Positions 1 through 64,000 of a stretch of 64,000 nt of DNA are shown piece by piece; the stretch's first letter is position 1, and every line of letters begins with the position of its first letter. Source of the DNA: Mytilus galloprovincialis (Eukaryota; Mollusca; Bivalvia; Mytilida; Mytilidae); contig NC_134851.1 in NCBI RefSeq assembly GCF_965363235.1, forward strand, positions 23,423,847 through 23,487,846, written 5' to 3'. A program made the translations under genes and the position numbers. The notes under the pieces were generated by a model, which saw only the letters and a program-made list of their open reading frames with translations, did no database searches and was not told the origin of the DNA.

Positions 1-1548
1 TTATTCTATATAGTAAAACCAAATAAAAAAACAAATTATGCTTTAAATTCAAGGGAATACTTTTTTCTCTTTAAGAAGCGAAGTTTACCAACCAGACAAT
101 GTCTACAAATTGGTCAGACATGACCGAAATCGTTATTCGATTACCTATTGATGTTATTGCCACTGGTTTCATATTACCTTGAAAACTGTAACAGGCAGAT
201 AGAAACAGATCAGCCAAAATAAAATTTACAACTAGCCAAAATAAAATTTACAATTAGTCAAAAAAGCCAAAATCTTCTATCGACTCGTTATTGCCCTTAC
301 ATGATAATTTCAAAATCTTTTTAAAATGTTTAAAATTTGCTTATTACCTCGAAAACCATAGTAGATGAATACAAATTTTGAAAAGGAAAAATTATTACCT
401 GAATAGGATCTATAAGAATATCAAAATGGCTGAGATTGTCAGTAAAGGTTTAATGATGATTAAAAAAAGTCCATTGTTGAACATGCAGGTGAACAACACA
501 GGCTCTTCAGCCTAATGTTTGTTAAAGTTTTGATTTAGTTTTTTTCAAGATAAATTATTTTGTTTTTATCCGATGTATATATCTAAATGGATGGTACAAA
601 CTGGGGTTTCTTTCCTTAGGTATTGATGAATTGTGTTTGTTTTCTCGTTTGAATTGTTTCACATTTTTAACTTCATGCCTTTTACAGTTAACTATGCGGT
701 ATGGGTTTTAGTCGTTGTGAAGGCCGTACGGTGACCTATAGTTGTTAATGTTTGTGTCAATCTATTTTACTTGATGTTTTACGCGTATGGAAGTTTGAAA
801 GATTGAGTAAATATCAGAAATTAAAAAAGCAATGCACAGTTTGAATAATAGCCTTAAACCGTAAAACATGAAGAAAAATTCGCGAACTATAATTTCTCAA
901 ATCATGAAAAGGAATATCAGTAATCCTCAACATGTTTAACTTGTTCATTTAGTATTTCTTTCAAAATCATAAACTTATATAACAATAACACTCGTCAGAT
1001 ATACTTTTTGATCGAGTGAAGAACCATTAATTTCTAAATAAAATTTCAATAGTATAGCAAAAAAACTGAACCCAAGGCTTTAAAACTAAGGAAATCCATG
1101 AAAACAAACTGATGACCTCAAACGTTATAAAACAAAAGAATGAGTGAAAAACATCCGTCACATTCCTGACTTGGTACATGCATTTTTGCGACGAAAATGG
1201 TGGGTCAAAACTGGTTTAATAGCTAGACTAAATCTCCTACTTGTATGATAGTTGTTTAAAGTTCCTAATATTGAATAATGATACTATTGTTGGATTCATA
1301 CACTACTTTAAATCTGACCTTTTTTTTTCCAACAAGAGGTTATTATAATAATCTTGATGTATATGATAAATATACTACACGTATGGTGTTTTTAAACAGA
1401 TATAACCTATATAAACATCCGTAAATAGCCTATTTCCTCGAATCTTATGGTTAATTTATCTCGATCATTACTATATCATTTAATCATACAAGCAACATAA
1501 CTAATTACTAGTTACAATGAATCAAACAAGGCGCACAGTCAATTTTTG
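1..1548. other. Upstream intergenic sequence, no gene seen
   Basis: No exon-like open reading frame is visible. Two dispersed repeat copies can be made out. About 632-760 is a reverse partial copy of the mussel repeat that carries CCGTACGGTGACCTATA. About 1065-1245 is a diverged copy of the repeat with ATTCCTGACTTGGTACATGC, which also occurs at 22.9 and 28.9 kb. The remainder is AT-rich with nothing recognisable. Confidence 0.5.
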
Positions 1549-1594
1549 ATCAGAAAGCCCGAATTATCAAAGATTCAGCATCAAGGAAAAACAG
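1549..1594 (+). other. Candidate 5' non-coding exon upstream of gene A
   Basis: About 45 nt starting ATCAGAAAGC resemble 62157-62212 at roughly three bases in four. Both end at a usable splice donor (GTAAAG here, GTAAAT there). Gene A needs an upstream non-coding exon, because a splice acceptor lies two bases before its ATG at 7223. This block is in the right orientation, 5.6 kb upstream. No promoter motif is obvious. The assignment is inference; it could be a short shared repeat. Confidence 0.3.
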
Positions 1595-2057
1595 GTAAAG
1601 TAACCTAATATGATATGTTTTTTTTTTAGATATTTATATGCTTTTATACGGTTTCATCTATTGCAATTTTTTTACAAATCTGATCTATTTGTATAATAAA
1701 ATGTGAAATATGAATTCGAACTGAAAATACAAACTGTTTCTTAAGCAAGATCATACTATTGTAGTTAAGAAGAAAAAAACTTTATAACAAAAGCCACAAG
1801 TCTTAAACTCTTTCTTCAACAAATATTGTATTTCAAGGAATATAGGCAACAGTAGTAAATTATCCTTGTTCAATAGTTCTATATTTTTATATATATTATA
1901 TGACATGCATATTCTAAATCTAGACACTTTGTAAAATGCATTACAACGTTTAAAAATGCCTTCAAAATTCAGGCATTTTACACAGCAACGTAATCTTCTA
2001 GGGATTTTATAAAATGCCTGGAAAAATCGAAAGGCATAAGTGCCTGGCATTATTTTA

Positions 2058-2345
2058 TATAAAAAGAAGATGTGGTGCGAATGCCAATTAGACATCTATT
2101 CACAGGAGACCAATTGACATAGACATTAACAGCTGGTCACCGTACGGCCTTCAACAATGAACAAAACCCATACCGCATAGTCAGCTATGAAAGGAGGCCC
2201 CGAAATGACAAATGTAAAACAATTTAAACGAGAAAACTAAAGGCCTAATGTATGGAAAAAAAAAATGAACAAAAGACAAACATTTAACAACACATCTACA
2301 AACCGCAACCACTGTATTAGAGGCTCCTGACTCAAGACAGATTGT
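2058..2345 (+). repeat. Mussel dispersed repeat, GATGTGGTATGATTGCC family
   Basis: Reads AAGAAGATGTGGTGCGAATG, then CACCGTACGGCCTTCAACAA and a run ending near GGCTCCTGACTC. The same order of blocks recurs at 14150, 21424, 39262 (reverse) and 60575 (reverse). No coding sequence is seen. It is a non-autonomous element of unknown class, SINE-like or MITE-like. Confidence 0.7.
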
Positions 2346-2929
2346 TTTATAAAAAAAAACCAATTGAAAGCTTCAAACAACAGAGCAGTTTTTTAATGAT
2401 AATTACTGAACGTTTAATCTTGCAATATAAGAGTTGCAATAATTAAAAAAAAGTTTTACTGAATTTTTCCAAATTTATTCAAGCACAGAACTCGACAATT
2501 AAGTGTTATTTCTTAAAATGTTTGGATGATAGAACTGTTACACAATATTTTTACTGATTCTGACAAATACATTCATAGGCGAAAAATCTGGTTTATGCAT
2601 TTCAACCACATTTGGAGAAACCTGGATCATAGCATATTTAGCACTTTCATTACATTTTCTGATTAAACACTTTACATTAAACAACATTGAAGTTCGCAAT
2701 GAACTAGCACGTCTCACATAGACATCTTCGATTCTTATGTTTGAAAAAGATTCAAAGTACATTTCGAGATTAACCAACTGCAGATATAACCCATATAAAT
2801 TATAAACAAGAATGTGTCCCTTGTACACGGATGCCGCATCCGCACTATCACTTTTTATGTTCAGTAGACCGTGAAATTGGGATAAAAACTCTAATTTGGC
2901 ATTTAAATTAGAAAGATCATATCATAGGT

Positions 2930-3462
2930 AAAATTCCAATGCCATTTTCGCAAAGGAGTTCTTTTGCCAAATTTCGATGTGGTGTAGCACCACTAAGAAT
3001 AGAAACGGGGAGATTTGAAAAATTAATTTTAAAGATCGAGTCTGTGATAATTGTATGAATATTTTAGAAGATGAAGCCCATGTTATTTTATCGTGTCCTT
3101 TGTATGATGATTTTAGAAAAAAAATATTTGATGAAGCAACACATTTTAATAGTGATTTTATGTCTTATGATGATAAACAGAAATAAGTGTTTTTATTTAC
3201 AGATACTAATATGATTCGTAGCTGTGCCAAAGCCTGTAATCTTATTTTAAATAGACGTAGAAATGTTTTATACTGTAAATAATGTTAATGTCAATATGTT
3301 TTATAATAGATGCATTCTTTATATAATTTTTAATGTTATAGTCTCTTGTAATTCTGTACAGAATGGCTCTCTTTTTATATTTATATATTTTTACATTTAA
3401 TGTAATGTTGTATTATATATTATTGAGAGATGAGACTTAAATAAAATATTGAATTGAATTAG
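2930..3462 (+). mobile_element. LINE fragment, C-terminal end of ORF2 and 3' tail
   Basis: Conceptual translation gives a stretch beginning PMPFSQRSSFAKFRCG. After one frame change it continues as VCDNCMNILEDEAHVILSC, the Cys-Cys-His-Cys knuckle typical of the C-terminus of several non-LTR retrotransposons. It then reads CPLYDDFRKKIF and later ILNRRRNVLYC before a stop. An AT-rich 3' end with TTGAATTGAATT at about 3450-3462 looks like the LINE tail. The copy is 5'-truncated, with a frameshift near 3030 and an in-frame stop near 3185, so it is dead. The clade is not certain. Confidence 0.7.
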
Positions 3463-3640
3463 GTAACATGTGTACTACATTTCAAGTTGATTGGAATTCA
3501 ACTTCATCAAATACTACCTCGACCAAAAAGTTTAACCTGAAGCGGGACAGACGGACGAACGGAAGGACGAACGGACGGACGAACGAACAGACGGACGCAC
3601 AGACCAGAAAACATTATGCCCATAAATGGCGAATACAACT
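3463..3640 (+). repeat. Dispersed repeat with an internal GGACGAAC microsatellite
   Basis: The segment runs from ACATGTGTACTACATTTC to ATTATGCCCATAAATGGCG. It contains a degenerate array of ACGG/ACGA units at about 3544-3606. I recognise the flanking phrase TTTAACCTGAAGCGGGACAG from other bivalve repeats. The short open frame across it is repeat-derived, not a gene. Confidence 0.55.
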
Positions 3641-3659
3641 TTTTTTGTCTTAAAAATGC

Positions 3660-4830
3660 ATTAACTATTTGCTACTGAAAGCAAACAAACAACAACCATT
3701 CATTTGAAAACAAACTGCTTTTATCTGCTTCAAATGTTTCACTTCACTGTTTTGAGTCTGGATTTCCTAAAATGTTGTTCTAATGAAAGAGCAACCAATT
3801 CTCCTGCCATTTTGACAAAAAAATCAAATAATTTAATTACTATCTGAAATACAGAGTGAGTACAATCATACCTAACGTAGTTTCACTAAAATAACCCAGA
3901 TCATTAGACACGCAAACTTTCCCACCTGTTTTCTTTTAAAAAAATAACTATTTCTACCGAACCAGTAGTTTTTCATACTCTTGTCATATGCATCTCAATG
4001 ATATCGTTTTTCTACAAATTGCATAAAACAGAATTAGTCAATTCGATGATTTAATTTTTAATAAATTTTACAAATGTTTACAAACATAACTCTGATCAAG
4101 AATCTTATTGTATACGATTGATATAAAGTTTGAATAAATTCCAGTTATAATTATTGAATAATATTTTTAAAGTACTTTAATTGATAAAGGATTTTCATAA
4201 CATAACAACAAGAACAATTATGAAGTGTCTAAACTTGGCAGTCATAAAACATATTAATTTACAATGGCATGGCCTTTAATACAAAACGTAATATCAGATG
4301 GTCATCACTGTCTATTTAATATAAATATCTTATTTTGTCAAACGATATTTTCCAAGATCAAAGTCCAACTTTATTGTCAAGGAAGTTAACAACCTTGTTC
4401 TAATTTTAAATGGAAGAATTAATTAGGTCATCGTCATAATTATATCTGCCAAGAAATCTTTACAAAATTTGATTTACGGTAGATGGGGATTTGATTCAAA
4501 GGCTATTCTTAATATTCTGATAAAATGAAGTGTTTAGCAAAAATATGATAAAACGTATGAGTCACGGATTTTGTTTATGTTTTTCAAGCTACAGGTGCAT
4601 AGTCTTGCAAAACGTTTTGGTTTTGTAAGAAATGATATATGATAACACATAGCCTTTTTCTTTCAAAATTGTGAAATAAATTAAAGGAAATTACCTGTAG
4701 AATTTTAAATAAAAAATGAAAAAATTGTTCTTATAATGTGAATCTAGAATATAAAACTAGAAATTGGTGTCACAATACTAAAAAGAAGCAAATTTACACT
4801 AATAATTCTGAATTAATTCCCCAAGTATTA
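3660..4830. other. AT-rich intergenic sequence, nothing recognised
   Basis: I see no open reading frame of note, no RNA gene and no clear repeat in this stretch. Confidence 0.5.
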
Positions 4831-4868
4831 CTTAGATCATGGAAGTAATATTACTTCCATGCTTAGAT
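4831..4868. repeat. 24-bp perfect palindrome between 7-bp direct repeats
   Basis: CATGGAAGTAAT is followed directly by its exact reverse complement (4838-4861). CTTAGAT occurs immediately on both sides (4831-4837 and 4862-4868). The layout is that of a minimal foldback with a target duplication, or of a hairpin left at a repaired break. Confidence 0.8.
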
Positions 4869-5033
4869 GAAACAATTCAAATAAAAAACATGTCACCTAT
4901 TTGTAAAAGCTAGTCATTAACATAACACCTAACTCATAACATCAATTAGTTCTTACTCAACATAAATTTTTCAATATTTGTTGAAGACTTTTCTAGATTC
5001 GTTCCGATGATAACATTCTGGATGATATTTCCC

Positions 5034-5293
5034 TTAAGATGGTACCTAACACTACAGGGAGATAACTCTGTAAAGTCAGCTTAACGTTTTAATTACGTTG
5101 TGTTGTAAAAGGAATGTTAAGCTTCTCAATGATCAAAATTGGTTTTGTTCACCAGTGTAATTTTTCTGACAAAACGGTTGGTTCGAAATTTTTTAAATGT
5201 TCATATTTTTGTTAATGTATTTAGTTTGACAAAATTTTATGAAAATTAAACGAGCCAAATTAATTTTAGTGAAAGTGTTGGGTACCACCTTAA
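5034..5293 (+). mobile_element. TTAA-flanked MITE, piggyBac-like, copy 1
   Basis: The element is about 260 bp, starts TTAAGATGGTACC and ends GGTACCACCTTAA, so it has inverted ends of about 13 bp and TTAA at each side. An inverted relative lies at 48022-48294 in a gene B intron, with the same internal order (an ACACTAC block, ACAACACAACG/CGTTGTGTTGT and a GCTTCTCAATGATCAAAATT block). TTAA targets are typical of the piggyBac superfamily. It has no coding capacity. Confidence 0.7.
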
Positions 5294-5394
5294 ATTACAC
5301 AAATATTTACCTGTCAGTCACGGGCTTATAATCTGTAGACATTGCGAAAAACTTTATTATAAACTCACTTCTGGTTGTAAGGGTGACTGGAGAA

Positions 5395-5915
5395 TAGAAA
5401 TATCGTAACTACAGGTCTCCTTTAGATAAACTAAATAAATATTGCACTAAATGGCAGTTGAGTGTTAATACAAACAAGACTAAAATTCTAGTTTTTCAGA
5501 ATATTTATACAATCCCCACCCCTCTTGTTCAATAATAAATTTTTGCCTGAAGTTAAGGACTTTAAATTTCTAGGGAATATTATTAACTATAGGGGAAATT
5601 TTACAAAAACTACTGAAGAGCTGTCTAAAAAAGGCATTAAAGTTTTATTTTTATTAAAAAAAATGTATGTCCAATTTTAATTTTGTTCCCACTAATTTGT
5701 CATGTAAATTATTTGATACTCTTATAAGACCTATTATGACATACAACTCTGAAATTTGGTTTATGGATAATTTTCAGTCAGCTTTTAGGACATCTAATAG
5801 CGCTGCAGTAAATAATACATTTTGTGATACTCTTGCATTAGCAGAAAAATATCCCTTTGAGAAGTTTCATTCTAAATTTTGTAAAGCAGTATTAGGACTA
5901 GTATTAGTGTAAATT
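5395..5915 (+). mobile_element. LINE fragment, reverse transcriptase C-terminal part
   Basis: Translation gives LDKLNKYCTKWQLSVNTNK then TKILVFQ, matching the region after the catalytic YxDD box in many non-LTR reverse transcriptases. It continues as FLGNIINYRGNF, then LFDTLIRPIMTYNSEIWF and EKYPFEKFHSKFCKAVLG. The reading frame changes at least twice, so it is a dead fragment. It lies on the same strand as the C-terminal LINE piece at 2.9 kb but in the wrong order, so the two are separate insertions or a rearranged copy. Confidence 0.7.
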
Positions 5916-5919
5916 GACA

Positions 5920-6470
5920 TTGCGATAAGACGTATCACGGTACTTGTCTATCCCAAATTCATGTATTTGGTTTTGATGTTATATTTGTTATTCTCGTGGG
6001 ATTTTGTCTGATGCTTGGTCCGTTTCTGTGTGTGTTAGTTACATTGTAGTGTTGTGTCGTTGTTCTTCTCTTATATTTATGCATTTCCCTCAGTTTTAGT
6101 TTGTTACCCCGTTTTTGTTTTTTGTCCATGGGTTTATGAGTTTGAACAGCGGTATACTACTGTTGCCTTTACTCCTTCTGATCGACAGTAAAACCCTTGC
6201 TAAAGTGGGACGTTCATTTGTTTGTTCGGGATGAATCGAGTACGCAACCACGTCCAATCTAAATGGCGCTGTTAAATCCGATGGCTCATGTAGAAAGAGT
6301 ATATGATGCTCTCTGCACATTAAGAACCCTTGCGACAACTCATTGAGGGGTCCGAAGGTGGTAATTTTAAGGCCAAATTGCTGTCCCTATCCACTTTCTC
6401 CTCATTTTCTTGAGGCAGTCTGAATTTTCCGACCACCTTCCCAGACGGCCTCATTTTCAATATCTACCTA
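5920..6470 (+). repeat. Composite of dispersed mussel repeats, class unknown
   Basis: Two joined blocks that I recognise as frequent in mussel sequence: one around ATGTATTTGGTTTTGATGTT, and one around GTGGGACGTTCATTTGTTTG followed by CGCAACCACGTCCAATCTAA. Neither encodes a recognisable protein. The family is not identified. Confidence 0.45.
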
Positions 6471-7009
6471 TTAGATTATTATTTATCTGTTATTGTCCAA
6501 AACATGCATGCAATATTTGCAAATGGATGTTGATCAACCAACAATAAACCAATAGTGTTCAAAATGAAGGCACGCAGTTAACAATGGCGAGTTGATGGAC
6601 ATAAAGTTCAGTTGGTGCTACATGAAGTTTGTACGTGAATTCAAAAATACAAAGTTGTTATAAGGAGTACAGAGGCCCATCATGGGGTGTCCAAAAAATT
6701 GTTTGCCATTATAATAACATAATCATCAATATTTTTTTTAAACATGAAAATCAAATAATCCAAACTACAGTTCTAGATTATCATGAAATATTTGATATCC
6801 TAATCAATAATTACTAAAAAAAAAGACCCACAAGGAGACTCAGTACATGTGAAACAAATGAGGGGTTGGTATGCAATATGTTTTTTTCTTTAAATGTTCT
6901 TTTAAGGTTTTTGAGATAGAAACGGAACCATCAGCTGCCATCCACCCAAAACTCCTTAACTGTTTATAAAAACTGGAATTTTTGAAATATCAAGGCTTTT
7001 TTACACAAA

Positions 7010-7215
7010 GAATAAATTAACTTAGCTGTAACCTGTAGCTGGCAAAACCTTCAGGAACTTTTGGTTCTCAATGCTCTTCAACTTCGAACATTATTTGACC
7101 TTTGTAATTTTTTTAGGTTCGAGCGTCACTGATGAGTCTTTTGTAGACATAACGCACGTCTGATGCACATACAAAATTTTAATCATGGTATCTATGATGA
7201 GTTTCTTTATTTATT
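7010..7215 (+). repeat. Mussel CGAAACGCGCGTCTGGCG-family repeat next to gene A
   Basis: Blocks in order: TTAACTTAGCTGTAACCTG, CTCAATGCTCTTCAACTTCG, GCGTCACTGATGAGTCTTTT, ACGCACGTCTGATGCAC and GGTATCTATGATGAGTTTC. Other copies at 10.9, 21.3, 29.2, 31.4, 33.7, 36.2 and 53.7 kb share this order. The tail, GATGAGTTTATTTA in other copies, runs straight into the splice acceptor of the first coding exon of gene A. Confidence 0.75.
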
Positions 7216-7222
7216 TCTAGCA

Positions 7223-9564
7223 ATGGACGTTTTAAATAGAGCACAGACTGACCAGATGATTCAAAAATTGGCAGAAATGAGGGAGAGTGTCCTTAAAAAG
7301 TAGGTACCCCTAATTCGTAGAACAACGAATATAACTCTTTATCTGTTTTTGGTCATGGCGTTGTCAGATTTTTTTCGTCGTTCAGATGTTGTACTCACAG
7401 AACATAACTTATTTGTTAATTACCCTGCACAATGACGACTCTGAAAGTGTTTAAAAAGGCGTGCAAAATCTACAAACAATTCCAGAAAAAGCATATTTTA
7501 CATTTTAGATACTACAATGTAGTACAATGTATAACAAAAAGAAATGCAGCTTCGGTGGCTGTGTTTTCTAAGTAAGCACGAAATGTTAACACTAAGGTTA
7601 TATGTTCAAATCCTGTATATGGCAGGTGTGCTTGACTTTAATCTCAAATGAACAGAATTGTCAGTTTTTCTACAGAAGGTCAGTGGTTTTCTCCTAGCAC
7701 TCCGGCTTCTCAACAATACAAATAGTGGTGAAAGTAGCATTAAACATCAATTAATAAGGACCGGGTAGATATTATCAGAAAATTTCTACCAGATGTAATA
7801 AGGTTTTCAAATGTTATTTCATACTAGTCAGTGACACTGTGATTAGTTGAGTCTCGTTCAGAAAAAAAAATCACTTCATAAAACCGTTATTAACCTATCT
7901 TGTCAATAGATCTGTGTCCCAGGACTAATGGCATTCATTTCGTTAAATGATTTTGAACTAGTTTTAAACTGTGGTAAACAAATACCTTATTTTACTTATG
8001 ACACCTCATTAATAATTTATCCATTATCATCTGTTTTATCTTTACATTGTTCAACAATCGGAGATCAAACTGAGACTTGCATTTATAACACACTGATTGT
8101 TTTATTTTAGAAATGATGCGCCTTCAACAGAAGAACTATTTTTGAATGAAAGTATAACGAACGTTGAGACATACCTTAATATACTTTCAGATAGGTATGT
8201 TTATACTGTGTTTTTGTGTCGATTGGCGACAGACAAAACTGTCCTGTTTATGGCTAAACTTTTGCTCCCTTCCCCATTCTAACAGACATATTTTTATAAG
8301 TTCAGAAAATCTCAGACTTATTTCAGTTTTCGTCAATATTTCTTTACAGTTCTGTTTAAAATTTGCACATTAAAAATTATAACATTGTATTAGTGAGTCC
8401 ATCTTTCTTTAAAATCTTCAAAAGTTATCACATAGTTATTTTGGTAATGCTTCCGATACACGTCGCGTTCAATGGATAAACTATTTTACCGACCGTATAC
8501 CCTGGAATTACAACGATAGATGAACCAAGTCACCTGACGCGAAATATATGTACAGTATTTATAATAGTGAATCGAACCAAAAATTTCAAAATATTCAGAT
8601 TTATTATTATTTGTATTTAGGGATGTCATTGAGTATGACAAAGAAACTTTGGGAATTATTCAGCGATTGAAGCAGAATCTACGATTTCTATCAGAAAACA
8701 GGTAAGTCATGTAAGTAGTGGTTTACATTGTTTTGCTTTGGTTGTTGTAATAAAAAATTAAAATCCGCAACAATGTAGTACTGTATACTTCCGAATGCAA
8801 ACATAAACACTTGATGTATTTATACTTTTCGTACGCTCGTGAATCATTTACGTTTTTTGGAGGGTTTTAGAATTAACAAAATGAATAATTGAAGGCACTA
8901 AATGTGACCATTTTGTTTATTTTGGAGAAATTAAAAACCACAAAAAAAAAATTAATCAGAATTTTAAAGGGAAGTTTTCTTTATTTACGGATTGGAAGAG
9001 CGTGGAATCTAACCTTTCAAAATATTTATCAACGTCCAATGTAAATCATCGTCTTTAACTAAATGTGCTAGATTGAATACTAACTAAATTAAGGAAACAA
9101 ACGCTTGCTTAAAACATTTTACAGGGAAAGTAAAACTTGTCTTAAACTTTTGCGCATACCTGTTTACATTTGGTTTTAAATTGCTGTTAAAAGAAGATTA
9201 AACTGTAATTCAAGTTGTTAAAAGAGGAACCAAATATACCGAAGGGATTTTCAAAATCATTACTAGAAAACAATCTGTAAATGCCGTAACAAACAACGGA
9301 AAACGATCAAAAGAAAAAAAACAACATTATAAAAAGCACAACTAAAGACTGAATAATACGAACAAAACCGAAGTTGATATCAGGTGCCCCGGAATAAGGC
9401 TTTGAAATTCGGTAATATAATCATTTTACATAATTTCTTATAGATATTATTTTTTTTGTCATCTTCAGACACGCTAAATCAGACTTTGATTTCAAGATGA
9501 TGGTGGGCAGATTGACAGAAACCCTGAATACGATACTACAGAAAAGAAAAAAGTCTGACAGCAC
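7223..9564 (+). CDS. Gene A exons 1-4: N-terminal helical block
   Basis: Exons 7223-7299, 8111-8194, 8621-8701 and 9469-9564 encode residues 1-112. The start reads MDVLNRAQTDQMIQKLAEM, later SITNVETYLNILSDR, IIQRLKQNLRFLSEN and DFKMMVGRLTETLNTIL. Each exon carries roughly one amphipathic helix with Leu/Ile/Met in heptad-like spacing and there are few prolines, so a compact bundle of four or more helices is likely. I cannot assign it to a known family. It is well conserved in gene B, which suggests a constrained binding domain rather than a spacer. One exon per helix, all phase 2, is an orderly design. The donor of exon 1 is GTAGGT at 7300, not the AG|GT three bases later, which would leave an in-frame TAG. 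Confidence 0.8.
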
Positions 9565-12500
9565 GTACGTTTTAAAATAATATCAACTATTACTTGGTGT
9601 TTAAAAGTCAAGTTGTCTATGACTGATGGCGGTGTAACGAAAGGATTAGACTGATTCCTTATATTCACATCATTGAAACTATTGAGATGCAGGAGTTATA
9701 GAAGTGTAACAGAAATGTAATGCGTTGTCTCCGTGGCTTAGAAAATGAGACTACAATACGACAGATTAATATTAAGACTCAATCAATGATACTCTTATTT
9801 TAATAGAGCCTGTTTGTGATGGACTTCACCCAAAACAGCTTACTTCACCGATCATAACTTGAAGTGAAAGAAAAATATTTATAAAAAAAGACCGACTACC
9901 AGCACTCTACTACTGCATTAATTGTGTCCCGCATTTTATATTTGCGACAGTACTCTATAACTTTAAAATATCAACAAACCTCTACATAGATATAGGAAGA
10001 TTTGGTATGAGTGTTAATGAGACAACTCTCCATCCAAATAACAATTTATAAAAGTAAATCATTATAGGTCAATGTACGGCCTTCAACACGGAGCCTTTGC
10101 TCACACCGAACAACAAGCTATAAAGGGCCCTAAAATTACCACTGTAAAAACATTCAAACGGGAAAACCAACGGTCTAGTCTGTATAAAAAACGAGAAACG
10201 AGAAACACGTATAAATAACATAAAGAAACGACAACTACTGTACATCAGATTCCTGACTTAGAACAGGTGCAAACATTTGCAGCGAGATTGAACGTTTTAA
10301 TGGTATCAAACTTTCTTCTTTTTTCTGAAACAATAGTTAGATGAACGATTAGGAAATTTTATCCCATGATTACGTTAACCGTATTTGGTATACTTTTTTC
10401 CGACGTAGTCGGTATTAGTTTCGGTTTGTACACTTTGAACTTAAGAACGCTTCACTATGGCAACAGAATACGCATGCTCGAAAATCCTTTCTGTGATTGG
10501 ACAAAATGCTGTCATGGTGGGTGATTTGGTTGTGTTTGAAAAAACGTCTCGTTAATTATATCGTGATGGAAAGCAAGTGAAAAACTATAAATATTTGAAC
10601 TAGATCTTTCAAAGAGTTATATCTTTATTAAAATAATTGTTTCTCCAGCTCTTTGCATCCGTGACAGCTGTTTATTTGGGACAATTATATAATTTGTAAT
10701 GTAAACTTTGTTGTACTAACTTACATGACTTTTAGAACGCACCTACGCATGTGAGATTTCCGCGGGGTTTTGGTGAATGTAAACAGAAAGATACGAGGAC
10801 CGAGAATACTGAACACAAACAGAGAAAACGTTATTTAAATGATATGTTTGTGCTTCTGAATGTTATCGAAATGATAGTTTTAAACATATACTCAAATTTA
10901 AATACGTCGGATATCTTTTTTAAAGATAGTTCTTGTTTGAAATTTGGACCCTCAATGCTGTTCAACTTTGTATTTGATTGGCTTTATAACTATAACTCAC
11001 TGACGAGCTTATGTAGATGAAACACGCGTCTGACGTATAAAATTGTAAGCATGGCACATTTGAAAACCGTTAATGAAATTTAATCATATGTTCAGAGATT
11101 AAAAGATAACACTTTCCCCTCCAACCCCCCCCCCCCCCCCGAGAATGCCCAAGAAAGATGAGAAATCTACTAGTGAAATATTTACATTAAAACGGGTTTG
11201 GTAAAAATAGAGGAAACCACGGATTAAATGAAGTAGTAAAAAAAATAAATAATAATAACAAAAGTAACCAAATGAAAAGAACTAACAGACTAAACCAAAC
11301 TTACAAAACAATCCTCGCAGCTGGACACTTTCCCAAAAATTATATATAGTACTTCTGAAGCGTCCAAAGTTCCTTCCACAATTATGAAACATTTAAAAAA
11401 GCTTCTTATTTTTTGTTAATAGTTTTGTATTGATGTTTTCCTTCTATACAAAATGAATGTAGAGATCCGGACGCAGTCAGAGATGTACTAGACGGAGAAA
11501 GCTGCTTGGAAACCTTCAGGTATGTAATAAAAGAGGGACGAAAGATACCAGAGGGACAGTCAAACTCATAAATCGAAAATGAACTGACAACGCCATGGCT
11601 AAAAATGAAAAAAAGACAAACAGCCAAACAATAGTACATATGACACAACATATAAAACTTAAGAATAAGCAACACGAACCCCACCAAATATAGGGATGAT
11701 CTGAGGTGCTCCGGAAGGGTAAGCAGATCCTGCTCCACATGTGGCACCCGTCGTGTTGCTTATGTGATAACAAATCCGCTTTGACTGCTTTGAATAGTTA
11801 TGAGCAATGCTACATGTATCAAATCTTATAATCTGGAAACCAGACAAAACAATAAAAATCATGGAAGCCACTGTAGAAATGAATTCTTTAAACGGTTAAT
11901 CTCCTCTATACATAAATAACTTTACATTCTGATATGCATGACGGTATGGTATGGGCGTTGGCTGCCCGTTCTAAAATAGTTGGCTTTTTAATAGACAACT
12001 TTAAATTGATGGTATATTAAATAAATAGATGAAACCAATAAGTGCTTGATTTTGAGATATAAGTAATGTCAATTCGGAGGAAAATGATTATCTATACTTT
12101 TGATATTAAAATATTGGCACCTTTTACATAAAAAAATACAAATAACTGTATGGACCATATTTTATTTAAATTTGTTTTTGTAAATCATATTTGCCTTTGC
12201 TTCTAAGTAAGATTCTTCGATGAATGCACACGTTAATCTTTTAACATCATGTCAGATTGAATTGGTCAATATAATTAAACATAATGTAATGATGAGTATG
12301 TGATAACACGTATTAAGTCAGGCCCCTCATGCAATCATTAATCTGTATTTAAGAGAATTGAATGTACAATGCAGGTAACCATATTCAATAACTCTTATCG
12401 GTCAATTCTTATATTAGGCCTACAACACAGACATCGATGCCAACGCAGAAGATAGACAATGGAAGACCACCAGATATTATTGAGTATGTTTAAATATGTC

Positions 12501-15500
12501 AGTTGGTATGCTTTACACTAATGTCTAGTTACATAATGTATCCGAAACATACAACTTTTCTAAAACTAGTACTATAACTCATCAGCAGTTTAATGCATGC
12601 GGTTATACTTTAAAATATTGAAAAAAAATTCACAGAAGATGTCGTTGAATTTTCTCAACTCCAAATGTAATATTTCATCGAACTATTTTAAAAAGGAATT
12701 CCCATAAGTTTTCAAAACATTTGTTTATAACTTTACAAATGTGGCCAAGTGGTCTATGCAGTCGATCTACTGCATCACTATTTTAAGGTCGTAAGTTCGA
12801 AAAGCGAACATGGCAGGTGCCAACTACTCCAAATGATTGTTAGTTTCCCTACCAAAGATCCGTGGTTCTCTCCACCAATAGATCTTTACCGCCATGAAAT
12901 AGAACAGCAGTACTAAATTGGCCTTAAACCTCAACCGACCAATCAATCAATCAATCAATCAATCTATTTTTACATATGAAAATTTTGTGTACACACAAAA
13001 CCATCAGTAAATTACATATTAAGAGACAAACCATGCTATCTAGTTTATATATATCTTAGTTTCATTTTGCTTAAGGTAGATCATAAGTAAATGTTTTTTG
13101 AGACAGAATTTTCTTATAATTTGACAAAATGAAGATTTTCCTATGCTTTTTTCAAAAATATAATAAAAAGTATGGGTCACCGTGCTATTTTTCAAGCTAT
13201 GAGTCGTTGAAAATTGCCTAAATTTGGTTAGTTTGTTCATGAAAAAACACATAACAGTGCATAAAAAAAATTCTATGAGATAGAATTTTGAAATAAATTG
13301 TGAGAAGATAGGTTTTATAAAATGCTTTAAGAAAATAAAAAGAAAACATGGTGTCACCGAACTTGTTTTCTTGCCACAAGTAAAAATAAGAAATTTCCCT
13401 ATTAGCCCAGTATAAATTGTGTGCTAAAAGAGTTATCTCCCCTTAAATGGCTCATTTGAAAAAAATGATTTTAAAAACCAAAAAGGTTGATATTTGTTAA
13501 AATATTTTGAATAATACAATAAATTAGCAAGTTTTTTTTCATATAAATAAACAGTCTAACCATTAAATTGCAAATCTGTTTCCAAATTTGCTGATTTGGG
13601 CAAATAACTAGACCGATTTTGTACTGTGATTGTACAATCCAAGATGGCGGTATACCATGAATCTACCTTGATAACATTTACTGTACAATGTTTCTGCACA
13701 AGATGAAAATCTTGGTGTATATTACAAAAAAAAAGTAAATTAATCATTTATAATTTTCATTCAAAGGTCAACCTATATTGACAAGCAGAAAGCAGAGGAA
13801 AAACGTACTGAGATTCCGCCACTTCCTGGGTATGTATAGACTCTTTCTTTTTAAACAACATCCGTATGTTAAAAACGAAATCATAAAGCTACTAATACCT
13901 TTTTTAAAATTATTAACCTCTTAATTTAAGTAAAACACCCTTCACCACAGGGACAATTGTCTTTTCAACTAGATTCAATGTTATTCTTTATGCCATAGAG
14001 TTCCAAGTTTTAATATCTTAATGAAAGCTTTCACTTTTTAGGAGGCGTTTTAAGTAAGACTGTTGTGAGATGGAATTTCTGACTTATGTAACATATTCTT
14101 GTTTTCATATGAATTTATATTCCAACTTTCCTTTGAGATTTGTACATATAAAAAAGAAGATGTGGTATGATTGCCAATGAGACAACTATTCACAAATACC
14201 AAAATGACTCAGACATTAACAACTATAGGTCACCAAACGGCCTTCAACAATGAGCAAAGCCCATACCGCATAGTCAGCCATAAACGGCCCCGATAAGACA
14301 ATGTAAAACAATTCAAACGAGAAAACTAACGGCCTTATTTGTGTAAAAAAATGAACGAAAAACAAATATGTAGCACATAAACAAACGACAACCACTGAAT
14401 TACAGGCTCCTGACTTGGGAAAGACACATACATAAATAATGTGGCGGGGTTAAACATGTTAGAGGGATCCCAGCCCTTCCCCTAACCTGGGACAGTGGTA
14501 TAACAGTACACCATAAGAACAAACTATAAAAATCAGTAGAAAAAGGCTTAACTCATCAGATGGACAAAAATACAAGTGGACGTGGCCCGGTACTTATACA
14601 TCCCGACACAAAAAGACACATTGAACAGATCTGAGAGAACTCGCAGTTATCTGACAGCTAGTTCAAAGCCACTAACAGTTTGGTAAGATTTATCTACAAT
14701 AGTGTTCATGCTATACAGAAATTAATGCCTTTTAAAATATTCAGTCACTTAACATAATAAGATGATATATTTTACAAATATAATTTTGTACCTTCACATT
14801 TTGGATTTCAACACATCACAATATATATTCATTTCATTCTAGAGCTTTTTACGATATTGGTTGCGGAATTCAACTCTACTCAACTTCGGACGTCTCTAAT
14901 ATAATCGAGGCTGTTCAATGGAAATCAGACGATTTCCAACGGTCTTATAAACCAGATGCAGCGTTACAAAACTACAAGTTTGAGACAGATTTTTTCCATA
15001 TCGCGCCAAAAGATCCCAAGGATAACCGGAATTTTCCAAAAGATAGTTCTGGGAAGATATATGTGAGAGTAAAGCTTCCAAATGACATTAATTATCAGTT
15101 TCTACATTTGAAAGCCTACATTAAATTTGGACCCAAGTGGAATTTGGTCGATGCTACTTTAAAGGTATATTAAAGAATTTCAACAAAAGCGTGTTCTTTA
15201 GAGAATATGCAGCTGCATATTAATGACGTTCAAATAAGTTCATGTTAAACCAAAAGCTTTCCAATTGTGAACTTTCCATTTTTATTTTGCAACATTTCAG
15301 CAACATATATCTCCTTACTGTTTCGATATACCAGGGCATGCATTTCCTATTATATTCTTTGATAGGAATTGCTGCTATCAATAGAGTTCTAAATTCAAGA
15401 GTTCCAAACAGTAAAGTTTAAATCCTCCCTCTGAAAATTTACCACAATCCCTTCACCTTTTCATAGATGTTATCTACCGAATAAGTAAAATCACCGGGTA

Positions 15501-18500
15501 TGTTCTTAAATGCAATTTTTGATTAGATAAATTTAAAATTCCATGAAGTAATCAATGCTCCCTTTAAATTTGAAATTAGTAAACATGGTGACGTCGATTA
15601 CTTAAACTACGTTAAAATGATTTCCGATTATTGATATATATCATTGTTTATATAGGAGGCTGAAGATGTTGATGCAATTTGGTCGCCATCAAGTGTGTGT
15701 TTTTTTAAAGTTGATTATCGTGTAGACAAAGAATGTCAAATTATAGAGAAAGCACACCATTTGGAAACACAGATTAACATGATGTTCCTATATCTGATTT
15801 GGTATAATTATCTCTTTCATTCAGGAGAAATCAGTGACGTTTCAAGCTGTTAAACTAGATGCGCTCTGTATTGTATCAAAACCATTAAAGGAACGTGTAA
15901 ATATCTTACCAAATGGTTGTAAGTATGTTGCGCAAACCGACAACAGAGTTGAAGTAATCTTCCCTCCTGGTGCAGTTGAGAATGAGGAATCTGTTACGTT
16001 ACATGTATGTATAATAATTTTGAATATGGGTTTCTGGGGATGCATTTATTTTAGTGGTAATCATTTACAATCAATTGAGGAAGATTTTTCGTCAATATTT
16101 GATTTCGTGATTTTACCATAGTCTGCTTTAATTCCTAAAGAAAATGTGTAAGGTGTTGGACTTTGCATTCGTGGTACCCTGGTAACAAAGAAATCCACAA
16201 AAACTGGTACATGTACCCAACAAATAATAATGAATTCACAGTCGAATCAAACAGTTGATGAAATTTATAAAATTATTCCTCGATAAAAAAAGATCATGAC
16301 TTTTTGGCAGATTGATAGAAAGTAAAAGAATACAAAGGCGTCAATAATGAGCATATGTATGCACCATAGGGTGCCTGACTGGATCGTCTGGACCGTTACA
16401 AAAATACATTTATTATGAAGGTCTGTCATTGCAAATGCATGCTTTAATAAAGCAGATGAAAAACAGAATTAATGTAAGGGTTATGACACTAACATTTTAT
16501 CTTTTAAAATGTAGCAACTACAAATTCGATTGAAAGGTTTCAACTCCCTCAGGCAAGTTGGCTTTAGATGAATTTGGCTATTTACCTTAGTTATTTTTGA
16601 CATATAGCTCTTCAACGGTTTTGGTATTTATACATCTTCGGATTCAAATGTTTGGCTTTGATCGTTCCTGGTGAAGGTAAATCCAGAAAAGCGCTTCGGA
16701 CGTGTTGTTTTCAATTTTTTATTATATATTTTTTTAACATTCAAAACATTTTTGTTAGGTTATTCCTGTAAATAAAGCAATTTTGCGAAGACAGTACGAG
16801 GAACGGGGTAAAAATGGAGAAGCAATTTTGGCAATTTCTGATTGTTTGTATACTACTGGAGATACAAACCTGAAGCAGAAAGTTCAAGTCAAACTACCAC
16901 TGAATGATATAAGAAAACCCAGTGAGTCAGACGAAGATTATGTATACAGACTTTTCAGGCAAAACACTCATGGACAATTTACTTTAACAGATAACGTGGT
17001 CACGGTTGATGAAAATCATACTGCAGTTTTTGAGACGGACAAGATTTCCGGGTAAGGGCTAGCATAAATAAACCTTGAAATTATATAATTAACGGTATAG
17101 CAGCTTGTATTTCCTGAATGTATGTTGAAAAGTGATGTCTCAGGCCACATTCTTTCAAAATCTAAAACCTAGTACAAACTTTGATAAAGTAATATCATCG
17201 AATAATAGGAAAAGGAGTAGCAAAATCCTCACAAGGAATCGGAAGTATGTATGATGGAAATAATCTGTATATTTCTTTTTTTAAAATAAATATCATCAAA
17301 TTTAAAATAAAGCTAATGTCCGTATTGTATGACAAAACATAAGTTCCGAGCTGTAGGGCTGTTGCTACATTCAAATCTTAAGGCTTTATACCTTAAAGGT
17401 ACAATGTAGAAGCGACTTCTGAAGGTAAACATACTCTTTTTCCGCAAAAAGTTCTTACAAATTTAGTTCTTTGAACTCATTTAATCATAGTTTTAATACA
17501 TTTACTCAATGGACCATTGATCCTTAAGTCAACACTTATGCTCAAGTTCTATCATATTTTACAAATACTTTCATGCATATTTGATTGTTGCAGTGGAAAG
17601 GTGACACTATATAGTCTAATTATTGGTGTACAACCCATGCATTAAATACTCTTACAAGATATGATACTTCCCTTGCATTATCAGCTGTAGTTATAAATGA
17701 TAATGACATGCATCTGTCTTTTATGTGTCATGCTGAACATGATGTATGTTTCAATAAGAGGTAAGACTATGGAGACCAATTGTTGTTACCTTCTGTGTCA
17801 TTTGGTCTCTTGTAGTGAGTTGTGTCATTGGTAATCATTTCACATCTGTTTTATAGTTATAGCAAAATTTTAAAAAGAATGTCTGAAAGAAGTGCCCCGG
17901 TTCTGTGCTACAAATGTAGTGATACCATTGCATGATGTTATTTTCTGTATACTTTAGACTGAGGTATATTATTAAACTAATCAATTAAAACCAATACTGG
18001 AATGTTAAACTTAGTTATATTTTTTTCTTCAGAACAAGCGTTTCTCTCATAGGAAAAGATGAACTAAAGAAAGGTCCACTAGAAATATCCGGGAACATCG
18101 AGGAAATGCATGGTCATCAATCCATATGCAAAATCCTATTCTTTGTAAGTGAGGTCACGTCACGTGGGCTTACCGTTTTGCTCGCTTGTATTGAAAAATC
18201 AAAGATGCAAGCGTTTTGTCAAAACTGCGAAGAGAGAGGCTTCCAGCTTTTCAAAAACTGGATAAGTAAAGATTTAGTCTTCAAACCACAAATCAAAATA
18301 TCCATCAATCTTAAAGGATGTTTCAGTATGCCACGTTTCTCGTCAAGGAAACGATTAGATATGACCTTTTTGCCAAACTCGACAGAGAATTTTACAAGGT
18401 TTGTAGTAGAAATTAAACCAAAAATGGATCAAGATGTATACGGTATTTTGTTACTCACCAAGGATCAGGAATTTTTGGATGAAATAATTTATAATACACT

Positions 18501-19819
18501 ACTCAACAAAGAATATGCAAACGCTTCATCATCCCGAAAACCCATTGATCGACAAAAATCACAACGGTCTGATCAAAGGATGTCCAAAGGAAAAAGTTTT
18601 ATTGACAGACAACCGACTGTGCCAGTTCGTCAATTCAGTGAAGATGGTATGGAAAACAGTACAAATATTGCTTCTATTTTTTTACACAAAAATTAAGATA
18701 TATAGTTTCCATCACTGCAACAAGTGTGTTACGATATTTCTCCATTTGAGACAGTTTTCTTTTATTTTTAAAAAACTTACCGAGCTTCTTAAATAATTGA
18801 AATTTCTTTGCTGAGAGTGGAGTTTTTTTCGTAATACACGAGTTGTGGTTGTGAAATCTGTTTCTCTTATGATTTTTATCTTCTTTTCAAAGATTTGCAG
18901 AAAGTTTTGTTTTTCGTATGACATCACTATGAAAAGTTGACGTTATTATTAAATTCAGCATATAATTTGCTGAGATAAGATATTTCACTAGTAGGGAGAA
19001 ATATTTTTATCACATTGATCAAGAAAAATGAAAATGGCATAACAATTAGAGAAATATAATTCAAATTGTGTCCAACCTCCTTAAAGGTCAGCTGATTCAT
19101 GATGATGGCTACATCACTAATATAGATTTCAATTTATTTCAAATTTTAATATGATGTTGATGATCGCTTTTCCACTTCTATTTCTATAAAACGTCTCGTC
19201 AAGACCAACCAGGTAGTCAGGATCTTGTATTGACATTGTGGTATGAGTTAACAATAGCTGGTAAAACCCTATTTACTTTACCTTTTGAATAACTGATTTA
19301 CAATACTCTTGAACTAAATGTTTGATATTTTGTCCGTCTGGCGCTGTAAATTATATAGACTTTTTATCATTTTAATCAATTAATTTTCATTTTTTTTTCA
19401 GTGTGTTTTGTTTGTTATGATTTTATCAATTCTGTATACATTTGTACTCCTTATCACGTTTTTATCCTTTTTTAATTTTCGTTTATTCACCTTCATACAA
19501 TAAAAATTATTTGTATTTTCCAGATTTCTTGTCAGAAAAAGGCATTATGGCTATAGCAAAATTGCTTAATGCAGACAAAATGTTTGAAACTGTTCTTAAT
19601 CTGGATATGAAACAAGTTCAGTATGATCAAATTTGTGAAAAGTTTCCATCCAGTAGTCGACAGGCTTTCACATTACTAAAAACGGCACTCGATCAGTTAA
19701 AGAAAAACAAAGTCGACAAGTTAACAACCGCACTTGAAAGTGCCGAGGAAGGGGGATTATCTGAAAGTATTCGTCAGATCTTTGAAGAGCAAGGAGACCT
19801 GTCAAAGGTACAGAAGTAA
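7223..19819 (+). CDS. Gene A: ZU5-UPA protein with C-terminal death-fold-like domain (742 aa)
   Basis: Twelve coding exons: 7223-7299, 8111-8194, 8621-8701, 9469-9564, 11463-11519, 12418-12483, 13767-13829, 14843-15164, 15825-16004, 16759-17051, 18033-18646 and 19524-19819. They sum to 2229 nt, 742 codons plus TAA. All introns are GT-AG. The first seven junctions are phase 2, then 0, 0, 2 and 1. The ATG is chosen because it is the first codon after an acceptor (CTAG|CAATGG) and the paralog starts at the same place. Layout: helical block 1-112, linker 113-175, beta-rich region 175-300, ZU5 about 300-410, UPA-like about 440-600, tail, death fold 645-742. No signal peptide or membrane span is seen, so the protein is probably cytoplasmic. 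Gene B downstream is a paralog with matching exon lengths, which is the strongest support for this model. The exact function is unknown; a scaffold or adaptor in death-fold or immune signalling is inferred from the module set. Confidence 0.85.
7545..7755 (+). mobile_element. tRNA-derived SINE, diverged
   Basis: A tRNA-like head (GGTGGCTGTGTTTTCTAAG, then a B-box-like GTTCAAATCC near 7606-7615) is followed by a body with CAGAAGGTCAGTGGTTTTCTC and AGCACTCCGGCTTC. The end reads AGCATTAAACATCAATTAAT. The order fits mollusc tRNA SINEs, and a relative lies at 12735. It sits in intron 1 of gene A. Confidence 0.6.
9985..10275 (+). repeat. Mussel repeat, GAGTGTTAATGAGACAACTC family
   Basis: Starts TATAGGAAGATTTGGTATGA, then GAGTGTTAATGAGACAACTC, AATGTACGGCCTTCAACACG and AACGGGAAAACCAACGGTCT, ending near the GATTCCTGACTTAG block. 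It is a sister family to the GGTATGATTGCCAATGAG repeats. Reverse copies lie at 42.1, 51.1 (partial) and 63.2 kb. It is in intron 4 of gene A. Confidence 0.65.
10925..11075 (+). repeat. Mussel CGAAACGCGCGTCTGGCG-family repeat
   Basis: The 3' part of the family (CTCAATGCTGTTCAACTTTG to ACACGCGTCTGACGTA and a TAAGCATGGCA tail). It lies in intron 4 of gene A. A run of 16 C at about 11125-11140 follows shortly afterwards. Confidence 0.6.
11463..13829 (+). CDS. Gene A exons 5-7: short linker exons
   Basis: Exons 11463-11519 (57 nt), 12418-12483 (66 nt) and 13767-13829 (63 nt) are all phase 2-2. They encode DPDAVRDVLDGESCLETF, PTTQTSMPTQKIDNGRPPDI and STYIDKQKAEEKRTEIPPL. The composition is polar and low in complexity, as expected of a flexible tether between the N-terminal bundle and the ZU5 part. 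The third exon starts AG|GTCAACCTATATTG and has the same Ser-Thr-x-Ile-Asp...Glu-Ile-Pro pattern as the 18-residue cassettes of gene B. Gene A therefore holds a single copy of the module that gene B has multiplied. Confidence 0.8.
11528..11777 (-). mobile_element. Naiad-like Penelope element, 3' fragment
   Basis: On the + strand it opens TAAAAGAGGGACGAAAGATA and runs through GATCCTGCTCCACATGTGGC and ACCCGTCGTGTTGCTTATG to about ACAAATCCG. The same block forms the 3' end of the long element at 44.2-47.1 kb, in the same orientation. It lies in intron 5 of gene A, two bases past the GTATGT donor. It has no coding content. Confidence 0.75.
12735..12964 (+). mobile_element. tRNA-derived SINE with (AATC)n tail
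   Basis: The head resembles a tRNA: GTGGCCAAGTGGTCTATGC as an A-box region and GTAAGTTCGAAA as a B box. The body has CCGTGGTTCTCTCCACCAAT and CGCCATGAAATAGAACAGC. The end is a clean array of AATC units at about 12942-12964. It lies in intron 6 of gene A on the gene's sense strand. Confidence 0.75.
13071..13446. mobile_element. Possible TTAA-flanked MITE
   Basis: The segment starts TTAAGGTAGATCATAAG and ends GAGTTATCTCCCCTTAA. TTAA at both ends and partly inverted termini suggest a piggyBac-type MITE. The internal GGGAGATAACTCT-like block also occurs in the element at 5034. The match between the ends is imperfect, so this is tentative. Confidence 0.4.
14150..14700 (+). repeat. Long copy of the GATGTGGTATGATTGCC mussel repeat
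   Basis: Runs from AAAAAAGAAGATGTGGTATG through ACAGGCTCCTGACTTGGG and TGTGGCGGGGTTAAACATG to CCAGCCCTTCCCCTAACCTG and GACAGCTAGTTCAAAGCCAC. It is one of the two most complete copies here, the other being 60575-61157 in reverse. It lies in intron 7 of gene A, about 140 bp before the 322-nt exon. Confidence 0.7.
14843..18646 (+). CDS. Gene A exons 8-11: beta-rich region, ZU5 and UPA-like domains
   Basis: Exons 14843-15164, 15825-16004, 16759-17051 and 18033-18646. Residues 175-300 are beta-rich (KIYVRVKLPNDINYQFLHLK), like the strand block that precedes ZU5 in PIDD and UNC5. The ZU5 signature is at about 300-345: LPNGCKYVAQT, then VEVIFPPGAVENEESVTLHV. Its second half has SDCLYTTGD and QKVQVKLPL. 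The UPA-like part (from about 440) has CKILFFVSEV, LTVLLACIEKSKMQAFCQ, FQLFKNWISKDLVFKP and RLDMTFLPNS, matching the family's hydrophobic strand order and the Glu-Lys after the Cys-Ile. A charged Ser/Arg/Lys-rich tail follows to residue 644. I place the exon 11 donor at GATG|GTATGG, phase 1. Read-through would add 16 residues and stop at 18696. Confidence 0.8.
18647..19523. other. Last intron of gene A, nothing recognised
   Basis: AT-rich intron between the UPA exon and the death-fold exon. No repeat or RNA gene was recognised. It ends in a pyrimidine-rich tract and TTTTCCAG. Confidence 0.6.
19524..19819 (+). CDS. Gene A exon 12: C-terminal death-fold-like domain
   Basis: One exon encodes the last 98 residues. 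It starts DFLSEKGIMAIAKLLNADKM, with NLDMKQVQYDQICEKF, SSRQAFTLLKTALDQL and KVDKLTTALESAEEGGLSES before the TAA. The length (about 90 aa), the all-helical pattern and the Arg-Gln-Ala-x-x-Leu-Leu helix followed by a Leu-x-x-Ala-Leu-x-x-Ala helix suggest a death-superfamily fold. The Arg-Gln and Ala-Leu-Glu-x-Ala spacing looks more CARD-like than death-domain-like, and the usual death-domain Trp is absent. UNC5 and PIDD also end in a death fold after ZU5-UPA. The subfamily call is inference. Confidence 0.75.
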
Positions 19820-21339
19820 CATGAACAATTTAATTGGAAGACTTTCTGATCACTAACTGTTATACAACTCTTCAAGCATTCGAGTACATTATTGGGTTTT
19901 ATAAATGAAGAGTTTAGCATTCAGATATAACAAATACTGAAAAATATTTCCAACGCACCGAAATAATAGTGAAGATTTCATTTTTAAACTATTTAGTTCA
20001 ATTGCTTTTATGTACTCTTATAGGAACAAATCAGAAATAGTACCGAATCATTAGAACTAATTTTTCTGTGCAAGGCATGACCATGATGACTATAGAGGAG
20101 ATAAATTGAATATTTGAATTTTGTCTTATTCATAAACGTTTTGAGAAACATTTCATCAAATTTAAAATTAAGTTCTTGTATAAAGGCTTATCTGCAATTA
20201 TATAGTAGGATACAATCTGTTTAAGTATGGCACCTGGTCATTGTCTTAAATCGAAATATCAGAAGATCTATAACTTACAATACGATAAATAGTAACCATT
20301 CCGAAGCAAAATCTGAGTCAAGTCAGATTCCGATAAAATTTCCCTGGCTAAATACATTCATACCATTATTGCATATGCATTGTCTATTGGATTGGAAATG
20401 GTCTGTTAGTCTTTTCATATTGGTGTTGATTATTCATCGATAATGCATGGTTGAGCTGTGTCACATACATATTTGTATAATCATTTTAATATTCGTATTT
20501 ATATACAGAAGGAACATAACTAGCTTTTTTTTACCAAAAAATCATCTCCAGTTATTTCTTGCGGTCTTGTTGCTCGGTGTTACATTTGTTTTCAGTATAA
20601 TGTTGATGACTATTGTGTGTCTTTCCGTCGGTTTCCGTGTTTTTCCACAGCTATGTCTGTGTCTATTCCACTATGTGTTGTGGATATTTCGTTGGTATCT
20701 TTTGACTCCATTTTTTTTAATATTTTGAAAGACACATGGATATATTTCGATAAAGAATGAGAGAACATACATGTTGATTGTTTATTAAGAGAAGTTTGAA
20801 AAGGATTGAACAGTTTAAAAGTGACAAATATAACATGTATACGTTTTACCTAATTGCTTTTATTTTTATTTTACTTAATCATGTATATTAAAGTAGATTG
20901 AATAGATAACACAACAATACTAATTAAAGTCATTTGATACAAGAAAGTGTTAATTTTTTGATTGGTATGTGTCACCTTTTAAAGGGTTAAACAATGAATG
21001 TTTAGCAGATTGATATAAAAATGAATTCTTATAACATCTAAATAGTTATACTGGATATGCTGGACTTTGTACTGAGATTTGTTTCACTGATAATGTATCC
21101 TCAATCTATTTTAATCAGAATTAGAGGAAATAGGGGTGTATCGATGTTCAAATTTAATACATCCTCTAACATGTCTAACAAGATAGGAATAAGAGTGAAC
21201 TACAAAAAGAGCAAACCGTACGGATCGACAGGAGCAAGAACAATATAATTTACAAATAAAATGAGAAGCACAAAAAAAGACTCAAACATGCATAAAGAGA
21301 TAAAAATATATATATATAGCGCATGGTGTACATCATTCG
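19820..21339. other. Gene A 3' region and intergenic sequence
   Basis: This holds the presumed 3' UTR of gene A and no further exon that I can see. No AATAAA lies close to the stop. ATTAAA occurs near 20889 and 20924, but I cannot tie either to cleavage. The open frame at 20447-20728 is hydrophobic low-complexity sequence without gene-like features. Confidence 0.45.
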
Positions 21340-21700
21340 ATTCGACCGTTCCTGATGAGTCTTTTGTAGACGAAACGCGCGTCTGGCGTAAATACAAAAT
21401 TTAATCCTGGTATTTATGATAATATAAAAAAGAAGATGTGGTATGATTGCCAATGAGACAACTCTTCACAAAAGACCAAAATGGCACAGACATTAACGAC
21501 TATAGGTCACCGTACGGCCTTCATCAATGAGCAAAGCCCATACCGCATTGTCAGCTATAAAAGGCCCCGATAAGACAATGTAAAACAATTCAAACGAGAA
21601 AACTAACGGCTTTATTTATTTTAAAAAAATGAACGAAAAACAAATATGTAACATATAAACAAACGACAACCACTGAATTACAGGCTCTAAGTTTATTTCT
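21340..21700 (+). repeat. Two adjoining mussel repeats
   Basis: The 3' part of a CGAAACGCGCGTCTGGCG-family repeat (about 21340-21420) runs into a GATGTGGTATGATTGCC-family repeat (about 21424-21700). The joining sequence is GGTATTTATGATAATATAAA. The abutting positions suggest that one inserted at the tail of the other. Confidence 0.65.
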
Positions 21701-22014
21701 ATACATCCTTACCATAAATATTGTAAGACATTTAACAATGCAATATATACTCAGATATGTTCTACTGTTCATACATTTTCAGCAAATTATAATTATGGGC
21801 AAATTGATAATTTAAAGGTTGCGGTAATGACAATGATACCTTTCAATTATTCTGCTACAATTGTTATTAATATGAATCCAATATAAATAAGAGAAGGAAG
21901 AAATCCAAATCAGTACACTTTATACTGTATTGAAACAACCCTGTCATTTCTATATTATATTTATCATGTGGATCACATAACTCTTTCTGTATTACATCAA
22001 TGACATATATTAGG

Positions 22015-22260
22015 TTACCGCACATATGTTGACCCGTGAAACTAAGGATGTAACACCTCTTTTAAAATACCGCTAAAAGGTCATGATCTGATCAAAGATC
22101 CGTGTATAATGAGTTCTTGATGATTCGATCTCACGATATGATTGAACGAAATAATGTTGTTTAAAATCATATTGAATACACAAAGAAGAGTTTACATTAT
22201 CGTGGTCAATCATAAGCTTCAGAAAGAAAACTTTATCAACCATAAGGGCCTTGATAGGGC
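22015..22260 (+). repeat. Diverged dispersed repeat, copy at 22 kb
   Basis: The order GTTACCGCACATATG, AAGGTCATGATCTGATC, GATTCGATCTCACGATATG and GGTCAATCATAAGC resembles 58480-58690 and, more weakly, 55980-56180. The class is unknown. Confidence 0.4.
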
Positions 22261-22311
22261 GATTGTTTTCTTTTATTTTTTGTATTACTATTAAAAAATA
22301 CACGACCAGCC

Positions 22312-22560
22312 TTGATGGTATTGTGAACGTGTCTTCAATCTTCGGGCTGGAAATCGTGGGTTCAACACTGGCCGTATCAAAGAAACGAGTTTCTAATTCT
22401 AATTGACTGCTTCTACATAGCCACTAAACACGTTGCATCAAGGAGAAAAGACACTTGTCGACTTTGTGTCAAAATACTTTGTCATGGTAGGATACCATCG
22501 GGTCTCGGTTGACTGTCACCTTGTGAATCAGCACGTTAAAAGTTCAGATCAGTCTTTTGG
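22312..22560 (+). mobile_element. tRNA-derived SINE
   Basis: The head TGGTATTGTGAACGTGTCTT and the B-box-like ATCGTGGGTTCAACACTGG are tRNA-like. The body ends with GGTTGACTGTCACCTTGTG and CAGCACGTTAAAAG, a 3' motif that I recognise from bivalve SINEs. Confidence 0.6.
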
Positions 22561-22859
22561 TCTATTATAACCAGGTTATTACATATCTTATATGAGCTTG
22601 TTCCCATCATTAAATTCTTGAATTATCGCTATTATTGAAAATGGACACCATTTAGCTATTTATAAAACGGGGTTTAATTCACCATTTTCTACATAAGGAA
22701 ATGTTTTTATCAAGAAATATGACAATTGTTTTCAATTCGTTTTATGTACTGGGGCTTTTGACTGTCATTTGATGAAGGAATTTCCGCTGGGATTTTACTT
22801 GGAGTTCGATATGGTAGTTGTTTAGCATTTTATCATGTTGTTATCAACCGAATGTTAAA

Positions 22860-23115
22860 AAATAATAAAATCACATAAATATACTGAACTCGGAGGAAAA
22901 TTCAAATCGTAAAGTCCCTAATCAAATGGCAAAATCAAAAGCTCAATCACATCAAATAAGCGGATACGAACTGTCATATTCCTGGCTTGGTACATGCATT
23001 TTCTTATGTAGAAAATGGTGGATTGAGCCTGGTTTTATAGCTAGCTTAACCTCTCACTTGTGTGACATTCGCATCAAATCAATTATATTGACAACGATGC
23101 GTAACTTTTAATTAG
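22860..23115 (+). repeat. Mussel repeat, CTGAACTCGGAGGAAAATTC family
   Basis: Contains ATACTGAACTCGGAGGAAAA, AACTGTCATATTCCTGGC and TTAACCTCTCACTTGTGTG. Related copies are at 1065, 28795, 34850 (partial), 52280, and in reverse at 52050 and 61745. Confidence 0.65.
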
Positions 23116-23472
23116 TTTTTTGTTATGTGGTGGGGCTTTTAAAGGTTAAGTAAAGTCCAAAACTGAATTATGAAGAAAATTGTTTAATGGAATTAAAATG
23201 GTTATCTTGACAAATTAAAAGAGTATGCAATAATGATACTTTTGTCATCTCAAGAATTTACAGGATTAACAGGAATCAACATAGCTTCCAGAATAATTAC
23301 ATTTATTTATTCAACATGTTAAACAGAATATAAAAAGTATTCACCGTCTTCCCGGTAATGTTACTTAAAAAAGATAAGTATAGTAACCTAAACAAAAAAC
23401 CTACTACGCCGATTACACGAACTTTTAATCCATTGTTTTAAAAACAAATACCGATATATTCGTTTATTTATA

Positions 23473-23569
23473 GGTTAGACAATACTTGGTCATGTTTTAT
23501 GAAGATTTAAGCCCAAGGCGAAGCCGAGGGCTTAAATCTTCATAAAGCATGACCAAGTATTGTCTGACC
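23473..23569. repeat. Long foldback: 42-bp arms, 13-nt loop
   Basis: The left arm 23473-23514 and right arm 23528-23569 are inverse complements except at two positions. Both of these would be G-U pairs in + strand RNA. The apex reads AAGGCGAAGCCGA, itself a small GGC-GAA-GCC hairpin. It could be a palindromic transposable element or a transcribed hairpin. Confidence 0.8.
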
Positions 23570-24263
23570 AATTTAGAACATATTCACACTTTCGAGTGAC
23601 CTAACAAAACTATTCTTTCCCATTGTCATATTCAAACCTAAACAAGAGTTCACTTTTTATAATGAACTAAATATAAAACATAGGTAAAGATCATTTCAAT
23701 GGATGAAATGAAATAGCACTGACATAGTTTGTGAAGGATAAATTGTTTTTCTTCTGCCACAGGTAAAATTTAATACTTACATATCTTTAGATTTTTTAAT
23801 TCTAAAAAGCAACACAATGTTATATAAATCCCCTTTTTGAAATTTGATTTTTTTTATAAATATTAAACTCTCTGTATGAATATTTGAATTCAGACCATTC
23901 AACATTAAATGCTTACTTTTTATTGATAAATTTAAAAGTATTGTGTTTCTCCGAAAACAATCCTTTGCTTTATATATCAGCAGTCTGGCATTGTGTTTTT
24001 TGAAAGAAAGGGAAAATAATTCCCTCAAATGTAAGGTATATAAATTAAATAAATGTAATTTTATCCTTACCAATTTTTTGTTTGTGTATTCTATATATGT
24101 GTACCATTAGAAAATGCATGAAATTTTGCAAAATTCAAAATGTTTTTATTTTAATCTTTACTCTTCCATCTTTAATCAGTAGGCTATTTTCCCAAGGAAA
24201 ATGCCTTAGGGGATTGTATACTTTGTTAGTGCAGCTATTAAGAGTTCACTTTCATAATTAACT

Positions 24264-24356
24264 GACAATGAAAAGTCATTCATGTAAAGCATTTCATAGT
24301 GCATGGAAAACCATGTACTATGAAAATTAGAGGGCAAAAAACTGACTTTTCATTGG
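24264..24356. repeat. Two nested inverted repeats
   Basis: The inner pair TTTCATAGTGCATGG / CCATGTACTATGAAA (24292-24325) has one mismatch. The outer pair CAATGAAAAGTCA / TGACTTTTCATTG lies near 24266-24278 and 24343-24355. Together they form an interrupted foldback of about 90 bp. Confidence 0.65.
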
Positions 24357-27300
24357 ACGAGAAGGGGTGAGTATGTTCTAATTACGGAGCAATGACTTTT
24401 TAATATCAAATTACGGGTATTGCATATTGAATGATGACATAACTTTTAAATTAATCCCCCATTACAGGTATTTCGATTGTAAGAGCTGACCTCTTTTTTC
24501 TACACAAATTCCTCATACTACGACGATATTAGCTAATAATGGTTATCATAATTATAGTTTAATTCACGGAATGCTACTCATTACAATCATATAATTAAAA
24601 CAATGATACATTTATTTAGTAAGTCTGAGACAATTTAAGTTATTACACGTTTTTTGTTGTTGTCAAAAACCAAAAACAAATTTACAAATTCTAGTTTTAT
24701 CTATGTATTTCAGAGTTTATTATGACGTCCATTATCACTGAACTAGTTTACATTTTTTGTTTAAGGGCCGGGATTGTCTCGCTGAATTGAAGACTCATAG
24801 GTGGCCTTCGACTGTTATCTGCTATTTAGTCGGGTTGTTATCTCTTTGACACATCCCCATTTCCATTATTAATTTTAGTACAAGTTGTCATTTTTTTTCT
24901 AGTTTTGTAAAAACATGATTTAGAAATAAAACCCATTTCGTATAAATTGTTCTACCTTTATCAATTGCGTAATACTATTTGGCCGACTGAATAATGGGAC
25001 TCTTTTTTCGATCTTTATTTGTTTTTAAAATGAGAGAAAAAAAAATGTAAGTCACCCTCGCTATTAAATGTCCGTAGCAATTGGTTCCTGTTCAAGTATT
25101 CATTTTGCCAAAAACGTTTTACTTGCAATCATAATCTTTAAAATATACAATCCTCTCTCTCAGTTTTTGTAGCGTAAATGAATAAATAAACGAATAATCG
25201 CACGAATCATCTATTGTACTTTTAGTTATATAAGAAAGAAAAACCACTTAAAGTCAGACAATAAAAAGTCAAAATAGGTGTTATAATGAAAGGCCTTTTA
25301 AATATAAATAACATAATTTGTCTTGATAAAATACTCTAATTGTTGGACATAATGACACAATTGAGGGTCTGATGAAAGATCCTTCAATTCTATATTATTT
25401 AATATTTAGGCCATTTTTCTTTATTCACTATTTATTTTGCTATGATATTCGAGGCATTTTAAATTTTACATCCCTTTATTCTCAATTCTTAATTTATTTG
25501 GCTGATTTATCTCTGTTTCTTTTATTTATTGTCCTAAATGTTATTTTGTACCTTTTGCCAATAATTCTCTATTCCGCAAACCTATTTAAGCCCCCATAAC
25601 TATACTATTTATAATCAGTTAAAACAAAGAGTAATCTGATCAATCTAAATATTAGAAGATTAACTTACCAACACTCGATGAATGTTTTACTTACAACTTT
25701 AATTGACATACATTCTTTAAATAGATCAAGGTCTTTCCTCGTATTACGTTATTTTTCTATGAAACAGTAAGTAGGTTTTCTTACGTAACCAATCAAAACT
25801 TTCCTATTTGCCTGATTGTCGACAAAAACCAACTAAAAATAGTTTGTGGGCGCTTTGAATGTAAGAATGCGTCGTTTTCCGTTGCCAGTGTAAGATCATA
25901 CATGTATGGTCTTCTGCGGAGAACACTCGTAAAACAGCAGTGGTTAGACACACCAGTAAGAACAACACATAAGACACAATTGTGAGCAAGGTAAACAATT
26001 CTAATAGTTAGATGCAATAATATAAGTTCAGAATTTTGAAATTGTTAAAAAAAGGACGAACTACGAGTTTTGAAACTGCTATTGATTTTACGTAGAGAAA
26101 TTATTTTCTACTAAAATAATGTCTTTTTGATGAATATCATTCATTTTTAAGAAATAATTTAATTTGGTAATGTGCCAAAAATGAATTCAGGTTTTGGCCT
26201 GCATGAAAAGGACAAAATGTTGCTCATGTGCATTCACACGAATCCTATATGAAATCAGCCTGAACAAGTTTTCTTGTGTTTCGCCTCAAACGTTTTGTAC
26301 ATGACAATCACATGATTTTTTTCTCATAAATTGCACATGAACTTTACCATTTTTTCATGATTTTAATCAAATCTGATTATCAAATTAAAAAAAAAATATA
26401 ATTTTTAATTTACATGAATTTCACGTCATTTATACAGGAATTCGCGTAACACTCATAATAGATTAACTTGAAACTCACAAGAAATGATTCCACGTCATGT
26501 ATAACTTCGTTTGTGATGTAAATCAAATTCATGCAAGATTCAAATGTTGTTTTTTGCATGTGAAATTGATGTTAGTGAAATTTCTATGTTAAATCTATCT
26601 CACATTAAACTTGACATATAACGGATTAGTTGTTTATTTTTACTTTTGAGTTCTGCATTTTCGTCAATACTTTATGACATACATATCATGCAAGCGTATC
26701 AATCTTTATCTTTTTATGACGAGGAAATAGTGTCTGCCTTCGGTATGTTTGTTTTGTGTTTGGGTCTCATATAAAATGGTAGTTTCGTTTGAATACCATG
26801 TTCATAGATGTGAGTTTTTAGAGATTTCAAAAGTTTTAAAATAACAAAAAAAATTTTTTTTCATCGTAGCATCGGAATAGATTGGTACAGGTTCCTAAAG
26901 ACGAAGCTGGCAGTTGTCGATAAGAAATTGAATTGATCTGCATCCTGAAACTTGGATTTTACCGCTTTAACTGAGATCACATTGTATTTGTTTTTTTCCA
27001 AGAACTTCTATAAGAGCCTTTTCAAAATAATACTAACGCGTCCCTGATTTTTGGTTCGCGTTTTAAAATTAGGATATCTTGTCTCATATCTAATTAAGGT
27101 CTCAGAACAGATCTCTGGTGTCGGTTCTACTATTCGATATGATCTTATCTACAAATTGTTATTTTCATAATTATCATTGTCTTACTATTTAACAATTCGA
27201 ACAATAACAAATGCCACTTTAAAACCGTTATTTATCGTTTGATTGAATTTCAAGCTTTTCAAAAATGACAGTTTTTTTTTTTATATTGATAAAGAACTTT

Positions 27301-28440
27301 TATTTTTGGAAACCTGATTACAGGATCAATTATGGGTTCATTAAATATATTCTCTCTGATCACAATTGACTGAATTTGACTGCACAAAAAATGTAAAACT
27401 TATTTCAAAGGCATGGTTTTAAATTAAAATATTATTCTACATTTATTCCATTTTTCATGAGTTTCCCTTTAGTTTGCAATTTTCAACTATGTATTTTCAA
27501 TTTTTTTTTTCAAACCAAAAAAGTTGATAGGAACTTACTAACGAGTAAAGTTACTGTCAAGTTCTACTATAGAACTGACAGAATATATATTACGGATTCG
27601 TCAAATTTCGTCAGTATCATTTTTCGTGGATTAAGCAATATTGTTTTTTGGGATGTTTGAATGTGGTTTGCCAAGATATGAATAAAAGGCTTCAGAAAGT
27701 TTGTACTGTGTACGCTGAACATTTGACCTTTCCCAACAAATTTCATGAAAATTAACATCACACGCAGATAATGTTTCTAAATAAGTGTGATATTGTCAGG
27801 TAGAAAAAAAGAAGATCTGATAGCACTTAATGAATAGAGAATAATACAGCCATTATTATCAGTTTTGGTGACAGAAAATGTTGTTCTTAACGAGTTGGTG
27901 TGTTGAGTAATCCCCACTGATTTTCACTTTTTACAACATGATTTTGTCACATAATTAAATCGTTGATAATTGGTTTTGTTTTAAAATGTACAGTAATAGT
28001 ATGACTTCAATATTTTGTGCAATTCATTAGTGCATATACAGATTTTAAATTAATTGAAGGAACACATGGTAAATGGTTAGAACTAAAATAGATATTTTAT
28101 TATACAATCTCGCTTCAAATAATGATTTATAAAAGACAAATTATTTCATTACTTTTCAAAGTGCTTATTAACATTTACAAAATAGATCATATGATTTTTT
28201 TAATACAGATTATTTGAAAATAATCTCTTCTATAATTTTCTAATAAGATCACAATATATGTTTAATTTTTTAATACAGCCAATTATGTAATGTTGAATAA
28301 AAACATATACACAGGCAAAACTTGCTCACGTGAAATTAACATGATTAATGAGTAATCATTAAGTTTTTATTCGATGGCATTTTTTTTGGCACAATCCACT
28401 ATAATGTGTCGACAAGGTTTGTGTTTGATACATCTTTTTC
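24357..28440. other. Intergenic sequence upstream of gene B
   Basis: No host exon can be supported. A 64-codon frame on the - strand (25804-25998) has a signal-peptide-like start (see findings). The non-coding 5' exon of gene B should lie upstream of 28450, but I cannot locate it. No clear repeats are recognised between about 24400 and 28400. Confidence 0.4.
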
Positions 28441-28451
28441 CGTTTTTAGCC

Positions 28452-31400
28452 ATGGATGTCTTGACTGGAGCCCAAACAGAAAAAATAATTCAAACATTGG
28501 TAGACATGAGGGAGCGTGTTCGTATAAGGTAGGTATTTGTGTAAAGCACATATTACAATACATTTTCGATATTTTCAATATTATAGAACGCTCAAAACAA
28601 ATTACATCAAGTGTAGGTTACAATTACATAAAAATAAACACAAAAATTGTATACTTTTAACTTGTTAATTACTAGTTAGAAGAAATTATGTATACCATAG
28701 GAGGCCGCATAGTCAAAACAGTATTAAATAATATGTTTCTGATCGTCTGATATTTTCAAAACATTTGTTTAAGTGAAAATACTTTACGTACGGGTACAAA
28801 AAGTAAAATCACAAAAATACTAAACTCAGAGGAAAATATAACGGGAAGTCCATAATCACATGGCAAATTCAAATGACAAAACGCAGAAAAGCTAATGGAC
28901 AAGAACTGTCATATTCCTGACTTAGTACAGGCATTTTCAAATGTAGAAGATGGTGGATTAAACCTGGTTTTATAGCGCTAAACCTCTCACTTTGATGACA
29001 TTCTCATCAAATTTTGTTATAATTACAATATTTACAAAGTAGCCATCTGATTTTGCTTTGGGTATCCACAACCATAATATACTTGTCCATTGATTTCAGA
29101 CAACAAGAAGTGCCAACAACAGAAGAAATATATTTGAATGAAAGTATAACAAATGTGCAGACTTACTTAAATATGCTTTCAGAGAGGTATATATTTAACA
29201 TTTTCCTTTTTTGAAATTCGTAACAAAACTCATTATAGATACCAAGACTAAATTTTGTATATACCCCAGACGTGCGTTTCGTCTACATAAGACTCATCAG
29301 TGACGCTCGAATCCAAAAAAGATAAAAAGGCCAAATAAAGTACGAAGTTGAAGAGCAGTAAGGACCAAAATTCCTAAAAGTTATGCCAAATACAGCTAAG
29401 GTAATCTATACCTGAGGTAGATAAGTCTTAGTTTTTCAAAAATTCTAAATTTTGTAAACAGTTAATTTATCAATATAACAAAATCAATGATATTTCATGT
29501 CAGCACAAAAAGTGCTAAAAGGGGACACATAACAAAAGGGACATTCATACAGTAAAAAAACCTGACAAAAGCGATCAGGAAAACATAGAAACAAAGACAT
29601 AAAGAGTCAAACTGTTGTTTAGTGGTTGACTTTTGTTGGTGTGGTTCATGAATGTTTCTCATTATTCCTATTTTTATAGATAAGATTGTTAGTTTAACAC
29701 GAGCCATTGTAGGGTCCTTTATATCATGGTGTGGAGAACTATCTCATCGGCACTCATACCACATCTTTGTGTTTCTAAAAAAAACAACCTAACGTATACA
29801 ACACACACTTGTGTTTTGGACCGAAAAACGAGGGAAAAAGTTCAAATAAATGGCAAACATGATGAAATGAAACGGAAAGAACAAACGAAGGAGGGTTGAT
29901 TCTTGAAATAAAGACTTATGGTTAAATTTCGTGGAATATCCACATGACCAATAGTCATCACAAACCAAACACCAAACACTTTTAAAACGGTTACATATGA
30001 CAATGAGTTATAAGCGTTGAATTGGCAAAAAGATTCTTTGTTGTTTTCGTTGAGGAAAGTTCATGCCAACAGTGCATTACCAATTTGTAAAACTAATAGG
30101 ACCAATTAAAAGATAACCCGGTAATGTTAATTATCTATCAGTTTCAAAGAGAGACCATACTTAACCCCTTTTCTCCCCCCCCCCCCCCAAAAAAAAGAGA
30201 AGCGGAAACCCAGTCGATTAAAAAAATACAAACAAGGAATATTTTTCAGGGATGTTCTTGTGTGTGACAAGGAAACTATAGGAATAATACGGAGACTGAA
30301 GCAAAACCTTAAATTTGTATCAGAAAACAGGTTTGTATATGTTTTCTCTAATTCTTCGTTAATTTATCCCTTTCTGCACCCATTGTATAACAAAAAATTA
30401 ATCAACGTGTGGTTCGTTTGATCTCAGTTCTTCATTGGTTAAAATCCGACTATGACGTCGAATTTTCTTGCTTTCCTCTTAATTGCCTAGTGTGACGGCA
30501 TGACAAAAGCCGACCATGCCCGATGACGTCACATAGAAAGAACATATCCTTTTGCAGATCATTCAAAAAAAAAGGAATAAGTTTGCCTGCATATTGTTTG
30601 AAAATCATTAAAGAAACAGATTCCACCACCAAATCTCGTGTAATACGATATTTATCCACTCTCGACATTTAAATTTTAAATATTCAAAACGCTTGGCGAG
30701 CCTCGCGTTTTAAATTTGAAAATTAAACTGTCTCAAGTGGATACATATAGGATCACACTCGATGCAGTGGTAGAATCTATATATATATGTTGAATCGAAA
30801 TATACGAACAATGATCATTTCAATCAAATAATCGATCCATCTGTTTTCATAAAGGTAAATCTGTCAATTGAAGTCTATATTCAATGTCATATCTTATGCA
30901 AAGTGTGATTTATGTAGTTTAAATGTTTAATTATATGATAGAGGCAATTGTAGTATAACCATGGTAGTTAAGAATAAAAAAAATCGGAAGCCTTTAAACG
31001 GTGTTAACTACTGCTTAGAAATGGGAAAATGAAATTATCATGTTGATCAAAGTATCTAGTTTGAAGATATATATGTGTGTCAATATCTAGGAAAAGATCA
31101 ATATCATTACCAAACCTTGTTTTTTTAGAAGTATTGTCAGTTTCACGTTTGCCGGTGAATATGAGATGTAGCATTTCAACTTGATCATTGAGAGGCATTA
31201 CATCATCAAGTCATCGAAAAATTAAATTAAAGAATATCGCAAGATGCATTTTTGTTTTGAATTCGAAAACGTTTTGTATGAACTGTTGTTCATATAAGTG
31301 CAGACAAAGTTACCCAGTAGTCATGAACAAAATAGTACCAATGGAATTCCGTAGTCAGTTAAACATGGCGTCATAGTGATAAAGCTGTTCGTTTATTAAA

Positions 31401-31964
31401 TAAACTCATCATAGATGCCAGGATTAAAATTTTATATTACGACAGACGCGCGTGTCGTTTACAAAAGACTCATCAGTGACGCTCGAATAAGAAAATGTAC
31501 GAAGTTGAAGAGTATTGAGGACAAAAAATTCCTAAAAATTTGGCAAATGCAGCTAAGTTAATCTATTCCTGAGGTAGAAAAGCCTTAGATTTTTCAAAAA
31601 TTCAAAGTTTTATTAATAGTTAATTTATAAATATGAACATACCAAAGATAACTCAAGTCAACATATCAGAAGGAAAAACTTCTTCTGTCAAATGAGACAC
31701 GTATCATTACCTTAGTCAGAAAGTCAACACCCTTCATGGGCTAGATGATGTTTCACTTATTATATTATTATAATATTCCACGAGAAAATTAAAACTCTAA
31801 CGTTTGGCATACTAAGACATATTGTCAGTGTTACTTTTTAACTTTTAAAATATACTTTTTTTCTCCAGATACACTAAATCAGATTTTAATCTAAAAATGA
31901 TGGTGAACGGATTACAAGAAAAACTGACCACAATGCTAAAGAAATGTAGAAAACCTGTGGAAAG
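28452..31964 (+). CDS. Gene B exons 1-4: N-terminal helical block
   Basis: Exons 28452-28528, 29100-29186, 30250-30330 and 31869-31964 encode residues 1-113: MDVLTGAQTEKIIQTLVDM, SITNVQTYLNMLSERD, GIIRRLKQNLKFVSENR and LKMMVNGLQEKLTTMLKK. They align with gene A without gaps except for one extra codon in exon 2. Substitutions keep the hydrophobic pattern of the helices (for example LNIL to LNML, IIQRL to IIRRL). No known domain is recognised. All four exons end in phase 2, so losing one would not shift the frame into the linker. Confidence 0.8.
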
Positions 31965-34900
31965 GTTGGTTTTTATAGAATCGTCGCTATTCCTCTTCAT
32001 TGGTAAACTATTTCTTCTGTATGGAGGTGTTGACTTGCAATACAGATTATTCAACTGTTCAACATCCTCAATCTTTCGGTTTACATTTAACATTTTATAT
32101 ATGGTAATGAGACACAAGCATGTTAAATGAAAATACTACTTGTGCAAATCCTAGTAAAGAGGTCATAAAGCTGATCTAAATAGACTTGTATATAACGAAA
32201 ATCATAGATAATCTTTTATATTTCAAGCCCAAAATGAAAGTAAAATTGTGAAATACAAATGCCTATTCATACCGCTACATAACCTCGTACAAAATATACT
32301 GCTTTTTGTGTTTCGTGCTTATAAAAAGAAACAAAAAGGTATCAAGGAGGTTTAAAAACAAAACGTTAAAGGAGAATCATCAAACACAATCGTTTATGAG
32401 TGAGAATAAACGAAAAGACTGATTTAAAATATATATTGGAATACAGCTTGGATTGTTCCCTCTCCGTCAAAACGGTTGTGCTTTAGAAAGGTCAGCATTT
32501 CATTTTCAAATAGTAATATCTGTAAAATATGAACACTAAAGGAGTAGGTCCAGTAAAGGCTGATTTTGGCCTCAAATTTCACATGTTTCAGGTTCATCTA
32601 AAGAAAGTTTTTGGACACTTTTTAAACACTTAAGTGTCTATTTCAATTGAGTCGATTAGTTTGTGTGAAATATTTTAACTGATTTAGTCATTCAAAACTC
32701 TGTGATTCAAGCTTAAATATGAAAAATCTATCAAATATACCAAAAAACGTCACTTTTCAGATGGTTTTTGTCAAAAATGAAAGTGGTCGCATCCATGTTC
32801 ATCCTCAACCTTTATATATGTTTTGTATTATCATCAAATACAACTTACATTTCAATATTATGAAAGAACACGAATGTGGCCACTTTCATTTAAGACGGAA
32901 ACCGTCTAAAAATTAACCAAAATGCTAAAATTTTGACGATTCCAGTAATTTAGCATGACTAAATCATGTTAATGATGCAAGAACGCGTTATTTGTGCATT
33001 GTATTGTCAAAAACAGCTCATATTTATGTAGCAGAAGCATTTTACTTTCCAAAATATATCTAAAAGAATACTGTTTCACAATTTTCTAAAACTGCTATAT
33101 TTTGGGGTCAAAAAGGGGTCTTTTTAGACACTTATATAAACTTTGAAATATCTATTTAATTGTTGTCAATTGTTATTTTCTCAAATTATCAGTCAAAACT
33201 CACCTATAGAAGAAACAGGTTCAGACCTTAACGACAGTTCAGAGTTTTCCCCTAGGTATGTATTATACGGCTGAAAGGTATGGACTCCGTTTTATTCTGC
33301 TTTGTGGATTTCAATCTGCTAAAGCAAGACAAAATAAAATTACAAGTGAGGCCTTTGCTCAAATGGTGAACACTAAGCGGTACGTGTATTAACAATAACC
33401 ATTTGTAAAGTGCTGTTATTTAATTTGCTGGAAATTATACTAATAAGAAACGAGATATGTTGGTTATATGTTATAACCTTTCTATCAAAAATTAGTTCAA
33501 ATTAATTTTTTTTACAGTTTAAATAGTAAAAAGATTGGCAGGTTTAAATTGGCAAATCTATGAATGTGTGATGATGGCTGACTGATAACATCTGCTTAAT
33601 TTTGTCTCATCAGCAAAAAAACTGCACCGCCTGTTTATTTATATTTTTATTCCAGGCATAGATTACCTTAGCTGTATTTGGCATATTGTTTTGAAAATTT
33701 TGGAACCTTAATGCTCTTCAACTTTGAACTTGTTTGGCTTTATAAATAGTTTGATATCAGCGTCACTGATAAGTCTTATGTAGACGAAACGCGCGTCTGG
33801 CGTACTAAATTATAATCCTGGTACCTTTGATAACTATTATAGAACCACATGTCAGAAAATAACACCAGTATATTTTTTTTATGAAATAATGAAGCGAGAA
33901 AAATAAAAAATGGATAGTTTATAGAATTTATGTGGAAACACAATAACAAAGAGGATTAATTATTTAAAATCTGCTTATCATTTCAATCACACACTGTTTG
34001 TAAAGTAAAAAAAAATGCATATGTTCAGTATATAAACTTTTTAATAGATTTTTTTTCTATCTTATGTGCAGGTCTACAGACTCATACCTGACTTTTATAC
34101 AACAACAGACAGGGAATGGAAGAAGACCAGATATTATTGAGTATGTTTGAACAATACAACAATACAACAATTTGTTCATATGTTTTAAAGAACATTTTCG
34201 AAGTCCTTACTGGCGATGGACAGTAGATTGAAATTTATGTTTTGTCGCATTTTTTCCCTTTTATAATTCATTTTATTAACTATTTGTTCTGATTATTGAT
34301 GAAAGTGGTACAGTGACCCATTTATATATATGCAAAATTTAGGTCAAAGAAACGATGTTGGTCAGAAAGTTGAAAAATTATTATCAAGCATGTGTCAAAG
34401 TAATGGGATTTTTTTTATTTGATCAAAAACGTTAAAATACCCATGTTATAAAAGAGGGACGAAAGATACCAGAGTGACAGTCAAACTCACAAATCGAAAT
34501 TAACTGACAACGCCATGGCTAAAGATGAAAAAAAAGACAAACAGAAAAACAATAGTACACATGAAACAACATAGAAAACTAAAGAATAACACGAACCCCA
34601 CAAAAAACTAGGGGTGATCTTAGGTGCTCCGGAAGGGTAATATATGCACGGTTTGCATTCCCAACAAAGTTGATGTATTATCCCTTTTATTTTTAGGTCA
34701 ACAGATATCTTCCAGCGAAGGACGGAAGAACAATGTGCAGAGTTGCCTGGGTTTGTATAATTTTCTCTGTTCTATTTTATCACTAGTGGTGAAGATAAAT
34801 TAAACTTAAAGGGGTTTATCTCGTTAACATCAATATCACAAGTAAGATAACAAAATTACCGAGCTCCGAAAAAATTGAAAATGGAAAGTCCGTACTCAAA

Positions 34901-37900
34901 TCACAAAATCATATTTTTAACTTACTACATAATTGTATCAACATTAGCAAACATGACAATTTCGTCAAGTAAAAGTATGTACCGAACACCAACTGTATAG
35001 TTTTATTGTTGATATTCACACCACCTGTGCCAAGTTTGAGAATAGTTTTATTGATATACAAAAAAAAATCCGTGGTATTCCTTAACGGAAGATTATACAT
35101 ACAAAAAAAAGTATACTTTAAAACAAACCACATCTTCCTATATCTAAGAAGGCGTCATTCCGAAATGCGGATACTTAAGTCCGTGATACTTAATACTTGA
35201 AATCACGTTAACACTCAAGAGTTTGAACAATCAATCACAATGAATCATTCTACATATTTGTTAACACAGTTTTCAGTTAAAAACAAAAACGATTAACTTT
35301 GCAAGCATAATAATGTTTGTATTCCTTTACATTTTACATTTTTGTCTATTTTTTAGACCATCTAATAACTCCCCGAAGTTGACCAGAGGAAAATATACTA
35401 ATATTCCTAGGCCTAGGTTTGTATGAACTTTTTCCTTTTGACACACAAAAAGCAATCATTAAAAAGATACCTGGTATAATTTGGAACGCCCTACGCCTGT
35501 TTATTTTTAACCAATATACTCCTAGTCATCGCTCGAATCAGTTGGGAGGCAAAACAAAATATGTTCCATGTTACAAAATGGAAAACAACACTTTTGATAA
35601 TTTATTGCGTCCGAAGCGCTTTTCTGGATTTACCTTCACCAAAAACGCTCAATGCCAAACATTTAAAATCCGAAGATGTATAAGTACCGTATTAGTTTCA
35701 TAATAACTTCAAAATTTATAAACGGACAATTTTAGTAAAGTTTGTAAAATCATGTCAGTACCGAAGCACTGACTACTGAGTTGATGATACCCTCGGGGAC
35801 TGATAGTCCACCAGCAGAGGTATCGACCCAGTAATGTAAAAAATTGCAAACTACACGTTTACTACAGACATAATTGATTGTTTTAACATACTGATCTGGG
35901 ATGTCGAAAGAGCCTATAATATTAATAAGTTTGGATAACTGACACAAATCACAATGCAATGACCTACATTCACGTCAATTGATTTTTGTGGTAAGGTGTT
36001 TCCTATGCAATCATGCCTCATCGTTTTATTGTCAAATTAAATGTTTTGTTGACACGTTATTGCATTAATTGGTAATGCAAGATTTAGAAGTCAGTACATC
36101 GGTGTTAACATGAATATCAATAATGTGGTAATTTTTATAAATTTCCTGTTTACAAAACTTTGAATTTTTCGAAAAACTAAGGATTTTCTAGTCCCAGGAA
36201 AAGATTACCTTAACCGTATTTGGCACAACTTTTTGAAATTTTGGATCCTCAATGCTCTTCAACTTTGTACTTGTTTGGCTTTATAACTATTTTGATATGA
36301 GCGTCACTGATGAGTCTTATGTAGACGAAACGCGCGTCGGGCGTACTTAATTATAATATTGGTACTTTTGATAACCATTTACACCACTGGGTCGATGCCA
36401 CTGCTGGTGGACGTTTCGTCCCCGAGGGTATCACCAGTCGAGAAGTCAGCACTTCGGTGTTGACATGAATATCAATTATGTGGTCATTTTTATAAATTTC
36501 CTGTAACAAAACGAAACGCGCGTCTGGCGTACTAAATTACGATCCTGGTATTTTTGATAACCACTAGACGTAAACACGCTGGGGAAAAGTTTGAGCTGTT
36601 AATTCAAAATCACAATTCAATAAAAAAAAAGATGTCGAAATTCTAACGAGTGTTGGTTTGCCTCTCGATTTGAGTTGAGATATTCTCTATATTTTTTTTA
36701 ATTGAAGGTCAACACAAATTGGTCAGCCGGCGAGAGAAGATCATTGTTTGGAGATTTCTAGGTTTGTATATATTTTAATAGATTATGTTTCTTTCTACAC
36801 TGTATGACAAAATGGAATCAAGAAAAATTTACCCAGTAACATTAAACATAATATGCTGCTTCCCTTTTTTTTTATCCTCCTCCCTAATTTACATAATCAG
36901 ACATACATATTTCCTTAAAAGGACTGACGAATGGCTAATAAGTCGTTCGATGTATACATTTTGTTCATATTTCTTTATGGTTTCATTTATTTTCCCAATT
37001 GAAGGTTAACAGATATCGATCAACAGAAGACGGAAGAAAATTGTACAGAGAGTTCTGGGTGTGTATGCTTTTTTCATTTATAATTGAATACACATGTACA
37101 GATATTCATTTTTTGCAAGTTTTTTCAATGACATATCACGTATATCCCATCACATGACTGTATGAATTATTGGAATAAATAACTTTGTCAATCTGATCTT
37201 TAGTGAGTTAAACGTGTGTTTAATCTCAATAAAACAGATCGTTTCTAACCCACTTTTTCAAAAATGGTCGGTCTATAAACAAAAATTACCTACACACACC
37301 AGGCAGCAATACATGTATATATCAGCGGGTCACTTTCCCTAATATAGTAGCACTAGCTCGTGCATGAAAAAATGGGCTTTATTTTTGTCAAAAGGAAGTT
37401 ACAGATCGTATTTTTTTACATATCCAGTTTTAATGAGGCACAATTCAAATACATGACGAATCGGTCAACTTTCTATAAAAATAAAAGAGTGTTTATAAAA
37501 GCGCAAAACCTTATGAAGTGCACTACGGTCTTGGTTTTTATATACTAGTAAAGTTTTTTTATATACAGCTCAACATATAGATCAAAGAAGAAGACAGGAG
37601 AAACATCCACAAAGAGACCAGGGTTTGTATAGATCTTTCTTTTTATAAACCTCGTAACATGCCCACTGACAAATGGAAATACAATCCAAATTAATCAGAT
37701 ATAAATGTATATACTCCGAAATAACAGTCACAAGTTTTGGATCCACAAAACTCTAAATTGGCACTCAAATCCAACGCCAAATCAAATATTGTTGACAGGG
37801 ACGTCTATGAATTTCATGTTTATTCGCAGTTAATCCTTATTTTTACCCAAGGGATGAGATTATCACTTTTGAGTATGAATGTGTGACCGGCATAACCATT

Positions 37901-40900
37901 CGGATCACTATAATAAGATTGAACAATATTGTGGCCAAGTTTGATTTAATTTGGCCTAATATTTTCAAAGGAGAAGACTTTTGTAAAAGTTAACGACACG
38001 ATGGACGACGGACGCAAAGTGATGAGATTGCTCACTTTGTCACTTTTATCAAGTGAGCTAAAACACGATAAAGAAACTGATGTATAGTAAATACGAATCC
38101 AGAAATGCCCCTCGAATGCTTGACATTTATAAAGGGTTGTACTCACTCTTTTGAATGAGGAAAATTTCGGTTCAGTTGATATATTGAGTCCGATTGGCGA
38201 CTTTACTTGGTTTCTTGAGAAACGATGACACACTCTTGACAATAGCTTGCTCAATCGGTCAACATTTTATAAAAATGAAATGAATTATTAATAAAAGCGG
38301 AAAACCTTATGAAATGCCTATAGGGCTTGGTTTTTATATACTAGTAACGTTTTTTTTACATACAGGTCAACAAATAGATCAAAGAAGAAGACAGGAGTAA
38401 CAACCACAAAGAGACCAGGGTATAGGTCTTTCTTTTTATAAACCTCATAACAAGTCCAATGACAAAATCAAAATTAATCCGATATAAATAACAGACACAA
38501 GTTTTGGATCCACAAAACTCTAAATTTTGGCACTCGAATCAAATGGTTAATCAAATATCAATGACGGGGACATCTATGAATTTCAAATTAATTCGCAGTT
38601 AATTGTTATTTTTACACAAGGGATGAGCTTATTACTTTTAAATAATCAATATGTGGCCGGCATGACCATTTGAAGCACTTTAATAAGATTGAACAAGTTA
38701 GAAGAGGCTTATATTTTTAAAGCATATTCCCTGGAAAGTTTTGTAACTATCTTGTATATTTTTTTATTTGGCGGGCCTGTTTTTACCAGGTAAGTATACT
38801 GGCATAAACAATACGTAGGTTGCAATATATGTAGCAGAATCTGCTTACCTTTTTGAAGGTATTACCGCTGTTTTTGCTGAGATTCATATTTTCGTAAAAT
38901 TTAATGTTCTATGTTGTTGTTTTATATATATATATTTAGTTGTTGTTTGGTCATTTATTTTCTTTAGTTGCCATGGCGTTGTCAGTTTGACTTTTCAAGT
39001 TTTTTTGGCAACGTACTCTTCCACCTTAATTGGTTTATTATTGATTGTTATCTTTGCTGTTTCTTAACATACAAATACAATGAGATGAGGATTTTATACG
39101 TTTGTACTAGTACACAGATATGGTGTAAAAGTTGTTTTTATTGAATAAACGGTTTAAAGTATTACAATTAATTATTGATTTAGCTGATTGTTGACGACCT
39201 TAGTGTTAACTATAGTTGCGTACATAAACAGCTTCGATCTCTTGTGGAAACGCTCTTCATAAGTATACAAGCCTTTTTCAACTGATTTGTATAGTTCGTT
39301 CTTATGTTGTGCTGTTATAACACTTTCCCAGGTTAGGGGAGGGTTGGGATACCGCATACATGTTTAACCCCGCCACATTAATTATGTATGTGACTGTCCC
39401 AAGTCAGGAGCCTGTAATTCAGTGGTTGACGTTTGTTTATGTGTTACATATTTGTTTTTCGTTCATTTTTTATATAAATAAGGCCGTTGGTTTTCTCGTT
39501 TGAATTGTTTTACATTGTTATATCGGGGCCTGTTATAGCTGACTATGCGGTATGGGCTTTGCTTATTGTTGAAGGGCGTACGGTGACCTATATTTGTTAA
39601 TGTTTGTGCCATTTTGGTCTCTTGTGGACAGTTGTCTCATTGGCAATCATACAACATCTTTTTTTTATTATATATTGTGTATTTGTTCTTACATTGAATG
39701 ATTCAGAAGTTAAGATTTTAATTGGCAATGTTGATAAAGAGGCTTACCATTTGGTAAAAGATAAAACAAGCAATCCACAATGGTCTTAAAATTGAAAGAC
39801 AAAAATTATTACAATTACATATATGCGTCTGAACAGTATGTCGAACCTAAAGATGTGATGTATTAGCTCACCTGGCCCAAAGGGCCAAATGAGCTTTTCC
39901 CATCACTTTGCGTCCGGCGTCCGGCGTCGTCGTCCGTCGTCGATAGCTTTTACAAAAATCTTCTCCTCTGAAACTACTCGGCGAAATTAATCCAAACTTG
40001 GCCACAATCATCTTTAGGGTATCGAGTTTAAAAAATGTGTGGCGTGACCCAGCCAACCAACCAAGATGGCCACCATGGCTAAAAATAGAACATAGGGGGT
40101 GAAATGTAGATTTTGGCTTATATCTCTGAAACCAAAGCATTAAGAGCAAATCTGACATGGGGTAAAATTGTTCATCAAGTGAAAATCCGTTGTTGGGTTG
40201 CTGCCCTGGAATTGGCAATTTTAAGGAAATTATACCGTTTTTTGGTTATTATCTTGAATATTATTATAGATAGAGATAAACTGTAAACAGCAATAATGTT
40301 CAGCAAATCAGTAAACAGCAATAATGTTTAAAAAATCTATCTGCCCTGAAATTTTCAAATGAATCGGACAACCGGTTGTTGGGTTGCTGCCCCGAAATAA
40401 GTAATTTGAAGGAAATTTTGCAGATTTTGGTTATTATCTTGAATATTATTTTAGAAAGAGATAAACTGTAAAGAGCAATAATGTTCAGCAAAGTAAGATC
40501 TACAAATAAGTCAATATGACCAAAATTATCAGTTGACCCCTTAAGGAGTCATTGCCCTATATAGTCAATTTTGACCAATTTTTCGTAAATTTTTGTAATC
40601 TTTTACAAAAATCTTCTCCTCTGAAACTACTGGACCAAATTTAACCAAACTTGGCCACAATCATTATTGGGGTATTTAGTTTAAAAAATGTGTGGAGTGA
40701 CCTGGCCAACTAACCAAGATGGCCGCCATGGCTAAAAATGGAACATAGGGGTGAAATGTAGATTTTGGCTTATATCTCTGAAACCAAAGCATTTAGAGCA
40801 AATTTGACATGGGATTAGATTGTTTATCAGGTCAAGATCTATCTGCCCTGAAATTTTCAGACAAATCAGACAACCAGTTGTTGGATTGCTGCCCCCGATT

Positions 40901-43900
40901 TGGTTATTTTAAGGAAATTTTGCAGATTTTGGTTATTATCTTGAATATTATTATAGATAGAGATAAACTGTAAACAGCAATAATTTTCAGCAAAATAAGA
41001 TCTACAAATAAGTCAACATGACCAAAATTTTCAATTGACCCCTTAAGGAGTTATTGTCCTTTATAGTCAATTGTAAACAATTTTCATAATTTTTTGGTTA
41101 ATTTTTGTAATTTTTTGGGAAATATTTTCCACTGTAATTACTGGGCCAAGTTCATTATAGATAGAGATAATTGTAGCAACAAGAATGTTCAGTAAAGAAA
41201 GATCTACAAACACATTACCATCACCAAAACACCATTTTGTCATGAATTTATCTGTGTCTGTTGTTAATATGCACATAGACCAAGGTGAGCGACACAGGCT
41301 CTTGAGATCCTCTAGTTTTTAATTGTGAATTGATTATGTAGAAGCCGTACAAATCAACTATGAGTATTTTTATATAGATATATAAAAATGCATACATGTT
41401 TTTTTTACCTTGAAGATTTATTTTAATGCCTATTTTTTTTTTAATTTAAAGGTCAACAAATATTGACCAGGATGTTAATGATGGAAAATATTCAGAAATT
41501 CCTAGGTATGTATTAGTTTTATTGTAACACTTACCATTTGGTTTTAATGACAAAATGAAAGTCAGTCATTTCTTTCGATAACATTTATTTAAATATACTG
41601 CTATTTGAATGTAGTAAAATCAGCACACTGGATTCGTTTCTTCCAGTTAAAAAAAACCAACTTGAAGAGCGTTAGCATTTCTAATAAAAAAAATAATTGT
41701 ATTAGCAACAGTTATTTATTGATGAATTTATGACGTTAATTATAGAGATAAAAACACCTTTTGAAAAGACAACCGTCAACTTATTTGTAAAAATATGTTT
41801 ATTGCAAAAGAAAAACTTGATGATACAAGCAATAAATACACCTTATCGCTAATCCAGGCTGACCTGGCCGCTTAAACTTTTGACGCATACAACAATCACT
41901 TTTCCATTGTGGCGTCAGATATTTTGATTTATGACGTCAAAAGTTTACGGGAACCTGTGTGATATCCAGTAATGGCGAACAAATAGCGATTAGGTGTATG
42001 GTTTAATTCTTTAAAATTTCATTTGTTTTTTGTCATCTAAAGGTCGACACAAATCCCAGAGCAGAATATGAATGAACAACGTACTGAGATTGTAGGGTGA
42101 GTATGATATCTATTATTTAGATATTTTCATAAGTGTTTCTCGTTTCTCGATTTTTATATAGATTAGACCGTTGGTTTTCCCGTTTGAATGGTTTTACAGT
42201 AGTACTTTTTTGGGCCCTTTATAGCTTGCTGTTCGGTGTGAGCCAAAGCTCCGTAATGAAAACCGTACCTTGACCTATAATAGTTAACTTTTATAAATGG
42301 TGATTGGATTGAGAGTTGTCTCAATGGCACTTATACCTTATCAAGCTATATCTACTCACAATGATATATTTGAAGGCAGATTGAAAATAATTATATAAAA
42401 AACTAGAGGCTCTAAAGAGCCTGTGTCGCTCACCTTGGTCAATGTGAATATTAAAATTTTACGGACGCCATCACGAGTTGGTTGACCGTTATGGAATAAC
42501 CGTTTCACAAATGATATCGGATATGTTCCTCACATCGTAACTACAATTCCCTTCCCTTTCATGAATGTGACCTACCGAATAAGACTATTTACCGGATTAA
42601 AATTTTGTAATCACATAAGCAACACGACGGGTGCCACATGTGGAGCAGGATCTGCGTACCCGATCGGAGTTGTTTATTCTTTAATTTTTCTATGTTGTGT
42701 CATGTTTACCATGTTTTTCTGTTTGTCTTTTTCATTTTTAGCCATGGCGTTGTCAGTTTGCTATAGATTTATGAGTTTGACTGTCCCTTTGGTATCGTTC
42801 GTCCCTCTTTTAAACAAAGGAAGCAGATGGATTCATGACAAAATTGTGTTTTGGTGATGGTGATGTGTTTGTACGTCTTACTTTACTGAACATTCTTGCT
42901 GCTTACAGTTATCTCTATCTATAATGAACTTTGCCCAGTAGTTTCAGTGGAAAATGTTAGTAAAAATTTGCAAATTTTATAAAAATTGTTAAAAATTGAC
43001 TATAAAGGACAATAACTCCTTAGGGGGTCAATTGACCATTTCAGTCATGTTGACTTATTTGTAAATCTTACTTTGCTGTACATTAGTGCTGTTTAAAGTT
43101 TATCTCTATCTATAATAATATTCAAGATAATAACCCCAAAACAGTAAAATTTGCTTAAAATTACCAATTTAGGGGCAGCAACCCAACAACGGGTTGTCTG
43201 ATTCATCTGAAAATTTCAGGGCAGATAGATTTCGACCTGATAAACAATTTTACCCCAGTCAAATTTGCTCTTAATGCTTTGCTTTTTGAGTTATAAGCCA
43301 AAAACTACATTTTACCCCTAAGTTCTATTTTTAGCCATGGCGGCCATCTTGGTCGAATGGCCGGGTCACCGGACACATTTTTAAACTGTCATCGGACACA
43401 TTTTTAAACTAGATACCCCAAAGATGATTGTGTCCAAGTTTGGATTAATTTGGCCCAGTAGTTTCAGAGGAGAAGATTTTTGTAAAAGATTACTAAGATT
43501 TACGAAAAATGGTTAAAAATTGACTATAAAGGGCAATAAATCCTAAAGGGGTCAACTGACCATTTCGGTCATGTTGACTTATTTGTAAATATTACTTTGC
43601 TGAACATTATTGCTGTTGACAGTTTATCTCTATCTATAATAATATTCAAGATAATAACCAAAAACAGTAAAATTTCCTTAAAATTACTAATTCAGGGGCA
43701 GCAACCTATCAACGGGTTGTCCGATTCATCTCAAAATTTCTGGGCTGATAGATCTTGACCTGATAAACAATTTTACTCCATGTCAGATTGGCTCTAAATG
43801 CTTTGGTTTTTGAGTTATAAAAATCTAAGCCAAAAACTGCATTTTACCCCTATGTTCTATTTTTAGCCACGGCGGCCATCTTGGTTGGTTGGCCGGGTCA

Positions 43901-46900
43901 CGCCACACATTTTTTAAACAAGATACCCCAATGATGATTATGGCCAAGTTTAGTTTAATTTGGCCCAGTAGTTTCAGAGGAGAAGTTTGTTTGTAAAAGT
44001 TAACGACGACGGACGACGGACGATGGACGACAGACGAGGGACGCCAAGTGATGAAAAAAGCTCACTTGGCCTTTGGGCCAGGTGAGCTAATAATGGTACC
44101 AGGCGTATAATTTGGAAAAGGGAGATGTGCATTTCACGTTTGCAGGAATATATAGAATGCGAAATCGAATACGAAATCCAAACGGTCGTCCTTCATTTAT
44201 ATGCATGCACAATGCGGTATAAAAGAGGGACGAAAGATACCAAAGGGACAGTCAAACTCATAAATCTAAAACAAACTGACAACGCCATGGCCAAAAATAA
44301 AAAAGACAAACAGAAAAACAATAGTACACACGACACAACATAGAAAACTAAAGAATAAACAACACGAACCCCACCAAAAACTAGGGGTGATCTCAGGTGC
44401 TCCGGAAGGGTAAGCAGATCCTGCTCCACATGTGGCACCCGTCGTGTTGCTTAAGTGATTACAAATCCGGTAAATAGTCTAATTCGGTAGGTCATATTCA
44501 TGAAAGGGAAGGGAATTGTAGTTACGACGTAAGGAACATATCCGATATCATTTGTGAAACGGTTATTCCATAACGGTCAACCAACTCGTGATGGCAGCAA
44601 ACCTCTATCAAGAAAATCATGATAGGAAATGCAAGCACGGGAATATCGTATCAATTGGGAGATATATACCCCGTATGCAGGTGCTGCTGGAATGTTGCTA
44701 CTTAGAAATGGAAAGTTCACAATTGGAAAGCTGAAATCATCTCTTTTGTCGTAAAGTTTTGTTTTGTTTTCAACCGACCCTTATTGTCAATTTCTAGATG
44801 TAAGTCAAGATATGAAGCCGACATAACTGTATCTGTAGTATCCTTTATCTCTAGTTCGATTGGATAGATGCGTTCCACATAGTCACCAAATTTTGAATTG
44901 TTTAGTGAAAGAACATCATCTATATAGCGGAAAGTAGAGTTAAAGGATATTGCTAACTTCTTATCTTTCTTCCTAAGAAGTTCCTGCATGAAGTCAGCCT
45001 CATAATAATAAAGAAACAAGTCGGCGAGTAGAGGGGCACAGTTTGTTCCCATTGGAATGCCGACAGTCTGTTGAAAAACACGTCCTCCGAACGTAACAAA
45101 TATGTTGTCAATCAAGAAATCAAGCATCTTGATAATATCAGTTTCAGAGAATTTTTTGTTTGAATCAGAGTGATTCTTTACAAAGTAGGATTTATCCCTC
45201 CCTAAGACAAGATACTTGTATCTACGTTGGCCATTCTTTTTTATGAAGCAAAGTAATATCAACTCTTTCAATTTGTCTTTTAGTTTGGAATGTGGAATAC
45301 TTGTGTACAGGGTAGAAAAGTCAAATGTTTTAATACTGTTACAAGATGAAAGAGAGTTAGATTGTATGTACTCTAAAAGATCTTTTGAATTTTTAAGTAT
45401 CCACATCTGATTCACGCCACCTCTAGAATAGGCAGTTTCACAATAACTTTGAAGCCCGTCTTTGATTGCTGATAAAATAGATGTTAATAATTTAGAAAGA
45501 GGTTTCGTGGAGCACTTGGAAGACCCAGCAATATACCGTTGTTTGTAAGGACACTTATGTAGTTTAGGTATCCAATACAGTGATGGAAGATCCAGTTCTT
45601 CATCTTTGGTTGAAATTCCAAAGGAACATAGAACAGACCTATGATTATCCAGGATTTCCTCTTTGGTAAGTGTCGTGAGGGTATATGTTGAGTTACCAAG
45701 TGAATTGTCAATACCTAATTCGTTTATCAAGCAGTTGATGTAGTGACTTTTACACACAAAAACGATGTTATTTGGGGCTTTATCTGCAGGGACAACAACA
45801 TATTTGTCATGGAGGTCGGATAGGTGTTTTGCAACATTTGGGTCTTTAAAGATAGACGTAGCATGGGCATTGATGGACCCATTCAGTTTCTTAATTCTGA
45901 TTTGTATCAACGACCTCACTGCCTTAATCCATTCGGAAAGAGTGTCTACGTCTTCCTTCTCGCGCTTAGCCCATTGCCTGGCATAATCCTCGACTGAATC
46001 CATCAAAATTTTAAAGTTGTAATTCCAATTGATGGATTTAGGCTCACGATATTTGGGACCTTTCGATAACACATTTCGTAGAGAAGTGTTATTAACAATG
46101 TTAAGGTCACCGGTAATGACGTGGCCAGCAGGATTATATGTGAATTTGGAACTAGCACAAGTGCAATCAGGAGGTTTAGACTTGAAGTCGTCAATATCGA
46201 GATCCTGCAAAACGCGTTTGTAATTGAAAATTTTAGTTGCAATAGGTTTGGTATAGGTATAAGAAATTATTGGTACAGACTGGTCTTTGAAATAAGGAGG
46301 TATTTTCGATTGCACTAATTTATGATGAAGGATATTGCCTAGGTTGACGCCATCGAGACCTTTGTTGGCAAAGGAAAGATTAAGAAAAAATCTTTTCTCT
46401 TTTTCATCTTTTCCAATGCGAACTGGCTTGAAAAGTCTGTGACTTGCAATATCCGAAATTATAGCTTCAAGTTTGTATTGGTTTGAATGAGGGTTTGTAA
46501 CAGTGGATTCCAAACATAAATTGAACAGAGAATGAAGTTTCGAAAGGGGTAATGAATAAAGTTTCGTGCGAATGTGATGAATACCTAACGGCTTTTGTAT
46601 GAATGGCAGCAAGTCATTAATAGAGACATCATGCAGAGAAGGTGATGTATAATGACGATGACCATGACTGCGTCTACGTCGAGGAGTCGAGTTGAAAATA
46701 TTCATCACATTCACCGAGTTACACGAAGGACTAGATAGAATACCTATACCATCAATTTTGTCATTGCAGCCATAAGGTGTTGCAGTTCCCAATTGTCTAA
46801 TCCAGTAGTCTTCTTTTTGTCTACGGAGAGTCGTTGAAAGATTAGGATTGTTAGAGCTATGGTATATCTTTTCGATAATGCGAACTGTCATAGAAACGAT

Positions 46901-49900
46901 GGAATGATCGGGCTGATTGAAATGCTGGTATAGAATGTCGTTAGCATTAAGGTTAATGTCTGATCTATGACCGCACATACGTTTGGTAAGCCTTCCTTTC
47001 GTTTCACCGACGTATACCAATCCGCAAAGGTTGCACTCTAATCCGTAGACGACATTTATCGATATAGATATCGATATAGATATATAATTTTATACATATA
47101 GATGCTGATAGTGCTATATTCGTCTTCCTAACATTTAGAGTAATAATGTCTGACCGGCATGACAATTTAATGACCGTTAGAATAGAGAGCAAATCAAGAC
47201 GCTTTCAATTTTATGTAATGTTCCCTGGCTAGGCTATTTGGAGGTACAATTTCTGAAATATGTTAAATACAAAATCTGATTTATTAAAAAAAAGACTGTA
47301 TTTTACAGATTGTGGCTTTTTGAGTATAAAATTTAGTGCATGAAGATACCCGCGTCATTTTTCATACCTTCGTTATCAGTTGAGAACACAAACATGAATG
47401 TACTAGACAAGTTAATACATGTTCACTTGTACAATATCTGTACACATGGTAACGACGTATCTAAATTTGTCGCATGTAAAACAGAGTTCAATGCATTATG
47501 AAATGTAATAAGAATACTAAATCACTGGAACATGGTTGAGATGAATCACACTGTGTAAGCATTATTTTTTTAGAGCTTTCTACGACATTGGATGCGGATT
47601 ACAACTTTATTCAGAATCAGACGTCTCCGAAATTATTCAGGCAATACGATGGGAATCGGATGATTTTCAACGTTTGTATAAAGAAGACACAACGTTAAAA
47701 CAATACAAGCTGGAGACAGATTTTTTTAATATCAAGCCAAAAGATCCCAAATACAAAGGGAATTTTCCGAAAGATAGTTTGGGCATGATCACTGTGAAAG
47801 TAAAGCTTCCAAATGACATCAACTACCAGTTTCTACAGTTGAAAGCCTACATTAAATTTGGACAAAAGTGGAACATGGTAGAAACGTCTTTCAAGGTAAC
47901 TATGGAATAAAAATATGGTCCCCTAACGATTTTTCGAAGGAATAGAATAATGGTCAATTTTGTCTCCTTCTGACAGGCATGATCACCTTTATCAAAGTGT
48001 GGCGATGCTGGATATTAGTATTTAAGGTGGTATCCAACACCTTCACTTAACTTCATTTGGCTCGTTTAATTTTCATAAAATTTTGACAAAGTATTTACTT
48101 TGACCCTTTAACAAAAATATGAAAATTTCAAAAAATTTTAACCAACCAATTGATCAGAAAAAATACACTGGTTATAGCAATTTGGCAATTTTGATCATTG
48201 AGAAGCTTAATATCCCTTTTACAACACAACGTAATTAAAACGTTTAACTAACTTTACAGAGTTGTCATCCCGGTAGTGTTAGGTACCACCTTAAGAAAAC
48301 TCCTTTGTTAATTCCATAATTTAAAATAGGGCAGTTGTATCCTACCACGCAGAATAAATAATTTTGCATGAAATTGGAATGATTATATTTATTTCTGAAA
48401 TAAAGTTTTGTTAAGGTATCGCCTTGAATTGGTATTCGTTATTTGATTATTTTGAACTATCTATTTTTAAGAGGTATATTTAGTTTTTAATTTTTATTAA
48501 ACAGGTTGTAGGTAAAAACCTATGGCAATTTTTAGCTATGGTGAAATTATTGTCCCTTATTATGATATTTCATTGATTATTTCATCTTAATCGCTAAATA
48601 AGTAAACACAAGCCTTCATTCAAATCGCTTACCAGTTTCAAAGTTTCAAGTTCTTTTAAAACAATTAGACTTGTGTTCTAGCAGACAAGTGGTGTGTTAA
48701 ATATTTTAAAAAATACGCAACATTACAAAATAAACTTGACTGTCGTTTTCTTATTATTTTGAAATTATTTTAGGAGAAATCTGTCACGTTTCAAACTGCT
48801 AAAATAGACGCACTCTGTATTGTTTCAAAACCAATAAAGGAACGTATACACATCACACCAGATGGTTGCAAGTATGTTGCAAAAACTGACAAGGGCATTC
48901 AAATAGAGTTTCCCCCTGGTGCAGTTGAAAAAGATGAGTCGATTCGTTTACATGTACGTATACAAGTGTTCTATATGTTTAGGTTGCATTTTTGTTAATA
49001 TAGACGATACAATTTACCATATGAACTACTTTTACGGCTAAAACTTGTCATGCTGTTATTTTGTTTTTGTTAAACAGCTTCTACCTTTCTCATATGGAAT
49101 TTTGAGTAAATAGCCAAAATTTTAAGATTGGATAACATTCATCTTTCAAGAGCAATGTATTGTCAAGCAGTCATCTTATTTTGTTGGTGCATATATGAAG
49201 TAGGTAGAACAACCTGTTATACTTAGACATCTTTAACGCATTCAGTATGTAGTAAATTGAGCTTTTGTTTTATGGAGGAAAATATTGAAAAAAATTAAGG
49301 TATAGAACCACCTTATTCAGGCCCGGTCGGAAAGAACATACAAGAAAGTCGTACATATTTAATAGTTCCTTCGCATAGCTGTATTCTTGTCAATAGCGGA
49401 TATATATTTAGGTAGTTTTTTGTACCAAATGCAAGCTTGTGGACTTGGGATCACTGTAGAACCCTTGTTGATAGATTTATTCAAATAATAAAGAAATTAA
49501 TGCAATTATGATAGGAGGGGACATTTAGCCTGTTGTTCAGATCTGAAGTTCCTGTTTTTGTACTGTCAAACTTCCGGGAACCAGCACGCTCTAATATGCA
49601 ATTAAAGGTGTGCTTGAAATTGAGGACAATTACAAAACTGTATGTGTTATACAAATCCTAAATTGATTATTTCATTACAATATCCTTTTCAAACATTCTA
49701 CATCATCTGATATAAAAGATAGAAGTTATATTAACATTCAAATATCTTGTTTTGTCAGGTTGTTCCAATAAACAAGGAAATTTTACAACGACAGTACGAA
49801 GAACGAAATAAGACAGGAGAAGCAATTTTGGCACTGTCCGATTGCTTGTATACTACTGGAGATGCGACCCTGAAGAAGAAGGTTCAAGTCAAACTACCAC

Positions 49901-52900
49901 TAAATGATGTTAGAAAACCCACAGAGTCAGATGAAGACTATGTATACAGACTTTTCAGACAAAACACCAACGGACAATTTACACTGACAGATAACGTGGT
50001 CACGGTTGATGAAGACCACAATGCAGTCTTTGAAACGGATAAGATCTCTGGGTAAATATGGTTAACAATGATTTAATGAGTTGTATGAATAACCAAAATG
50101 GAAAGTCCTTAATCGAGACCACGTGTACTTCACATTGCAGCACCAGATGCGCTTTTTGGAAATGAGGCATTAGGATGGTAAGAAACTGAGCAAATAAATG
50201 CCAAATTATATTAGAAAAGAAGATAGAACTTACACATAACGCCAACGTTGGAAAGAAATGAGATAAAAAAGCAGGAATACAATTTCTTTATTTTAAACAA
50301 TTTTCTGCAATTGAGAACATCCAATATTCCATAACTTAACAACAGTGTTACTGAGTTCGGGGAAATCCTACGAGACAAACGGTTCCATAACAAAGGTACA
50401 CTAAGAGTGGTTAGTTTATTTGAAGTCCAAAGTACTGACTAATGCATCCGAATAATTGTTTGACACATTTGAATATGTTTTGACTATTACATAAGACGAT
50501 AGGTCCATCTAGTAATCAGTTGATCCCTTATATTGTTTGGTTATAGTGTTATTGTTAAACAAATATATGGGTTCAAACACAAGTAAAAAATTTACTTGAA
50601 ATCACAAAATTACTAAAACATACAATAAATTCAAAACAGAAAGTCCCCCACATATCATATTCTTGACTCGGCACAATAGTTATCTTTTGTAGAAAGATTT
50701 AATCTGATTGTTTTAGCATTTATTAACAGAAAGGGGAGCCGGCACACTATGTCAACAACATGGAAAATATCAAACATAAGTCAAATAAGAGTTAGCTATT
50801 GCTGTTAATTTAGTATTGAAATTTAAGTCCGACAACAAGGTTGGACATTGTTTATATGGTAAATAATGTATCAGTGTTCCTTTGCCTTGATGTTTTTGTT
50901 TGAAAAGCTGTTGTAGTTTAGGAGTCTGGTATATTTCTGTGCTGTGATGTTAAACTATTGTTTCAAGTTAGGTATTAACCGTTACTACGATAAAAGGGAT
51001 ACATCGATAAGGTGAATGTTGGCTCCTGTATAAACTTTAAATCCGCTGTGTTCTTTGCACCTGTCCTAAATCATGGTCCTTTATAGCTTGTTGTTCGGTG
51101 TGAGGCAATGCCTCGTATGGAAGGCCGTACTTTTATCCATTTATTACCATTATATATATTTCATATTGATTAAGTACTTTGGTATTCATAACCTGTTTTT
51201 TTTTCATTTTAGAACAAGCGTTTCTCTGATAGGGAATGGCGAACTAAAAAAGGGTCCATTAGTAATATCTAGCAACCTCGAGGAAATGCATGGCTATAAT
51301 TACGTTTGTAAAATCCTATTCTTTGTTAGTGACGTCACTCTACGTTCGCTAACAGTGTTGCTGGCTTGTATTGAAAAATCAAAGATGCAAGCGTTCTGTC
51401 AAAATTGCGAGGAACGAGGATATCGTCTTTTTAAGAACTGGATAAGTAAAGATTTGGTCTTAAAACCTCAAATAAAAATTGACATCGCATTGAAAGGATG
51501 TTTCAGTTTGCCACGTTTCGTTGCAAGGAGAAGATTAGACCTGACATTTTTACCAAACTCGTCGGAGAATTTTACCAGATTTGTAGTAGAAGTTAAACAT
51601 AGAATCGACCAGGATGCATACGGTATTTTGTTACTCACCAAAGATAAGGAGATCATCGATGAAATTAGCTATAATACACATGCATCCTTATCCATTAATA
51701 GAAGAAATACTATGGATCTCGGAGTGGGACGGGAATTGACGTTTATAAAAGAAAGTGATGACAAGCAACCTACACCTTCAGTCAGTAAATACAGTGATGA
51801 AGGTATAAAAAACTATTCGAATACCAAACCAGTAACGAATGTTTTACAATTGTTAAAGCTATATTATATCATGGTTATTACAAATTTTTTTTTCGTTTTT
51901 CGGTTATTTATATGTTTACTGAAGTTTTGTGAGATTACGTCGACTTACGAATATTCACTGCCCGTGCCTATACTATTATCAAGTTTTGAATCAATTTTAC
52001 GCTGCTGAATATATCATTTTATCAATCTGTTATAGAGGATGTTTTTCGTGATGCGTTTTGTCATTTGATTTTGCCATGTGATTATAGATTTTCCGATTAG
52101 GTTTTCCCCTGAGTTTAGTATTTTTGTGATTTTACTTTTTTTCCCGTATAAGTTGTAATTAACATTATCTATTTTATCATATTATTGCTATCTACGAATC
52201 TGGATGATCTAGCAATATAGAATCAAAACATATATTTTTTGATAAAACTAGTATGCATTGTGACTAACTAAAGTAAAACAAATGACTTAACTCCGAAGTA
52301 AATTCAACAAGGGTTAATCCAGGACAACTGTATAAAATTAACGTCATCAACTAATAAAAACAGTAAAAACATTCATATTCCTGCTTGGACAAAAAAAAAT
52401 AAGACTAACGTCTAGATGTATATCTAGCTAAACATCTCTCTTATACGATGGCGGTACTTTCATAACGTTTAATGTGCACTTTACCGCTTATTTTTCCTGA
52501 TAACATATGTTTCATTTCATTTGTTGGAATTTCATTAGACTGAAACTTATTGCTTTTCAATATACATTATATATCTTCACATGATTATTTTTATTTTTTG
52601 ATTATTTCGTAATTCTAAAAGTCTCCATTCCTTCTGCTTTTCCGATATTATGCTCTGCTATACACGAAAAACATTATATATTTGTACTTTTCAGATTTCC
52701 TGACAGACAAGGGTGTGATGGCCGTAGCAAAGTTGCTTAATTCAAACAAAATGTTTGAAACTGTAATAAATCTGGATATGAAACAGGTTCAATATGACCA
52801 GATTTGTGAGAAGGTGTCGATCAGCAGTAGGCAGTCTTTCACACTTCTGAAAACAGCTTTAGATCTACAGAAAAGTAACAAGGTTGAAAAGTTAATATCT

Positions 52901-52990
52901 GCCCTTGAAAGCGCTGAAGAATGCGGGCTAGCTGACAGTATTCGCGAATTGTACGAAGAACGACAAGACCTGTCCAAAATACAAAAGTAA
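28452..52990 (+). CDS. Gene B: ZU5-UPA death-fold protein with expanded linker (863 aa)
   Basis: Nineteen coding exons: 28452-28528, 29100-29186, 30250-30330, 31869-31964, 33193-33255, 34072-34140, 34697-34750, 35357-35416, 36708-36761, 37005-37058, 37569-37622, 38366-38419, 41452-41505, 42043-42096, 47574-47895, 48774-48953, 49759-50051, 51213-51802 and 52695-52990. They sum to 2592 nt, 863 codons plus TAA. All introns are GT-AG with phases matching gene A. The ATG follows an acceptor directly (TTTTTAG|CCATGG), as in gene A. Layout: helical block 1-113, cassette linker 114-304, beta-rich region 304-430, ZU5 about 430-540, UPA-like about 569-730, death fold 766-863. It is a tandem paralog of gene A, same strand, 8.6 kb downstream. 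It is about 24.5 kb long because several introns hold repeats, including a Penelope-like element. The function is unknown, with the same inference as for gene A. Confidence 0.85.
28795..29030 (+). repeat. Mussel repeat, CTGAACTCGGAGGAAAATTC family
   Basis: Contains ATACTAAACTCAGAGGAAAA, CAAGAACTGTCATATTCCTG and CTAAACCTCTCACTTTGATG. It is in intron 1 of gene B, just upstream of exon 2. Confidence 0.6.
29238..29450 (-). repeat. Mussel CGAAACGCGCGTCTGGCG-family repeat, reverse
   Basis: On the + strand it reads CATTATAGATACCAAGACT, CCAGACGTGCGTTTCGTC, GACTCATCAGTGACGCTCG and TACCTGAGGTAGATAAGTC. It is in intron 2 of gene B. Confidence 0.7.
30618..30779. repeat. Foldback element, arms of about 75 bp
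   Basis: The two halves are imperfect inverse complements: CGTGTAATACGATATTTATC...CAAAACGC on the left, and GCGTTTTAAATTTG...GATCACACTCGATG on the right. The apex is TTGGCGAGCCTC. The outer ends GATTCCACCAC and AGTGGTAGAATC also pair. It resembles the foldback at 23473 in overall plan and apex. It is in intron 3 of gene B. A run of 14 C lies upstream at about 30175-30188. Confidence 0.7.
31395..31625 (-). repeat. Mussel CGAAACGCGCGTCTGGCG-family repeat, reverse
   Basis: On the + strand it starts AAATAAACTCATCATAGATG and continues to CCTGAGGTAGAAAAGCCTTA. It is useful because it shows the normal family tail, which matches the sequence abutting the gene A start. It is in intron 3 of gene B. 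Confidence 0.7.
33193..42096 (+). CDS. Gene B exons 5-14: linker cassette array
   Basis: Ten small exons of 63, 69, 54, 60, 54, 54, 54, 54, 54 and 54 nt, all phase 2-2. They encode QNSPIEETGSDLNDSSEFSP, STDSYLTFIQQQTGNGRRP, STDIFQRRTEEQCAELPG, PSNNSPKLTRGKYTNIPRP, STQIGQPAREDHCLEIS, LTDIDQQKTEENCTESSG, STYRSKKKTGETSTKRPG, STNRSKKKTGVTTTKRPG, STNIDQDVNDGKYSEIP and STQIPEQNMNEQRTEIVG. Most begin at AG|GTCAACA and end Pro-Gly or Pro-Arg split across the next junction. The product is a polar tether of about 190 residues with no globular signature. Gene A has a tether of 62 residues in the same place. The cassettes are interchangeable in frame, so isoforms of many lengths are possible. Every exon has intact GT-AG sites. 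Gene A's exon 7 has the same pattern. Confidence 0.8.
33655..33835 (+). repeat. Mussel CGAAACGCGCGTCTGGCG-family repeat
   Basis: GATTACCTTAGCTGTATTTG, GACGAAACGCGCGTCTGGCG and AATCCTGGTACCTTTGATAA. It is a well-preserved copy in intron 5 of gene B. Confidence 0.75.
34447..34640 (-). mobile_element. Naiad-like Penelope element, 3' fragment
   Basis: On the + strand it opens ATAAAAGAGGGACGAAAGAT and ends soon after GGTGCTCCGGAAGGGTAA. It is shorter than the other copies. It is in intron 6 of gene B. Confidence 0.7.
35740..36560. repeat. Cluster of repeats between linker exons 8 and 9
   Basis: A block with CCTCGGGGACTGATAGTC and ACCGAAGCACTGACTAC (35757-35835) recurs in reverse as GTCCCCGAGGGTATCACCAG (36415-36440). 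GAAGTCAGTACATCGGTG with a following ACATGAATATCAATAATGTG (36085-36150) recurs as GAAGTCAGCACTTCGGTG (36440-36500). Between them lies a CGAAACGCGCGTCTGGCG-family copy (36195-36375), and a short second piece follows at 36507-36560. This looks like one repeat family interrupted and partly duplicated by insertion. Confidence 0.55.
37459..38698 (+). repeat. Tandem duplication of a linker exon with its introns
   Basis: About 37459-37927 and 38253-38698 are direct copies. Each has AATCGGTCAAC at its start, a GCTTGGTTTTTATATACTAG-type intron, a 54-nt exon, TCTTTCTTTTTATAAACCTC, CAAGTTTTGGATCCACAAAA and GGGATGAGATTATCAC-like ends. The exons differ at only a few positions (GETSTK versus GVTTTK). Intron similarity this clear between adjacent exons points to a recent duplication. 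The 325-bp spacer starts with a fragment (37929-38060) of the GGCCCAAAGGGCCA repeat. Confidence 0.8.
39262..39664 (-). repeat. Mussel GATGTGGTATGATTGCC repeat, reverse
   Basis: On the + strand: CTTTTTCAACTGATTTGTAT, CCAGGTTAGGGGAGGGTTGG, AGTCAGGAGCCTGTAATTCA, GGGCGTACGGTGACCTATA and GTTGTCTCATTGGCAATC. It is in intron 12 of gene B. Confidence 0.75.
39864..41316. repeat. 1.45-kb GGCCCAAAGGGCCA repeat, copy 1
   Basis: The left end is a hairpin, AGCTCACCTGGCCCAAAGGG with its complement after it. A GTCCGGCGTCGTCGTC-type microsatellite follows, then two internal units of about 0.65 kb (each with CTTCTCCTCTGAAACTAC, AACCAAGATGGCC and AGATAGAGATAAACTGTAAA). The right end is GTGAGCGACACAGGCTCTTG and TCCTCTAGTTTTT. 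I recognise this as a very common bivalve repeat. No transposase is seen and the class is unresolved. It is in intron 12 of gene B. Confidence 0.75.
42140..42345 (-). repeat. Mussel GAGTGTTAATGAGACAACTC repeat, reverse
   Basis: On the + strand: GTTTCTCGTTTCTCGATTTT, TTGGTTTTCCCGTTTGAATG, GCTTGCTGTTCGGTGTGAG and TTGAGAGTTGTCTCAATGGC. It is in intron 14 of gene B, about 45 bp past the exon 14 donor. Confidence 0.7.
42401..44089. repeat. GGCCCAAAGGGCCA repeat, copy 2, inverted, with a nested insertion
   Basis: This is the inverse of 39864-41316. It starts AACTAGAGGCTCTAAAGAG and ends CTTTGGGCCAGGTGAGCT. It also shows two internal units (CTTGGTCGAATGGCC and CTTGGTTGGTTGGCC). About 42455-42836 is a Naiad-like 3' fragment nested inside it. 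Copies 1 and 2 flank a segment of about 1.08 kb that carries gene B exons 13 and 14. Confidence 0.75.
42455..42836 (+). mobile_element. Naiad-like 3' fragment nested in a repeat
   Basis: Runs from TTTTACGGACGCCATCACG through GTTTCACAAATGATATCGGA, CCACATGTGGAGCAGGATCT and GCCATGGCGTTGTCAGTTTG to TCGTTCGTCCCTCTTTTA. Its orientation is opposite to the large copy. The host repeat resumes straight after with GATTCATGACAAAATTGTG, so it inserted after the host repeat did. Confidence 0.75.
44219..47060 (-). mobile_element. Penelope-like retroelement, Naiad type, 5'-truncated
   Basis: An open frame of 767 codons (47020 down to 44717) plus a 3' part ending at TCTTTCGTCCCTCTTTTA (about 44219). Domain order is GIY-YIG nuclease, CxC motif, then reverse transcriptase, which is the permuted order known for the Naiad clade. 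In-frame sequence upstream of the frame (VYGLECNLC) supplies the first Cys pair of the CCHH nuclease motif, then the element stops at an ATATCG microsatellite near 47060. The DNA just after the frame holds the family's usual C-terminal block (also at 59.9 kb) outside the frame. The copy therefore looks broken near both ends but largely whole between. It lies antisense in intron 14 of gene B. Confidence 0.85.
44717..47020 (-). CDS. Naiad-like GIY-YIG / reverse transcriptase polyprotein, partial
   Basis: Residues are numbered from the TTG codon at 47020; this is probably not a true start, because the nuclease domain begins upstream. GIY-YIG: VYVGETKGRLTKRMCGHRSD (2-21), HFNQPDHS (33-40) and DYWIRQLGTATPYGCND (71-87), with the zinc-binding His residues. 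CxC: PPDCTCASSKF (about 283-293) followed by GHVITGDL. Reverse transcriptase: a basic and acidic fingers region (YVVVPADKAPNNIVFV), SLYWIPKLHK, TFDFSTLYTSIPH (565-577, catalytic Asp), GIPMGTNCAPLLADLF (654-669) and FRYIDDVLSLN (697-707, YxDD box). The enzyme would copy RNA into DNA at a nick made by the nuclease. No in-frame UGA interrupts it, unlike the selenoprotein Naiads known from some clams. It is mobile DNA, not a host gene. Confidence 0.85.
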   Translation of the reverse strand: MVYVGETKGRLTKRMCGHRSDINLNANDILYQHFNQPDHSIVSMTVRIIEKIYHSSNNPNLSTTLRRQKEDYWIRQLGTATPYGCNDKIDGIGILSSPSCNSVNVMNIFNSTPRRRRSHGHRHYTSPSLHDVSINDLLPFIQKPLGIHHIRTKLYSLPLSKLHSLFNLCLESTVTNPHSNQYKLEAIISDIASHRLFKPVRIGKDEKEKRFFLNLSFANKGLDGVNLGNILHHKLVQSKIPPYFKDQSVPIISYTYTKPIATKIFNYKRVLQDLDIDDFKSKPPDCTCASSKFTYNPAGHVITGDLNIVNNTSLRNVLSKGPKYREPKSINWNYNFKILMDSVEDYARQWAKREKEDVDTLSEWIKAVRSLIQIRIKKLNGSINAHATSIFKDPNVAKHLSDLHDKYVVVPADKAPNNIVFVCKSHYINCLINELGIDNSLGNSTYTLTTLTKEEILDNHRSVLCSFGISTKDEELDLPSLYWIPKLHKCPYKQRYIAGSSKCSTKPLSKLLTSILSAIKDGLQSYCETAYSRGGVNQMWILKNSKDLLEYIQSNSLSSCNSIKTFDFSTLYTSIPHSKLKDKLKELILLCFIKKNGQRRYKYLVLGRDKSYFVKNHSDSNKKFSETDIIKMLDFLIDNIFVTFGGRVFQQTVGIPMGTNCAPLLADLFLYYYEADFMQELLRKKDKKLAISFNSTFRYIDDVLSLNNSKFGDYVERIYPIELEIKDTTDTVMSASYLDLHLEIDNKGRLKTKQNFTTKEMISAFQL
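47059..47084. repeat. ATATCG/ATAGAT microsatellite at the element boundary
   Basis: A short run of CGATATAGATAT units marks the 5' truncation point of the Naiad-like element. Insertion near microsatellites is a known bias of this clade. Confidence 0.6.
47574..51802 (+). CDS. Gene B exons 15-18: beta-rich region, ZU5 and UPA-like domains
   Basis: Exons 47574-47895, 48774-48953, 49759-50051 and 51213-51802. The first three have exactly the lengths of their gene A partners. The beta-rich part has MITVKVKLPNDINYQFLQLK. ZU5 has TPDGCKYVAKTDK then IEFPPGAVEKDESIRLHV, with SDCLYTTGDATL and KKVQVKLPLNDVRKP further on. The UPA-like part has CKILFFVSDV, LTVLLACIEKSKMQAFCQ, YRLFKNWISKDLVLKP and RLDLTFLPNSSEN. 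The tail after ILLLTKDKE is shorter than in gene A and differs in sequence. I place the donor at GATGAAG|GTATAA (phase 1), matching gene A. Read-through would continue to a stop at 52008 and add a hydrophobic stretch (NFFFVFRLFICLLKF). Confidence 0.8.
48022..48294 (-). mobile_element. TTAA-flanked MITE, piggyBac-like, copy 2
   Basis: Starts TTAAGGTGGTATCC and ends GGTAGTGTTAGGTACCACC followed by TTAA. It is the inverse of the element at 5034-5293, about 273 bp long. It is in intron 15 of gene B. Confidence 0.7.
50052..51212. other. Intron 17 of gene B with repeat fragments
   Basis: About 50580-50720 resembles the repeat with AAAATTACTAAAAC and CCACATATCATATTCTTGAC. About 51070-51130 is a reverse partial copy of the GAGTGTTAATGAGACAACTC family (TTTATAGCTTGTTGTTCGGT). 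The rest is unassigned. Confidence 0.5.
52050..52470. repeat. Two opposed copies of the GAACTCGGAGGAAAATTC family
   Basis: About 52050-52150 is a reverse copy (TTTGCCATGTGATTATAGAT, CCCCTGAGTTTAGTATTTTT). About 52280-52470 is a forward diverged copy (ACTTAACTCCGAAGTAAATT, TTCATATTCCTGCTTGG). Both lie in the last intron of gene B. Confidence 0.55.
52695..52990 (+). CDS. Gene B exon 19: C-terminal death-fold-like domain
   Basis: The exon has the same length (296 nt) and ends as gene A exon 12. It encodes FLTDKGVMAVAKLLNSNKM, NLDMKQVQYDQICEKVS, SSRQSFTLLKTALDLQ and KVEKLISALESAEECGLADS, finishing DLSKIQK before the TAA. Helix-forming residues and the Arg-Gln, Leu-Leu, Ala-Leu-Glu spacing are kept between paralogs, which supports a folded interaction domain. 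A CARD-like fold is my preferred reading; a death domain is the alternative. Confidence 0.75.
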
Positions 52991-53650
52991 CATGGACAAT
53001 ATTTTCCTGACCAATTTGATAAATTTGGTCATCTAGCTCTCAACGTTTGCATGAACTTGAACATCGTATGATTTGAGAGTTATAAAGTAAGGTATACAAA
53101 GAAAAGAGCTTTAAAAGAACAACAATATCTCGGCTTATGAGTTCAAATGTCTCTCTGGTGTTTTTCGCATCCCTTTCATAACATGTTTTTTTGTATAGCC
53201 TTAATTATTTTAACTTTCTTTTTTTCTTTTATTCCTCTCCTTCTTTTTTTTCACAAACTATTACGTATAATAAGCAAAGTTTATTTATTAGTCTTTCTAT
53301 TGACAGAACAGGCTCACAGTATATATTTTTTGGTATATCAGCATTTTTTGAAAAAAAACTTATATAAATTGTTTTTATATATGTGTATAACGCTTCATCT
53401 TATATAACCTGATTTTGTTTAAGGAAGAATCTATTTTTTAAAACTGAAATACCTAGAACATTGAGGTTGCTCTTTGTAAATACAACTGTTTTATAATCCA
53501 TGCCGTTTTTTGTTTTGTTTACCTACTGGTTCTCCGATTCGATCAGTATATTTAATCTCTTAAAGAGGCTGGTGTACATTTAACCCCAGAGACGAAACGG
53601 CAACAGCTGTGTCATCGATACAAAAATATAAGCGTTTGATATATTTTTTT
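52991..53650. other. Gene B 3' region, no gene seen
   Basis: Presumed 3' UTR and AT-rich flank. The hydrophobic frame at 53147-53407 is low-complexity T-rich sequence. No polyadenylation signal can be assigned. Confidence 0.45.
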
Positions 53651-53654
53651 CTAG

Positions 53655-53780
53655 TTTGGTTCCACAATACTTTTAATCTTTAACTTGTTTGGCTTTTTAT
53701 ATGAGTGTTCCTGCTGAGTCTTATGTAGACGACATTCGCGTCTGGTGTTCTAAAATATAAAGCTTGGTATCTATTATCAG
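53655..53780 (+). repeat. Mussel CGAAACGCGCGTCTGGCG-family repeat, diverged
   Basis: GAGTCTTATGTAGACGACA, CGCGTCTGGTGTTCTAAA and GCTTGGTATCTATTATCAG. Confidence 0.6.
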
Positions 53781-53989
53781 ATTAAACAATTAAGGGCCCA
53801 ACTGTATTTGAATCCGCTGTTGTGCGCGGTTCCTAATGGAATTCGTGCTGCTGGTAGTTCCTATTGTTATAGAGTGGTTGCAAATTGTGTTTGTTTGTTT
53901 TCATTTTCATTTGCTCTCAAATGATTTGATGGTTTGTTTTATCGGTGAAACAATGTATTTTTAAAAAGTGATAAACCTCCAATAATTTG

Positions 53990-54860
53990 ACCGAAAAAAA
54001 AGCCTAGGAAATAACTAGAAAACGTGCAGGAAATTGACAATCTTATATTTACAATGGTCAAACTGGCAACCTGATTTCTATGATGAGTTTATTTATAGAT
54101 GATTATACGGTGTGAGCTTCTCGTATTGTTTAAAGCCGAACGCTGACATAATATTGTTAATTTCAGTGCCAATGGTCTCATTAGAAACGTTGTCTTATTG
54201 GCAATCATATCACATTTTCTTTTGTATATGTAACATACATTCATACATTTTCTCGTTTTTAGCTGGTTAAAGATCTCTACAGATTGCAGTCTTGTAATTG
54301 ACTGCTACAAAGGCTTACAAAACAGCTGATCTTTGAAAATAAAAAAATAAAAAATGCTACATAGAAAAAAAAATCATGTTTATATCATGTATGTACTAAT
54401 ATACATGTGAAATTGTGATTTAATAAAACGTTGCGTAATCCTGAAGTCAAAACATTTTTTTTTTCTACTTTCTGTTTGCTGTTCTTACTAGTCCGCACCA
54501 CTTCCATTAAACATGATGTCCTTCCACTTTCCTGGATTGATATCCCAAAATAGATGCAAGATTTTTTCAAATCTATATATTTGTTTCAATTCAGCATAAA
54601 CCTATAATCAAACATTAAAAAATGTCAAAAAATGGACTGTTTTGTTTCCCTCCATGTTTTGACATGTACCGGAAACTGGAGTTGTAATACAAGACTGGTA
54701 CCTACATTCTGATGTATAATAATTACATTTATTAATAAGAACAAAAAACATAAGAATTAAAACCAATTTGTCCGAAAACAATTGAAGGTCTTTCTACTTC
54801 GACTTCGATAATAAAGAATCAAATTCAAGAATAAAATGTTACAAGTTATCACTTTTGTTG
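53990..54860. other. Intergenic sequence with one repeat fragment
   Basis: About 54100-54225 is a reverse fragment of the GATGTGGTATGATTGCC family (GTTGTCTTATTGGCAATC). Nothing else was recognised. Confidence 0.45.
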
Positions 54861-54869
54861 CATACAATT

Positions 54870-55545
54870 TAAAAGGTCAAATGTCTACACAACCAACTGA
54901 AAATTATAAATGTTTTTTGAATGAACCAATATGAATTTTCAGCAAAGGTCAAAATCTAGAAGATGAGGGTTATCTTTGACCTTGACTTCTTCAAATTTAA
55001 GGTCATAGGTCAGTGATCTCAATCGCAGATCCAAGGTCATTCACTTGTATGTTGGAGGAGAAAAACTGATTTCAAAAACATAAAGGGAGAAAACTCATAT
55101 AAACGGTGACCAAAACGCTTCGACTTAAATGGATTGCAGTCCCGTCAAATCGTAAACAATTAGTTGGCAAACACATCCCATCATTATTTGCTACGGTTTC
55201 TTTCCAATAACGATTATAAGCAAAATTCAAAATTAAGAATTTGACATTGACCTTTGACCTTTGACTTCAATGTCCTCTAGATGGACCAATGACATAATAT
55301 CAACAGATTTTAGGCCTCTATGACATATGATGTTTGATTTATTCCACATATCACCACGTTCAAATTTCAAAGGGAAATAACTCTCATAAAATGCAATCAG
55401 ATCACTTCGGTTACACCAAAAGCCAAAAAATTCATAAGAGTAGTCAAAAAAATTTGGTGCAAACAGTTGGTTGAAATCTGTTACGGTTTCAGAAAAATAA
55501 AGATGACAAGAAAAAAAAGGGGGACACGGCGAGATTACTTAAGAG
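54870..55545. repeat. Repeat with an internal duplication
   Basis: GGGAGAAAACTCATATAAAC with ACGGTTTCTTTCCAATAACG in the first half corresponds to GGGAAATAACTCTCATAAAA with ACGGTTTCAGAAAAATAA in the second. TTTGACCTTGAC-type phrases recur between them (54970-55270). It is a two-unit dispersed repeat of unknown class. Confidence 0.5.
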
Positions 55546-55979
55546 AACATAAGGAATAAGTGTTTTGTTACACGGGTTGAATTTGGAAAACCCCATCACT
55601 ATACGACATCAATGACCAAAAATATTTGGAAATGTTGTTAAACAAAAAAATATCTTAGATGACAGATAAAAATGTATCAGAGCAAAAGCTATATTTTCAC
55701 GAAAAATGGAAAGACTTCATATTAATACAAAAATGCACAATAATATGATGTCAATAATTTACGTTAGCAAATAGTTATGCCAATGATAAGAATGCATACT
55801 ATTTGAAATTAAAACTTAGATGATAGCCTGAACAATTTATTGTTAATAATGACGTAGAAACCATTAGTATATCACTTTGGTGGTATAGAAACATAATTGT
55901 TCTTCATAACACGCAAACTGTATTTCATCTTAAATTCAGTTAATAACATGAACATTTTACATGAATTACGCATATTAGA

Positions 55980-56180
55980 TTACCGTTAAAGGTATAATAT
56001 TTTAAGTTGTGAAAAAGAGGATGTAACGTACCGTTTAAATAACATAAAAAGGTTATTATCCGATTGAAGGTCAATGTAGAGTTTGTTCTTTGAGATTCGA
56101 TATCTCGGTTAGATGAAAGATATGGCGTTGTATGTTATTCATGTGATGATTTTTAACGACAAAAGCTCGTGCACAAATAG
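55980..56180 (+). repeat. Diverged dispersed repeat, copy at 56 kb
   Basis: Weakly related to 22015-22260 and 58480-58690 through GATGTAACGTACCG, GATTCGATATCTCGG and the following AT-rich block. Confidence 0.3.
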
Positions 56181-56397
56181 GGATTAGAATCTTGAATGTT
56201 GTAAATGAATTATACAAAAATAATCAAAGAGATGACAAAAGCAGGATCCCTAAATTAGATACAACATTATTTTATCATTTAATTTAACCACTGACGAAAT
56301 AAACGGATATGAAAGAGGTAAAATTTTAGAGGATAATTGAAGAATCTTTCTCTAAGCTCCTAATAGCTAATGAAGGTTATCAACAAGTCTTCGTTAA

Positions 56398-56649
56398 GTG
56401 AAGACGTTTAATCCGGTATCCTATGTTGAGTGGGTGTTTCAATTAATGTATAAATACAATGATAAGCATAAAAAAATACCCACTACATACTACCATATTT
56501 GCAAAAGTAAGTACACAGAGGTCATAGACCAAGCTACCACAACCTCTGAAAAAACAATTCACAGGTTTACCACGCCCTCTGCGAAAGTTAAAATGTCGTT
56601 CACATTACCCAAACAGGCAAAGACAGGTAAATTGGTTCGTAAAAAATAA
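56398..56649 (+). other. Unassigned 83-codon frame
   Basis: A short basic frame (MKTFNPVSYVEWVFQLMYK at the start, KTGKLVRKK at the end). I recognise no family. It lies next to a transposase remnant on the other strand and could be a fragment of a second element or chance. There is no splice or promoter support. Confidence 0.2.
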
Positions 56650-56879
56650 GCATTGGGTTGCGATATAGGTAAGAGACTGTAGTAATAAATATATAACATA
56701 TGTAACAAGTCATACATTCATTGTGATAATTTTGTCACGTAGAATATATATCTAACGCTATTTAGAGGCAACCATCACACTCATACATGTATGGAAATAT
56801 AACGATGTCTGTCGTCAATATGCACACAAGAAAAAAGAAACACCAGAGTATTTTGCATGATGAAAGGAAAAAAAAATCT

Positions 56880-58000
56880 CGAAACATATATATATAAACA
56901 TCGTCTGTTTCAAGTAAACACTTGGAATTCAGCCTGGAAGAAGTCGTTTTCTCCGATTTAGTTTTCTTTTTTGATAATTTACGTTTCTTATTTTCTTCCA
57001 TTTTTTCCCCTTGTATTTCATCTCTTCCTTTTTAGCATTTTCCTTTTCCTTTAGTTTGCGTTTTAATTCTCTATCAATCTTACGCTTTTCTGTCATTTTC
57101 TGTTCATCTTCTTTCTGCTGTTTTCGATTCTCTTTTATTTCGCTCCCGAAATGGCTTTTGGTAGTACAGTCTATTTTTTCCCTTTCTTTTGTTCATTTGG
57201 AGATTTGGAGTAACAAGTAGGAGTTCGAAAGATGATGAAGTGCTTTTTTCGCGCGAATTTTTAATTGTGTCTTTGTGTGGTGTTAAATTGACATTGCATG
57301 GATTAACTTGTATGATGGTTTCTTGATAAAGTCAAGGAGCCTGATCATGCAATTCTTCCACTAATGTATGTGATGTTTCACATAGACAGATGTCACAAAT
57401 TTCGGATCGCACTAAAGCAATCAATTTTGCTGCCTCATCAGCCTTCTGTACGGGTTCTGGATTTAGAATGTAGGTCCCAGAACTATTGGTAATTGGATGA
57501 CTATCAACCTTGGCATCTTTACAATTCACATCGTCGTCTTTACCGAGATTATTGTCTGATTTTGCCCTTGCAAACACTGACGATTACTGGAATTTAGATT
57601 GATATACACTTTTAACTGAAAACGGATCAAGCCCCGCAGGACGGAAATAATTAATTGCTACATCATCTGTTGTTGCATTCGACAATTCCGACTTAAATAG
57701 AGAAGCAAATGTACCTTTTGTGACACATTCACCAGAACTTTTAAACTGATAATCTCTAACTGAATCTCCCCAGTGCTTCTTCAAAGGCCCAAATAGAGTA
57801 ACATTAAACGGTTGAATATATGACTTACATGTTCGGGCAAACAGTACACTATAACATTCTCAGACGTACAAAGGTTAACATGCTGAACTGTTTACAGACT
57901 TATATGGCTCATATGTCCATCTACCAAAAAAATAACGAGTCGCTTGACCTTTCGGCCCTCAATTATTCGAAACACTAAGGTTTATACTCCAAGCAACAGT
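56880..58000 (-). pseudogene. pogo/Tigger-like DDE transposase remnant
   Basis: Reading the - strand, pieces of the DDE domain appear in order in different frames: VILLVDGHMSHI (a catalytic-Asp block, about 57930-57965), CLPEHVSHIFNRL and FGPLKKHW (about 57770-57850), then GDSVRDYQFKSSGECVTKGT and FRPAGLDPFSVKSVYQ (57584-57784), the family's usual C-terminal end of the catalytic core. Downstream come a region with ICDICLCETSHTLVEEL and a Lys/Glu/Arg-rich tail (to about 56880). Several frame changes and stops make it dead. Plain DNA transposon, Tc1/mariner-pogo superfamily (CENP-B/jerky-like). Confidence 0.75.
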
Positions 58001-58479
58001 TGCGTGAAGTTTAAATTTGAGTGCCACTGATGAGTTGAACACAGTGTATGTTCATGATGTTCACGAAATTCTTGTCTGAGGAACCTTTGATGAGTTTTTA
58101 TTCCTTTGACAATCATCAAGCGTCTTATTGATCGTCATTGTGCAGGATAAACTAGAAATTACGTTTTGAAAATATATGGAAAGTCAAATTATTATTTTAT
58201 CGTCTATGATGGATACCAGCTCGATGAATTGGTTCATAATGACCCCATTATATGATTGTAATAAAATATTGACAAAAAATGATTTTATTACAAAAACAAA
58301 AATAGAATGTGCACTTCATAGTTACCTTGTGAAACTCCGTCGTAGAGTACTATTACTGCTGCTCAACTACTACTTCTATTTTATCATTGTATGAATCGCA
58401 TGCTTAACCTAAATTTTTTTTTATTATAAAAACGATGTCTTATATAATGTTACATTTGTATCGTTAAATCCTTTTATCT

Positions 58480-58690
58480 GTTACCAGTAAACGGAAGGCG
58501 TAACGTACATTCTAAAAAAACCATTAAAGGGTCATAATCTGACGAAAGATCAATGTATTCTAGTTATGTGATACAACGGTATGATTGATACAAATAGTGT
58601 TGTCTGTAATCTTATTATTTCGCGTCTGTCAATCATTAGGCGCAGACAATGACAACTCTGTCAATTATGAGGGTATGGATACAGGGGATC
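58480..58690 (+). repeat. Diverged dispersed repeat, copy at 58.5 kb
   Basis: GTTACCAGTAAACGG, AAAGGGTCATAATCTGACG, GGTATGATTGATACAAATAG and CTGTCAATCATTAGGCG match the order at 22015-22260. Confidence 0.4.
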
Positions 58691-59590
58691 TTTATTTCTG
58701 TACTTTAAACTACCATAACTTTATTTATATACCCATAATGCTGAAATTATCAAAATCAGTTCAATATTTTATTTACGTTTAACCTTTAGTATAAAATTAC
58801 ACAACACATTTATAAAAGATAAAGATTATCGCATGATAATTTTGTTAAGATCTAAGTATATATTATTACCTATAAAATTTTTATTTTTTATTTTTCTGTA
58901 TTACCTGTTTTTCTAATGTTCATTCTTTAAACTAAAACAACAACGCGAATATTACAAGTGTATATTTTAATCACTAGTTATTAAGACAGTCACCTCCTGT
59001 GTAATCTGTCCAAAATGCATATCTAAATCAAAACGAGATACATGTCTATAAACGGTCATGAACATTGTAGATGATTTCAATAGAGACTTAGTATCAATTT
59101 CAAGATTTGACAATTGTTTTCCCCTTTATAAACGTAGGTAAACGTGACGTCATACAAATGAAAACTTACAAACTGGAGGTTATTACGTTACCTGTACGCT
59201 TCAAATTCGGATAAATGTACATAAAAACGGCGAAATCGAGATAGGTGTTGTTTTATTTTCGATTATGTAGTAGTAATCGAACATTTGTTGATTTAATCAT
59301 TACAAAAGGGTTGTCCTCCTTAGTTACGTCTGGACAACTGTGGATTTGACGGCAACTTTTAGCCAATGAAAACAATTGTTACATACAAATTGCATTATAA
59401 TTATGGTTTCTTAATTTCTTGAAATACTTTTATTTCTTTAAAGTTTATTTATTTCTAGGCTTAATAGTTCGCGATGACAACGATAAATATTTAACTGACT
59501 GTTGGCAAAATTTAGTTTAAAGCAATGATTATATAGCTTATCTTATTTGTCCTCCTATCTTATGTTTAAATTGCTAGTTGTTGAGCATTT
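58690..59590. other. AT-rich intergenic sequence, nothing recognised
   Basis: No open frame, RNA gene or known repeat was seen here. Confidence 0.5.
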
Positions 59591-59595
59591 ATCAT

Positions 59596-60222
59596 AAAAG
59601 AGGGACGAAAGATCATACCAAAGTAACAGTCAAACGCATAAATTGAAAATAAACTGACAATGCCATGGCTAAAAATGAAAAAAAAACAAAAAAAAACAAA
59701 CAGACAAACAACAGTAATATGACACAACATATAAAATTAAAGAATAAACAACACAAACCCCACCAAAACTAGCGGTGATCTCAGGTGCTCCAGAAGGGTA
59801 AGCAGATCCTGCTCCACATGTGGCACCCGTCGTGTTGCTTATGTGATAACAAATCCGGTAAATAGTCTAATTCGGTAGGTCAAGTCCATGAAAGGGGAGG
59901 GAATTGTAGCTACGACGTAAGGAACATATCCAATATCATTTGTGAAACGGTTATTTCATAACGGTCAACCAACTCCTGATGGCGTCCGTAAAATTTACGA
60001 AGGGATGAGTTCAACTTCACCGTTAGGAACTCTCGGTTTAATAGGGTCCTTGTGAGCGGCAACCCTCTATCAACAAAATCATGATAGGAAATGCAAGCAC
60101 GGGAATATTGTATTAATTGGGAGATGTATACCCCGTATGCAGGTGCTGCAGGAATGTTGCTACTTAGAAAAGGTACACAATTGGTAAGCTTTAACAATTG
60201 GAAAGCATAAACGTCCAAAAGC
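59596..60222 (-). mobile_element. Naiad-like Penelope element, 3' part with RT C-terminus
   Basis: On the + strand it opens TAAAAGAGGGACGAAAGATC. The - strand frame 60224-59910 reads APAYGVYISQLIQYSRA, YHDFVDRGLPLTRTLLN and SSLRKFYGRHQELVDRY, the C-terminal block of the element's reverse transcriptase region. The rest is the shared 3' untranslated part. It is a truncated copy with no catalytic motifs. Confidence 0.75.
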
Positions 60223-60574
60223 AATTATGTAAAAAAAAATATGCTTAGGAACAAAACAGTTGAACACCTTCATTCAGAATAAACCAAGCAAATTAGACTT
60301 ACGTAATACTTCGGCAAAAGAGGGACGACAGCTACCAAAGGAACAGTCAAACTCATAAATCGAAGATAAACTAACAACGCCATGGCTCAAAATGAATAAA
60401 AGACAAAAGGACAAACAATAGTACACATGACACAATATAAAAAACTAAAGAATAAATAACATGAACCCCACTAAAACTAGCGGTGATCTCCGAAAGGGTA
60501 AGCAGATCCTGCTCCACATGTGGCACCCGTCGTGTTGCTTATGTTATAAAATATCCGGTAAATAGTCTAAAAAT

Positions 60575-61157
60575 GTGTACGAATTGATAGTTTAGTCTAA
60601 GTTGCATGATTTTTTTCATGAGTTGTAAGTGGCTTTGAACTAGCTGTCAAATAACTGCGAGTACTCTCAGATCTATTCATTGTGTTTTTTTGTGTCGGGA
60701 TGTATAAGTACCGGGCCACGTCCACTTGTATTTTTGTCCTTCTGATGAGTTCAGCCTTTTTCAACTGATTTTTTGTATTTCGTTCTTATGTTGTACTGTT
60801 ATACCACTGTCCCAGGTTAGGGGGAGGGTTGGGATCCCGCTAACATGTTTAACCCCGCCACACTATTTATGTATTTGCCTGTTCCAAGTCAGGAGCCTGT
60901 AATTCAGTGGTTGTCGTTTGTTTATGTGTTACATATTTGTTTTTGTTCATTTTTTGTACATAAATAAGGCCGTTAGTTTTCTCGATTGAATTGTTTTACA
61001 TTGTCTTATCGGGCCTTTTATAGCTGACTATGCTGTATGGGCTTTGCTCATTGTTGAAGGCTGTGCGATGACCTACAGTTGTTAATTTCTGTGTGATTTT
61101 GGTCTTTTGTGGATAGTTGTCTCATTGACAATCATACCACATCTTCTTTTTTTATAA
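60575..61157 (-). repeat. Mussel GATGTGGTATGATTGCC repeat, long reverse copy
   Basis: On the + strand: GCCACGTCCACTTGTATTTT, CCAGGTTAGGGGGAGGGTTG, AACCCCGCCACACTATTTAT and GTTGTCTCATTGACAATC. It is inserted in the Naiad-like copy. The junction suggests a TA target, as used by Tc1/mariner-type MITEs, but the ends are not clearly inverted. Confidence 0.7.
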
Positions 61158-61180
61158 TTCGGTAGGTCACATTCATAAAA

Positions 61181-61333
61181 TTGAGAATGGAAAAGGGGAA
61201 TGTGTCAAAGAGACAACAACCCGACCATAGACCAGACAACAGCAGAAGGTCACAAACAGGTCTTCAATGCAGCGAGAAATTCCCGCACCTGGAGGTGTCC
61301 TTCAGCTGGCCCCTGAACAAATTTATATACATG
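61181..61333 (+). repeat. Mussel repeat, TGTCAAAGAGACAACAACCC family
   Basis: GGGGAATGTGTCAAAGAGAC, GACCAGACAACAGCAGAAGG, GCGAGAAATTCCCGCACCTG and GTCCTTCAGCTGGCCCCTG. I recognise it as frequent in mussel sequence. The open frame at 61181-61504 only reads through it. Confidence 0.65.
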
Positions 61334-61579
61334 CATGAAAGGGAAGGGGATTGTAGTTACGACATAAGGAACATATCCGATATTATTTGTGAAACAGTTA
61401 TATTCGATAACGGTCAACCAACTTGTGATGGCGTCCGTAAAATTTACGAAGTGATTATTTGTCACGAGGCTATTAGATATTACACAACAAATGTACGCAG
61501 TTGATATTTTATACTTCCCCATTTAACTCATTTCCTTATAATCAATAATTGAAATTCGTTGAAGCATTAGTATTTAAAA

Positions 61580-61985
61580 AGAATATCATTAGTATCAAAT
61601 AATGAATGATGATATCAATTAAGTATATATTCCCCTTTTTGTTTTTAAATGTGACCTTTCACCTTTTCATACATGTCATAGGACTAAAGATGAGTTGACA
61701 AAATTAAAGTATATAGATGTTTAACGTAAAACTTATATAACATAGTTGGTATTTTTAAAGCATTGTGTTATTTGATTTTACCATGTGGTTATGGACTTTC
61801 CGAATAGATTTTCCTCTAAGTTCAGTATTTTTGTGATCTTACTTTTTAAGGGTATAGATGTTTTTTGGGAATACTAAACATTAGTATCTCAACAGAATAT
61901 CAATGGTATCATATAATGAATGATTATATCAACTAATTATATATTCCCCTTTTTGTTTTTAAATCTGACCTTTCATACTAGTAAC
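61580..61985 (+). repeat. Direct duplication flanking a reverse repeat copy
   Basis: AGAATATCATTAGTATC to GTGACCTTTCACC (about 61580-61675) recurs as AGAATATCAATGGTATC to CTGACCTTTCATAC (about 61897-61980). Between them, at 61745-61857, is a reverse copy of the GAACTCGGAGGAAAATTC repeat. Confidence 0.6.
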
Positions 61986-62156
61986 AAGAGGTTATCAATT
62001 GCAGATTCATATTTCATATTCTGTATGCAATTTGATTTGCCAAACAAATATATATAGCTGTATTAATAGCATATTTCTAGGAATCTTATTATTAGTCAAT
62101 GTTCTTTTAGCAAAAACAATTAAAACAGTCTAAAATACTGAACAGTTCTTTAAATA

Positions 62157-62212
62157 ATCAGAAAGCGCGGATCGACCGAAGATTTAACATCACAGAACAC
62201 ATCAAAATAAAG
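62157..62212 (+). other. Candidate first exon of a third paralog
   Basis: ATCAGAAAGCGCGGATCGAC and the next 25 nt resemble the candidate gene A exon at 1549-1594 and are followed by a donor (AAAG|GTAAAT). If real, its coding exons lie beyond the window. No promoter evidence is seen. Confidence 0.25.
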
Positions 62213-62219
62213 GTAAATA

Positions 62220-63185
62220 AACTGTATGTATATTTGTAAGAAAAAAAAAATCTATTACTAAAACATTTTTTCAAAGATTGCAATATATACATATGTTAAA
62301 TATAAAGTTTATTTGACAAAACATGAACACTTTTCAATATGATTTTAAAAAGAAGATAAATAAGTGTGCTAACTAAGATGAAATTATAAATAAGAACTAT
62401 AAGTTTACGTCTATATAACTTTTAAGATTTGAGATTTCGGAAAGTATCTCTGTTAATTGACCGTAACCCGATAAAAGATATCCGCGACTTTTTTCAATGA
62501 TAATACGAAATATGTTGATCTCATAATATTATCGTCTTGTGAACTTGTAAGTCATTTTAGGAATTGTCAGTTGGCATTTTAGCCAAATCTTCTAATTGTT
62601 ATATCCATTATTGAGTTGCTGATGTGTTGACGAAATTTCATTAAATCGTATAAATCTCACGTGATCGGTAGAGTCTGCAGTTATTCAAGGTTTGTTTTAC
62701 CAGGGGACGCTTTCCGTGACACGTTAAAGTATATATCATATAATTTATCATAACTGACATTGCAAGGACTGTCAAAGACTGTCAAAGTTGTCAATGCAAT
62801 ATTCGTTTTGCTGTGACCGTCAACCACAAAATGTTTAAAATCCTATAATATTTAATTAAATATTGGTTCTTTTAAGCTCTTTTTCAACCCAAAAGAACTT
62901 CTATTTCACCAGAACTTTTCTATCAATTCCAAGAATTACCTAATATGTAAGGTAGACATCCTCAAAGCGGTAACAATTGAGGTTAAGAGGTCAGGTATGC
63001 TCGCAGGTGATAGAATAGAAGGAAAGGACAAATGACTTGAAGGACCCCTTATCATGCTTTTTTCAAGAGGGAAAAAAAGCTAATGATAACTGAGGTGAAA
63101 TTTATAATTTTTACTCATTATCAATTGTGATGGGAAAAAGATTAAATATCTAACTTTTAATTTTGAAAACTGAATTTAAAGCAAT
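62220..63185. other. AT-rich sequence, nothing recognised
   Basis: If 62157-62212 is a real exon, this would be the start of its intron. No repeat or gene was recognised. Confidence 0.4.
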
Positions 63186-63189
63186 ACAT

Positions 63190-63455
63190 ATATTTGCACC
63201 TGTCCTAAGTCAGGAATCGGAGGAACAGTAGTTGTCGTTTGTTTATGTAATTTATACGTGTTTCTCGTTTCTTGTTTTTTATATAGATAATACCGTTGGT
63301 GTTCCCGTTTGAATGGTTTTACACGTCTTTATAGCTTGTTTTTCAGTGTGAGGCTCCGTGTTGAAGACCGCACATTGACCTATAATGTTTTACTTTTATA
63401 AATTGTTATATGGATGGAGAGTTGTTTCATTAGCACTAATACCACATCTTCCTAT
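63190..63455 (-). repeat. Mussel GAGTGTTAATGAGACAACTC repeat, reverse
   Basis: On the + strand: TTTGCACCTGTCCTAAGTCA, ATACGTGTTTCTCGTTTCTT, TTCCCGTTTGAATGGTTTTA and CACTAATACCACATCTTCCT. The open frame at 63385-63765 starts within it. Confidence 0.7.
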
Positions 63456-64000
63456 ATCCATAGCTAATCCAATAAATAATTTTGTATATGATTTTGCTGA
63501 CAGTAACATCAAACCGACTCTTTTTCTATTGTATGCATCCGATTTGAATTTGTACCTATGCAAGCCAATGATGTATAATAATCAAAACAGTTATACACAG
63601 CTATTTAGAATAAACTCAGATATAGATATTTTTTGTAAGTGTTATGAGCAGACCTTAATATATTGTATGCTTATTTACATACTTTCAACTCTTCCTTTTA
63701 AGCATCTTTTAATATATTTATATATACAACACACTTTATATTCTGTATATAAAACTGTCATATAACTTGAATTAATTCCAATTATTGCATAAATGATCAG
63801 TCATTAAAGTACTTCATACAACGGATTATTATATGTTCGTTATCTTTAATATCAATCATACAATTATTAAATAAGAAAGATTATATGACTTGAAATTGAA
63901 GATGCATCCCTTACAAAGATTCATATCATAAATCAGAAGGGTACGACTTTTAACACAAGACATTTGACCAGGTAGTTAATCGTAATTTAATGACATAGTT
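63456..64000. other. Window end, nothing recognised
   Basis: AT-rich sequence with a spurious 126-codon frame. No gene can be supported. Confidence 0.4.

Follow-up and report, generated by a model that had tools for sequence, protein, structure and literature searches.

An expanded array of linker exons, with a possibly adjustable tether length, in a putative death-fold gene of the mussel Mytilus galloprovincialis

The locus studied here raises the question of how a run of very small exons of one phase came to lie in the middle of a gene, and whether it serves to make protein tethers of different lengths. The window (the whole stretch of DNA that was analysed, 64,000 nucleotides) contains two related genes, A and B, while a third, gene C, is a paralog just beyond it, with its stop codon at window-equivalent position 77251. 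The three are tandem paralogs of one family of death-fold proteins, all of them apparently intact; the dN/dS of their domain exons is 0.07-0.31. Our analysis leads to the conclusion that the array in gene B is a real, expanded array of linker exons, and that an adjustable tether length is only possible. Outside the linker, the features are as follows.

7221-19819, + strand: gene A, paralog with a short tether, 11 exons, 723 residues
28450-28528, + strand: gene B exon 1 (exon model), start codon, N-terminal region
29100-29186, + strand: gene B exon 2 (exon model), phase 2-2
30250-30330, + strand: gene B exon 3 (exon model), phase 2-2
31869-31964, + strand: gene B exon 4 (exon model), phase 2-2, closes the N-terminal region
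47574-47895, + strand: gene B exon 15 (exon model), DIGCG domain, first exon past the linker
48774-50051, + strand: gene B exons 16-17 (48774-48953 and 49759-50051), ZU5-like stretch, under the Pfam cut-off
51213-51802, + strand: gene B exon 18, conserved domain at the UPA position (candidate UPA)
52695-52990, + strand: gene B exon 19, death-fold domain and stop codon

The N-terminal part of gene B comprises 113 residues and is 61-63% identical to that of genes A and C; a genome search with it gave eight matches, all inside the cluster of these three genes. No Pfam family matched it above the family's cut-off, and its best PDB match, MakB (E 0.0043), covers 28 positions only.

Between this region and exon 15 lie ten consecutive linker exons (linker exons 1-10, which are gene B exons 5-14), with the first base at 33193 and the last at 42096. 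Their lengths in order are 63, 69, 54, 60, 54, 54, 54, 54, 54 and 54 nt, and each has an AG acceptor, a GT donor and phase 2-2.

33193-33255, + strand: exon 5, linker exon 1, 63 nt, net charge -5
34072-34140, + strand: exon 6, linker exon 2, 69 nt, ends NGRRPDIIE
34697-34750, + strand: exon 7, linker cassette 3, 54 nt, STDIFQRRTEEQCAELP
35357-35416, + strand: exon 8, linker exon 4, 60 nt, PSNNSPKLTRGKYTNIPRP, net charge +4
36708-36761, + strand: exon 9, linker cassette 5, 54 nt, STQIGQPAREDHCLEIS
37005-37058, + strand: exon 10, linker cassette 6, 54 nt, LTDIDQQKTEENCTESS
37569-37622, + strand: exon 11, linker cassette 7, 54 nt, STYRSKKKTGETSTKRP, net charge +5
38366-38419, + strand: exon 12, linker cassette 8, 54 nt, STNRSKKKTGVTTTKRP, net charge +6
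41452-41505, + strand: exon 13, linker cassette 9, 54 nt, STNIDQDVNDGKYSEIP
42043-42096, + strand: exon 14, linker cassette 10, 54 nt, STQIPEQNMNEQRTEIV

These exon models agree with the preliminary description, which had reported ten small consecutive exons, seven of them exactly 54 nt and all of phase 2-2, and a tether of about 190 residues; we find 190. Its account of the exon ends stands in part. A Ser-Thr start after the junction codon is present in seven of the ten (exons 6, 7, 9 and 11-14), exon 10 having Leu-Thr instead; the literal junction AG/GTCAACA occurs in four (exons 7, 9, 12 and 13), with one-base variants in exons 6, 10, 11 and 14; and a Pro-Gly or Pro-Arg end, junction codon included, is seen in six (exons 5, 7, 8, 11, 12 and 13). 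A motif defined post hoc, combined with the 54-nt spacing, matches seven cassettes on the + strand of the window and nowhere else on it; the same cassette motif matches at no place on the - strand and at seven in total over 20 Markov-randomised windows, so that the hits exceed what chance would give. The least supported member is exon 8, whose profile match is weak (9.9 bits, E 0.21) and whose codon score is 0.0, while the 3' part of exon 5 is similar to the first linker exon of gene C (window-equivalent 68361-68429).

Pairwise comparison of the eight 54-nt cassettes (27 of the 28 pairs, the recent pair of cassettes 7 and 8 being excluded) gives identities of 57% over the exons, 65% at the acceptor and 80% at the donor, and of 28-29% in the distant flanks, which is the level of shuffled sequence. 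No in-register similarity was found 30-120 nt upstream or 22-112 nt downstream of the cassettes, and gapped flank similarity is weak and limited to a few cassette pairs. No stop interrupts the predicted frame in any of the eight, the other two frames being stopped in six and four of them; the predicted frame also has the highest codon score in 15 of 15 linker exons, and seven of the eight 54-nt cassettes score above the best of 17 open control intervals. Judged by sequence, the cassettes thus look like homologous coding exons. Constraint on their amino acids appears weak, with pooled pN/pS at 0.84 for the true frame and at 1.36 and 0.91 for the two alternative frames.

The newest pair, cassettes 7 and 8, are tandem duplicates 797 bp apart. 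Their exons are identical at 50 of 54 positions, the adjacent intron at 86/99 and 63/70, and the intron farther away at 60/84 and 204/241; over full codons there are three nonsynonymous changes and no synonymous one, so that the exon does not seem clearly better conserved than the adjacent intron. In the cassette tree, support exists only for cassettes 7+8 (97; next best 60). A6 and C7, from genes A and C, are placed among the B cassettes, which leaves room for an older array that lost copies in A and C. The idea that the cassettes are repeats carried by a transposon was rejected: searched against the genome, a 101-base query of cassette 7 plus flanks matched cassettes 7 and 8 only. Searching the genome with the spliced linker gave 12 matches, all of them the query's own exons, at low sensitivity to other diverged 54-nt exons; by profile, no cassettes were found in two 40-kb stretches near two C11 relatives.

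The tether is longer in gene B than in genes A and C. For gene A, three linker exons and a tether of 62 residues had been proposed; we find two exons and 43 residues.

12418-12483, + strand: gene A linker exon 1, 66 nt, ends NGRPPDIIE
13767-13829, + strand: gene A linker exon 2, its single cassette, 63 nt, STYIDKQKAEEKRTEIPPLP

The cassette pattern previously noted in one gene A linker exon holds for the second of these, which is matched with E 8.6e-11 by an independent profile (built from the eight 54-nt cassettes, gene A's exon not included). Among 26 open AG...GT intervals of 48-66 nt screened for further linker exons of gene A, only these two pass simple splice-site filters; a weak candidate third exon at 13024-13086 (63 nt), hydrophobic and low in splice scores, was rejected. 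In gene C the tether consists of three linker exons and 63 residues, and one of the three is a 54-nt cassette.

What the tether connects was described earlier as a ZU5-UPA-death-fold protein, a label of which the death-fold part stood up, the ZU5 part came out weak, and the UPA part was not found by sequence. A profile of five exon-19 members hits the Fas death domain, covering 80 of 96 positions, with E 2.6e-4 to 4.3e-4 for three distinct PDB sequences; taken singly, three of the five members match CARD_2 (best E 3e-4) and two match Death (best E 0.019), while no structure matched an AlphaFold2 model of the domain (pLDDT 65) at E<=0.001. These profile matches support a death fold, in the general sense, as the C-terminal domain of gene B. 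The ZU5 family PF00791 reaches 12.2-13 bits in gene B, short of its cut-off of 21, has no match in gene A at E<=1, and matches one of four family members at E<=5; none of the 11 places listed by a genome-wide search lies within the window. A profile alignment to four clear ZU5-UPA frames found in this genome came out collinear (E 0.011, but with a probability of 3.8%), and the whole C-terminal profile, run against PDB, found ankyrin-3 only at E 0.47. For exon 18, a profile of nine members gave two PDB sequences at E<=10, neither of them a UPA protein; the members matched four Pfam families at E<=5, no UPA family among them, the best being the unrelated PseudoU_synth_2 (E 0.0017 in 2 of 9 members, short of that family's cut-off). 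The AlphaFold2 model of this exon at the UPA position was unusable (pLDDT 30). The HFS cleavage motif is a feature of PIDD-type autoproteolytic ZU5/FIIND proteins. It is absent from the models of A, B and C; an FS within KGCFS is common to A and B and absent from C.

On balance, we consider it probable that the array in gene B arose by tandem duplication, is spliced into mRNA, and forms a tether that governs how far the N-terminal region can reach towards the death-fold region. Under this explanation, a linker exon of 18 to 21 residues, present in one copy in genes A and C, would sit between the N-terminal region and a ZU5-like, UPA-position and death-fold region; in gene B it would have reached eight copies, seven of 54 nt that are clearly homologous and a divergent one of 60 nt that is probably so. 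Tandem duplication would have made these copies, the latest event copying flanking intron too, and the product would carry a tether of up to 190 residues, against 43 or 63. The cassette exons are most likely spliced into the mRNA, and the linker is hydrophilic and probably disordered, as it falls below the Uversky boundary (0.347 vs 0.413) while the N- and C-terminal parts lie above theirs. The tether could set how easily the N-terminal region extends to the death-fold region or folds back onto it, much as the linker exon ahead of the ZU5-UPA module does in ankyrin-B.

Several other explanations have to be weighed against this one. It seems very improbable that the exons are dead or cryptic and never spliced in: while the genome search yielded no spliced retrocopy of the linker, the splice sites are conserved and the coding signal, as set out above, favours the predicted frame throughout. 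A more serious contender, though still somewhat improbable in our estimate, is drift, in which exon copies build up because a disordered spacer tolerates them, and length has no function. The pooled pN/pS, the lack of a clear conservation excess in cassettes 7 and 8 and the presence of one cassette each in A and C all fit such drift; yet the older cassettes have retained their frame, exact length and splice sites where the introns lost similarity, and their codon usage remains coding-like. These retained features indicate that the exons are in use, and do not indicate a role for their length. That each cassette carries a short binding motif, the whole forming a multivalent array of docking sites, we regard as unlikely. 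Residues do recur among the eight cassettes (T2 in 8/8, I4 and E15 in 6/8, Q6 and T9 in 5/8), and exon 6 and its counterparts in A and C share an invariant N-G-R-x-P-D-I-I-E-S-T core across the junction; but cassettes 7 and 8 have no I4, Q6 or E15, overall constraint is low, and T2 is conserved at its silent position as well, which indicates an RNA signal as much as a residue.

The possibility that cells include different subsets of cassettes, so that one locus yields many lengths and charges, is one we likewise judge somewhat improbable. The earlier claim that any combination can be spliced in frame is borne out: all 1024 subsets of the ten linker exons are in frame and without an early stop, giving 57 linker lengths from 0 to 190 residues and 1024 distinct proteins. 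The two basic cassettes (+5 and +6), placed among mostly acidic ones, could switch the charge of the linker; the acceptor score of exon 5 is low (4.8); and skipping of a small UNC5B exon alters ligand response and apoptosis, according to the available part of the source (PMC8358048). However, the symmetry is unspecific: the 14 introns that separate exons 1 to 15 all have phase 2, as do the matching introns of genes A and C, and frame symmetry is therefore no sign of regulated splicing; N-terminal exons 2-4 can be skipped equally well, which means that skippability says little about the cassettes. In addition, cassette splice sites score on par with those of domain exons (by a matrix trained on these same genes), including the lowest donor of the array, that of cassette 8 (7.7), since several domain exons are no higher (5.7-7.9), and no in-register flank similarity points to a common regulatory element. 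We can only speculate, and consider it rather doubtful, that cassette splicing acts as a death-fold switch in this bivalve, choosing a linker length of 0 to 190 residues and a charge (through the removable basic pair) and thereby tuning the threshold of an autoinhibited signal, with cassette number changing fast between paralogs and perhaps individuals.

Titin PEVK and similar muscle spring arrays have many small exons of one phase. In titin PEVK, a repetitive extended segment has its elasticity set by differential splicing (PMC7370890, in the part available); gene B likewise has homologous one-phase exons in series that encode a repetitive extended segment, but it belongs to another protein class and has 10 exons and 190 residues, and any differential splicing in it is hypothetical. 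The helix exons of collagen, like other symmetric exons in succession, form same-phase series with a length peak at 18 residues, in which duplication keeps the frame, as the accessible text of PMC4838654 has it. The 54-nt series of gene B is similar, although its linker, with 6% Gly, has no run of three Gly-X-Y. In contrast to Dscam-like mutually exclusive clusters, frame and spacing in gene B permit joint inclusion, as each of the ten lengths is divisible by 3 and the smallest intron among the linker exons is 243 nt. Among the matches listed from the open-access PMC literature there was no such family or cassette array, and nothing there contradicts the preliminary description, which knew of none. 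We suggest that gene B is an example of a disordered linker growing exon by exon, and that the tethers of A, C and B (43, 63 and up to 190 residues) offer a natural length series for effects on death-fold signalling.

In proteins of the ZU5-UPA and death-domain kind, associated linkers can regulate activity, as ankyrin-B and UNC5B illustrate. In UNC5B, a ZU5-UPA-death-domain receptor, the exon whose skipping has these consequences is exon 8, which encodes 11 disordered residues (PMC8358048, available part); unlike the array of gene B, it is a single exon of 33 nt in the extracellular part of the receptor. In ankyrin-B, the unstructured linker between an N-terminal binding domain and ZU5-ZU5-UPA comes from one small divergent exon and is autoinhibitory, according to the portion of PMC3663501 at hand. 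Gene B differs in having an array in place of one exon, and the N-terminal domain of ankyrin-B consists of ankyrin repeats; the two are nonetheless alike in that the linker of gene B, too, lies between an N-terminal region and a putative ZU5-UPA module.

Genes A and B, tandem paralogs on the forward strand of the window (C14 bases 23423847-23487846, C14 being the contig), were modelled from open frames and from exons shared between the paralogs, with boundaries placed at GT-AG sites and each model beginning at a start codon; the basis of these predicted genes is the similarity between paralogs. The whole genome (1.38 Gb, 331 contigs) was also searched, and a further 90 kb downstream and 10 kb upstream of the window and 80 kb on C11, another contig, were examined. 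The first exon after the linker, used as genome query, gave seven matches: B, A, a place 8 kb past the window end that belongs to a third paralog (gene C), a decayed copy hit in two pieces, and two C11 loci that are distantly related.

Predicted genes (window numbering, continued past the window end for gene C)
7221-19819, + strand, gene A: 11 exons, 723 residues
28450-52990, + strand, gene B: 19 exons, 863 residues
65080-77251 (C14:23488926-23501097), gene C: 12 exons, 750 residues

The decayed fourth paralog lies at C14:23558795-23564280 (window-equivalent 134949-140434); its first post-linker exon carries stops and a frame break (two overlapping matches at C14:23558795-23559105), the two exons after it are still similar, and neither N-terminal, UPA-position or death-fold exons nor cassettes were detected nearby. 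Just upstream of the window is a 1049-bp tandem repeat of 8.2 copies with 99% matches (C14:23413847-23422417).

The exon model of gene B reproduces the linker as it had been preliminarily described: ten exons, seven of them 54 nt, all of phase 2-2, together encoding 190 residues.

Linker exons of gene B (gene exons 5-14), all on the + strand
33193-33255, linker exon 1 (gene exon 5), 63 nt
34072-34140, linker exon 2 (gene exon 6), 69 nt
34697-34750, linker exon 3 (gene exon 7), 54 nt
35357-35416, linker exon 4 (gene exon 8), 60 nt, divergent
36708-36761, linker exon 5 (gene exon 9), 54 nt
37005-37058, linker exon 6 (gene exon 10), 54 nt
37569-37622, cassette 7 (gene exon 11), 54 nt
38366-38419, cassette 8 (gene exon 12), 54 nt
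41452-41505, linker exon 9 (gene exon 13), 54 nt
42043-42096, linker exon 10 (gene exon 14), 54 nt

The linker of gene A consists of two exons of 66 and 63 nt that encode 43 residues; the third once attributed to it was not recovered, and a weak candidate from the scan at 13024-13086 was not accepted. Gene C has three linker exons (69, 66 and 54 nt), the last of which, STLIPQTKTEDKRAEIS, is a typical cassette, so that cassettes number one in A, one in C and eight in B, counting the divergent 60-nt exon. The phase pattern is not peculiar to cassettes, since phase 2 is found in each of the 14 gene B introns between exons 1 and 15 and in their counterparts in A and C.

The linker-2 exons share an invariant N-G-R-x-P-D-I-I-E-S-T core spanning the exon junction, possibly a binding motif:
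12418-12483, gene A
34072-34140, gene B
69628-69693 (window-equivalent), gene C

The linker introns of gene B also hold a dispersed element with ACGAAACGCGCGTCTGGCGTACTAAAT or near variants (window 33689-33838, 36230-36379 and 36511-36566), which one stretch of the gene A region resembles. Antisense in intron 14 is a 790-codon open frame (44720-47089, - strand) that matches the reverse-transcriptase family PF00078 at 24.1 bits (E 3.5e-5), under the curated cut-off of 29.6 and resembles a Penelope-like or other retroelement.

The cassettes are homologous to one another. A nucleotide profile was trained on the eight 54-nt cassettes (seven from B, one from C) and their splice-site flanks. Across 154 kb (window and downstream), the upstream 10 kb and the C11 80 kb, it found all eight again and also the gene A cassette, absent from the training set, at 40 bits (E 8.6e-11); all other matches had E > 0.2. 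Among the latter, linker exon 4 of B (60 nt, 9.9 bits), linker exon 2 of B and of C (~9 bits each) and the first linker exon of B (6 bits) may be kin to the cassettes. Over 27 pairs (the 28 among the eight 54-nt cassettes minus the recent pair 7/8; the 63- and 60-nt exons were omitted for unequal length), mean identity compared in register was 57% across the exon, 65% over the final 15 bases of the upstream intron and 80% over the first 8 bases past the exon, falling to 33% at 16-30 nt upstream and 44% at 8-22 nt downstream, and to 28-29% in the distant flanks (30-120 nt upstream, 22-112 nt downstream), equal to shuffled exons (28%). Gapped alignment finds some flank similarity left in a few pairs, for instance between exons 9 and 13 of the gene.

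Cassettes 7 and 8 belong to a tandem duplication, with exon starts 797 bp apart; they are identical at 50/54 exon positions, 86/99 and 63/70 in adjoining intron and 60/84 and 204/241 farther out. In conservation the exon does not clearly stand out from the intron beside it. The remaining copies have diverged about as far as the paralogs (pooled pS 0.50 vs 0.41-0.71 in domain exons). In a tree of the ten cassettes the one supported grouping is the pair 7/8 (97; next best 60), and A6 and C7, the cassettes of A and C, are placed among those of B with support of 40. Since A and C each retain one cassette, expansion in B is simpler than loss in A and C, the sequences not separating the two with certainty.

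A coding signal is evident. All eight 54-nt cassettes are open in the predicted frame (the other forward frames have stops in six and four of them). Against the codon usage of 2020 domain codons from the three genes, with stops penalised, this frame scores best in every one of the 15 linker exons of A, B and C, partly an effect of the open frame itself; the 60-nt exon scores only 0.0. As controls, 17 open 54-nt AG...GT intervals drawn at random from the introns of gene B gave a median of -1.3 and a best of 3.8 bits, against 3.0 to 7.8 for the 54-nt cassettes, seven of which exceed the best control. Amino-acid constraint on the cassettes is weak: pooled pN/pS is 0.84 in the true frame, against 1.36 and 0.91 in the two alternative frames. 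Between the three genes, dN/dS is 0.07-0.31 in domain exons, and over just 17-21 codons 0.38-1.23 in linker-2 exons and 0.15-0.53 in cassettes A6/B14/C7. In the opening codons, TCA ACA, the silent positions are conserved too (7/8 and 8/8), which may indicate an exonic splicing signal.

The label ZU5-UPA-death-fold is supported for its last part. A death fold at the C-terminus is supported by a profile of five last-exon relatives, which matches the Fas death domain (E 2.6e-4, 80/96 positions); singly, three of the five hit Pfam CARD_2 and two Death, under or near threshold, and a predicted model (pLDDT 65) gave no fold match. The ZU5 resemblance of the FPPGAV stretch is sub-threshold in gene B (12-13 bits, cut-off 21) and gave no match in gene A; aligned by profile to four clear ZU5-UPA frames from this genome, the region is collinear from ZU5 into UPA (E 0.011, probability only 3.8%). 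The UPA-position exon matched no known UPA by sequence, its best Pfam match being PseudoU_synth_2, under cut-off. No Pfam family exceeded its cut-off in the N-terminal 113 residues, and the PIDD cleavage motif is absent from the three models. Genome-wide the UPA-position exon has 12 matches, three of them in A, B and C; the other nine, distant relatives with 28-37% identity in this exon (C11:17.57-18.05 Mb and, on two further contigs, C5:101.18 Mb and C2:107.55 and 36.22 Mb), include two with stops. Death-fold exons also occur at two C11 places, and the two C11 stretches examined hold no cassettes. Death-fold genes are numerous in this genome, with at least 150 matches to Pfam Death at E<=0.1 (150 of 217 candidates scored).

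The gene B array is a genuine, coding-like set of duplicated linker exons in a death-fold gene. As had been proposed, any combination stays in frame: all 1024 subsets reach the normal stop, giving 57 lengths, and with a smallest intron of 243 nt among the ten exons neither frame nor spacing forces mutual exclusion. The linker is predicted to be disordered, as its mean hydropathy (0.347, net charge 0) lies under the Uversky boundary of 0.413 and the N- and C-terminal parts lie above theirs. Exon charges are +5 and +6 in cassettes 7 and 8, +4 in the 60-nt exon and -5 to +1 in the other seven. Probably the exons are spliced into mRNA, the tether is flexible, and its length affects how the N-terminal and death-fold regions meet; an adjustable tether length is an attractive candidate reading, and drift accounts for the data nearly as well.

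Lengthening of disordered linkers by exon duplication is known; here it occurs in a death-fold family for which we found no paper in the open-access literature. In oysters, TRADD-N proteins, adaptors frequently linked with Death-like domains, have undergone lineage-specific expansion; certain relatives in invertebrates occur as fusions with a UPA-Zu5 module (PMC8195603). Same-phase 18-residue exons are typical of collagen (PMC4838654), but the gene B linker lacks a Gly-X-Y run. Precedents for the tether-length role proposed here are ankyrin-B, autoinhibited by a single divergent exon ahead of its ZU5-UPA module (PMC3663501); UNC5B, where skipping of an 11-residue disordered exon alters ligand response and apoptosis (PMC8358048); and the titin PEVK region, whose elasticity is set by differential splicing (PMC7370890).
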